The notes under the pieces are model-generated. The model did no database searches and was not told the origin of the DNA. It saw nothing but the letters and a program-made list of their open reading frames with translations. From contig PJRA01000401.1 of assembly GCA_016987375.1 (NCBI GenBank), forward strand, positions 984,659 to 1,048,658: DNA of 64,000 bases, given 5' to 3'. The stretch comes from Brachionus koreanus. Its lineage: Eukaryota > Rotifera > Eurotatoria > Ploima > Brachionidae. Every line of letters starts with the position of its first letter. The first letter of the stretch is position 1. Shown here piece by piece: positions 1-64,000 of this stretch. A program made the translations under genes and the position numbers.

Positions 1-1048
1 CATTGAAAAAAAATATTAACAAAGATTTAAATAAAAGGATCAAAAAAGTCATCCGGTTTCTGAGTGTTAAAAAAGATTTCTGATTGTATTGGGGTTGTTA
101 GACATCTTTTCATTTAACTTTACTTTTATTAGAATATAAAAAAGTATTTGTAGGTAGTAGAAACATCTTGATTTTGTTTGCTGTTTATTCAATACTTTTT
201 AGGGCATCTTAAGAGTAAACAATTTTAAAATAAATTGCAAACACAGATTTTAAGACTCGACAATGATAAAGTTCATACAAAATTTCCAACACAAGAATGA
301 AAAAATTTTAAATTCTAAATTTGATCTGCATATGAAACAAAATGAAATAACTTTTGTTTGACCTACTACAGAAGCCTGCAAAATTCCATTCAAAATAACA
401 ATTTCAAAAATAAATCGCAATCAATTTCCACAGATTTTGCTGACTGAGTAGATGAAACAACAGTTATTTCACTTCTTTTTAAAATTTAAAACAAAAGTTA
501 TAAATTTTTTTTTATTTTTGCGTTGGAAATTTTTTATTAAATATCCCATTGTCAAGACTTTTCTATTTAATTAATTTTCCTTAAGTGTTATTTTTCTACA
601 ACCTCAATTTTGAGGCAAATTTATTCTTCTAAAGAATATAGTGAACATTCCTGTGACCAGAATCAGAACAATCTGAAACAAATTAATATGTTTTTTTTTA
701 ATATAAAATTTATTGTTTGATATGATCAATAATTGTTTTATTTTTGTATTTTTTTTAAATAATCATAATTGAAATTGCTAATGAAATGATTATTCAATTG
801 ATATAATCTTGATTTGTGATTGACTTTCTCTAATTAGTTGATGTTTGAGGTTCAAACGTTTTATTGATTAAAAATTATTGATTTGAGAAATAAATCTAAT
901 AGTAGAATAATAATTATAATAACGTGTAAAGTAAAAATTGTCAGAAATATCCTTATTATAATAAATTTTGTTCTGCAGATGAAAAAAAAAGAATTTTTTG
1001 TTTAAATTTTTAATAAGAAATAAAATAGTTTAATTATTTTCCATGTAG
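1..1048. other. Intronic sequence upstream of the first exon
   Basis: AT-rich sequence with no supportable exon. It ends in a splice acceptor (AG at 1047-1048) in front of the coding exon at 1049, so most of it is probably an intron of that plus-strand gene, whose 5' part is outside the window. It contains one foldback element at 259-553, listed separately. Confidence 0.5.
259..553. mobile_element. Foldback MITE, GACAATG/CATTGTC ends (copy 1)
   Basis: The segment begins GACAATG and ends CATTGTC, and its interior is arranged as an inverted repeat. It is clearly related to the better preserved copy at 42547-42827: both have a CTACTACAGAAG block on the left, the stretch AAATCGCAATCAATTT in the middle and GATGAAACAACAGTT on the right. 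No coding capacity is visible, so it is a non-autonomous element. Flanks are AAGACTC and AAGACTT, so any target duplication is imperfect. Confidence 0.6.
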
Positions 1049-1950
1049 ACGGTACTGGACATCAAATAAATACATCATTAATAAATGCACTAAAGTTTGA
1101 GTCAAATCTGAATGCCAGCTTTGATGAACTATTTAATAATTTGACTCAACACTCAAATACTATTAATAATCAGCAAAACGAATTGACTCAGCAACAACAA
1201 GAATTCATAAATAAACTAATTTCGCTAAGTCCGACATTTCAGTTTGTTAACAAACCAAAAAGCCGCACACACACGCCAAAACAAGCAGATGATGAAGGTG
1301 AAAAAGAAGCAAGCTCAAGTCCACCGCCACCACCATCTATAGGCACATCAGTAAATTCAAATAGTATCACAGTGGTGCCCGCACCAACCAAGATAGTCAA
1401 TCAATCAAGCAGTGGTAATGTTCAGATGCATCGACCCATACCAATGCTACAAAAGGCCGATGCAGTTATGACAAGTCTAATGAGCAATTTGAACAAAACA
1501 GAATCGAATGCAACAAATCACACAAACTCGCCCATCATGTTCAATAGCAATTCTTTGCTTTCGTCAAATTCGAATTTTTTCTCCTCGTATCCAAACATAA
1601 GTCCGGCTAATTGTATAAACGGACACGGAAGTCCAACTAGCAGCCTTTTTCCATCAATAAGCTCTCTATTTCAGTCCCCTATCGGTACTCCACGTGTCAC
1701 GCCTACTCCTCAGCAATTTGCAGCTTATTTTCTAAGCGAAGATCAATATCATTCATTTATTATGCCGGCCAATTTGCACCAAGATGATCAAAGCAATTCT
1801 TTCAATTTGTGTCAATCGAGCAATGGTCACTTGTCTCCTTTAACATTCAACAATATAATTAGTTCAAGTCAATTAGACAGCCAAAGTCAACAAAGTCAAA
1901 CATCAAACTCAAAGACTTCGAATAATGTGACTGTTGGCACAAATAACTAA
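1049..1950 (+). CDS. 3' terminal coding exon of an unrecognised low-complexity protein
   Basis: The reading frame is open from a splice acceptor (AG at 1047-1048) through a TAA at 1948-1950, giving about 300 residues at the C-terminus of a larger protein. I do not recognise the family. The sequence is rich in Ser, Asn, Gln and Thr, with a six-Pro run near the start, a short amphipathic segment (HRPIPMLQKADAVMTSLM) and a Pro-directed cluster (SPIGTPRVTPTP) that would suit phosphorylation. This composition is typical of the disordered tail of a transcription or RNA regulator, but that is inference. Codons look constrained and the exon has higher GC than the flanks, which supports real coding. 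The first base pair of the exon completes a codon from an unseen upstream exon, so the start lies to the left of the window. Confidence 0.7.
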
Positions 1951-2335
1951 AGGCCTATTTAGTGTAATGTATGTGTATATATATATATATATATATAATT
2001 AAATAGTAAATGTATATAAATTAATAACTTTAAATGGCCTGTTTATTTTTTTGCTTCCATTATTTTGTTTTTTTTTTTTAGTAGATTTAAACTGGTGTTT
2101 TATTAATTTTTTAATGAATTATATTTATTAAAAAAAAATCAATTTTGGTAAAAGTATTAAAAAAATTTGATTATAGACAAATCTAAATTAAAAAAAAAAT
2201 AAATATTTTCAAAAGTTAATTTTTAGTTTATTCTTTTGACTGTTTAAGTATCATAAATATAAAATAAATTAATTTAAAGTCAACAATTAAATTGTCAACT
2301 GTATATTTTGTCAACAAAAAAATTATCAATTTTAA
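1951..2335. other. 3' flank with (TA)n run
   Basis: Downstream of the stop codon there is a TA dinucleotide run at about 1976-1997 and then AT-rich sequence with A and T homopolymers. No ORF or conserved site is supported. Confidence 0.5.
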
Positions 2336-2554
2336 CACTAGAACGCCCGAGGGGTTTTTTAGACCCCTTTTTGAAAAATTGAAACTTGATTTTTACCACA
2401 TATGAATAATATTTTAAAAAACGGTTTTTATTATCTAAAAATTTTGATTGTAATTTATTAGAAAATGAATAAATTTTCAAAGAAAATGTTTAATTTTTCT
2501 TGATAACTTTATTTTAAATTTTAATGAGATATCAGCCGGGCTTTCTAGTGAGTG
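2336..2554. mobile_element. piggyBac-like MITE, TTAA target site (GGGGT core)
   Basis: The element is bounded by TTAA at 2332-2335 and 2555-2558. It starts CACTAGAACGCCCGAGGGG and ends with GCCGGGCTTTCTAGTGAGTG, an imperfect terminal inverted repeat. Just inside the left end is a small palindrome, GGGG-TTTTTTAGA-CCCC. There is no transposase. TTAA duplication with CACTAG-type ends is the hallmark of piggyBac-superfamily elements. The related copies at 16288, 29607 and 38639 carry a different palindrome core. Confidence 0.7.
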
Positions 2555-3245
2555 TTAATTATAAAAATCAATTTATCAACTGAATAAAAGATCAACAGTA
2601 TATTTTGTCAACAACTTTATTTTAAAAAAAATACAATTTGTAAGCAAAAAAATTTGAAAAAAATAAAAAAGATGATTTAACGAAATAAAAAAATTAAATT
2701 TTAATGTTATATTTTACAGTTTTATATTCCTGGATATGATCTAAGGGGTTTGAAGGAAATTCTGTAATTTTATTATTTTTTTAACATTCATTAAAATGAG
2801 CTCGCATATCACATTGAGAATACTTGAGAGTAACACTTACGATAGTAGAGGTATTCGTTATGGCAAAGTTAATTTTTACCAGTATTTCCGATGATAAAAC
2901 ATAAAGGCATTTTCAATTTTAAAATATTATTAGCTTTTATTTTAAGATAATAATTAAGAGTTTCAGGTTTGTTGACAAATTAATTTTGCCCGTCAGGTAA
3001 ACAAGGCATTCTCAAAAGTCCTAAGTTAATTTACTATTTAGTCGACTTTCTAATATTAATTATTAAAGTTACATCTATTTAGCTAGCAATTTTACAAAGT
3101 TTTTTATTTAAGAAGTTGCATTTGAGTAATTTATTTTAAACGATATGGTAAAATGATCCCCATATAAGATTATTCAGTCCTAAGTGAAAATTGAATAAAC
3201 TTGGGGAGAATGTGATGTCGTGCTTACATGCGTTCAACAAATGTT

Positions 3246-3587
3246 GGCAATGTGAAATCTTAGTACAAAAATTACAGTACAAAAAGGTAGAAAAACTAAA
3301 TAATTATTTTTCTAGTTGTGCAAAAATGGTTCTGTAAATAGTACAATGTAGACGAATTCTAAACTTTGCAAAAACTGTGCAATTTAGTGCAAATTTTATC
3401 TAATGTTTTTTTCATGATGTGCATTTTACAGAGAAATGAAGAGAATTTGTAGAATTTAGAATTCGTTTGAACAAACTTGTATAACATTGAACTGTTTACA
3501 GAACCACTTTTGCATAACTAGAAAAATAATTATTTAGTTTTTCTACCTTTTTGTACTGTAAATTTTGTACTAAGATTTCACATTGCC
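3246..3587. mobile_element. Foldback MITE with exact 8-bp target duplication
   Basis: The element begins GGCAATGTGAAATC and ends GATTTCACATTGCC, and the two arms pair along most of its 342 bp (for example TTTTTCTAGTTGTGCAAAA on the left against TTTTGCATAACTAGAAAAA on the right). It is flanked by the identical octamer CAAATGTT at 3238-3245 and 3588-3595. No ORF is present. An 8-bp duplication fits hAT-type or P-type transposition; related elements nearby show 9 bp, so the superfamily is left open. Confidence 0.8.
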
Positions 3588-3779
3588 CAAATGTTGATTG
3601 ATAATGTTGCATCATTTTGTCTGTTAAAATAAAACACAAACAAGTGGATTGGCACTAAAATTAAGCTATTTATATTATTCTTATTTTTGTTTTAAACGGT
3701 TTTTTATGAATTCTTTGAATAAATAAAATATTAAAAAAGAGAATTTTGTTTTATTCTTAGTGAATATAAAAGTTATTGC

Positions 3780-4215
3780 GATTTAAATAAAATGCAGATG
3801 TATGTTGATGACTCAAAAATATGAATGAATGGGAATGCTTAAACGAACGTTTGATACTAGAAATAAGAACTTATGGGCAAAATTATATACATCTATGTTA
3901 AGACCTCATCTAGAGTTTGCGGTAGAAGTGTGGAATCCATTAGTATAAAGATGGATGTGAATTCAGTAGAAAAAGTCCCTGAACACGAAACAAAAATACT
4001 TTTGGCGTTGAAAGCTATGAACTATGAAATTAGATTGTTGAAGATGGAGGTAACAAAACTAAGTGAAATGATAATGAGAGGAGATGTGATTTAAATGTAT
4101 AAACTAGTTAGTGAATTGGAAAATGCTCAGCTACCTAGAGTGCCTTTATCTGTATCAAAAGAGAAATTGTAATGAGATCAGTGTAATGTTCTTGTTAGAA
4201 TTTCCCAGCAAGAAC
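3780..4215 (+). mobile_element. LINE 3' fragment (C-terminal part of a non-LTR retrotransposon ORF2)
   Basis: Translating across two frames gives LKRTFDTRNKNLWAKLY, RPHLEFAVEVWNP and then, after a shift, ALKAMNYEIRLLKM followed by MYKLVSELENAQLP. This order is the conserved tail after the reverse transcriptase of jockey/CR1-like LINEs (an RPHLE-x-WNPYL block followed by a QRRATK-like helix and a RRGDLI-like block). Stops and frameshifts show it is dead. Related tails occur at 48130-48452 (+) and 63500-63900 (-). Confidence 0.75.
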
Positions 4216-4255
4216 TACTAACTAACTAATTAACTTTAAATTTTTGAAAAAATAA

Positions 4256-4261
4256 TTTATT
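4256..4261 (-). terminator. Candidate polyadenylation signal of the TPR gene
   Basis: AATAAA on the minus strand about 60 bases past the TAA stop of the TPR gene (4321-4323). It is the first canonical hexamer downstream; in such AT-rich DNA the motif also arises by chance. Confidence 0.45.
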
Positions 4262-4320
4262 AAATATATTAAATAATGCAAAATAATAAAGACGTTTGTT
4301 TTCCATTACACTCGGTACAA

Positions 4321-7300
4321 TTATGCCTTAATTCGATGAAATTTTCTTAGTTTTTCTTGTTCTCTCAAATCAACGGCCATTTTGTAGTCGTTAAGCGCTT
4401 CTTCCTTCAAGTTCAATTTGCCCTTGCAATCGGCTCTTAACTTGTACAAAACAGCGTCATTAGGAGATAAATTTATAGCTTGAAAAAATAAATAAACATT
4501 TCAGCATAAACAAATAATTTCTCTAATATACCTGTTGATAAATCTTTGTCTGCTAGTTTATAATTTTCCATTTTGTAAAGCATGATTGCTCTGTTCATGA
4601 ATAAATGGGATGTGTATTTTCCGTATTTGATAGCTTCGCACAGGTCCCTGAATGCGCCTGAAATGTCTCCTAGCAAAGCTTTAGCCAAAGCTCTGTTTTG
4701 GTACGTGCTCTCGTCTCTCATTTCACATTTATCTATGGCCATATCCAAATTTTTCAATGCCTGACCGAATTGTTTATGCAATAAAAGAACATTGGCTGAA
4801 TTGTAATATGCAAGGCCCAAGCTAGGATCCATTAGCAGAGCCGATTGATAGTCTCGCATTGCATTCACATTATCTGCCATAAACTAAGCAAAAAAAAATT
4901 TCTAAAAACAAAAAAAAACAGCCTAAAATCAACCTGGTGAATTACTCCGCGATTTACTAGAAGCTCAGCATTTGGTTTTATTCTAATTGGTTGGTTTATG
5001 TCTTTCAAGGCTGCTAAAGTATCGCTCATTTGAAGACAAACCACCGATCGGCCTTCATATGCAGGTATAAATGCTTAATTTAAAAATTAGAAAATTTTAT
5101 TTTTCTTTTTAAACTAAAATTTAATATAATTTATTGTTTCATTTACCTGGTTTTATTTGAATTGCTTTTGAAAATTGATTCCAAGCAAGCTGAAATCGGC
5201 CAGTTATTTGGTATAGATAAGCCAAGTTTACATGAGCATCTAAATTTTCCGGGTAAAGATCTAGAACTGTCTTGTAGTCCACTTGAGCTTTTTCAAAAGC
5301 ATTTTCATGGCCTAAATCAACATATACATTTGCTCGAGAGATAAGAGCATTGTAAAACCTCGGGTTTATCTGATAAGCTTGACTGAGAACATCTATGGCT
5401 TCTGAATATCGTTCCAGTCTAAAGAAAAAAAAAATTTGAAATTTTTTATTCAATTTTTAAATAATCTTAATTGAAACAAAATTTTTCCTTAGAATTAAGT
5501 TAATTTTTATTAGAAATAAAAAAAATCGCACTTTTTAAGCTTTTCAAAATTTATTTGAGAAAATAAAAATTTTTGAGAAAATAGCTAAGATTGGCTTAAT
5601 CCATAAAGCAGCAAGCATGATAATCCGCTCTCGTACCCAATATGCAAGGCTTTGATGAAGAATGAACGCGGTGTCAAGCTCCATATTGCTTTAAAAAACA
5701 CCCTGTTTAATGGATAAGTTAAATTTCGTCAAATTATATTTTAAGTGTAATTAATTTCGACAGGTTTATTTTAGACATAAAATGGGTTAGAAATAAAAAT
5801 TATACATAAAAGTTTCGTCAAAAATATTGAATTAAATTAAAAATCAGTCAATAAAGAGACATTTTTTAAATATTCAAAATTTTTTCTCTTATCATAAGAC
5901 ATAACACGTTCAGTCAAAAGTTCTTCTATTTTCTGATATGATGGCTTCCTTTTGTTATTGAAACCAGTCGAAAGCTTGAAATACCAATTTTCCATATTGG
6001 CTTATTCAAGTTTCAAGCTATCAATTAGGCTAAGTAAATGTGGATGTGATGTGATTTCATTTTTTTAATTTTATAGCTTAATTTATATTCATAATTTAAA
6101 GTCATCAATTATAAAAAGTTTTCGCTGTCATCTTTTTTTTTTACAAATTTTACAAATTCACCTGTTGTTTTGAATTTTTTTCTATTAATAAATCTTTATC
6201 TCTTTGGAAATGTTTCACATAAATGTGCCCACACAGCGCAATTTTTTTAAAGTGTTTTTTTTTCCGAAAATTGAAACCTAAGGCTTTTTTTCTCTCATGT
6301 TCTTTTTTTTCTAATGTCTAAAATATTCTTGAATAAGAAATAAAATTTGAAATTAAAGAAAAAATATTAATTTAAATAATTTGCTTAAATTTGGAAGTTT
6401 TTCCAAAGCGGACTTAAATGTTTTGGAACCGGATTGATTTTTGTTAATTAAATATTAAAAAGCATGGTTTTTAATAAAATCAGTGATAAAAGCTTTATTA
6501 TTCATGTATAACTATATATATTAGAAATTTAAAATTTTTTTTTCTAAAACTTAAAATATTTATAGTTATTTAAAAAGAAGACAATAAAAATGAATTGATT
6601 TTTTGCAAAAACTTTTTGAATTTAACTTAAATTTTCTAAAAAAATTTCAAAAATTAAAAATTAATTTTATTTTGTTTTACAAAAGTGAGGTCTAAGTAAT
6701 TTTATTCAATTGCGTATGCAACTGGTTGATGAATAAAGTTTTTTAATAAATCTAATTTTAATTTTCTTCTGTATTAACCTTATTTATTTTTTTAAATATT
6801 TTTACTTATCTTTTATTTTTATTTTATCTGAAGAAGCAATAGCTCAGTACAGAAAAACAAATAAATAAGTAAATAAAAATAATAAAAAAAATGATGAATG
6901 ATTTATGAAATGAAAAATAAATCAGTTACCCGATTTTGAGACCAATTTAGTAAATAATAGGGTTAGTGAAAGAGTTATCATTTCAACAATGGTAAATTTT
7001 GAAAAAGTGTAAAGTTTAGAAAATTTATTAGTTCGATGGTATCAATTAGAGTTAGATAAAGCTCATAGAGGTTTTGGGATTACCAAAAAACAGTCTTCAG
7101 AGTGCAGATAACAAAATAAAAATTTTTTTTAGTCCAAAAAACTTTGTTGACTCATTTTTTACCTTAAATTGTTTTTCTATTTTAAAAAAAAAAAGACAAA
7201 AATAGGACATCAATAAGATCTAAATTGAATACTGACTTAATTAACTAAAAAAAATTAAGGATTTTATTAAAAAAGGTTCAACAAAGTATGATTTAGTATT

Positions 7301-10300
7301 TTTTTTTAAAAGTTTTAAATTAATTTTAATTGTATTTTATTAAAAATGAGCACTGAGCGAATTTTAGACTTTTTTTTTAGATTAAAAAAAATGTCGTATT
7401 TAGAAAAAAAAATAAAAAAATACTTGTGAAGACATAGGCCTATCATGTGCTGTATATCAAAATCACTAGGTGAATATACAACTGCCATTTTGAAATCATT
7501 CAATGCATTAAAATAATCCTTTGTATGAAAATACAAAAGGCCTCGATTAATCAAAACTTTAAATTTTAGATAGTCACCAAGCATTAGAACTATGCTAAAA
7601 TCTTTGAGAGCTTTTTTATGATCTGTGATCTTTTCATAACAGAGAGCTCTGTTGAAATATGCCAAAGAGCATGTCTGATCTAAATTAATGGCTTCAGTAA
7701 GATCGTAAATGGCAAAAGAAAATGATCTGGATAAGTATTTTAGAGCGCCTCGGTACAAATAGCCTCGAACAGACTTTGAATTCAGTCTAACTGCTTCATT
7801 ACAATTTAATATTGCTTTTGTGTATCTTTCTTGCATTCCATAAATACAAGCACGTGCCAAAAATGCTTCGAACAGTGTTGGATCAAGTGCCAAAGCTTTG
7901 TTAAAGTCTTGAATGCAGCGTTGATGCTTTAAATGAACACGAGCTATGCCTCTGTGGTAGAATGCCTTAAAAATAAAAAATTTAATTTTCTTAATATTAC
8001 TAATTTATTTTTTTAATAATTTTTGGCACTATTTTTTCATACTGATTTTGATTTGGCAAGTCTCATCTTTTCGAAACAAAAAATTTCATTCAAAAGCAAA
8101 CTTCAGAGAAAAAATCTCAATAAAAAAAATTTAATAAATTATATTTTATATTGATTTTTTTAAAATTATATCAAAATTTTATTTAAAATTAAATTTATAA
8201 TTTTAAAAAGAATATTACTTAAAAAATCAATGTTGTACTTTCTGTGAATCTAAGTTGTATTGATTGTTTTTTTTTTTCAATTAAATAATCACTGTTATTT
8301 TAGTAATGTAATTTTGCGTTTTTATAAAGATGGATATTTTTGATTTTAATATCTTGGTAATTCTAAAACTCTAAATCAGCTTATATGATTATAATTAAGC
8401 ATAATTCAATGATCTTCATTAAATGAAATGTTTAACTCTTTGTTTATATTATTCTAAAAAATTTAATATTCGAAAATTTTGAAATTTTGAAATTCAGTTT
8501 TATTCAAAAGTCACTAATCAAAAGTTACTTTGACTTGTTTGAACAAATTTAAAATTGAATAAGTCATGACTTCCAGATTGAATTTAATGAATTTTTTCTT
8601 CAAGTCTGTAAAATATTTTTAACTAAAATAGCTATTTTCAAAGGCAAAAAATATGATTTAAAAATTAATTTGGATCTTACACATTAGAAAATTAGTAAAA
8701 ATAAAATTTTTAGAAAGTAAATAATTTTGAATTAGTAAAATTAGTAAATTCAAAATTTTACAGATATTTTAAAAAAAGTCATTACAAGTGAACTAAAAGT
8801 AAAGATTTTTAAAGTAATAAAAGTAAAAGACTGGTCTAAAAAATTTAATAGTAGTTTAATAATCCTTCATGGTAAGAAAGGGTCAGTAAGACCAGCTATT
8901 CTCGATCTGAATTCTATGTGCACAGTTGTGTAGAGACCAATGCCAAGCTTAATACTAGACAATTATCAAATGACCTTTACACATCATAATTGACTTTGCT
9001 AATTTGATTAACAAAGCTTAAAGACGTTGCTTGTTGAGTTTTTTCTCATGAAAAATTTGAAAATTTTCCTTATTCAACGACCCATTGAAATTCATATGAA
9101 ACCAATTTTAGATGAAGAGTGTTTTTAGAAAGATCATTATTGATTTAAATTCAGAATTTTATTCTGAACAATTAAATCAAATGTATGTTGTAAAACATGT
9201 AAAAATAAATACTTCATTTTAAGAAAAATATCCTCAGTTGGTTAGCCAAAATTTAGGTTTATTTTTTAAGATAATGCTAGACCTCGACAGACCTCAAAAA
9301 AATATAAAGCACTCAATATATAAATCATATATATAGAAAACGTGACTATGAAAACGATAACTACATGTCTTTGATATAGAGTACTCTATTTTAGTCACAT
9401 GTTATTCAATATTTTACAAAACTATCAAAAACTTTTAATGACACATAATTAAAAACGAAATTATTAAAAAAAAATTAAAAAATTTTTTTAGTCTTTCTGA
9501 AAAGTTAATTTTGTTATAAATTTAAATGTAATTATAATCAGAAGTTCTTTTCAAAAAAAATTTTTATTCATTTTTTAAGACATGTAATAAAATTTAAATT
9601 CTGTTTTTTTTTTTTTTAAATCAGTGTTCATTTTTTAATGAAATGTCATTATTTCACTTAGTAACATGTCATTAAATTCGGATAATTACGGCACTTACGA
9701 ATTTTGGAACAAAAAACAAAAACAAAAATTTTAAATTAAAATAACTTTTTTTCTAAAGGTCCAAAAATAGTTTTGCAAAATGTATCAACTGTTACAAGGT
9801 TTGTATCACCCAAATTTGGTCTGTGCAAAAACTGTGCAATTGTGCAAAATAGTATATGCATTAGAAAATTATTAAAATTAGATTGCAGAGATTTTACACA
9901 AACTAAATTTGGGTGATACAAACCTTGTATCAGTTGATACATTTTGTAAAACTATTTTTGGACCGTTAGAAAAAAAGTTATTTTAATTTAAAATTTTTGT
10001 TTTTGTTTTTGTTCCAAAATTCATATTGCCGATAATTACGTTATTATTTAGCACACCTCACAATACTTCTAGAATCAGAGTGTAATAATATTGTGGAAGA
10101 TGCATCATTTCCAACGAGATACAAATATCAATGGTATATATGTTCTTTACGAATTATAAATATGCACGATTTATAAATTTACCTTTACAAATTATTAATT
10201 GACAAATTGGATATACAATTTAGAAATATTGTTAGAATTACCTGTAAATTTATAAATTCAATTGTAATTTTACAAATTTTATAGTGCTATGTATAAAATT

Positions 10301-13300
10301 TACAAATTAAATATGAGTATGAATGATTAAGAAATCGAATGATTATTTTATTAATTTTTTTTTATAAAAAAGTCAATTAAACAAAATCTTAAACAAAAAT
10401 AATTAACTCTTACAACATTTATTTACTGATTTTATATGACAATGTGAATTACATTTGACAACTGAACAAGTACCATTACACTGGCACGAAATCTCTATTT
10501 AAGTCAAATCCTTATCTCGTTTGTTAATTTTTTCAGAGGCTTTTATTTAGATTATATTTTTGCAATAAACTATTAAACAACTATCCTTGTTATTCTTTCA
10601 GTAACAAGCTTGAAGAGATCGAACTTGTTTATATAGCCGAGGTTTTTTTCCTTCTGAATAATATCTTTTTATATCTTTATCATCTATTTTGTTCAATGTC
10701 TCATTTAGAGACAAAAATGATGATGAAACGTTTGATTTAAAAATACCAAAGAAATATGTATATTGAAAAAATTGGAAGGATACAATGATCTAAATTTTGA
10801 TAAAAATCTTTTTAATTCATTTCATTTCATTTTTTAAATTCATTCAATTCAGTCTCATTTTCTTAGAGGATGGCTATATACTTTAAAGATTAGCTAACTA
10901 CTGCTTATTTAAACTTTTAAGTTAAAAATAAACATTTTAAAAAATTTACTTGAGCATTCTCCGGATTAAGCTCAATAACTTTATCAAATGAATTGTAGGC
11001 ATCATGAAAATGTTTGGTTTCAATATAGCACTGTCCTTTCATGAAATGAGCGTCAATTAGATCTTTTTTGTTTGCTTTGAGTCCAGTCAAATTAGCCATT
11101 TTTGAAAAAGAACTACTAGTGGTCGAAAAATTTTTGTTGCCTTTTGTTTCATCAAAATTTAGCTCAATTGATTTCTCAAAAGCGATCACTGCATCCTTCC
11201 ACTTTTTGGCTTTCATGTAAACTCGACCAAGCAGATTGTATATGCTTGTGGTCGCTTTTATTTTCAATTCTTGTTCAAGAACATTGATGGCTTTTTCATG
11301 ATTTTTCAAAAATGAGAAAACAAGAGCTTGTTGCGTAACCGATTGGTTTTGAGCCGACGTTGCATTAGTCATGCTGGACAGAGCGTTGGCTATATCATTT
11401 TTGTTTTTAATTTTGCCGCTACTAACTCTATTTAAAATGCTTGCTACATCGTCATCTTGAACCGCCTTTGCTTTGCTGTTATCTTTCATAAATGAAGCGT
11501 GCTGAACACAAAAGGCGGCCAGCTTTAAATCACCCATTTCCAGAATAGTTTGACCCTGGACAGACATTATAAAATAGAAATATAAAAATTTCAAGTCAAA
11601 TGCCTACTCTATAGATGTAAATTTGGGTGTTTGTTGGATCCATATGTATGGCTTTGGTATAATCAAGATAAGCTCTTTTTAGCTGAATAAAATTTAGAGT
11701 AAAATTTGATTTAAAATAAATAATAGGTTACGTCATGAACATATCTGTAGGCTTGAGCCCGACATAAATAGGCTCTGATATAGACCGGATTTGACTTGAT
11801 TGCCAAATTAAAGTGTTTTATAGCTCTGGTTAATTAAAATTACAATAGCTTACAGAAAAATTTTTTATCTAAATGTTACTTCCAGTAGTTCATGGTTAAA
11901 TTCATGTATATAATTCCAAGGTTAACATACGCTGGACTAAACTCTTTGTCCAACTGAAGAACACTTTCAAAATCTTTAATTGCTTCATCATATCTTGAAT
12001 TAACATTTTTTTCCCCAAAAAATAACAATAAAAAAATAAAGTTACTGCTCTAGCTCAGTGTAAAGAATTCCTCTGTGTAAATAACTCTTTAAATTGTCGT
12101 AACCTTCTTCAATTAGTATCGAGATGCTAAAATCTTGAATAGCTCTATTTGGATCAAGTCTTGGTTTAAACAAAAAAAAAGTTTAATTTAAAATTTTTTG
12201 ATTTTTTTCCAGACAAAATTTAAAAATAAATCAAAATTAAAATAATTTCAAAAAAAAAATTGAATTTTTAAATGCATTTTATGATAAAGATAAAGAAATT
12301 AATAATTTAATCCAATATTTTTCCAAAAAGCCATGACTTGGACTTAAATCAGACTTGTTTGCACTTTATTTTCATAATTTTTACTCAAGTCTGGTACTAT
12401 TGCATCATTATTGGACTAAAGGCCTACTAGCAGGAACAAAAGTTGCTCGTGAAATATGTCAAACGGAAGGTGAAAATGTTCTCAAAGTAAGAAGGGCACA
12501 AGATTTATTTAAAAAATTTAATAATGGTGTTACGAGCCTTCAGAAGAAAAAGAAATGGTCAGGTTGTTCTTTATTCTAAACAATTAAAACATACAGCTAG
12601 AAGAAACATTGGCAAAAATAGAAGAGCAGTAAGCAAGCAAATTTCTTCTTCATTTAAATCTTTCTGCTTCTGATTATCGATTATTTTTGATTAATAATAA
12701 TTTATTTAGGGTCAGTGTTAGCAAATAAAATGATTTAGGTAAAAAATTTTGTTAATAAAATAATTTTATACTTTAAACCCAAAATTTCCAAGTTTTCGGT
12801 ACAAAAAAAATTAGGATTAAACTGTTAATTTGAAATCTAAGTAAAGCTAAGCGAACTTAGGGTTTAAAGTATTATTTGTTGAGTAAAATTTATCCAGATC
12901 TATTCTTAATTGTTGGTGGTTTGACTTTTGATTGTGTTTCTATTGTTTTCTGTGAAATTTATTAGAATAGAACAGAACAAAATGTTAAAAATTGTAATAA
13001 AATTTAATCCTAAAGATCAAAAGTAAATCAACATTGAGAGACATTCAGAGTAGCATATTTTAACAACAAATGAAAATAATTTTACAATTTTACATTTTCA
13101 TATTTTTAGATTTTTTGTACAATTTTTCAGAAAATTAAAAAAACACTCTCAAATTATTTGGTAAACAAAAATAAAATTAAAAATTTTCTTAAATATTGCA
13201 CAAAAAATCTAAAAATATGAAAATGTAAAAATATAAAATTATTTTCATTTTGCCTATTTTAAGAACATTCTACTAAAACTCTGCTAAAATTAAATCTATT

Positions 13301-16300
13301 GAAATTAGGAAAAATTTGCAGAATGGTGTTACGAGCAGACTTAAGCAATTGATGCAACTATGAACGCATTTTCAGAAATAGTAAAAACTATTGGAAACAA
13401 AATTTGAACCATTTTTAGCATCAATTTATGTTCTATTTGATTTTTTTGTACCAAATTTAACAGCTCCTAACCGCTTCTATTGAGTTGGTTGGGCATGTCA
13501 ATAAGTTTTTTTTGTATTGGAAAGAATTTGATGTGCTCAAAAATTTTGTTTTCAACTTTTTGAAGATCTGATGATAAAAATTAAAAAAAAAAAAATTGAC
13601 TAAAACTATATTTTAAGTTTTAAGATTTTAAGAAAATTTTTGCAAGGCATTGATAGATCATTTTAATTGTTGAAAGTTACCGATAACAAGCACTAATTAA
13701 GAGAATCAATTTTTGGCACCAGAGAAATTTTTTCAATTTTAAACTTTTGCTTTTGTTTTTTGTCCACAAAATTCACTTTACACTTATAGATAGTTAATGA
13801 CATTTTATTAAAATGAAAAAAAAAATTGAACACTCATTTTTAAATTGAACTTACTTTCTTAGCAAACATCCTCGATGATAATATGATTCCCAATCATTAG
13901 GATTTAGATGCAATGCGACACAAAAGTCATCAAATGCAGCTTGAAAGTCCTCCAAATTTAAGTGACACTTGCCACGGTACAATCTAGCCTGGGCCTGACT
14001 CATAGGATTGTGTTTGATCAGCTCTGTAAAATCAACAATAGCATAGTGCCAATTTTTGCTGTTGAAATAGCTCATGCCGTGTTTGAACCAGGCTTCGGCA
14101 TTTTTCGGATTTAGCTTTGTGGTCGTTAAATAGTCGTCCATGGCCATTCTAACATCTCCTTTGTGTTCGTACAATTTTCCTCTTTTAAAAAAAGCTTGAT
14201 CATCGTTTGGATTAAATTTGACTGCTTGGGAATAATTTACAATTGCCATTTGATGATCATTTTTTTGTGCATATAAATCGCCAAGCGATAAGTAAGCTCC
14301 CGAATGAAATCTATTCAATTTAATTATTTGATTTAGATCTTCGGTGGCGTCTTTTTTTCTATCCTGAACCAAATAGATCAAGTGACGTTGCCAATAGGCA
14401 TCGACAAACTTTGGCTCAATTTCAATCGCCAAATTGAAATCATCCAATGCTTTTTTAATAAATCCCAACTTTCTGTACAAAGTTCCTCTTCTGACCAAGT
14501 CAAAAACAATCAATTTTTGTTCTAGTCTTTTGCTTAAAACCTCAATTTCTTTTTCAATAATTTTAATGTGTTTAAAGTCAAGTCTTTCCTCGTCTAATTG
14601 CTCGACATTTATTTGCGAATAAGTTGCATATGGTGTCGGACTTTTGACAACTTTTCTTATTTTGTCCCCTTCTTCTTCCACTTCATCCATGTCGTCATCT
14701 TTTTCGGGCTCTTGTTTGCTCTCTTTTTTGATATCGAACAATTTCGGCTTTTCATTTGACTCGTTAAGTTGACTCTGGTCTCCAGGTATCACCTCATCAA
14801 ACCATGCATTCCAAATATCACGAGTCCATTCGCGTTCCTTGTCGAAATAGTCATCCTGTTCGCTTGCCCATTTAGAGTCTTTGAAGCCCAGTTTTTTCTT
14901 GTACTCTTCAAAGTTAGAATACTTGCTTACACTTGGCTGGCGTATATGCTTGACCCGAGCTCCTTCAGCAAGCATTTCGTCGTCTGGATGTGAAATTTTG
15001 GGCCTTGATTTTATTTGATCTAAAGAGTGTGATCTGGTTAGCTTTTTGATGTTCTTGTTGCACATGTCCGATTCGATTTGAAGCAGAAATTCGATGCCGA
15101 GCACCGAATTTTTGAATTTACTTGAACGCTTGGGCTTTTTTTTCATTGAATTTTTTCTGCTTACTTTTGTTGGATCTTGCATAACATATTTTTTTCCTTG
15201 GGCCAAAGCAAGCTCAGCTAGAGATTGTTCCACATCTAAAAAAAAATTTAGATTTTCAGAAAAAATTTTTTTTTATTTTTTTAACTATTAATTAAATAAA
15301 TCGGTAAAAAATTTTTTTACAGACAAAAATAAGATTATCATAACCAAAAAAAAAATTCCTGATCAAAACTATTCAAATTTTTTTATTTAAATAAAAAAAA
15401 ATACATCACACTAAATTTTTCTCATTGCAGATTTTTCTCAGTTTTTTGAATTTTTAGGGAGTCTACCTCTCTGTGAACTTTTTGGCTTCTCCTGAATATT
15501 TTCTTCAACAACTAAAGGCTTTGCAACTTTACGAGGCTGTCCTCGCTTCCTTTTTTTCCATGAATATTGGGTCCGCCATTATCAACTAATGCATTAGAAA
15601 CTTCTTAACAAAGATAACAGAAAAATAGACTTTTTAGCATTTGTTTATTTACAATTAAGATTTTTTTTAAATTTTGGCTAAAATATCTAGCAGAATAAGA
15701 TTAACACACAAAATTTAGATTTTGTCCACCAACAAAAAATTTTTTAAATTGAGTGTAAAAATCTTTTTTCAGGTTGTCAAAACAATACATACAAATAAAT
15801 CAAAGATTTTTTATTTTAAATAAAAAATTTTTTTATAATAAAAACTCTAAAAATTTATTAAAATTATTGAGGCAAAGTGTTTGTAAAACATCATCTAATG
15901 CTTTTTATTAATTCTAAAACTTGAATAGTTAAAATTTCACAACGAGTTCCTAAGCCAAAATTGAAAACTAAGGTCAGTTAACAAAACTCCGCGGACAATT
16001 AAAACATTTAATCCATCCAGTTCTTAGAGCTTGAAAAAGTAAGAATCTTATACTTTTAAAAGACTAATTTTTTTATTCATCTTGTTTTTAAAGAATTTTC
16101 TGTTAGACAAGAACATTTGATTCAATTAATCAATAAACAAATTTGATCTATAAAAAGAGTAAGAGTAAATCATTTATTTGAAAAATTAATACTGATCAAC
16201 TCATCTGAACTTTATAATGTCAATAACAACCAATTTGGTTTTAAAAGAAAAACTTCATGTAATCATGCTATGCTATTTTTGTTGTTAACACTAGAAGCAC

Positions 16301-19300
16301 CAAACGAGTCAAAACGACTCGTTTTAAAATTTTTAAAATCCTCGTATCTTTTGAATAGATTTTTCAAATGAATACATCTTTTTTGATTTATGTAGATTTT
16401 ATAAATTTCTTTAAAAATAATATTACTTTATAAAATTAGTATAATTTTTTTTATAAAATAATTTTAAATTAAAAAAACGTCAAAATATGTTTGGTACTTC
16501 TAGTGTTAAAGAAACAATATTCAATTACCTTAATAAGGGTTCTGCTTGTAGAATAGCCTCGTTAGAAGCTGAAAAAGCATTTGACAAGGTTTGGAGAAAT
16601 GGTCTTTTTTTCAAGCTTGTAAATAAATTACACATATTATACTGGATTTTATTAAAAAAATATTTTGGACTCTTCTAAGGCGGTCATCACATTACCTAAC
16701 AAAATGACTTCAGCCATATTTAATATAGAAACAGGTGTTAAACAAGGTGGTGTGTTATCACCTTTTCTCTACAATATATTTGTATATGACCTTATTAATG
16801 AATGTTTACAAAAAGAACTTGGAGCTCTTTATAAAAACCTTAATGTTTCAATTATTGTCTATGCGGAAGACATCATTCTGATTAACTCAGTTGACAGCCA
16901 TCTTCAATCAATTCAAAATATATGTAATGATTTTGGAAATAAATGAAAAAATTTAATTCCAAAAAAACTCATATAGTTAACTTTGGCAAAGTTCTATTTA
17001 ACATTATCTTTAGCCTAAATGGTATTGCCCTCACTGAGACATGTCAAATTGAATACCTAGGTTTTATCATAAGTTCAAATCTTGATTTCAATATTCAAAT
17101 AATAGATAATTTCAAAAAAGTGCAAAGCAGTTTCTTTGGAATTTCATTTTTTCTCCCAACAAAATGATCCCAACGCTTCACCAAACTTTAAATCATCTAT
17201 ATGTAAAACATATTGTTTATCTAAATTATAGATGGAATCAACTGCCGGAAGATGTAGTAAATGCAAATAGACTATAAAGATTCAAAGCGAGGTTTGATTG
17301 TTGGATGGCGAAACAAAAGGAGCAACAGATACAGCTCTTTAGCTATGCTTTGATAACCTTTAAACTGCAGTCAATACTACTTCTACTGCTAAATAATAGT
17401 TAGACATATCATTCAATAAAGAGCATTCAATTCTGTTAATTTTAAAATAAAATATTAGTTATAATTTTAGAATTAAATCAAAATGTCTAAATGACCATTT
17501 TTCAATTCATTTAAAATAGATGATTTGGTAAACAGTGAATCAGAGTTCCTTTTGAGAGCTCCAGTAGATTGTAAATGTATATCCTTAGAAGGTGTAGTGA
17601 GTATTATGTGAACCGATGTCTTTATTGTTCAAATTATCATATGAGACCAGTATGGCTCCAGCGAGTTGGAAAAGAGCTAATGTTACTTTAGTCTACAAGA
17701 AGAAAGGATATAAAACAAATCCTGAAAACTAACGTCCATTATCCGGACTAACAAATATGATTGAGAAGCTAATAAATGATGAAATGGTAAGGCATCTTCT
17801 GGAACACAAGTTACTTTCTGTTCATCAACATTAATTTATACATGCTAAATACTGTATAACCAACTTGCTAGAAGTTCCAGAAATTCTACTTTAAACGGTT
17901 GAAAAAATGTTTTAATTTAATTGAAATTTTTTCATCAGAGGACAGTGTCTCATTTTCTTTATTTAATAATTATTTATTCTAAAATCCTGTATTCATTTAA
18001 TCTAGTTTTTAAGAACTTTTGGCAAAATCATTTCTGAAATATTTGAAAAAATTCAAAAAAAGCATGGAATTTAGTTTTAGAAAATTTTAAGATAATCAAA
18101 ATTTTTATTTTGCCATCCAAAGTTGGAAAAGTTAACGGTGAAAAAAATTCTGCAAAAATTAAATTTATTTTTTATTTTTTTCAAAATTAATTCATACAAT
18201 TTAAAATTTACAATTTCTTCAAGAACTCAATTCTAAAAAGTAAACATTTTTAAAAATACTCTACTACCAAAAAATATGCTTTCTTAGTTATTAATTAATT
18301 ACATGATCACCTAATACAGTGTATAACCAATGTAAATAAATAAAGACAAATAAATTTTTTTTAAACTAAAATATAAAAATAAAAAATTTACTTTTGGGAA
18401 AAAAATCCTTTTTTGTATCTTTAGTTCCATTGTCGTCATTTGCCTCGGAACTTTCTTTCGTATACACTGACTTTGTATTTGTCTTAGATTTTAATGAGCT
18501 TACTGAAGCACTAATGAGCCGATTTTTTCTCAAATAATCATTTTTAATCACTTTTTTTTGATTAATAGCTTCCTCTAAAGCCTCGTTATAATTCGAGTCA
18601 ATCCTCAAAAATTCATAATCAAACACATCTTTCTCTGAGACATTTTTTTTGCACTGCATGCAAACTGTGTCCGACAAAGACCTGGTCAATTTGATGCTAT
18701 CCTCATTTTCACTTTTATTCAATCTACTCAAATCACTCTCTGAACAGTACTGTCTGTTTAACAATTTATTCAAAATAAACTGAAACTCCAACGCACTCTC
18801 ATCAACAGACTCTTGGTCACTCAAATCCGCATCATTTTCCTCTTGAATCATCAAATCATCTGAATCATTTTTAAAAAACTTGACACCTTTCTTTTTTGAC
18901 AACAAATTCAAGTCGTCCACAGGCGGTGCCATTGACTTATATTCAGCAAACAATCTCTCTCTTATTTTGGACGGCTTTACGCTCATTTTAGGCGGAGCCG
19001 GTTTCAAAAAAGTCAATGTAAACTCCTTGTAGTCTTCAAACGTGTTCATATTTACTCGTTTACCTTCTAATTCCAAGCTTTGATCAGCTTTTTTCTTCCA
19101 CATATCAAGCTCGGAGTCATCATAGCCCGAGTCAATGGTGCTATAGCTTTTTTTCTCATCAAAATGCATTAGATCTGTCAAATTTTCAAAAACTCGTCTT
19201 GCAGCCCGATCAGTTCGATTATAAGCAACGAACTGATCATTAAACCTGGGCATTGAATGCGAACTAGCTAAACTGTCACTTCTTCTAGCACTTTCTTTTC

Positions 19301-20726
19301 TCTCATTTTCATATTTGCTTCTTATATGATACTTTCTAGTCACATCAACCAATTCATCAGGCAAAAGCATTGAATCACGTCTCTCATGTTCAAACATGCA
19401 AAATAAATGCAAATTTCTAGCATATTTTTCATCCGTGCTAACATCTTTTGATTTTTTTCTCTCGGTTTTTTGTCTAGGCTTTTCAATTAGTCTAAGGCTG
19501 GTAGCTGTAGTGTTTAGAACGTCTTCTCTGGTGACCATTGAAGGCAGACTAGCAAGATATGCGTCCATTTCGTCTTGATAACTGCTGACTATTGATTTGA
19601 CAGTTTGAACATCAGTATGGGTGTCATTGTCAACAGAGATCTTTTCTTCTTGATTGTCCAAGTCAAAATTGTCGGTCATGGTGCGGACTGATTGAACACC
19701 TTGAGAGTCGCGCATAGACTCAGCATTTATGGCCGAGTCGATCATGCTGCGCTCATTTAGCTCCTTTTCTTCGTCCAGCTTTTCGCTGAACGACGGGTCG
19801 AATAGACTCAAACTAGTCTTGTCTAGTACAGTGCCCAATATTTCCTGTATTTTTTTATTTGACAATTCCTGTTCGGATACCAACTGACCGGACTTAATTG
19901 CCGTTATTAAGCCCTCTACACCCTTGACTATTTTTTTGTCTTCTAAATTTTGATCCGGCAGAGCATCAATCTCTTTTTTATTTGTTTTGACAACTTTTTT
20001 TTTTTTTAAATTGGCAATTTTTTTCGCCTCATCGACCATTGACTTAACTTCTCTTTCCAATTCTTCTTGCTGAATTTCCATATCTGTTTTAGCCGAGTCC
20101 ATTGATACCATATCGTACTGAACAGGCTTTTTAATTGGCTTGAGAATAATTTTTTGTTTTTTTTGAGGTTTGGGTCTTTGAGCAAACTTTGCCGATGATG
20201 TGGTTCCAGTGCTTGGCAAAATAGCCGGCTTAGGCTGACTGTAAAAATAACTTAGAAATTTTTCTCTGTCCATTTGAATTTGGTTAAGAGTTTCCATGGC
20301 GTATACGCTGGTCGGAGTGTTTTGATTTGATCTGAGCTGTTCTGAATCGGTGTCCGACGCAGACTCGGTCGGTTCGTTAATTCCTTCGTCTTCTTCTACA
20401 TTCACCGCTTCAGAAGATGTATTGGCCACATTTTTGCCTTTCATTAAAAATTTTAACTGATCTATTTCATGCCTTTTGCGTACCGGAATGACGCCGAGCG
20501 TGCCATGATGAGGCCGTGAGGAAAGCTCTTCAATAGACACGTAATTGTCTTTCAAAATTGGATTTTTGCGCGCTGATTTTTCAGCCATTGATGGCTTTAT
20601 TTTTGGCATAGAGATTTTTTCTAGCTCTTTTAAGTCATTTTTGAGACGGCTATTTACTTTTTTTGTTATTGATACTTTGAGTGCTGTCCGAGGTGTACTC
20701 GTCGCTGAGCTTTTGGATTCCATCAT
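4321..20726 (-). CDS. TTC6: Large TPR-repeat protein, TTC6-like, 12 exons
   Basis: Twelve exons join in one frame: 20726-18392, 15235-13855, 12159-12046, 11993-11880, 11825-11732, 11682-11608, 11555-10950, 7965-7424, 5418-5147, 5073-4934, 4883-4532, 4478-4321. Every junction has GT/AG borders and matching phase, and the total is 6183 bases (2060 residues plus stop). Residues 1 to about 1010 are charged and Ser-rich with no recognised domain. From about 1015 to the end run tandem 34-residue TPR units with the usual small and aromatic spacing (AYxxRGxxYxxxxxxxxAIxDFxxAIxLxP). TPR solenoids are protein-binding scaffolds; the length and architecture resemble vertebrate TTC6, whose role is poorly known. 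The first ATG has no in-frame stop before the assembly gap, so an earlier start or exon is possible. Introns hold LINE, piggyBac-type and foldback relics. The TTC6 name is a best match from memory; a TPR protein is certain. Confidence 0.85.
5419..7423. other. Intron of the TPR gene
   Basis: About 2 kb of AT-rich intron with poly-A and poly-T runs. A short relatively GC-richer stretch near 5590-5710 may be a transposon remnant, but no frame or terminal repeat supports an assignment. Confidence 0.4.
7966..10949. other. Intron of the TPR gene containing one foldback element
   Basis: About 3 kb intron between the exons ending at 10950 and starting at 7965. Apart from the foldback element at 9690-10030 I see no coding sequence or structured feature; a patch at 8870-9010 is less AT-rich and may be an old insertion. 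Confidence 0.45.
9690..10030. mobile_element. Foldback MITE with exact 9-bp target duplication GATAATTAC
   Basis: The element starts GGCACTTACGAATTTTGG and ends CCAAAATTCATATTGCC. It is flanked by GATAATTAC at 9681-9689 and 10031-10039, a perfect 9-bp duplication. Long A/T-rich arms pair, and an inner palindrome repeats GGTTTGTATCACCCAAATTT on the left and its complement (TTTGGGTGATACAAACC) on the right. A second copy lies at 58439-58749, and half a related arm at about 13730-13780. No ORF is present, so it moved using an enzyme supplied elsewhere. Confidence 0.8.
12360..12600 (+). mobile_element. mariner/SETMAR-like transposase fragment (N-terminal HTH)
   Basis: An open frame from 12355 to 12579 reads HHYWTKGLLAGTKVAREICQ, then TEGENVLKVRRAQDLFKKF and GVTSLQKKKKWSG. 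This matches the N-terminal helix-turn-helix of mariner transposases (a KG-x-AA-x-xA-REIC helix, then RRAQDWFKRF, then SL-x-D-x-x-R-SGRP). Only this domain is left, with no DDE catalytic part, and it lies in an intron of the antisense TPR gene. Related fragments are at about 43110-43290 and 57370-57500. Confidence 0.65.
12600..13854. other. Intron of the TPR gene, no gene seen
   Basis: AT-rich intron. Two patches around 13075-13240 form an inverted repeat (TACATTTTCATATTTTTAGA near 13095 and its complement near 13215), the remains of another foldback element, and 13690-13780 resembles one arm of the 9690-10030 element. Confidence 0.4.
16090..17340 (+). mobile_element. LINE reverse transcriptase relic
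   Basis: Successive frames give NNNQFGFKRKTSCNHAM, EAEKAFDKVWRNGLF, ETGVKQGGVLSPFLYNIFVY, a degenerate catalytic box at IIVYAEDIIL (the usual Y-A-D-D appears as Y-A-E-D), FNSKKTHIVNFGK and YLGFIISSNLDFN, then a 3' tail RWNQLPEDVVNAN. These are reverse transcriptase motifs in normal order for a jockey/CR1-like non-LTR retrotransposon. Several frameshifts and a changed catalytic residue mean it is inactive. It is interrupted at 16288 by a MITE. Confidence 0.85.
16288..16505. mobile_element. piggyBac-like MITE inserted in the LINE relic
   Basis: Bounded by TTAA at 16284-16287 and 16506-16509. It starts CACTAGAAGCACCAAACGAG and ends GTTTGGTACTTCTAGTG. Just inside the left end is the palindrome AACGAGTCAAAACGACTCGTT-like hairpin (16300-16325). 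It is 218 bp and has no ORF. Removing it together with one TTAA restores a continuous reading frame between the LINE blocks at 16283 and 16510, so the insertion is younger than the LINE copy. Close relatives are at 29607-29816 and 38639-38855. Confidence 0.85.
17640..17900 (+). mobile_element. LINE fragment, N-terminal reverse transcriptase region
   Basis: The frame reads APASWKRANVTLVYKKKGYK, then RPLSGLTNMIEKLINDEMV and HLLEHKLLSVHQH. This is the opening block of LINE reverse transcriptases (W-K-x-A-x-V-x-P-x-x-K-x-G, then Y-R-P-I-S-L). A TAA interrupts it, and the rest of the element is missing, so it is a separate truncated copy. Confidence 0.7.
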
Positions 20727-20791
20727 TGGATTGGATTTTATTTTTGGTTTAAGTAAAGTTTGTTGAACTTTTTTTTCTTTTTTTTTTGTTG
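20727..20791. other. Sequence between first TPR-gene ATG and the assembly gap
   Basis: On the minus strand this is the 65 bases before the chosen ATG. The frame stays open into the gap, so it may be coding rather than leader; it also holds an A-rich tract (20770-20790). Confidence 0.4.
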
Positions 20792-21321
20792 NNNNNNNNN
20801 NNNNNNNNNNNNNNNNNNNNNNNNNNNNNNNNNNNNNNNNNNNNNNNNNNNNNNNNNNNNNNNNNNNNNNNNNNNNNNNNNNNNNNNNNNNNNNNNNNNN
20901 NNNNNNNNNNNNNNNNNNNNNNNNNNNNNNNNNNNNNNNNNNNNNNNNNNNNNNNNNNNNNNNNNNNNNNNNNNNNNNNNNNNNNNNNNNNNNNNNNNNN
21001 NNNNNNNNNNNNNNNNNNNNNNNNNNNNNNNNNNNNNNNNNNNNNNNNNNNNNNNNNNNNNNNNNNNNNNNNNNNNNNNNNNNNNNNNNNNNNNNNNNNN
21101 NNNNNNNNNNNNNNNNNNNNNNNNNNNNNNNNNNNNNNNNNNNNNNNNNNNNNNNNNNNNNNNNNNNNNNNNNNNNNNNNNNNNNNNNNNNNNNNNNNNN
21201 NNNNNNNNNNNNNNNNNNNNNNNNNNNNNNNNNNNNNNNNNNNNNNNNNNNNNNNNNNNNNNNNNNNNNNNNNNNNNNNNNNNNNNNNNNNNNNNNNNNN
21301 NNNNNNNNNNNNNNNNNNNNN
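20792..21321. other. Assembly gap, 530 N
   Basis: Unknown bases only. Long open frames that cross it are artefacts of the Ns. Confidence 0.99.
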
Positions 21322-21447
21322 GGGGTTTAAACATGCGCCCCGTATTGCAGAGACATTTTGAAGATTTTTCCACCCTCAGTGGGTTTTGAACCTTCCACCC
21401 TCTACTTGCATGACTAACACACAAACCACTCGGCTATACGGGCTCTA
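21322..21447 (-). mobile_element. tRNA-derived SINE, truncated by the gap
   Basis: Read on the minus strand from 21447, the sequence starts GAGCCCGTATAGCCGAGTGG, containing a good RNA polymerase III A box (TAGCCGAGTGG). About 40 bases further is a near-consensus B box (GGTTCAAAACC). The spacing and a long variable arm resemble a serine/leucine-class tRNA. The flanking stem does not close into a full cloverleaf and the sequence runs on past the tRNA-like part towards the gap, which fits a SINE head better than a working tRNA gene. Confidence 0.65.
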
Positions 21448-22920
21448 CATTCTAATTGGTTTTGCTTCATATTAATTATTTCTTAATAGCCCATGCTTAA
21501 GTCAATACAAAATTCATCAACTCATTAGGCATAACCAAAGCGACAAATTTAAAAGCAAATATCTTTAAAGTCCATATAAAATTTTATTTTTTTGAAAATT
21601 AAATTAATTTTTAAATAGAATTTCAACTTTTATGAAAAACTGTTTTTTCTTAGCTTTGATTTGATCTCCGAAATAAATTTATTCACAAATTTCTTTTGCT
21701 CCAACTTCTCATTTAATCAGCTCCAAAAACCTTTTTAAACTGTCTGCAACAAGTTCAAAAACGACATTTTGAGGTGAATAATTAAAAATGAATTTTTTTT
21801 AAAAAATACTTTCTCAATCGATTAACAAGATCAATTTTTAGATTTATCAATGTATTAGCTCATTTTTTAAGTTTATTTTTAAGCTTTTTATTTTATTTTT
21901 TTACCTAAAAGATAATTTTTCCAGGGCAGTTCCGAATGGCTGCGCCTTCTTTTCAGCCTTTATTCATATTTCAATTTTTTTAGAAAAAAATATCTTTCTG
22001 GCTATTAATTCATGGTTTTTTTTGGTTTTGATAAATTTGATAAAAGACTAACATTACATAGACTAGCTCTGTCATTAATCATATCGATTATCTTTGTGAA
22101 TTGGTTTGATTTTTGTTTTTAATGGGAAATATTTGATTATTCTTAATTTTATTTATTTTCAAGCTTTTTAATCGCGTATAATAAATTTTACTTTACTTAA
22201 TTTATTTTTTTTTGTTGTAATTAATGTCAATTACGTTTTATTCTATCCCTTTTCCAATTTATAATAACATAATCGATTGAAAGTAAACTTTTATACAACA
22301 AAAAAAAACGAAAATTAAATATTAATTTATCTGATAATTTTCAATAAAAATTTACGCTTTTTATTTTTCTTGATTTTTTTATCAAATTAGCTCTTCATTA
22401 TTTTCAAATTTAAAAAAAACATTTCTCAAATCAGTTTTTTGAATCAAATTCAAAGAGAAGAACTAAAGGTAAAACTTATTTTTCTTTTTGTAGTTTTCTT
22501 TCTTCGGAGAATGCTAAAATGCCTTGATCGATAATTTGAAGGAAATAACTGGACTATAAGAGCGACCGAAACCCAAAGCAAAGTAATCGAAAAAGGCTGA
22601 ATTAATAAACATACTAAAAAACATATTATTATCTATATTTTTTAAGTTTGTTTCTGGATTAGTGCATACTTGTTACTGTTTGAAGTGACTGTCCCCATCC
22701 TTTAGTTTTTCTTTATTGTTTATATTATTGATACTAACTCTAATATTTAGATTTTTTTCCTGTGACTTAGACAAAATCTTTTTGATTTTATACAGACCCA
22801 AGCGGATTGGCCCTTCGAACTATCTTTATTTTGTATTATGTATTTTATGAGATTCTCAATATGACTTGAAATGACTTGATAAAGTTTAGTGACATTTGTC
22901 ACATGGACTTCGAGATAATG
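21448..22920. other. Gene-free AT-rich stretch
   Basis: I find no exon, terminal repeat or structured RNA that I can support. A tract near 22480-22620 is slightly richer in GC without a usable frame. Confidence 0.4.
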
Positions 22921-22929
22921 ATCCCTTTT

Positions 22930-23770
22930 AGCCCATCATTGCTTGCTTACAACTTCATTTGTATTTGTTTCGAATTTTTCATTGTTATATTTTTCCAGAT
23001 CTAAGAAGAGACTATTGTCCGGGTCGAGTTTGAAATATCTGCTACTTGACATATCATTGCTGTTTTTGATAAAACTAAAAATTTTAGGATGAGCTTTGGA
23101 TTTGCATAGAACACCCTCATCAATGCTTTGAGCTAGATTGTAAGTCTTTATTTCTTCTCGAATTAAGTTGTTAGATTAACAGCTTTACATATATATTTGT
23201 TTGTCAAGTGACATGAACAATTCATAACTGGTTCAATGTTTACTAACTTATAAATTTCAGTTATTTTGGTGTCCTAGGTTTGTTGAAAGAGTACTTTATG
23301 GCTTTCCGTTGTATACCTTCTAATAGATTTTGATTGTTCTTGGACATGACTAGTCGAGCAAAAGGAACATTGTCGATAATCGGTCTAACTAGTCCCTTGT
23401 ATGTGATCCATTTTCCGAGGTAGTTTGGAATCTTAAGCTGATCTAATTTGTATAAAAGACCTTTGTGCCAAATTTTATCAAATGCTTTCTCTATGTCTAT
23501 AAAAACTGCGCCCATCTTTTGATTTCGATTAAAAGCAGTAAGACCAGACGTAACAACTCTAATAATTTGATCATTAGTTTTTCTTAGCTGTCTAAAACCA
23601 CACTGGAAATTCGATAGTATTCTGTGCTTGTGTAGCCATGTGTTTATTCTTATTTGAATCACCTTTTCTAGCAATTTAGAGAGTGTATTCAAAAGACTAA
23701 TTGGCCTGTAGTTGGTTAGATCGTGGTATCTTTCATTGGCTTAGAAATGATTGTTACTAAGATTATTAGT
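22930..23770 (-). mobile_element. LINE reverse transcriptase relic with internal deletion
   Basis: On the minus strand the frame reads LTNYRPISLLNTLSKLLEKV, FQCGFRQLRKTNDQI, VFIDIEKAFDKIWHKGLLY and LGKWI, then jumps to TYKGLVRPIIDNVPFARLV and LEGIQRKAIKYSF. The first blocks are the start of a LINE reverse transcriptase; the last are its C-terminal tail. The part with the catalytic YADD box has been deleted between them. It is unlike the 16090 copy in detail, so it is another family or subfamily. Confidence 0.85.
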
Positions 23771-24201
23771 GAGATTCTCAACATCGGATGAACTCTTCTT
23801 AATTCAAGACCAGGATAAAAAAATAAATAAATTAAGTACTTTTTTGTATATAAAAAATATTTTTTGATTATATTTTTATTTTTTTGTTCTAATTAGTAAA
23901 TTTTTGTTATTTTTTCTAAAAATAATATTAGATAAAAAAATTTGTTCCGAATTCAGTATTATAGTTTTTTTTTGCATTAAATAAACACAGGTAATAATTA
24001 TATGTCCTTTTTAATTCAAAAATATTAGTAGGAAAGAAAGATATTTGCGTTCAATTACTTATTTGCAATTTAATATTTGAATTTCATTTTTGAATTTAAT
24101 TTTGAATGCTAGTTTGCAAACACTTTTGAAATAAATTAAAAGTAAACTTTACAAAAAATGAATTGAAATAAATTTATCATCAACTTCAAGTTGTATTATA
24201 G

Positions 24202-24390
24202 ATGAATAAATTGGTGGAAATTCCATCAAACACACATCACCTTTTTATTAAAGAGTCTTCTTTTAACGAGTGGCTGAGCTGGTCCAGATGGATTCAACCA
24301 TTGATTTCTGTTTTCATAGATCCTCTTCTCTTCTCAAGTAATGATCCATCTAAATCACATCAAGAGGAACAATTCGACGATGCCTTTTAG
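24202..24390 (+). CDS. Possible orphan terminal exon, 62 residues
   Basis: An ATG at 24202 directly follows a plausible acceptor (TTGTATTATAG) and the frame runs to TAG at 24388-24390. The product has a Trp-rich middle (NEWLSWSRWIQPL) and an acidic end (EEQFDDAF). The stretch has higher GC than its surroundings, the main reason to list it. I do not recognise it, find no upstream partner exon, and it may be chance. Confidence 0.2.
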   Translation: MNKLVEIPSNTHHLFIKESSFNEWLSWSRWIQPLISVFIDPLLFSSNDPSKSHQEEQFDDAF

Positions 24391-24520
24391 CTCTGTAAAA
24401 ACAAAAATAGTACCAAAATTTTCACTTAAAAATTTAATTTAATAACAAAGAGTTAAACCTATGATTATTTAAAAATGAATTCAATTTTGTTAATTTTAAC
24501 TTATTAAATGACTTGAAGTT

Positions 24521-24885
24521 TTGGCTCTAGTGGTTTTTGAGAACGTTTATTCACACAATAGGTGGTAAAATGATATCAAAAAAGTTATGGTGCCAATCTT
24601 TATATTTGGTGAACAATTTCAGGATTATGTGAATGTGATCAACGATAAAACAAAAAACATGACAAGACCTGTTTTTACATGTTCTTGATGGAAAAACTAG
24701 TCCCTTAATACTCATTTTTAGGAAAAGCTTAAATTATTCTGAATCACTCATTTGTTAAAAATAAGTCTTTTTATAAGAAATTGGGAGTATTTACTAAATA
24801 TTCAAATTTGTATGTTCACCAAGCCTGAGAGCAATATTTGTTCTCATAATGTGTGAACAAGCGTTCTCATAAACCACTGTTTTAC
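24521..24885. mobile_element. Foldback MITE with AGTGGTTT-type ends
   Basis: The left arm contains AGTGGTTTTTGAGAACG followed by a CACACA stretch (24529-24562), and the right arm contains the complement, CGTTCTCATAAACCACTGT (24862-24880), preceded by a TGTGTG stretch. There is no ORF. TIR sequence of the form CAGTGG is common in Tc1/mariner-type elements, but the target duplication is not clear, so boundaries are approximate. Confidence 0.6.
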
Positions 24886-25381
24886 TCAAAGTTATACAAT
24901 TACCAATATGCTAGAATAAAAAATATTCAATCTTTTAAAAACGCAAAATTTTATAACTACATTAGTTTTTGATAACGCACACCTAGATATTATATCCCAA
25001 ATTCACAAAGCAAATTTCAAATTTTTAAATGAATTTTTTTATTTTTGAATCTTAATTATTGTCTTTTCTGCTTTTATTTGCTTTCTTAACACCTAAATTA
25101 CTTTAATCCATCTAAGATCCTTTTATCAATAGTTTAAATCTTTTTTAATGAAACTTTATAGGACATACTTTCCTTTGTTTAAGATAAATAAAATGTATTT
25201 TTAATGTAAAATTTAAGTCAGCAAGGACTCTAATCACCCAAATTTATTTTAAAAACTAAAAAAATTTTTTTTTTCAATTTCTAAAATGTAAAAAATAAGA
25301 CAATTTAAATATAATCAGAAAAATAAAATTCTATTATAAATAACAAAACTAAAACTTTTTTGTTTGTTTAGCTTAAAAACT

Positions 25382-28300
25382 ATGGAAAAGGAGCAAAAAA
25401 ATTTTTTAGCATCCAGAAAAGGAGAAAAAAATTTCGAAGAAATTTACGAAACAAGTTTAACTTGTGACTTAAATTTAAAAAAAGAGAGTAATATTTTTAA
25501 CTAGTCTAAAATAAAGTTAAAAATAATTTTAATTTTACAAATAAAGCAACAAGCTTTTGTGAATTGTATCGAAAGGTTCATAAGTTAATTGATAGATTTA
25601 AACTCGAAGCTAAACAAAGAAACCAAAATGAAAACTTTATTGAAAAACTAAAGAGTTTGATGGAAGAAATAGACTTGTTGATTACAGATTCAAAAGAAAA
25701 TGTGCTTTTAAAACTTGAAGAATTTAACAGTGAAGAGAAATTGCTAACTAAAGAAATTGAATTGTATGATAAAAAAATTCAAAATTGGCTATTGAACAAA
25801 AATGATGGACAATCGGGGACAAACATAAAAAAGACAAGTGTGATAAGTGACAAATTAGAGAGCTCCGATCTTCTAAAAGAAGTAGTTGATTTTGATGTAC
25901 GCAATAATTTTTATTTATTTAATTTGTAAAATTTTAAAAAATTTTCTTTTAGAAATTTTTGATTAATAATGGTGGCCATAATGGTGGATGGGAAGAAATA
26001 GACCATTCACTGTTTATGAGAATAAGAAACAAGCATAAAGTAAAATACCTCGTTTTTTTTAATAAACCAAAAATTAATTCAATCATAATATTTTCAAGGG
26101 TAAAGCTAGTTTTAAAGATGAACTTGAAAAAATGATTGCTACCAAAAATAGAGATGAAATTGAAAAACATGAAGAATGGTATCAGACTTATAATAATTTA
26201 AACGAGCAAAAAAAAGAAGCTATCAAAAAATGGAAAGAACAAAAAAATGTAATTTTTTCACGATTTTATTTTTTTTTTGTGTTTAATTAAGCCAAGTCAT
26301 TTTGTTTATAGAATTAAAAAATGATAAAATATTTTTGTCACCATGTACCTTGTCACTTTTCACTTATCAATTTTCATTACTAGATTATCCATTATTTTCA
26401 TGAAGGATTGTCAACACAGTATGCCTTATGTTTGTTATTCTTACACGATTTATATTTCGATTATATAGGTGAAATACCATAAAATACTGTTCAATGATTA
26501 AAATAAAATTAATCAATTTTAACAAGTCTTATTAAAAAAAAACAAACTCATCATAAAAATTCTTTTATTAAAAAAAAATTATTGTTAGTATTTTTATTTA
26601 TATTTGGATATTTGCTATTACTCTTTAATTTTTTTATTCATTTAATTAATTAAAGTTTAAGTTTTATGGAAAATTAAAATATAATCTTAAAAATAAAAAA
26701 ATGTAGACTAATTTAAATGGTAATTAAATATATTTTACTTAGAATATAATAATAATAGTATTTTAACGAGTCAGCTAATCCAGGACTGTGTGAAATTTAA
26801 TTCAAAATTTACTTTACATTAATAAAAAAAATTCATAATATTTGTTATAATGGTCAAAAATTTGTTCTACAGATTAAACGAAGTGAAACAACTATTGTTT
26901 CAGCTATTGCACAAGTCGACAAAATTCCATTCAATATAAAAATATTGACTATTTGCCTAATCATATTCAGTGTCCTTTTTATGAATAAATTATAAAAAGC
27001 ATTTTATATGCAGTGCTAATGAAAAAATTGTCTCCAATTTTAATATTTTGTTCAAAGGTTTAGTTTTGGTAAATTTACTGAGTCCAAAAAATCGTCTTAT
27101 TAAATTACTTTGCTCTTTATCAAATTCATTCAGACTCTTTGCATTAATGGAAAATATTAATTGAGTATATTAATGACAATAATTATTAAAATCTTTAATC
27201 ATAAATAAAGATGCTAATTGTAAAAATAAAATCATCGATGGAGTGTCTTGACAGTCAAAAAAAAGATTTTCAGACACATTCGCCAATTTTTTTTTGTTGA
27301 CATAGGATTAATTATAATAGATAAAAAGCTGAATTTTACTAGATATTATATTAAAAGTGCGTGTTCCATTGAAGTCCCATCGGTAAAATAAAAAAGAAAA
27401 AAAAAAAAATTTTTATAAATAATAATTAAGTAAAATAGGAATTATGTAAATCTGTATTTTTTTTTTTTTTTTTATAAACATGTAAATTAAATGGTATGAG
27501 TAAAAAATATTGTCCTCTTATAATGTAATGTAATTTAATTTAATTTTTATTTTTTATAATTTTCATCGCCAAATCTAGCGTAATCTTTTCTGAATAAATA
27601 AATAAATAAAAATAAATAAATAAATAAAAATTATATTAAAAGATAGAAAAGATCGAATCAACTAGATATTTTAATTAATTAATAGAAAAAAAAGAGCCAA
27701 ACATTATATAAATATATATTTTACTAGATAAAGAAATTAGTTGATAGACAAGAAAATGAAAAAAACTATATAAAATAAATGAGTTCTTAATTTTTTCTTC
27801 TATTATTGGTTCTATTATTTTTTTTCGCGACTCATGAGCATGTTCAGCATCAATTTGATTTTTGTTTGAAGCAGCTCTTTTGTTTGATTGAGTGGTTTGA
27901 ACATTGTTGACACCTTTTTTTGGTCTATAATCTTTCAAATTGGATCTCTCTCATTTAAGCAGTTATGTATGAAACCATTCTTCATTAAACTCAAAACTTT
28001 TTTATATTTAGTGTTAATTATATCTAGTTAATTAATAAAATTGTAAAGCGTTTTAATTTATTTTATTTATTTATTATTTTTTGAGGGAAAATCTCAGGCT
28101 ACTCAGAATGGAACAAAGTCCTTCTTTTTAGCCTAACGATTAATAAAAAAGGATCGAAAATTGTTTAAATGTGTTTAGAGTAAAAATCAACGATAAAATA
28201 AAAAACATGAAAAACATAAATAAGTATAAAGATTAGCGGTAACTGTTGGTTAAAGGTATTAGCCCATAACTATCTTCCATTTAGGAAAATATTAAAGTTT

Positions 28301-29329
28301 TGGAACAATGAACTAAATTTGGGATTGTTATTTGTTTCGTGCAACATGAATTCGTTAAGATCTAAGTTTATCTGTGCATAGTTTTCGCGTCTGATGAAAA
28401 AACTTTTGAGAAGTGAATGAATTCTATTTGATTTTAATTTTTCTTACTATTTATATGTCTATTAATTTTATTAGTCAATAATTTTATATATTTTTTGATG
28501 ATAAAATATTTTCTAAAATAATTAACTTTTTCAAAGGCGAGTAAAAGCGAAGTGGTAAATTTGGTTGACGAAGAGTTAAAACTAAATGAAGAAATAGAAA
28601 AAGAGCTGAAAAATCGTTTTGAAAAAAAACGTCTACAAGAGAAGGCCGATAAAAATAAAAAATTAAATCAATGGAAAGTGAGTAAATAATTTTGAAATTT
28701 TGAATACTATTTACTTTTGATTTTTCTAATAAAAAAAAAAGATTGAAAAAGAAATTCAAAAAGCAAAAGAAAATGAAAAACGTAAAAAAGAAGAAGAGTT
28801 ACAAGCTGAAAAAGAACTAAGAAAGCGTCAAGAAAAAGTTTTTACTAGGATTTTTTGAAATAAAATTTTAAATTGTTAATTTACAGGAAGAGCTACGAAT
28901 GAAAGTAGCTGAATACAAAAAGCAAAAAGAGGAATTAAACGAATATATTGAATTAGAACAGTATCTATTGAGAGAGTTTGAGCAAGAAAATAAAATAAAA
29001 AATACCAAACAAGAAATAACTAGATTTCAGTCAAGGGTTTGGTTTATTCAATAATAAATATTTTATCTAATTAATTTGAGTAGGACTTGGCTCAATTACG
29101 TGAAAAAAAAGCTAGACAAAATGAGAAAAAAATTGAAGCCGAAAGACGTCAAAAAATTTTAGAAAGTACCAAAGAAAGGGTAGATGTGAACTATGATCCA
29201 AACAGACTTTACAGAATGACCAATTCATGGAAATCTAGAGTCAATACTCCAAGATCTGATAGTGCAGGACCCGTTGCCACACCTAGAATACCACATCTTG
29301 CTGTACCTAGCTGGAGAAAAGGAATTTAA
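25382..29329 (+). CDS. CCDC112: CCDC112 orthologue, coiled-coil centriolar-satellite protein
   Basis: Eight exons join in frame: 25382-25487, 25547-25896, 25953-26039, 26099-26248, 28537-28677, 28742-28837, 28887-29036, 29084-29329. All phases agree; total 1326 bases, 441 residues, close to the human protein. The middle carries FIEKLKSLMEEIDLL, then DFDKFLINNGGHNGGWEEID across the exon 2/3 junction, RIRNKHKGKASFKDE across exon 3/4, and HEEWYQTY, all in the order of the human protein. A Glu/Lys-rich coiled coil follows, and the C-terminus ends YDPNRLYRMTNSW and IPHLAVPSWRKGI. Vertebrate CCDC112 is reported at centriolar satellites and basal bodies. An AG at 25371 directly before the ATG leaves open a spliced leader or an upstream coding exon. 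The intron 26249-28536 holds transposon scraps. Confidence 0.9.
26249..28536. other. Large CCDC112 intron
   Basis: About 2.3 kb. It holds a partial copy of the GACAATG foldback family near 26865-26960 (AACTATTGTTTCAG and AAATTCCATTCAAT blocks), an A/T homopolymer region at 27380-27480, and an AAATAAAT tandem run at 27595-27630. A minus-strand ORF at 27675-27938 has a polar N-terminal half (DYRPKKGVNNVQ) but no recognised family and is not called. Confidence 0.4.
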
Positions 29330-29344
29330 TTTTATTCTTTTTTA

Positions 29345-29350
29345 AATAAA
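29345..29350 (+). terminator. Candidate polyadenylation signal of CCDC112
   Basis: AATAAA 16 bases after the TAA at 29327-29329. Short 3' ends like this are common in compact animal genomes. Confidence 0.5.
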
Positions 29351-29606
29351 AATGTAAATAAAAATTTCAAAAGTAATTGCTTTGATTTAAATAAAATTTG
29401 ATGATAAATTTGATTTGATGGCGATCGGGATACCCAATTTGGTTTTGGCCATTAATTTCAAGTCCAGTTCCTCAAATCTTGTGTCTTCATATTCATATGT
29501 TCTTCTATATTAGATATTAACACCAGATCAAGTTAAAGTCAAGTTTTGACTTTGAAAAGACTTTAAAATGACTTTTTTTTTACTTTTGCTCAAGTCAGGA
29601 TTTTAA

Positions 29607-29816
29607 CACTAGAATCACCAGGCATTTTTTCACGTTTTTTTAATTTAAAAATTTTCTATAAAAAACTTTTTTATAAAGTAATATCATTTTAAAAAAAAAA
29701 AATTAAAATCAACATAAATCAAAAATGAAATATTCATTTGAAAAATCTATTCAAAAGATACGAGGATTTGAAAATTTTTCAAATGAATCAAAATGACTCC
29801 TTTGATGCTTCTAGTG
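29607..29816. mobile_element. piggyBac-like MITE (copy 3)
   Basis: Bounded by TTAA at 29603-29606 and 29817-29820. It starts CACTAGAATCACC and ends GATGCTTCTAGTG. The interior is collinear, in inverted orientation, with the copy at 16288-16505 (shared block ATACGAGGATTT near its right end). The subterminal palindrome is partly decayed (AATCAAAATGACTCC). Confidence 0.8.
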
Positions 29817-29829
29817 TTAATCAAGTTAG

Positions 29830-30010
29830 TTCTGTGGCAAGTCATATAATCTTAATATAGCCCACAAGGCCTTTCTGTGTATGCTATCAAAAGCTTTCTT
29901 GAAATCAATTAAGTTAAGTTAGGATACAGGGTTATACTTTGTTCTATGATGTTCCTAAATATCTGGTCTAGGCATCCTCTCTGTGCTTGTTCAGTTTTAA
30001 TTTGAAAAAA
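29830..30010 (-). mobile_element. LINE reverse transcriptase scrap
   Basis: Reading the minus strand through frameshifts gives CLDQIFRNIIEQ, then LIDFKKAFDSIHRKALW and LRLYDLPQN. These correspond to the region around the first catalytic aspartate of LINE reverse transcriptases (F-x-D-F-x-K-A-F-D-S-x-x-R). The D-F-K-K-A-F-D order differs from the other copies here, indicating another LINE family. Confidence 0.65.
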
Positions 30011-30984
30011 ATTTATAGCCTTTGTTAAATAAAGAATTTTTTATGATAAAATTAATCTTGTGTCAATTTTTATTCTACACTCGTTATTGGCATAGATATT
30101 CCATTGAACAATAAACAAAAACGAAGCGTCAATAAGAGAATAATACCATGCCTCCAAATTGAACCATAGATTGTGTCAAAGACACAATAAATGCTATTCT
30201 AGAATCAAGTTGATCCAAATAAACTTTTTTTGTAAATTTTGATTCACAATTATTTTTATTTCTATTAAAAAATAAAATATTTTGATATAAAAGTTGTCTT
30301 TTATTGAATAAAAATAATTTTTTCAAATAAATTAGTCATGAGTCTACTAAAATTGTTATCTAAAAATATTAGCAGTCAATAAATATTAAATTAAAATTTA
30401 AAAATTTGTGCATTTATCTATTTAGCCGTGTTTACGGCTTGAATTAATTCAATCACGATCTTTTATTTAGAAAAATTCCTAAATGCCAATATTAACATGA
30501 AATGAAATACACTCAAATAAAAAGCATGTTTGACCCACTCAATTTTATTATTTTTGAATAAATAAAAAATCATAAATGTTTAATTAAATAAAATTTAACA
30601 AAATTAAAAAAAATGAAATAACAACTAATCGTTCAAAATAGAATAGAAAATAAATACATACTTTTATTGAGAAAAAAAAATTATCAATTAGATAAATTAG
30701 ATTTGTTATTGCATTTCCTAAATAGAAATAAGAAAAAAAAATCCAATCCAAGCCAAATTTATATTATTTATTTGGTAAATAAGTTAATCAATTAAATAAA
30801 AATTAATAACAATAATTCTATTAGCTATATATTTTTTTTCTTTTAGATAAGTACATTTCAATTTGCTGCTCTTTAAAAACAAAAAAAATTCAGATTAAAA
30901 TAAAACTATCTACTAAAAAAATTAACAATTTTTCTCTATAAAAAATCGAAATCTAAAAAAAAGGCCATTCACCCATCATCCATC

Positions 30985-31032
30985 ACTCATCACACACACA
31001 CTCACACACACGCACACATGCACCCACACAAC
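30985..31032. repeat. CA-rich microsatellite
   Basis: Interrupted CA dinucleotide run (CACACACACACTCACACACA and onwards) lying in the probable 3' untranslated region or 3' flank of the minus-strand Egr gene. Confidence 0.8.
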
Positions 31033-31144
31033 TAAAAACATTTATCCATTTTGAAAAAATAAATATTAATAATTAAACATTATTTTGTTATGAACCGGAA
31101 AACGCTTTTAAATAGTTTATAATTTTTTCTTAAAAGGTTAATTA

Positions 31145-31150
31145 TTTATT
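31145..31150 (-). terminator. Candidate polyadenylation signal of the Egr gene
   Basis: AATAAA on the minus strand about 110 bases past the stop. Others lie further downstream, so usage is uncertain. Confidence 0.35.
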
Positions 31151-31261
31151 AATTGAAAATAAAGTATTTGAGAACTTCTAACTTAAACACCGACTATATT
31201 CATGTGGTAATTATTTACATGTGTTGAACAAGAATTCCTAAAACCAGCCGTAATTAGTTAA

Positions 31262-36987
<5,726 letters not shown>

Positions 36988-37022
36988 CGCAAATACTAAA
37001 TTGCACTCGGGTTCATTAACCT

Positions 37023-37736
37023 AAAATTAAGGAAAAAAATCTTTTTTTTTTATATTACTATAAATAAATAAACAATTTATTTCTTAAAATGAAAATAAAA
37101 ACAAACAAAAATCATGTTGAGATAGCAATTCTAATAAAAGAACGAGCCATGTTCGTTCTTCCTGTTCAAATTCTCAATTAAATTTTGTTCGCTCAAGAAG
37201 GCGAAATATTGAAATTTAAAAAAGAAAATGTATTTCAAAATTTTGGCTATATTTATCATTGTTCATTATCAGATTTAATTATGCTAATGTGAGAGCCTAA
37301 TTGTTAAATAAGGAGAAAAAAAATGTATTCCGAAAAACCCTATGGTTGACGGCTGCAGTGATAAAATAATTATGAAAAAAATTGATGGTGATGATAACAA
37401 AAAAGTGTTACTTTACACTTAATATATTTCCAAAGAATTCTTCTATTCATAAACATTAATGTATTACATAAAAAAAAGTAAAGCATTCGGGCTCGCAACT
37501 CACTAGTATGCTTTCAAAAAATCTATTACGTGCAAAAAATATTGGCTTTTTTAACATTTTTATCATAAAAAATTTTAAAATTATTCCCATTTTTTTTTCT
37601 TTCTATTCTTCTCTATAATATTGAATAAATTAATAAATAAGAGAATATTAACTTTAAAATGCTTTGCAATTATGTAGTGCAATAGTTTTCATAGAGAAAA
37701 GAAAAAATTGAAAATTTTTATTTTTTAAAAAAAAAA
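37023..37736. promoter_or_regulatory. Shared upstream region between Egr (-) and MRPL35 (+)
   Basis: About 700 bases separate the two divergently arranged coding regions, so both promoters probably lie here unless Egr has a more distal first exon. I see no clear TATA box, CpG cluster or serum-response CArG element; two patches of higher GC (37140-37200, 37480-37520) are the only standouts. Confidence 0.35.
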
Positions 37737-38213
37737 ATGCTACAATCGGTCATGTCCAAATTGCCGAGGTAAAAAAATAAAATATTTTTTATCTTTTATT
37801 TTTCTCATTAGTTAAAAAGTTTGATGAGCTCGGCACTGAGTCTGAATCCAGTTAAGCTTGTTTTGGACCAAGTTAGGACCAGAACGACATGCTCGAAGAG
37901 CAAGGGAAAAGAAAAGTCGGTAAAGACGGCCATGCAGCGCTATTTTCGCCTTGGAAAGCGCGTTTGGATTAAAGCTCAGCCCGGCTATCACCACCACTTG
38001 TATCTGAAGCCCGCTGAAAAGCGTTTTATTCTACAACAGCCAATTCTGCTGCGCAACAGAGAGTCCAGAATGGTCGAGAGGATGGCTGGTCGATATTACA
38101 AAAAATTAAGGCTGGAAAATTTTGTCGACCCTCCGTTTATCTACTACCATCCCTATCTAAACCGGGTCAACCAGATCAATACAAGCCTTAAGAAAACACA
38201 GTTTTTTCCCTAG
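37737..38213 (+). CDS. MRPL35: Mitochondrial ribosomal protein bL35m
   Basis: Two exons, 37737-37768 and 37820-38213, with a 51-bp intron, join to 141 residues. The N-terminus is short, lacks acidic residues and contains Ser, Leu, Lys and Arg, consistent with a mitochondrial import signal. The conserved bL35 core follows: KEKSVKTAMQRYFRLGKRVW, then a basic stretch KAQPGYHHHLYLKP, and the animal mitochondrial extension ERMAGRYYKKLR with FVDPPFIYYHPYLNRVNQ. The role is structural, in the large subunit of the mitochondrial ribosome. The acceptor at 37818-37819 was preferred to one 8 bases earlier (37810-37811) because only the former keeps the frame open from the first exon. The exon is visibly richer in GC than the flanks. 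Confidence 0.88.
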
Positions 38214-38256
38214 TTTATTTTTCTTTTAATTTTTTTTGTTAAGGTGTAAAAATTAA

Positions 38257-38262
38257 AATAAA
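38257..38262 (+). terminator. Candidate polyadenylation signal of MRPL35
   Basis: AATAAA 44 bases after the TAG at 38211-38213. Confidence 0.5.
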
Positions 38263-40055
38263 AAATTGACTCAAAAATTTTTATTCGTAAATCAAATTTA
38301 TTGAAAAAAATTGTGCTTTCAACACCTCTATTTCATAGATTTTTTTAGGAAAATCTATTTTAAAATGAATGATATTTAGAAAATTCAATTTTAATATTAT
38401 TTTTAAAAATAAAATAGATTCAATTTCCTGACTATAAATATAAACATTTCTAATGATTGTTTTAGAAATATTTCAAAAAAAATAAAATTTATTTTCGGCT
38501 ATTACATATAAAATTTCAGTAAATTTCAAGCTGCTTAAACATCTTTTCATTAATAATCAAATTACAGTTCTTTATTTATTTTAAAAAAATATAATTTTTT
38601 ATGAATTTTTTTTTATAAATATTAAAAAATTTATTTAACACTAGAAGCACCAAGTATTTTTTCACGTTTTTTTAATTTGAAATTATTTTATAATAAAAAC
38701 TATAACAATTTTATTAAGTAATATTATTTTTAAAGAAAATTTTAAAATCTACAAAAATCAAAAAAGATATATTTATTTCAACAATCCATTCAAAAGATAC
38801 CAGGATTTAAAAAATTTTAAAACGAGTCATTTTGACTCGTTTGGTGCTTCTAGTGTTAAAAAAAATAATAATAAAAAATTTTTATTGTAATAATTTGTTC
38901 ATGAGGCTTTTAATTGAATCGATAAATAGATTCGAGTCAAAAATTTTTAATAAACAAATATTGTTTCAGCAGCATTCCGATGCTTCGAGCAATATCCTGG
39001 TATTTAAAGTTATTGAAAAATAAAAAAAGAGCTTTTCACAAGAGATAATTAAAGCTCTCAAATTTAAAAAATATAATTGAAACTGAGACGCATTTTACAT
39101 GTAACTTTGATTACGAGGGTTATAGTTGAATAGAAAATTTCTATCATCAAATTATCCTTTAAATTCAATTAAAGATACAAAGGTTTAGCATGATTAAAAA
39201 ATACTAAAAATAAAAAATTTTAATTCTATGCTTTTATTAGGAAAAATTTTAGAATTTTTTTAAAGATGTTATTATTTTATTTCTTAATTTATTTTTAGTT
39301 CAGTTTTTCCTTGCTAATTTAAATATTTCCAAAAGATATCATGTATAGTTTTTGATAGTTGATGATTTTACATTTTCATCTGATCAAAAATTTTTAATTA
39401 TAAAAATTCAGATTCTAATTTAAGATTGTTTTTAACTTTTTATTGAAAAAATTTTCAAATACAATAAAATCAAAAAAATATATATTTCCAATAGATTAAT
39501 TGGTGGGCCAAGCCATGTTTTTAATTTTTTTCAAAAGTTTATTTCATTAATTACATAATTGTATTACATAAATAAAAAGTCGATCTTTTATCACTCTCAA
39601 TACCTGTTCAAATTAATTTTTTTTGTTTTTTAAAAAATTTGAAACAGCAAATTGAAATATCTTGAACGTTAAAATTTAATTTTTTAGCTTCATATATTAT
39701 TTATCGATTTCAGATATTTTCCCTGTTCAACTCCTAATTATCATAAGCAATTTTACGCAATGTGTTCTGATCCAAGCTATTGCGAATTTGATAGAAAACT
39801 TTACACTAGGCTTTCGAGCCATATTTGGTGATGACAAAGAATTCTCACAGATGCTTTTATGAAATAACTTTCTTCCATACCAGATGATGACAGAAGGCAT
39901 TCTTTTTTAATATATGCTTAGTCATCAAAAATTCTAGTTACTTTTAGTTCAGAGATTTTTTTTTGTTTACAAAAAAACAAACTAGAATAAATTAATAAAT
40001 TTTATTGAAAATTAAATTTTTTTTTAGAAAAAAAAAATTTGAAAAATACTCTTAG
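38263..40055. other. Intergenic stretch between MRPL35 and the EGF-Hint gene
   Basis: Holds one piggyBac-like MITE (38639-38855). The remainder is AT-rich with no frame or structure I can support; the two neighbouring genes converge here. Confidence 0.45.
38639..38855. mobile_element. piggyBac-like MITE (copy 4)
   Basis: Bounded by TTAA at 38635-38638 and 38856-38859. It starts CACTAGAAGCACC and ends GGTGCTTCTAGTG, a perfect 13-bp inverted repeat. Just inside the right end is a near-perfect palindrome, ACGAGTCATTTTGACTCGT. The interior matches the copies at 16288 and 29607. It has no ORF. Confidence 0.85.
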
Positions 40056-40061
40056 TTTATT
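40056..40061 (-). terminator. Candidate polyadenylation signal of the EGF-Hint gene
   Basis: AATAAA on the minus strand about 70 bases past the stop at 40130. Confidence 0.45.
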
Positions 40062-40129
40062 ATTATTGAAAAAGAATTGAAAATTCAATTTCTTTTATGT
40101 TTATTTTTACATTTGAAAAAATTCTACTT

Positions 40130-43100
40130 TTAAAATGAGACAATGTATGAAGAGAATGGTATGTATGGTAGAAGATTAAGAAAAAATTTGCAATACCAGA
40201 ATATGCCAGTGGTCTCGTCTTCAGAGCTATTGTCACGAGCATAACCAGATGTGAAATATTTAAAATAATCAACATTGATGTATCTTGATAAGAAAATAAT
40301 TGGTTTGAATAGATAATGTGCCAAGTCGTTGACCACTGTGTTTGCATAGCAAGAGGCCAGCATTGAATTTACGTAGACAGTACCCGTTTCTGTCAATGGT
40401 GCGTACGCTCCAGCCTCAACAACTTCTTCTTTCTGCACAAGTCTTTCGAAATCTAAGGGAGAATTCATGTCTTTGCTCTCAGTGACTAGCTGGTCATTCA
40501 GCTTTAAATGCTTGGCAAACACAAATTCTATTTTTGTAGTGCCTTGCTTTAGCCGTGCTATGAAATGCAAAGGTGAAATGGTCAATGTTTTATTTGAAGA
40601 TGTGGTCAACTTAATATAAGTGGCAATTATATTGCGATTTTCATGCAAATATGTGACAAATCTCGAATATTTCCATTCTTTTTCATATCTATCAAATGTC
40701 TTAATGTAGTCACCACGCTTCAATTCCGATATTTTGATAGTACCACGATCTTGCGTCTCAATCGAAGTATCTCCAGAAAAGCAAACTTGAAAAAAAAAAA
40801 TTAATTTTTTTATTTAAATAAATTTTTTTAAAATTTTTTTCTTTTACCTAAATTACTGCAGCTAGGTCCATTATAACTTGATGCACACTCGCAGTAATAA
40901 TTTCCATTAGGATCACGCTTACAAACACCGTATTTACATCTTGGATTGCATTTTTCAACCTCGCAAAACGGACCTTCATAGCCAGGCGTTATACACGCAC
41001 ACTGATACTGACCCAGCTGATTCAAAATACATTTTCCATATGCACATGGAGTTGTCTGACAAGTCTGGCTTTTTGGCTGATCACATAGCAAGCCTGTATA
41101 ATCGGAAGTGCAGTTGCACTCAAAGGCTAGTGTTCTTCGCTTGAGACAAATACCGTTGTTCATGCAATTGATTCTTTGACAAGGATTGAAGACAACTTCG
41201 CAATTTTTGCCTATAGTCCACTCGGGACATTGACATTTGTAATCTAAGATTGAAATTTTTTAGTTTTTTATTATTTAGCAAAATTTTTAAATTCAAAAAA
41301 ATAAAAATCAATCTTTGTTTTATCTATTTTATACCTGTGAGACCAATAGGTACGCAAATTCCTTCTCTTTGACAAGGATTAGAAGCACAAGCGCCCACCA
41401 AGTTTTGTTTGCATCCTAGGCCACCATACGAACCATTGCATGCACAAGTATACGAGTTCTGGTCTTGTTTTATGCATGTTCCATAATTGTAGCAAGGCTT
41501 GCTTGAACATGGATCTGTGTTTGTTAGCGAGGACTTTTCACAATATTCTCCATAAGTGTTCTAAACAAATAATAAAAAAAATAAAATTGAATGTGAAAAA
41601 TTGAAATTATTTTATTCTTGAATATACAGCTGAGCAGTGGCAGACAAATGAGCCGTCGCGATCTTCGCATGTTGAGCCAATCCAGCACGGACGCAATTCA
41701 CATCCGTATCTAAGTTTTTCATCTGATGAAAGTGCATTAAGGTTTATTTCGCATCTTGGTCCAATAAAGTCTTTGTTACACAAACAAACTTGCTCAATGC
41801 TAGCAGCAGGACGTGATACTAGAACGCCACCATTTAAACATTGTTGACTCACTTGACAATCTTTAATTTGTTTAAAAATAAATTAGAAAATAGATCATTC
41901 ATTTAATAGGTTATTGTATTTATAATTTTATTTTAAAAAATTTAAATTAGCCATAAAAGAGATTAGAACTTGATAGGAATATTAATTTTTTTTTGTTGGA
42001 TTACAAATGATAATTATTTCTAATTCTATTTGATTTAATAAAAAATTCAAAAATGTCTTGAATTAATTTTTTCTATTTTAAAATCTAATCCACTTTATGG
42101 AAAAAAAGTATATATGTATTTTTTTTAAACAAAAAATTATTTGCTTTATTTTTCTAAAACACACTTTGATAAGAACAATTATAAAAATTTTTTTTAATGT
42201 TCAATTTTTTCAAATGATCAATTAAAAATTAAAAAATTAATGAAACGGCAAAAATATCTTGTATTTTTCAAATAACTTAAAAGATTATGAACTATGTGTC
42301 AAAAAACTCTTCTTTTCAAGTCCAAAACTAGTTCTGCAAAATTTATTAGCTGATCTAAAGCTTAGACATAAGTTCTGAATTTTAGTATTAATGATTTTTT
42401 AATTTTGTAGATTCGGATAATTTTTAAATTTTTAAATCAGCTTATTTATTTTGCAGAAAAAGTTTTTAGAAATTCTAAACATTTTTCAAAATTATTTAAT
42501 TAAATTTATAACTTTTTTCAAACGATAGAAAAAATATTTTTAAATTGACAATGTGAAATTTCATACAATATTTCCAATACAAAAATTAAAAAAAATCTAT
42601 AAATTTTGTTCTTATGATGAAAAATGTGCTTTGCAAATGAAACACAGTGAAACAACCTACTACAGAAGTCTGCAAAATTCAATTCAATAAAATAAAATGA
42701 AAGTAAATCGCAATCAATTTGCACAGATTTTGCAGACTTCTACCGTAGATGAAACAACAGTTGTTTCACTTTGTTTCATCTAGTTAATTTTTTTTTAATT
42801 TTTGTATTTAATAAATATCACATTGTCTTTTAAATTAAAAAATGAAAAAATTGCTCCAATTTAAAAGCCCATTTTAAAAACTTGAAATAACATGTTAGGT
42901 CATAAAATTTTCGATTTTTTAAACATTTGGTATTTGTTTAATTTTAGCTTCTCTGTAATTCTAGAACTTTAAGTCAAATTATACTTTAAAATAAACAGAA
43001 TCAAATGCTTTTTATTAAATGACACATCTAACTCTTATTTGATTATTCAATTGGAAAACAATTTTATAAAATTAAAACTTTAAATTCAAAATTTTATTTT

Positions 43101-43651
43101 TTAATTTGTTGGTACTTTTAGGTCATTATTGGATTAAAAGCTTATTAGCACCAACAACAGTAACACGTAGAATATGTCTAGTGAAAGGTGAAAATTTTCT
43201 TAAAGTAAGAAGAGCATAAAAATTGGTTTAAAAAATTCAATAATTGTGATTAAAGCCTTCAGAAGAAAAAAGGTGCTTGTAGACACCATGAAGATTTGCT
43301 AACTATTGTTTATTTTTTTTTGCAAAATTTGTTAAGAGAAGTTTGTGAATGAAAAATAAGCTTTTAGAATTTTGCTTTAAAAGAAACATCCTTTTTTGAC
43401 TTTTTTGAGTTAGTTTTTCAACCACTTGCTAAGAAATTGAACCGTTCTATCAACACCAAATGTTATCCATTTTTTAGAAAAATCTTAAAGAACAGTGAAT
43501 TTTGAAAAAAATAGCACTGTAAATACTTCATAATTAGGGTTAACTGTTTGAAACAGAATTTAATGATTATTAAGAGTTTAATAAATGATTACTTACTTGA
43601 AAGACAAATAGATGTGAACAATAATAAAGCACAAATAACGGTATTTGTCAT
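40130..43651 (-). CDS. Secreted protein with seven EGF repeats and a C-terminal Hedgehog-type Hint (Hog) module
   Basis: Exons 43651-43597, 41860-41628, 41560-41335, 41243-40848 and 40785-40130 join with matching phases to 521 residues. Residues 1-18 are a hydrophobic signal peptide. Residues 20-303 hold seven EGF-like repeats with six Cys each, ending in C-x-C-x(4-7)-G-x-x-C. Residue 305 starts a Hint domain: C305 in VCFSGDTSIE, SELKRGDYIKTF, SPLH (374-377) in place of the usual Thr-x-x-His, then EAGAYAPLTETGTVYVN, LASCYA (C449) and a C-terminal GIFWYCKFFLN like the end of vertebrate Hedgehog proteins. In Hedgehog this module cuts before its first Cys and attaches a sterol to the released N-terminal part. 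There is no Hedgehog signalling domain, so the EGF array would be the released part. Whether it still cleaves is untested; two active-site positions differ from Hedgehog. Confidence 0.9.
42547..42827. mobile_element. Foldback MITE, GACAATG/CATTGTC ends (copy 2), 9-bp duplication
   Basis: Begins GACAATGTGAAATTTC and ends AAATATCACATTGTC. It is flanked by TTTTAAATT at 42538-42546 and 42828-42836, a perfect 9-bp match although of low complexity. The inner arms pair (CTACAGAAGTCTGCAAAATT against GATTTTGCAGACTTCTACCG). It has no ORF and is the same family as 259-553. Confidence 0.75.
43110..43290 (+). mobile_element. mariner-like transposase HTH fragment (copy 2)
   Basis: The frame reads GHYWIKSLLAPTTVTRRIC, then VKGENFLKVRRA, a stop, and frameshifted remains of the next helix. 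It parallels the fragment at 12360-12600 codon for codon over about 40 residues. Stops make it non-functional. Confidence 0.6.
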
Positions 43652-44119
43652 AATGGTAACGAAATTCAAATCTAGATGTAATTTTTTTGTTTTTGATTTT
43701 TTTCTAAATTGAGCTTTTAATTTAATAAAAGTTTGAAAAAAAAAAGTAAAAAAAACAAAACTTATTTTTTAAATATTCAAAAATTAATGAGTAAAAAATT
43801 ATGGTCCTAATCGAGAGTTGGTGAATATTTAAGATTAGAAAAAAATAAACCAAAACCAACTTTTGTGTATCGGTTTTCACCGGCACAATAAAAATTTGAA
43901 TATTTTTTGTCTAAATAAATAAATCAAATTTTATTAAGAAGATTTTTGATAATTAAATTTTATTGTCAAACTCGACAAAGAAAAAAAATAAAGAGTTTAA
44001 GGAATAAGACTATTCGCCAAATGTATATTTGTTGATTAAATATTTTGTCATATCGTATTTCATAAAGTTTCAATTTGAATTTTTCAACAGGTTAATCAAA
44101 TAGTGATTAGAACGAAGGA

Positions 44120-44125
44120 TTTATT
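44120..44125 (-). terminator. Candidate polyadenylation signal of the BOD1-like gene
   Basis: AATAAA on the minus strand about 73 bases past the TAG stop. Confidence 0.4.
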
Positions 44126-44197
44126 AATTGAATTAATTTAAATTTTTTATAAAAAATAAAAAAAAAAAAGAAAAAAGATGACATGTGTCCGACTAGT

Positions 44198-45297
44198 CTA
44201 ATCGGATTCAAGCTCGCTCAAATCACTCGTATTTACATTACTCACTGATATATCATCAAGTATTCTCGAGTCTTCATGATCCAATTTCCAATCAAAGCTT
44301 AATTCAAATCGAATTTAATTAAAATTTTGCAAAAAAAAAATTGATAAAAATTACTTGTATTCATGAGTGGGATCAATTTCCAGCTTGGGCTCATCACAGC
44401 TAGAGTTTTGTTTAGCTGTTTTTTTTATTTGAATCGGTTTTGATTTGAGTAAATTTTTTGTTGTTGACTTTTCTTCTTCAAGGATTAGACATGTTCACAT
44501 TTAACATGATACTCAAATGGGTTTGAAATTACCTTTCTTTGCTGATTCTTTTTCTTCACTTGGTGTCGACTTTTTGTCCGACTCGGATATTTTGCGAGTC
44601 TTTTCAGATTTTGTTCTTTCACTTGGCAAAAAGTCTTCGACACATACTTTTGTCTGACTAGGCGACTCTGTCTTCACCGGTGGCTTGTTGTCCGCTACAG
44701 GTGTGAATGCAATGTGTTCAGGAATAAATGATGCTCTTGGCTTATTCTCACTTTCACTTTCTGAAACCATATTTTTATACCTCAAAGCAAAATTAAGAAA
44801 TTTTTTCTTTTTACCATTTGGTTTGACAATTTTCTCCACAATGGAATCAACTAGTGGCCTCAGAGCCGGGTCTTTTTTTGAATCAATTGCTTGATTTATT
44901 AAATTAGTAATCTCTTGATTAAATGATAAATTTCTTTAATAAAATAATCTATTTTAATTAATTTAAAATTTTTTCTAAGTTTATTTACTCATAAAGCTTG
45001 CGTCTGAGTGTATCGCGAATTTCGTTTTTTCTGAGAGGAACACCCAATTTTTCTTGATCTTCAAGAAATTTTTTTACATATTCTTCAATATTTTTGTTCA
45101 AATTTTGAAATAATGGCTAAAAATTCAATTCTTTTCAATTAAATTTGATATATTTTTAATTAAATTTTATTTTTTTAGCTAACTTGAGAGGTTATTTCGC
45201 CAAAGCAGTCTTTTCTCAATCGGTCAAAGTGTCCAGCTGCTTTAAACTCTTTAATTACATCTGAAACAACGGGCCTTAAATGTTGGTCTTTGTCCAT
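44198..45297 (-). CDS. BOD1: BOD1 / COMPASS-Shg1-domain protein, 6 exons
   Basis: Exons 45297-45184, 45116-44989, 44933-44815, 44760-44533, 44475-44355 and 44297-44198 join in phase, 810 bases, 269 residues. Residues about 5-120 form the Shg1 domain shared by BOD1, BOD1L1 and yeast Shg1: VVSDVIKEFKAAGHFDRLRK, DCFGEITSQPLFQNL, then a helix pair through LRKNEIRDTLRRKL and PALRPLVDSIVEKIV. The rest is Ser/Lys/Glu-rich and ends in an acidic tail (DLSELESD). In vertebrates BOD1 controls kinetochore phosphatase activity and BOD1L1 works with SET1 methyltransferase and at stalled forks; this product could be the ancestor-like single version. The 54-bp segment 44761-44814 has GT and TTTCAG borders but is also open in frame, so it may be retained, giving 287 residues. 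BOD1 versus BOD1L1 cannot be settled by eye. Confidence 0.82.
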
Positions 45298-45844
45298 TTT
45301 AGATGGTATAAAATATAAACTTATAAAATAATTTTTTTTTCATAATTTTTTAAAGCTGGTATGTTTTTTTTTAACATGCATGCACTCTTCATAAAATTTT
45401 GCAAATTTGTTTCTTAATTTTATTAATTAAAAAATTTAAAACTTTTCTTTTTCCAATTTGAATTAATCAACAAAAAGGAAATGTCTCCGTCTTTTCATCT
45501 TAAATTAACAGAAAATTTTATAAAATATTCTCTATGCATAATCATGTTGAATTATTTCCTGTAAATTTTTATTAGCAATTAAATTTTTTGGATAAATTAA
45601 AATACACTTTTTAAGAACAAAAAATTACTTAATTTGTTTATTTTTTTTCCGGCTGGTCTTCCACGTATATTCTTAAATTTATTTTTCATTTTTTTCCAAT
45701 CTATTCTTTTATGCTAATAATGACTGCTCATCTATCTAGACTTTAAATACTTACTAAATTGCGAGCTTAATGGAATTTATGTGATCACATTTGTAGTTTT
45801 TTAAAGTAATTTTTATTGAATATTATCAGATAAATTAATAATTA
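45298..45844. other. Upstream flank of the BOD1-like gene
   Basis: AT-rich, no supported exon. The promoter of the minus-strand gene should be here; no distinctive element is visible. Confidence 0.35.
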
Positions 45845-46145
45845 ATTTTTGTTTTCCTTAAGACTAGGCACTTATGTGTCAATATCGGGGTCAGTGCTAG
45901 CCGATTCAGGTTTTAAAGATTACTTAGGTTCTGATCTATTTAGAACTTCTCTAAAGTGTACAACCAATCTTTGTCATTGCTCTCATTCAGTTGTCACTAA
46001 TGTTGTTCTTTTCTGTTATATCGCATTAGTGATCTTGAATAGCACATGTAGGTCCCTTTTTAAGCTGACTTTTTCTGCTTACGCACTAGTTTATTTTGTT
46101 TCACTTATATTATTACAATACAATAATGCTTATAATTTCTTCTAA
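45845..46145 (-). mobile_element. LINE fragment, linker between endonuclease and reverse transcriptase
   Basis: Reading the minus strand through two stops gives LVTTE, then QRLVVHFREVLNRSEPK and a tail with STDPDIDT. This order (a TTE-x-E-Q block, W-x-x-H-F-x-x-V-L-N-R, then a D-x-D-I-D-T block) is typical of the linker upstream of the reverse transcriptase in one group of LINEs. The plus-strand ORF over the same bases is its shadow. Confidence 0.6.
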
Positions 46146-46859
46146 TTTGGTCAGATACATATTTTAAGTTTCAAATAAAAATTATTCCGTTTTGTTACTT
46201 TAGATTTTTTTCAACTTTTAGTTTGAAGCAATGTCAAGGAATTTTATTTATTTGTATATTTCTCATTTTCTTTTTAGTTTCTTCTTATTTTAGTAAGTCA
46301 CCGCAACGGGTGTTCAAAATGTAATGACAGTAATTTTAGAATAAAAATAAAATATGTTCTTATAATCAGAAGACTGAAATTTTGTATAAATGTAACTTAA
46401 TCTCTAATGTAAAAAAATTAATTATTAGTTTAATTGAATGCTGTTTATTTTCTGAATTAGGCCAATTACATTACCTCTGACCTTTTCTTAAAAATCACCT
46501 CGGCACAATGCTTTCTAGAAAATTAAGTTTTTTTTATCATATTAAAGAAAATTTTACAAAGATTTTAAATATATACATGAATTAGTTATAAACAATCATA
46601 CATTCAAAAGTTATGATAAAAAAATACTAAATTCTGACATTTATTTTTTTGGTAAAAATTCGAGTGTTTTAACATATTCGATCATAACTTTTGAATAAAA
46701 TAAGATAATGGCATCAAATTTTGTACATATAGACTCAATTGCCTGATAATTAATAAAAGTTAATTAAAATCATATATTTAGGCGCTATATTTTAAGTACA
46801 AAAATACAAAAATGGTTTTTTAGAAAGCTACAATAACAAGCTTTAAAATGTGATATTAA

Positions 46860-47045
46860 GAGTGTTGGTAGATGGAGTGAATAAAAATCCTATTTGGTTC
46901 AACCGAGATATTAAACAAACATGTCAACTTAAATTCAGGGCTTTTGCCAAATATAGAGGAGCTTCTACAGCGAACAAACAAGAGCTTTTGCAAGTTGTTT
47001 GCGGATGAAGCAAATTGATTAGCGCCATTAATAATACAACTGATC
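46860..47045 (+). mobile_element. LINE fragment, pre-reverse-transcriptase linker
   Basis: The frame reads NPIWFNRDIKQTCQLKFRAF, then AKYRGASTANKQELLQVVCG and a stop. A W-F-N-x-D-I-K-x-x-x-x-x-K-x-R-A-F block followed by an N-x-x-x-L helix is the usual linker of jockey/CR1-like LINEs. Confidence 0.6.
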
Positions 47046-47600
47046 AAATGTAGGGCTGTAACTTTTCTATTTCCACTGAGGAAATAGAAATAAAATTTAT
47101 TTATCTTATCAGGAAAAAGAAATAACTCTCATTTCTTTTACTATGAAAATTAAATAATTTTTGTTTCTTATTTCCAAGAAAAGGAAATAATAATTATTTT
47201 GTATTACCTGAAATTAGGAATAATCCTAATTTTTTTTTCTTGGAAAAAAAAGAACTCTTGTATTAATTTTTATTTTATTTCTAATCAAACTTAGTTGTTA
47301 AAAAAATTTTAAACAAGCCTTAGACCAGATTTAATGAAACGGAAAATACTTTAATAGTTCGAATTCAAAATAAAATTGATTATAAGTACAGGGTATTATC
47401 CTTACTAAAAATAAAAATTTTTAAATATTAAAATATAAACTTCTTTTTTTTTCGAAAAATCATGCCCAGTTCAAAATTAACTTTAAGCCAAAAAAAATCT
47501 CAAAATTCTCTTCTTGTACTCCATTCATTAAAAATCTCTAAAATAAACAAAAAATCCAAAAAGGCTCAAAAGTCGAAATAAAAAAATAATCCGAAATGTT
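47046..47600. other. AT-rich segment inside the transposon nest
   Basis: No identifiable coding remains. It contains short direct and inverted AGGAAAT/ATTTCCT motifs at 47070-47240. Confidence 0.35.
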
Positions 47601-47604
47601 CACA

Positions 47605-48092
47605 AAGAGATATAATTATTTGTAGATGATTTAGAAACTCAATTATTTGAAGATGGAGTTCAAGGTGAAGACATGACAACCGATGATGAATCAGATTTAA
47701 TTGAATATGATGGAAAAAATAAGACAAATCTTCCGGATGCATAGATTCACTTTGAGAGAATATTCGATGAAGAATACATCTGTTTGATTTGTAGAGAAAG
47801 TAATAAACAGTCTGTAATTAAAGCACCTAAAAAAAAAGACGGAAACTTAAGAAAACATCTCGGGAGCTATCATAAAATGATAAACTATATTATCCATCTC
47901 AATTAAAAATATTCACTATAGTAAGTTATGTTAAAGAAGAAAAAAAAAGAGTTGGATTTTGCTGCTATAAATTGCATAATAATTGATGGGCGACCTTTTA
48001 GTGATTTCAAAAAATCAGGATCAGGAATGTTTTTAATCGTTGCAGTCCCCGGATATATTGGACCAAGTCGGCAAACGGTCAAAAAGAAATAA
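47605..48092 (+). mobile_element. hAT-type transposase fragment with BED-like zinc finger
   Basis: The frame reads EYICLICRESNKQ, GNLRKHLGSYHKM (a C-x2-C...H-x4-H BED-like finger), then after a stop LDFAAINCIIIDGRPFSDF, KKSGSGMFLIVAVPGY and GPSRQTVKKK. The last blocks match the start of the hAT transposase core (a D-G-x-P-F region followed by P-x-Y-x-x-P-S-R-x-T-V). Stops and loss of the catalytic and dimerisation regions show a truncated copy. Confidence 0.7.
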
Positions 48093-48129
48093 TGTATATT
48101 GGCAACTCAAAGATTGCTAGGCAAAAATC

Positions 48130-48452
48130 TCAATGCTAAATGCAGATGGTTTGAGAGTTGAATTAGTTGAGACTACTACTGAGCGCGATCTTGATGTAAT
48201 GGTGAACAACAAATTCAAATGGAATGATCAAATTGACAACGGCGTTAATAAAGCTAACAACATGCTTGATATGCTCAAGAAAACGTTCGTGCTCAATCGT
48301 TTTTGTAGCTTTATAAAAAATATGTTAGACCGCATCTAGAATACTGTGTACCTGCCTGGAATCCTTATTTGAAGAATATATTTAGACTTGAACAAGTACA
48401 AAGAAGAGCAACGAAACTTGTTCCACAAATAAGAAGTTTGAACTATGAGTCA
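48130..48452 (+). mobile_element. LINE C-terminal fragment broken by the assembly gap
   Basis: The frame reads VETTTERDLDVMVNNKFKWN, ANNMLDMLKKTFVL, then shifts to [19 protein letters not shown] and [20 protein letters not shown]. This is the conserved LINE tail after the reverse transcriptase. It is related to the fragments at 3780-4215 and 63500-63900, so at least three copies of this family lie in the window. Confidence 0.8.
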
Positions 48453-48610
48453 NNNNNNNNNNNNNNNNNNNNNNNNNNNNNNNNNNNNNNNNNNNNNNNN
48501 NNNNNNNNNNNNNNNNNNNNNNNNNNNNNNNNNNNNNNNNNNNNNNNNNNNNNNNNNNNNNNNNNNNNNNNNNNNNNNNNNNNNNNNNNNNNNNNNNNNN
48601 NNNNNNNNNN
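48453..48610. other. Assembly gap, 158 N
   Basis: Unknown bases inside the LINE fragment. ORFs drawn across it are not meaningful. Confidence 0.99.
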
Positions 48611-49084
48611 AACAGATTGGACAATGTCGGTAGAAACAAAAATAAAAAAAAGTCTACTATAGCGGGATTACGTTAGTCTGCTTTGTCAGTTTAGTTAAAC
48701 TAAACCTGACCGTAGAATATTAACTATTATTATTATTATTAAACTAAAGTATGGTAAATAAAATTTATTAGTTCGAATATTAATAATCACAATGATTAAG
48801 ATCAGGTGAATTTGGTGGCCAATTGTTTTTATTGATGAATTTATGTTAGTTCTTTTCACAATACTTTTGACATACTATTTCAGTACTTGGCTCCATCTTG
48901 TTGAAAAATCATACCATGATTATTTAGCTTTATTTAATAATAAATTTGATTGACCATACTTTAATTTAATATCACATTTTAAAGCTTGTTATTCTAGAAT
49001 TCAAAAATTAACATCATTCAATTAAAATAATAATTAATTTTTTTACATTAGAGATTAGGTAACATTCGTACAAAATTTCGTGCA

Positions 49085-49230
49085 GACTTGTTTTTAAGTC
49101 ACAAGTCTTAAGTCAAGTAAAAAGACTTAATCTTCAAGTCAAAGACTTAAATTTTTTTTTAAGTCATAACTTTGACTTAAATTTTTGTGACTTAGATTTA
49201 AAACTGAGACTTAAAAACAAGTCTGGTCTT
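49085..49230. repeat. AAGTC/GACTT-rich foldback repeat
   Basis: AAGTC or its complement GACTT occurs more than a dozen times in about 145 bases, including AAGTCACAAGTCTTAAGTCA. The outer ends pair (AGACTTGTTTTTAAGTC on the left with GACTTAAAAACAAGTCT on the right), forming a hairpin. Similar short patches occur at 29530-29600 and 12335-12360. Confidence 0.75.
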
Positions 49231-49915
49231 TTGATTAAAGGAACATATTTTATTTTTATTCTAAAAATACGATCAGTACTTTTTGAACATCCGTTACTTA
49301 TTTTTTTCTTATAATTTAATTATAATTGTCTTAATAAACTTTATCTAAATTCTTATGTTTTATTTTATATGAAAAATATTCTTGTTTTTTTTTCGTCTAT
49401 TCACTCTAATATTTAAAATTTAAGTGATTTAAGTGCTTAAAATTGTAATCGGTCTGAGAATGCAATCAATTTTGCAAAGAAATATAACAAATCTAAATGT
49501 TGTTATAGTAATAATAGTAATAAATAAAGAAACCCCATGAAAAAAATTGTCGATAAAGTGGACAATTTAATTTGAAATAAAATTTTTATGGCTATGCTTT
49601 AAAATGATTTTTAATTATTGCTATTCTGGAAGCATATTTTCATGTCCCCAAAGCTCTGCAAACCTTTATTTTATTTATAAATAAAATTTTTAATCTTGAA
49701 AAAATAAAATCATTTTAAGCATTAAAACTAAATAAAAATTAAATGACTTATTTAGTTAATAATAAAATTTTAAGAGCTTTCTATTTGTTATTTTCATTTA
49801 GATAAAGAATGATAAGATTTTACTATTCTTGTAGTTTTATCAATTTAGAATAAAAATTGAAAATTTTTAAGAAAAAATTGTTCAATGTTCAAATTCTTTT
49901 GAATCGCTTTTTAAA
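49231..49915. other. 5' flank of the LRR-like/RT gene
   Basis: AT-rich with no supported exon. Presumed promoter of the plus-strand gene; there is no LTR-like direct repeat matching the region after 52741. Confidence 0.4.
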
Positions 49916-52741
49916 ATGATTTTAATTTTTCTTTTACTTGTAAAAATAGTTGCCAGCAAACAAAATCCTAGCACTTGTTCTGAGCCTATTTTTCCGTCAA
50001 GCTGCATTTGTTACTCTCCAAATGATATTACTTGTCAAGACTTTGATAGCTTTGCTCAGTTAAATTTTTCCAACAACTTTAATTCAACACGACTATTCAA
50101 GTTTGTTCGGCTTTATCCCCAAAAACCTGTTGATTTAGATCAAAAATTGAGCTTGAATGGCCTACCTCTGTCCCAAGACTCGATCATATATCTAAAAAAT
50201 TTGAATTCAATTTATTTTATGCAAAATTTGGCTGTCAGCTTGGTCTACTTAGATCAATCAAGCCTTCATATAACTAATTCAAGTCTAAAGTTTTTCTATG
50301 ATCAGAATCAATTGCTAAATTCTCGATGTAGCCGAATTTCAATTTTGTCCACATACAAACCATTATTTTCTTTTTTTAAAAAAATTTTTCTAAATGCAAA
50401 ATTTGACAGCCAACTTTGTCCATTTGTGTTCCAAAACGCCCAAATTGATCTTTTTACCATACAAAACCTTGACAAACAAAATCAGATTGAATTTTTGGAT
50501 TTTCCAAATTTAAAAATGGAGCTCAATTGTTCGGTCAAAAGGATCGAAATTGATTCAAGTAAAATACAAATTCTAAGCAATTCTTTTTTATATGAGATTA
50601 TTTTTCGAAATCTTCAGGAATTAATTATAACAGAGAGCACAATTGAGTCAATAGATGAACTATTGTTCAAGAGTTTTGTCAATTTAAAACTTGTTTTGTT
50701 CAGCCTGAATAATTTTGCTTCATTTATCAAGAACAACAATACATGGCTGCAATATTTGAACATCAATAACCAAAGTGAACTGCTTATAGGGCTAATCGAT
50801 CCCCTGTTAGAGTACGACTTTCCGGACCAAGATTTTTGTTCATTTTATCTATTTCCTCATGAAAATCAAGTATTTCCTTACATCAAGAGCCGAGTTGCCT
50901 TGAGCTGCACATGTACTCTGGTTTGGCTGCTTAAAAACTACGCTAATTCAAATCAAAGCTCATTTTTGCTCTCGAGCGATTCGGTTTTTGACTGCTTGAA
51001 TAGCCCTGACTTTTATACAAAATTAGCTGAGTGTAATTTTTATCTTAAGCTAAAAGCATGTGCAGGTCAAATTTTTACCACTGAAATTACAACTAAATTG
51101 ACCAGCGAAAGCCATACTGATACTATTGATGCTACTACCACCTATGAGACCAGTGAACAAACGACTTTAATCCAACAAACAAGCACCCGGCAAACAATAA
51201 AAGACAAACGCACTCAGATTTTTTTAATCATTTTTTCTTTATTAATTTTTATTTTATTTTGTTTAATAGCTTTTAAATTTGAATTTTTAAAAAGAAAAAT
51301 TTTTTTCTTTGACAAAAAATATCTAAAGCCTATTTACAAGCAGTGTTGGCACATAATTAGAAAAAAAACTATGCCCGAAACAATCATCTATCCTTTGAGT
51401 TTGGAAAATGTGCTTGAAACAAAGCTAAGCTCAAATTCACAAATAAATAGCTGCAAAAAAATTCTCAACTGCGTAAAACATTCTATAAGTTTGAATTCAG
51501 AGCTGTTTACATCAAAAAAAACGAATTACTTTGACGAAAATCAGTTTCAAATCTTAGAAAATCGAGTAGATATGTGGCTGAATGAAGGTATTGTTGAGCC
51601 ATCGATTGCAAGCCAATGGTCATCACAAATTTATTTCATTAATGAACAAAATTTTTACATAGATTATTCATTGCTTAATTCAAAGACCTACAAACACGAG
51701 GCTAGTCTTTTTAATGTAAGAGAATGCATTGAAAATTTAAAAAAAGCCAAGTATTTTACCAAAATTTGTCTTGATGCGTGTGTCTATAAAATAGAATTAG
51801 ACAAAAGTTCAAGAGTTTATACATCTTTTAGTACACCAAGAGGAAAATACCAATTTAAAGCTACTCCGCCTGGTCTAGCAAATGTTTTTCTCACATTTAA
51901 ACAAAACATAGAGCAATTGATGCAACATTTGCCATGCTTTGCTTACTTTGATAGTTTAATAGTCTACACTGAGTCTGAATCGTCTCATATTAGAGTGTTG
52001 GATCAAGTGCTTGAAATTTTAAATGCAAATGAAATAAAAATTAACAAAAATGAAAGCTTTTTTATGAAAGATGAAATAAATTTTTACTATGGAAAGATAA
52101 AAAATAGCATGTTCCTTAAAAATCAGTCAATTGTTGATACAATAAAACAAATTGAGTTGGCCGATAATTTTTTTAAAATGGAAAATTTTCTCATTTTTTC
52201 GCACAGCTTTGCCAAAATTTTCAAAGACTACAATTATTTGGTGGGCCATTTTGAAAGCTTAAAAAACCAAGGAATATTTTATTTAAGTTCAAAACAAAAA
52301 CAAGTGCTAAAAGAGATAAAAAATTGGGTTGAATTATTTTTTAATCAAGAAATGTTTGATCAAATATTCGATTTAAGGCTTTATGTTGATTTTAGTTCAA
52401 AAGAATTTTCCTACTGTTTAACTGGCGTGGTAAGTCGCAAACAAAATTTTTCGATTCCAATTCGATTTGACTCAATTGAATTAGTTGACAGAAATAGAGT
52501 GTCGAATAAATTTGATCTGATGCTATTGACAATTAAACAACTTCAGCCATTTTTGTATAATCGAAAATTTGAAATTGTTCATCGAGATTTCTTAACAGAA
52601 GAAAATTTTATAAGTTCTATTAGAAATCATTGTCCAAAATTTTTTGAACATGTGCAAATTTATAGCTATAAGTTTAAAAATGATGTGAGTTGTGTGACTG
52701 AATATTTTAATTTTATTAAATCAGTTAAAAAGTTAAAATAA
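49916..52741 (+). CDS. Membrane protein: LRR-like ectodomain, one TM helix, cytoplasmic Ty3/Gypsy-type RT-RNase H region
   Basis: Single-exon ORF of 941 residues from ATG to TAA. Residues 1-14 are a signal peptide. Residues 21-40 form an LRR N-cap-like Cys cluster (C21, C30, C32, C40); weak leucine-rich spacing follows; residues 308-375 look like an LRR C-cap (CTCTLVWLL, C331/C333). A Thr/Ser-rich stalk precedes one TM helix at about 435-453 and a basic stop-transfer stretch. From about 540 the tail aligns in order with Ty3/Gypsy-type reverse transcriptase: WLNEGIVEPS, WSSQIYF, IDYSLLN, LDACVYKIEL (first catalytic Asp D620 kept), FSTPRGKYQF, PGLANVFLTF, then YFDS at 677-680 where a functional enzyme has two Asp. 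An RNase H-like region follows (VDFSS at D825; NKFDLMLLTIKQLQPFLYNRKFE), also altered. No gag, protease, integrase or LTR is seen. I infer a reused, probably catalytically dead domain; its signalling role is unknown. Confidence 0.85.
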   Translation: MILIFLLLVKIVASKQNPSTCSEPIFPSSCICYSPNDITCQDFDSFAQLNFSNNFNSTRLFKFVRLYPQKPVDLDQKLSLNGLPLSQDSIIYLKNLNSIYFMQNLAVSLVYLDQSSLHITNSSLKFFYDQNQLLNSRCSRISILSTYKPLFSFFKKIFLNAKFDSQLCPFVFQNAQIDLFTIQNLDKQNQIEFLDFPNLKMELNCSVKRIEIDSSKIQILSNSFLYEIIFRNLQELIITESTIESIDELLFKSFVNLKLVLFSLNNFASFIKNNNTWLQYLNINNQSELLIGLIDPLLEYDFPDQDFCSFYLFPHENQVFPYIKSRVALSCTCTLVWLLKNYANSNQSSFLLSSDSVFDCLNSPDFYTKLAECNFYLKLKACAGQIFTTEITTKLTSESHTDTIDATTTYETSEQTTLIQQTSTRQTIKDKRTQIFLIIFSLLIFILFCLIAFKFEFLKRKIFFFDKKYLKPIYKQCWHIIRKKTMPETIIYPLSLENVLETKLSSNSQINSCKKILNCVKHSISLNSELFTSKKTNYFDENQFQILENRVDMWLNEGIVEPSIASQWSSQIYFINEQNFYIDYSLLNSKTYKHEASLFNVRECIENLKKAKYFTKICLDACVYKIELDKSSRVYTSFSTPRGKYQFKATPPGLANVFLTFKQNIEQLMQHLPCFAYFDSLIVYTESESSHIRVLDQVLEILNANEIKINKNESFFMKDEINFYYGKIKNSMFLKNQSIVDTIKQIELADNFFKMENFLIFSHSFAKIFKDYNYLVGHFESLKNQGIFYLSSKQKQVLKEIKNWVELFFNQEMFDQIFDLRLYVDFSSKEFSYCLTGVVSRKQNFSIPIRFDSIELVDRNRVSNKFDLMLLTIKQLQPFLYNRKFEIVHRDFLTEENFISSIRNHCPKFFEHVQIYSYKFKNDVSCVTEYFNFIKSVKKLK

Positions 52742-52761
52742 AAATCAAATTTATAACTATC

Positions 52762-52767
52762 AATAAA
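52762..52767 (+). terminator. Candidate polyadenylation signal of the LRR-like/RT gene
   Basis: AATAAA 21 bases after the TAA at 52739-52741. Confidence 0.5.
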
Positions 52768-53057
52768 ATATGCCAATTATGAAATCTAAAATAAAAGCTT
52801 TTAGTGTAAATTTTGAATTTTTTTAGTACTGTTTGATAATTATTGAAAAAAATAATTTTTGCATAATTTTTTAACATTCAATCATTTGATGGATTATCTG
52901 TTTATTTTTTCTAAAATGTTGAAATATCTTATACCAATTTTTACTTTTTTTTGGAATTTTCAGAACAAATTTGAGGACTAAAATCGAACCAATTTTTTCA
53001 AGATTTTAAACAATAAAAGTTTAATGTATTTTTAATAATTTTCATCGATTTTGTTTT

Positions 53058-53395
53058 GGCATATTGAAGTTTATAATCAAAATTTAATGATCATGCTCAG
53101 ATGTAATTTATTATAAAAATTTTTAAGAAGTTTTTTAAATGAAAAATTTAATGCAGATAAATGTTTTCATGAGTACCATAACATGTTAAACCATATCCAA
53201 CTATTTTGCATAATTCTGCATTCAGAAATCGTTTGCAGAAATTTGTACACCTAAAAAATTAAGATTAACATTAAATTTTTACTTTAAAAATATGCTTCTA
53301 CAATAAATTTTTTACTCAAAAATATTTTAAAAACTTTTTTCAATCATAACTCTTGAGCATGATCATTTTAATTTGATCATAAACTTCATATTGCC
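53058..53395. mobile_element. Foldback MITE, GGCATATTGAAG ends
   Basis: The left arm starts GGCATATTGAAGTTTATAAT and contains AATGATCATGCTCA; the right arm contains TGAGCATGATCATTTTAAT and ends ACTTCATATTGCC. The flanks TTTTGTTTT at 53049-53057 and 53396-53404 match over 9 bp but are low complexity. Related half-arms occur at about 56795-56835. No ORF. Confidence 0.75.
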
Positions 53396-54959
53396 TTTTG
53401 TTTTTTGATTTAAAATAGTATATTGATCAAATCAAATGGCAATCTCCACTCACTTTTTCAAGCAGAAGTACAAGAGGCCATCTATACAAAATTAAAATAG
53501 AAATAATCAAAATTGTGCCCAAAGATACCAATTCTTCACAAACCGTGTAGTAAATGGCTGGAATATGCAGTGGAAACTCATTCTAGCGTTATTTTTAAAG
53601 CAAAAATAGAGAAAAACTTTCATTATATTTTTTGCACATAATCTGTTGTCATATTTACGCATTTATGCATTGCTATAAACCACTATACTATACTATATAA
53701 AATAATTAATCAATGAACTAGATCACAATATTGGTGCTCTAAAGATTTCTCATTATCTCAAAAGAAATTTAAAATGTAAATTTATTGTTCCTAAAAATTT
53801 TGAATATCAGCTTCTTCCTTTTGATAGTAGATATTTTTATTATTTAAGCAATTGATTGTTTTTTTTTGGATAGATTGATTAACAAAAAGCTTATTACAAC
53901 GAAAAAAAAAATTGATTATTTATATATTTAGATATATTTATAAAATACAAAAAATTTCACAAGACGATTAATCTGTGTTTTCTTTAGACCAAAATCTTTA
54001 AAAAAATACTGATGGGACAAATTAGAATAAGGCTTTACAGTGAATTAACATTTTACTTAAAACGATATATTAATCAATGTAAAAAAATGATAAAAATTAA
54101 TTGAATAAAAAATTAACCGTAAAAAAATTTTTTTGAAAAAAAAAAACTAATGTACAAAAAGTTCTAAATATAAATTCTAAAATTTCACGAGATATTATAA
54201 AGGTAAAAAAATGACATATTTTCCTGAAATAGCATTTTAATTGTTAAAAAAGCCTTTGAAATTTATGCCTGTTAGATTGTTCATATCTTAACTCAATTTA
54301 GAATAATAAAAAAAAAAGTCATTGTTATAAACCTTTATTTTATGTTTTATTTTGACATGTTAGGATTTGGTGGCTCGTGGTTATAACACAAATAATAAAG
54401 AAAAAGATTCTAAATGACAACTTTATTAATAAAAGCCACTTCTAGCCTGAAAAAAAGAAGAAAAAATAAATAGAATAATAACAAAAAAGAATAATCAAAA
54501 ATAATTAATAAATTTTTGACTTCATGGTTTTTTTTTTATACAAAATAATAACAAAAAATAATGAGAGCACTTGTCTAATACTTTACAGAGTGTTAAATAC
54601 TAGTGATTCGCTAAACATATCAGATTATAGTATTGCACTGTGAAACAAAAGACAATTAAGTGTTAATTATTGTTTGTTGAAATAAAAACATCATTTAAAA
54701 TAATTAAATTTTAAAATATTTAAAATAATTAACATCACTTAATTATTTTATTGAACTTAATTTTAAATGTTTCTGTTGAAATAATAAAAATATATACAGT
54801 AATTCTCAGACACAGTACTGTAAACAACGGTGCGAGTAATCATATGTGCAATATATATTTATAAAAAAAAAACTAAACTAAACAAAAAATAGACTAAATG
54901 ATATATGCCTATGACCAAAAAATTTAAAATTGCATATACTAATACCAAGATTAAATTCT

Positions 54960-55125
54960 TTGATTTTTAAATCCTCGTATCTTTTGAATAGATTTTTCAA
55001 ATGAATAAATCTTTTTTATATAGATTTCAAAATTTTCTTTAAAAAATGATGTAACTTTATAAAATTATTATAGTTATTTTATAATATATTTTTGAATTTA
55101 AAAAACGTGAAAAAATGCTTAATTA
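54960..55125. mobile_element. Interior fragment of the piggyBac-like MITE family
   Basis: The block AAATCCTCGTATCTTTTGAA and following sequence match the interior of the 16288-16505 copy in the same orientation, ending in AAAAAACGTGAAAAAATGCTT. The CACTAG ends and TTAA duplication are missing, so this is a decayed or internally recombined copy. Confidence 0.6.
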
Positions 55126-55588
55126 AATTTTTTATAAGTATTTAATTTTAGAAAAAAATTTTCAAATTCAAAAATTTAAATCTAAATTAAAAACAATTCT
55201 TAATTGAAATAAACCGAATGTTAAGTTAAATTAGCTTCTAGACAAACAGTAGAATATTAGCCGTCGACAACATTCAGCAATTTGTCTTAATATAGAGCAA
55301 AAAATGCAGCAATGAACTTAAAAAAATTTGTCGCTAAGGCTTACACTCAACTTGGTTACTAATTTTAAATTAGTGAAAAAGTTTTTTCAATAGCTAATAA
55401 TTAAAACTTTATCGAGTTTAATTAAGACTATGATAAATATTGCTCTATAGCTTTCTACTTTGTTTTTTTTTCTTAATAAGGCACAAATTTTTATTGTTTT
55501 CGGTTTTTTGAATTTTTTCACCTGAAAAAAATAAAATATTTATTTGAAAAATTTTCGTCATCATAAATAGTTTGCATACATAAAAAGA

Positions 55589-58500
55589 ATGCAAAAGTAC
55601 AAGTCTAGCCGATCAGGTAGAGCAAGCAATAAATTTGAAACGGGAACCCTGAGTCAAAGAAGCCTGAATAGTAAAAAACAAACTTTAATTCTTAAATTTG
55701 AAAATAAATTATTTTTAAATTTCAATTTTATTTTTTCCTATTCTATTAGATATTGACGAATCGTGGAAAGTAATTGGAAATTTGAAATCTGGAATGCGCG
55801 ATTTGGAACAAAAATTAAACAAATATTCACAAAATATTAAACTGCTGTCTTCGATTAGCAATACTTCATTTAATTCAACTGCCCATTCATTCAATATGCC
55901 TTCAGAACCTATGAACAAAATATTTACCTCAACATCGCTTAACTCGGCTTTAAAACCAAGTGAATACCCAAAATCACCGTCCAAATGCTCTTTTGCTGAA
56001 AAGCCGATTTTTGAAAATTCTTATCTATCGAGCACCATACAAGCATGCGATCCGGGTCTTGGCTATTTTGATATTTATCAAAACGATCATCAAAATTATT
56101 CCAATTATGACTACAATGAGCCATACGAATATTCTCCAAATGTCAAGTGCTTGAATGATTTTAGTGCCGATTTCAATAGATCATATTTAAATTTTGATAA
56201 CAAGCCTAGCTATGAGTGTCACAAGTCGGCCAAAACAACTAGAGTTAATGTCCATGTTCCTTCAGGTAATGTAGTTTATTCTAAAATATTTAGTCTGGAT
56301 TTATTTTATATTTTTTTAAAATAAGCAAAGTAAATTAAATTTTTTTTTCTTAATTTAATTTTTTTTCTTAATTTCAAGATAAAAGATTTTTATATGATTT
56401 TTTTTTTTTAGTTTAGTTCAATTAAAAAAAGTATTGCAAAATTCAAAAATTTAAGATTAAAATAACTTTTTTACTATGATCATAAGAATAATTGTGCCTA
56501 TTGTTTGGGTTTATTTAAAATTTACAATATCTAAAATTTGTCTCTTCAATCGGAGTATTCATTATAGTATTTTTCTACTGAAAATAATTAAAAAATTTTA
56601 ATGACTAAATTTTTCAATTTATTTAGTATAAATACCTGGTTATTTTATCGATTAATTTATTAAAACTTTTTTAAAAATAAACATAATACTTATAAATTGT
56701 TTAACATGCTTTGTTACACATTAAAATATGTTTCCGCATTATTTTTTTTTAACTAAAAAAAAATCTTTTAAAATTTAAAATAAAAAATTTTTCAAGCATG
56801 ATCATTTAATATTGATCATAAACTTCAATAAACCAAAAATTCAATATAAAATTTATTATATAATACTTGTAGAAAAAATTAAGATTTAGTTCTCTAATGA
56901 TTTAATTAAAATTTTATTTAAGCATAAAGTAATTTTGGTGCAAATTTTTTGTAAGTTTCTTTCTTCAGTCTGCTTCGCTCATTCCGAGTTTAATTAAAAA
57001 CTATTGAATAATGAAAAATAATATTAAATCATATATCATATATTTTTTTCAAATTCTTTCAATACGCTAAAATTAATTTTTCTGAAAGCAGTTTTTTTTA
57101 ATAACAATTTCAAAATTTTAAGTTATTTTTTAAAAAATTCTTTGCCAAATTAATTTTTTTAAACAACCTTTTTGATCATATTATGTTAAGTCATAAAATT
57201 TGCGTTTTTAAAAAGGTTGGATATTTTAAAATCTGGTATCTTTGCTGAAATAAATAGAATTGCATGTTCTTCAAAATGACAGATCTTATTTTTAGTTTAG
57301 TTAATTGTAAAAAAATTATAAAATGAAAAATTTTGATGGAAATTTTGAAATTTCGGTACAGTTAGTTCATTGTTGAAATATATGCCTATCAGTAGAAACA
57401 ACAATGGTACAAGATGGATTTTAAAAAATTCAAGAGTGTTGATACGAGTCTTCAAAAAATAAATTATCATGTAGAAAAGCTATTTTTCATCAGAAAGATC
57501 TTTGTACGGCTTTTGAGAGCAAGTCAATTAATTACAGATCATTACTGGTAATGAGAAATAGATTTAGTTTCGAAATTGTGATAACAGAAATCAATGGTTG
57601 TGCCTTTTTCAACTAGATCAGCCAGTCGTGAAAAGAGATAAAAAGATGATGTTGTGTGTTTGATGGAATTTCCAAGGAGTAGTAAAAAAAAAGAAAAATA
57701 TGGAAAAAAATTATAAATATGAATTACTTTATAAATCTTTTTTTTAATTGAATAAGAAGAAATAAAACGATAGAAATGGTTTTTCCGGGCTGATAGTTTA
57801 ACTGCTTGTGCCGACGCTTTGGCTCTTAATTTTCTTTTTGTTTCTAACTCATTTTTTTGTCTTATCTCGTAAATTTGTCTTTCTCTAGTTTCCCATACAA
57901 TACATGATTCTTTTTGGTGTAACCAAATATGCTCTGTATAGCCATAGTGCAAGGTCTGTGTTCTGATTCAAGTGTTTAGATAAAAGCTCATTGCGTTAAA
58001 CTGGTAATGATTATTAGGAGTCATTTTCTTAGAAGAAGACATTTTACTAACCAAAGTCAAGTTAAAGATTTTTGGCTATTTGTTGATCTTTTTGTTATTT
58101 ATAGATTATAAAATGTTATAAGAAAACGCAAAATTTTTCACTAAACGAAAAAGATGTTTAAAAAGATGCATAAACACATATTTATTTATTATTAATTTGT
58201 TCATCTGTTCGGGCATAAACGCCTTCAGATAAAAATATAAAATATTTTATAAATTTTATTTTTTTTAATAAAATTTTAAGCGATTTTTAAATTTAAGTTT
58301 TGTTCATTTAATAAATGAGAAATATTTATTAAGATGAGAAACACAAATAATAATCAAAGAAATGTTTAGTTAGGCTATTGGATGAGTTTTGAAAATAAAT
58401 AAATAAGATAATATGATAATCAGAAAAAGAAAAATATGGCCATTGTGAATTTTGGAGCAAAAAACAAAAAAAATCTTAAATTAAAAAAACTTTTTTTCAA

Positions 58501-61500
58501 GGTTTGATACAAGGTTTGTATCACCCGAATTTAGTATGTATTAAACAATTTGCAATTGTGCATAAAAAGTTTATGTATTAGAAAATTATTAAAGTTAAAT
58601 TGCACAGTTTCTGCACAGGCTAAATTTGGGTGATACAAACCTTATATCAACTGATAAATTTTGCAAAACAATATTTAGTTCCTTTAAAAAAAAAATTATT
58701 TTAATTTAAAATTTTTGGTTTTGTTTTTTGCTCTAAAATTCTCAATGGCAAAATATGGAAATTATCTTTAAGAGTCAAAAAATTTTTGTAAATTAAAGTA
58801 GAATCGTCAATTAACCAATTTACAATATTTACAAATAAGTCTAATATAAAATGAATATAAATTTGTGATTATAATCGTTGACATTTTGACTTTCAACCTT
58901 TTTAACACTCAAAGGCCGGAGGTATCTTTTGAACCCCTTTTGTAACTTTTTTTATTTGATTTTTGTTCAATAGATTTAATCCCTTTTTATAATTGTTTTT
59001 TCAATCATATCTTAAAAAAAAATATTGAAAAATTATTTAATTTTTATTACAAAATAATTTTTTTTAAAGAAGAAAAGAAAAAAAAAAAGCGTGTCAAATA
59101 AAATGGATTGAAAAATCATTCCCGCTTTTGAGTGTTATAATTTTTAATTGTACTGGTCAGTTTGATAATGACAACTTAATGATTAGATTAGAAAACATTT
59201 CAGAAGTATTCTAAGTTGATAATTGTTTACAATTAGCTTAAAATATGTTTGTTTAAATAACCGATTACTTAATATTCCTAATTCACATAAATTACCTAAT
59301 CGTTGTGTGTTTTTTTAAGATCTCTAAAGAAATGAAATGTGAGAAAATCAGCAAAATTTAAAAGCTATTTTGTTTTTATTTAAGATAAATTAAAATATAA
59401 AGCTTCCAAAGTTATTTTTTTATTTTCAATTAACATCTATAAATATCAATGATCGATTTTGTTTCGTAAATTTTTTTTATATATAAAAATAAAGTAATAA
59501 ACTATCATCTAAAGTAAATATCTTTTTTCTTATTTTTTAAAGTTTGATTTTTTTTGTTCACTTTTTAAAAATGAATTTAAATTTGCAAAAATCGGAAATT
59601 TAAAAAAAAAATTCTGACTATTTTCAATCAGGATATGTTTAAAAAAATAATTTTTTAAATTTTTTTTTCCAAGACGTTTAGACTGACTTGACGAGAACAA
59701 AAAAAACAACTAAAATAAAATATTTTAAAAAAAAAATTAATTTTTTTTCTAAATTTATTTATTGAAATTTTTGAAAAAAATTTGAAAAGTTTTTTTTTAA
59801 ATATTTTTTTTCTCAAGCTAAGCATAAATTTAGACCATGATCATGTTAAATAAAGCCATTTAAACAACAATTCAAATACTCTACTTTACATAATCTGTAA
59901 GCAAGTGTTTTTAAAACTATTCGATTAGGAAAAAACTGCAAGACTGAAAAAAAAAACCAAAACCAAAAAATAAATAAACTATTAATTTAAACATGTTTTT
60001 CTAAAGATAATAACTTCCGGGCTGATCCAACATCAAAGCATTCATCAATGATCTCAAAAGACAAGCTGACGCGCAAGATCGCTTCGGGTGAGAAGAAATT
60101 TTTTCAAAAATTTTTTTCAAAAATTTTAAAAATTTAGAGGGTAAACGATCGACCAGCGAGGATGTAAAGTACGATTTTGGCCAGTCGAGTAGCGCCTCGT
60201 TTCACCAACAGCAACGCGTGCTCCACAAAGAAACCGACGTGCTGCCGACTTCGTCATCGACCAAGCGGCACTTGTCGTCGGCTTCGTTCAGCAACCACGT
60301 GGACAGCCGGCACTACGAGGTATCCAAGCCGACCAGCCGCAAGACCGCCTTTCCCAAACACGATGAGGCCGACGAGCTGCCCAAGAGCCACGCCAAATTG
60401 AACGTCAAGGAGGAGACGGACCGTCTGCTCGGCCTCAACAGCTCGACAAAAAGAATCAAAAGGCCCGAGGAGCCTAAAAGCAGTGCGCTTATCACTACTA
60501 GTTCGTGGCGAATTGGCGAAAACCTCGCCCAGAAACACATAAAGCCCGAGCCGGACAAAAGCATACTCTATCAGATGCAGTACAACCCGCGCAGCACCAG
60601 TGCGCCATCGAACCAATCTCCGCAAGCTGCCAAAAAAAACAAGCGCACCGAGTGCCACTTGGTCCAGGCCTCCAAGTCTGGATCGTCTTCTGCCCCCAAG
60701 ACTCCTTCTCTCAACAGTCCACAGATAAACAAAAACAAGTCCAAGCCATACGACCTAAACGACATACACAAGTACATTCAGAGCCAGAAAACAAAGCGAC
60801 TGCATGAAACAAAGTCCGAAAAGGAGAAGCAAAAAATTCAAGATGAGGAGAGAAAAAAAAAGCTACAAGAACTATACAGAAAACAGCGACTGCAAGCCAT
60901 CAAGTCTGCTCAGCAAACACATTCAACTTCAAAATTGAACAATTCAAATGAAAAAAACTCGCAAAACAACTCGAACAATTCGAGCAAAGCTTACGAACAA
61001 GACATGTCCAAGCTATTGATGGATCGAATAAGCCATTTGCTCAACGACAATGACAAACTAGTCGAAAAACAACGCAAACAAATACTAAAAGTTAGAAAAA
61101 AAGTTGACTTTGGCAGCGACGATTTAAACGAATATGATCACGAACCGGAACAAAATGAATCATCGACATCGTCGGCCAGTCTGAGCACAGTAAACAATTC
61201 AGCCAATGCCACTCCAAAACAAGGCCAAAAAACAGCATCGATGAAACACGATCGCCTCAAAAAAATATGCTCAATGGCTCTTGATTTGCAGACCAAACTG
61301 CAGCAAACTAAGCTCAAATTGTTCGGCTTTAATCCAACTGATGAAGAGGACATGATCGATTATTATAAAAAAAATGAAAACACTTTTGTCACATCGACCA
61401 AACACGAGAATGAAGACAACGAGTTTATCGATGAGCTGGACGGTGTTCATTTTGACCGGGTGTTTAAACAGGACATGAGAGAGAATAAAAATCATGTGCA

Positions 61501-62038
61501 TAGCAGTGAGGACTTTGACATGAGCGAGGATGAAGTGACAAGACCAGGCGTAGGCAATTTGAAAAATTTCAAGTACACACTTACGCCTGATTTGGCTGCT
61601 AGACGAATCCAGCACGCGTACAGATTGTATAGAGCGCGGCGCAAGGCAACGGCGGCGCAGAGACCACCGCGCAGGCTCAAAAAAGAAAACGTGAAACCGC
61701 CAACAGTTAAAAGCGACCAAGTAATGGCACTAAATAACCAGAAAGATGCATACGGTTTTCTAAATGTATACAAGAAAAAAAGTGGTTTTAGTGCGCCGGT
61801 GTCGAGCAGTGCGGCACCGGCCAGTTCTGTTCATCAACAGACCAAAGTTAAACACGAGACTAACAATTATACAGATGATTTTATGACTTACAATGACACA
61901 AAAGTCGCTGAAACGGACCGTTTGAGCACTATCAAGTCGTCGTTGTCCTCTTCTTCGGACTCGACCAGTCTGTCAAAGTACATTACAAGCTCCAAAAATT
62001 CCAAACACAATAAGGTCTCAAAATCGGCCGATATTCAG
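55589..62038 (+). CDS. CEP350: CEP350-like centrosomal protein, N-terminal four exons (gene continues off-window)
   Basis: Exons 55589-55670, 55750-56265, 60007-60087 and 60138-62038 join in phase to 860 codons; the last has a donor (CAG|GTAAAA) at 62038. Near the N-terminus IDESWKVIGNLKSGMRDLEQ matches the D-x-S-W then L-R-x-x-E-x-K-L segment of vertebrate CEP350. Further on, LITTSSWRIGENLAQKH matches the human STSSWRDGQ motif, and YDLNDIHKYIQSQK leads into a basic coiled coil ending KKLQELYRKQRLQA, as in CEP350. A later helix (LLMDRISHLLNDNDKLVEKQ) and an IQ-like motif (AARRIQHAYRLYRARRK) follow. CEP350 anchors microtubules at centrosomes, centrioles and cilia, and normally ends in a CAP-Gly domain, which must lie outside the window. 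The start ATG is chosen as the first in frame with no supported upstream exon. Exon 4 is strikingly richer in GC than the rest of the window. Confidence 0.8.
57370..57500 (+). mobile_element. Probable mariner transposase scrap (copy 3)
   Basis: The nucleotide order TTAAAAAATTCAAGAGTGTTG, then GAGTCTTCAAAAAATAAA resembles the mariner-HTH fragments at 12500-12560 and 43220-43270, followed by unrelated sequence. The protein frame is lost. Assignment rests on this short similarity only. Confidence 0.3.
57542..57952 (-). CDS. Orphan antisense ORF in the CEP350 intron
   Basis: On the minus strand a frame opens after a plausible acceptor (CACAG at about 57969) and reads LHYGYTEHIWLHQKESCIVW, then ETRERQIYEIRQKNELETKR and KLRAKASAQAVKLSARK. 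This 55-residue part is charged, helical in appearance and unlike random AT-rich translation; after it the sequence becomes AT-rich noise. Upstream on the same strand an ATG-led stretch (MSSSKKMTPNNHYQFN, 58042) ends in a TGA just before. It may be a processed-gene or transposon remnant; I do not recognise it. Confidence 0.25.
   Translation of the reverse strand: MHYGYTEHIWLHQKESCIVWETRERQIYEIRQKNELETKRKLRAKASAQAVKLSARKNHFYRFISSYSIKKKIYKVIHIYNFFPYFSFFLLLLGNSIKHTTSSFYLFSRLADLVEKGTTIDFCYHNFETKSISHYQ
58439..58749. mobile_element. Foldback MITE (second copy of the 9690-10030 family)
   Basis: Starts GCCATTGTGAATTTTGGAGC and ends CTCTAAAATTCTCAATGGC. It is flanked by AAAATATG at 58431-58438 and 58750-58757, an exact 8-bp duplication extendable by one base depending on where the end is placed. 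The interior carries GGTTTGTATCACCCGAATTT and the complementary TTGGGTGATACAAACC, as in the 9690 copy. No ORF. Confidence 0.8.
58907..59134. mobile_element. piggyBac-like MITE, third core type
   Basis: Left flank TTAA at 58903-58906; the right flank is TTATAA, so one side is decayed. It starts CACTCAAAGGCCGGAGG and ends CCCGCTTTTGAGTG. Just inside the left end lies a weak palindrome (GGTATCTTTTGAACC). The ends resemble, but are distinct from, the CACTAG ends of the other copies. Confidence 0.6.
59135..60006. other. CEP350 intron, right part
   Basis: AT-rich with long A and T runs, no supported feature other than the acceptor AG at 60005-60006. Confidence 0.4.
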
Positions 62039-63490
62039 GTAAAACAAAGTCTTTTTATTTTTATTTTAAAAGAAAAGCAAAAATCAAAATTTTTATTTAG
62101 GAGAAAATAAGAAATTTTTTTGTTTATTATTTACAAAATAAACAGCATGTTGCATTTTAGTTTAGAAATTTTTTTTTTTTTTGCTCAAAATTAATTAAGA
62201 GCATATTAATGTGTAAATTTATTGATTTAGAAAATGAGTAGAAAAATATTTAAGTAAATTAAAAAAGAAAAAAAAGAAGAAAAAAGAAAAAACTTTTCTT
62301 TTAGTTAAAAAGACAATTTTAAAAAAATTTTTTCAAATTTTATTTTTTCCTAAATTTATAATTTATTTTCTTTATGGGAAAAAGCTTTTGACAAATAAAA
62401 AAAACTAAGTATAGAATAAAAAAAAATTCTTTGTAGTGTAAACAAAATTTTATTTATTTTAGTATTAAAAAAAAATTATTATAGGGTCTATTATTATAGT
62501 TAAAAAGTCAATTAAATTTGAAATATAGAATAAAAATATATCTCTTAGAATACCTTGGCTTGTTTATTTATATCAACTACCTCATCTTCTTGTTTCTTTC
62601 AGAACCGCTACCTCTTTTTCCTTTAAGCACCATTTTCAACACTTGCTTGGGGTTCCACATCATCAATATGAGGCTCAACAAGATCCACCTCAGGCTCAGT
62701 TTAATTAAAAAATAATTTTTTTCTGTAATTTTTGAAAAAATAATAGCATAACTAAACTGAAATTTTTTTATTCTATAGTTACAAATGTTATATTTAGTTA
62801 TTAATGTTATTTTTAGATTAAAAAAAAAATTAAATTAAAATAAGCTTAAAAAAAAAACTATTTAAAATATATATTAATAAACTCGAAAGCTTCTAAGTTA
62901 AAATATGTGATGGCTGAGGAAACTAAGAAAAAAGATAAAGGTAGCAATTACACAATGGAGTCAATATATCTTGATTCGAAGACTGTTTTATATTCTTTCA
63001 CTTATCTAACGACTAATGGAACATATATTTCACTCAACTCAAATGTCGATTAGAGACTGTATTAGTAATTTAAGTTTTTTAAAGACATGGAATGAATTAC
63101 GCTTGAGGGTGCATTTATTTATTGTTTAGAATAGAACAGACAGCTGAATTAGTTCGAATTTTTTGATATTGGTTTCTGACAAAGGGTTAAAACAATATAA
63201 AGTATAACCAAAAATAGATCTAATTAAAGACTTGTTTATTTTTCCTAATATGTTAAATTTAAGGCATCATTTTTTATAATATAAGATTTTAATTAATTAA
63301 AATGAACCTAAAATTAAAACGTTATTTAATGTCTTCTATCATTATTGAATCAAAATCTGTTTTCTCCTTATTATTTTTAGATAAATCATTCAACAAGATT
63401 TTTCAACTAATATCTCAATTTTCCACTTCCAAAGCTAACATTAACTTTAGTAATTCACTTGAGTACTTATTCATTCTTGACCACTCTATC
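62039..63490. other. Probable next CEP350 intron
   Basis: Starts with the donor after 62038. A polar frame at 62602-62696 after a good acceptor (TTGTTTCTTTCAG) reads HHFQHLLGVPHHQYEAQQDP, but its phase does not fit exon 4, so it is not joined. The rest is AT-rich with no supported exon. Confidence 0.4.
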
Positions 63491-63499
63491 TGTTAGAAA

Positions 63500-63910
63500 G
63501 TTTTCACGCTGCTTTGTCTTTGTACGTTATCTTGGCTTTATGAGCCTTCTCCAGCAATATATGACAGGTTGTTGGTAATTTCAACGAATTCAAATATGCA
63601 CTTTTTCTAAGGCTTTATCTCTTTTTGACATAAGGGTTCCAAGCTGCCCCAAGTGGGGTTTTACAAAAGTAACATAAAGTTGATTATAAGTGTTGATTGT
63701 TCAGTTTTTAAACCCTTATTTGAGTTGATCAAGTATTATATAGGTTTAATTCGCTGCCCGTTGTGATTGCTGATTTCATTTCAAATCGCTTGTTCGGTAA
63801 ATTCCAAGATCACGCTCAGTATTTGTTACTTCCACTGGTAAATTGTTCATTTTCATTCAAAATGTTGAAATTTGACAAGCTCATCAGCAATAAGAAGGGA
63901 GTATTCATTG
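63500..63910 (-). mobile_element. LINE C-terminal fragment
   Basis: Through frameshifts the minus strand reads EVTNTERDLGIYRTSDLK, then QLYVTFVKPHLGQLGTLMSK and RDKALEKVHI. This matches the E-R-D-L-G block, the F-V-x-P-H-L block and the L-E-K-V-Q block of the LINE tail also seen at 48130-48452. It is dead and lies in an intron or flank of CEP350. Confidence 0.65.
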
Positions 63911-64000
63911 TAAACTTAATTTGAAACGGTAAATCATGTTTAGATAATATGATTTGATTTAAGTATCAGTTATCATAAGTTAAAATCTTTTTATAATTTA

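Follow-up and report, generated by a model that had tools for sequence, protein, structure and literature searches.

A gene in the rotifer Brachionus koreanus appears to encode a membrane receptor whose cytoplasmic part derives from the polymerase of a Ty3/Gypsy retroelement. The gene lies in a window (the whole stretch of DNA analysed here) of 64,000 nucleotides, and its product, P0001, may be a host receptor with a domesticated pseudo-reverse transcriptase (pseudo-RT) serving as a cytoplasmic docking or dimerisation scaffold, a reading that we hold at a probability of about 0.5. It is highly probable that P0001 has the architecture described below and is the product of a receptor gene rather than of a retroelement; the scaffold mechanism in the form proposed is tentative, falling slightly short of an even bet. 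The full fusion is known from one genome, where it occupies two loci on different contigs. We know of no membrane receptor with a retroelement polymerase as its inner domain, and a search of the open-licence literature with strict terms, which is weak evidence, found no report of an RT-tailed receptor.

P0001 is encoded by a single open frame of 941 codons plus stop (49916-52741, forward strand) with no internal stop; its parts are listed in Table 1. Translation bears out the uninterrupted frame reported in the first-pass annotation, and a hydropathy scan gives one hydrophobic segment, at residues 430-460, in agreement with the single transmembrane (TM) helix that had been placed at about residues 435-453. 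By hydropathy only, the paralogue P0008 (see below) also has one such segment, at residues 391-420; its Thr/Ser stalk is almost absent and its juxtamembrane segment is shorter than that of P0001.

Table 1. Predicted parts of the P0001 gene, with positions in the window and the basis of each assignment
Feature	Residues	Position	Strand	Basis
Signal peptide	1-15	49916..49960	+	By-eye reading of translation
Diverged LRR-type ectodomain with Cys caps	~16-386	49961..51073	+	Family alignment; family profile vs PDB
Thr/Ser-rich stalk	~387-429	51074..51202	+	By-eye reading of translation
Single TM helix region	430-460	51203..51295	+	Hydropathy scan
Juxtamembrane segment	461-529	51296..51502	+	Between TM and RT part
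Degenerate RT fingers and palm	~530-730	51503..52105	+	RVT_1 and Ty3 RT match; model, fold search
Cys618 replacing motif A catalytic Asp	618	51767..51769	+	Alignment to Ty3-type rows
Asp-Ser of YFDS, replacing YxDD Asp-Asp	679-680	51950..51955	+	Alignment to Ty3-type rows
Thumb/connection region	~731-818	52106..52369	+	Predicted model, fold search
RNase H-like region	~819-941	52370..52738	+	Model secondary structure, low to middling confidence
AATAAA, possible polyadenylation signal, 21 bases 3' of stop		52762..52767	+	Sequence reading

Several other features were recognised elsewhere in the window. On the reverse strand, open frames at 40133-41259 contain a Hint module (PF01079, E 3.2e-35) with adjoining EGF domains and are read as a self-splicing module of Hedgehog type carried by an EGF protein; TPR-rich open frames at 7318-8004, 10920-11603, and 13854-15272 are perhaps exons of one TPR gene, and a C2H2 zinc-finger frame lies at 31265-32419. 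A dispersed repeat of ~240 bases, perhaps a small transposon, is present in both orientations at 16274-16514, 29602-29820, 38630-38870, and 54963-55120, its copies being 78-96% alike. Strong inverted repeats with short loops (3241-3592, 9703-10019, and 13068-13250; 91-94% complementary) may be MITE-like. Short RT fragments in small frames at 16656-16943 on the forward strand and 23264-23740 on the reverse strand (RVT_1 E 3.5e-11 and 1.4e-18, respectively) are ordinary retroelement pieces, contrasting with the intact receptor frame.

The ectodomain of P0001 belongs to a family for which a 14-member alignment, P0001 included, reveals a shared Cys/Trp pattern and a C-[TS]-C-T cap. A profile of these 14 ectodomains matches Toll-like receptor 3 in the PDB at 8.1e-5 and also LGR4 and LGR5; the 60 PDB rows listed for it are, going by name, almost all LRR proteins. 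There is no LRR match for the P0001 sequence alone, LRR_8 matches occur in three of the 14 members (E up to 1), and a single-sequence fold of residues 16-430, at a pLDDT of 33.6, is unusable as an ectodomain model. The ectodomain, originally read as LRR-like, is probably of LRR type by the family profile, though not by P0001 taken singly.

At least 69 distinct loci of this family were found in the genome, counted after genome-search rows within 2.6 kb were merged and two rows, on C13 and C26, that match in the Thr stretch only were omitted. Some of the 69 contain stops, and four (C1:814780, C10:844706, C19:322436, and C34:691784) match, by reading, in a 7TM-like part only. Fifteen loci (L040-L054) were read besides the paralogue. 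Long tails with 5-10 hydrophobic segments were found at eight of these (L042, L045, L046, L048, L049, L050, L052, and L053), and family frames with such 7TM-like tails run to about 730-800 codons; the label rests on hydropathy, since Pfam recognises no 7TM-like part in the six such proteins scanned. One hydrophobic segment is present at L040, L043, and L047 and none over threshold at L041, while the frames at L044, L051, and L054 are broken or incomplete. The L047 frame (G000:C36:270573-273206 region) is of ~878 aa and has two tandem ectodomain copies followed by one TM segment. A further frame of 1220 aa on C48 crosses N and its tail is unreadable. Beyond this genome, P0017, a hypothetical protein of Brachionus plicatilis, shares 64% identity with L045 across 754 alignment columns, its next match here being 33% identical, and further relatives occur in environmental contigs. 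Two pattern matches in viral contigs were considered as related loci and neither was confirmed.

Among the family tails read, RT lies directly behind the ectodomain only in P0001 and P0008, and apart from these two tails none of the 38 RT-type genome matches comes within 6 kb of a locus in the set of 69. When 150 RVT_1 places were scored (of 1190 candidates; the two tails were not among them), five lay 2.3-5.2 kb from a family locus; all five are separate short frames of 160-337 aa and are not read as receptor tails. An RT match 6.7 kb from a 95-codon family fragment (C1, L025) was read as chance. A Ty3 fragment adjoins family member L046 and is split between frames, unlike the intact receptor tails.

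The first-pass annotation had described the tail as some 400 residues of Ty3/Gypsy RT and RNase H, and profile comparison and structure prediction both lead to the same assignment. Pfam RVT_1 matches residues 599-723 (E 1.1e-15), and Ty3 RT (PDB 4ol8) matches residues 540-727 by sequence (8e-15). An AlphaFold model of residues 530-941 (mean pLDDT 70.1) aligns to the RTs of CaMV, Ty3, and MLV over 399-429 Foldseek columns, the alignment to MLV RT covering tail-model residues 8-403. RVT_1 is all that a Pfam scan of P0001 yields; the scan gives no match for the RNase H part and no TIR domain. The RNase H-like region was also aligned to Ty3 pol (tblastn and alignment), and its stretch of the model has a pLDDT of only ~47-73. 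Sequence and model together point to homology with Ty3/Gypsy RT-RNase H over the whole tail, which is predicted to adopt the full-length fold of a Ty3-type RT plus RNase H, the latter weakly modelled.

Catalytic residues were compared by aligning both tails to 22 Ty3-type rows. The motif A Asp, present in all 22, is replaced by Cys618 in P0001 and His524 in P0008. D620, at first taken for the surviving first palm Asp, is not that residue: it sits two positions after the one occupied by Cys618, with which the motif A Asp aligns. The reading of YFDS (677-680) in place of YxDD was correct; P0008 has FFDS, and in both tails the first Asp of the box is retained and the second (21 of 22 rows) is Ser. 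Both tails have Lys where 16 of 22 rows carry the motif B Gln, and the hairpin of the fingers, which bears conserved Lys, Gly, and Arg, is shorter or altered. The RNase H part aligns with less certainty; there, P0001 retains the first Asp, found in all 21 rows that are ungapped at this position, P0008 has Asn instead, and the Glu, present in 18 of 18 rows, has given way to Asp in the two tails. Absence of the motif A Asp, the second YxDD Asp, and the motif B Gln sets the P0001 tail apart from Ty3/Gypsy RT. Given the losses in motif A, YxDD, motif B, and the fingers, polymerase activity is not expected, and because the first palm Asp is among them nothing argues for a residual activity; the polymerase site is destroyed in both tails.

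P0008 emerged when the genome (83 Mb, 92 contigs) was searched for paralogues with the same junction. This second, deeply diverged locus (L039; G000:C47:434573-437122) is one open frame of 850 aa with its parts in the same order as in P0001, and the existence of a distantly related gene built alike makes P0001 look like a maintained host gene and not debris. The two proteins are 45% identical in the ectodomain and 27% in the tail. Their tails are mutual best matches within the genome, and a tree of RT-RNase H sequences unites them at 100/100 to the exclusion of the 22 Ty3-type rows, 16 of which come from this genome and six from elsewhere (other matched frames, namely L006, L007, L020, L025, L028, a further fragment of L022, and duplicates of the two tails, did not enter the tree, being near-copies, overlapping, or broken). 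Nineteen residues common to the two tails occur in none of the 22 rows; either tail has at most six such residues in common with any single Ty3 row. The ectodomains likewise come out as a pair (100/96; tree of 24 rows). Since the RT branches are both long and unusual in composition, and either tail, once the other is removed, cannot be placed with support among the Ty3 rows, a single capture, which would have preceded duplication of the two loci, is likely and not proven.

The tail could instead be a tolerated passenger, that is, the product of an in-frame retroelement insertion into a receptor that acts via its ectodomain, with the tail serving as a soluble filler or anchor of little function. 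Its evolution, faster than that of the ectodomain (27% versus 45% identity), and the fact that close family members manage with short tails would agree with this. Against it stands the retention of a full-length frame at two loci despite 47% nucleotide identity. Between the tails of P0001 and P0008, identity at codon positions 1, 2, and 3 is 43, 57, and 40%, compared with 29, 33, and 33% by composition; second positions are thus the most conserved, and core residues are common to both tails. Simulated neutral drift to the observed nucleotide identity produced a mean of 31 stops and a minimum of 19 in 300 runs, compared with none observed. The simulation excludes neutral decay and supports what had been proposed from the open frame, namely that selection has kept it. 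NG86 estimates are dN 0.82 and dS 1.69 for the tail and dN 0.67 and dS 1.59 for the RT part; dS is near saturation, which makes dN/dS a rough figure. We regard the passenger reading as unlikely.

Under the receptor-scaffold reading that we prefer, a Ty3-type RT-RNase H would have been captured as the inner module of an LRR-type receptor family member, replacing the position where relatives have 7TM-like or short tails. Such a capture had been suggested from P0001, and it gains support from the second diverged locus and from a host family with other tails. P0001 would be a type I membrane protein with its RT fold in the cytosol; the ectodomain would bind ligand outside, and the pseudo-enzyme would provide a non-catalytic docking or dimerisation surface that relays ligand binding. 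Its partner is thought likelier to be a protein than a nucleic acid, because template and nucleotide contacts are lost. The binding scaffold of the first-pass annotation, with nucleic acid as an example, is therefore retained as a scaffold and not favoured as regards nucleic acid: finger and motif B residues are gone and charge differs between the tails. Their net charges, +5 and +13, fall within the range of the Ty3 rows (-5 to +19), so nucleic-acid binding, though less likely, is compatible with them.

A different use of the same fold would be as an anti-retroelement trap or sensor, in which the tethered dead RT would restrict or detect the element by pairing with a resident Ty3 RT or by binding its RNA/DNA hybrid. 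HIV p51, a dead structural RT subunit in a heterodimer, offers a likeness. The Ty3 type of the tail, the presence in the genome of Ty3-type copies with long open frames, and a fold retained while catalysis was lost fit such a role, which we nevertheless consider quite improbable: no row among the 22 of Ty3 type stands particularly near either tail in the tree (at most 24-26% identity), and the template and nucleotide contacts are lost. Far less probable is that the ectodomain and RT are not one protein, through two genes or an assembly accident; the frame is known from one genome and from sequence alone, but a second, diverged locus on another contig repeats the same continuity and order.

No gag, protease, or integrase had been visible around P0001. 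A tblastn search of window positions 44000-60000 and L039 with eight pol-type proteins, which could miss a divergent gag, likewise matched the tail only and revealed none of these genes next to P0001 or P0008. No direct repeat of at least 30 bases brackets the P0001 frame within 47500-55500 or the paralogue within L039:1620-5300, in a search that could miss gapped or very diverged repeats. Compared with a Ty3/Gypsy element, P0001 has an RT-RNase H of the right type, fused behind an ectodomain and TM helix; the motif A Asp and the second YxDD Asp are replaced, and these searches gave no accompanying genes or LTRs. A retroelement carrying the ectodomain as an envelope-like gene, for which the Ty3 type of the RT might speak, is very improbable, given that the ectodomain precedes the RT in gene order, its kin are genes with other tails, catalytic residues are lost, and neither element genes nor bracketing repeats were detected in the searches just described.

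Profile searches of a very large protein collection yielded a candidate for the same fusion in another species. P0013, a truncated environmental protein of 319 aa from a contig of 1720 bases, comprises the end of a family ectodomain, a Thr stalk, a TM segment, and then ~110 residues before the frame ends, the last part of which aligns with RT fingers. Its 115-residue tail scores 11.5 bits against a profile of the two tails, a score reached by 0 of 2000 shuffles (1782 scored) and, in a second run, by 1 of 1000. By Smith-Waterman comparison, the score with P0001 was reached by 0 of 1000 shuffles and that with P0008 by 85 of 1000. Against a profile of the 22 Ty3 RTs its score is 3.1-3.3 bits, which 9 of 2000 shuffles attained in one run and 11 of 1000 in the other, a level that means little, since two of eight other tails run as controls (P0012 and P0015) reach 10 and 7 of 1000 with that profile. 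The tails of P0009 and P0014, alike by eye, gave no match in the same comparison. The two best matches of P0013 in this genome are the two RT-tailed loci, as is also true of P0009, which has a non-RT tail. With shuffle controls so mixed, P0013 is suggestive only of the same ectodomain-RT junction in another species. We consider it doubtful that capture occurred once before the split of distantly related rotifers, with P0013 representing the same fusion, and that the RT fold has come to sense retroelements or to relay LRR signals in animals with few or no remaining Toll-like receptors.

As regards such receptors, the available part of one survey describes them as absent from most rotifers examined, with one species having one (PMC8609888). 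Four TIR matches above the Pfam cut-off occur in this genome (best E 1.1e-5), so an absence of Toll-type genes is not claimed. In a bdelloid rotifer, excerpts of a further source describe expanded LRR and 7TM families and link a retroelement to the moving of host genes, perhaps including an LRR gene (PMC3846280).

Prp8 works like the proposed P0001 tail: excerpts of PMC5603734 present it as a soluble, RNA-binding core protein of the spliceosome in which enzymatically inactive RT and RNase H folds are kept as a scaffold, the RT-like part going back to group II introns. P0001 differs in having a Ty3-type RT attached to a membrane receptor. RVT genes, characterised in the accessible text of PMC5718144 as domesticated cellular RTs that contain a large insertion loop and form a long RT branch of their own, resemble P0001 in having an RT kept as a host gene; the P0001 tail is Ty3-type with RNase H, unlike RVT, a distinction made by description and not by sequence comparison. 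Neither protein is described as a receptor in those portions of the two sources (PMC5603734, PMC5718144). Toll-like receptors and LRR-GPCRs have an LRR-type ectodomain with Cys caps, as P0001 probably does, and differ in their inner part, which is TIR or 7TM rather than a pseudo-RT. Host genes formed by capture of transposon domains are known. Imagin, a domesticated integrase, is one example given in the available section of PMC12863088. P0001 is like such genes, but in its case a polymerase-RNase H serves as a receptor tail.

If the reading is right, the RT of a retroelement can become a signalling pseudo-enzyme, which would widen the known fates of such enzymes, and tails would have been exchanged within a large receptor family. 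In its most novel form it would define a new class of receptor, with a retrotransposon polymerase-RNase H as the cytoplasmic sensing or signalling domain. It would also pose a testable question for rotifers, a group in which most surveyed species, by the available account, are without Toll-like receptors (PMC8609888).
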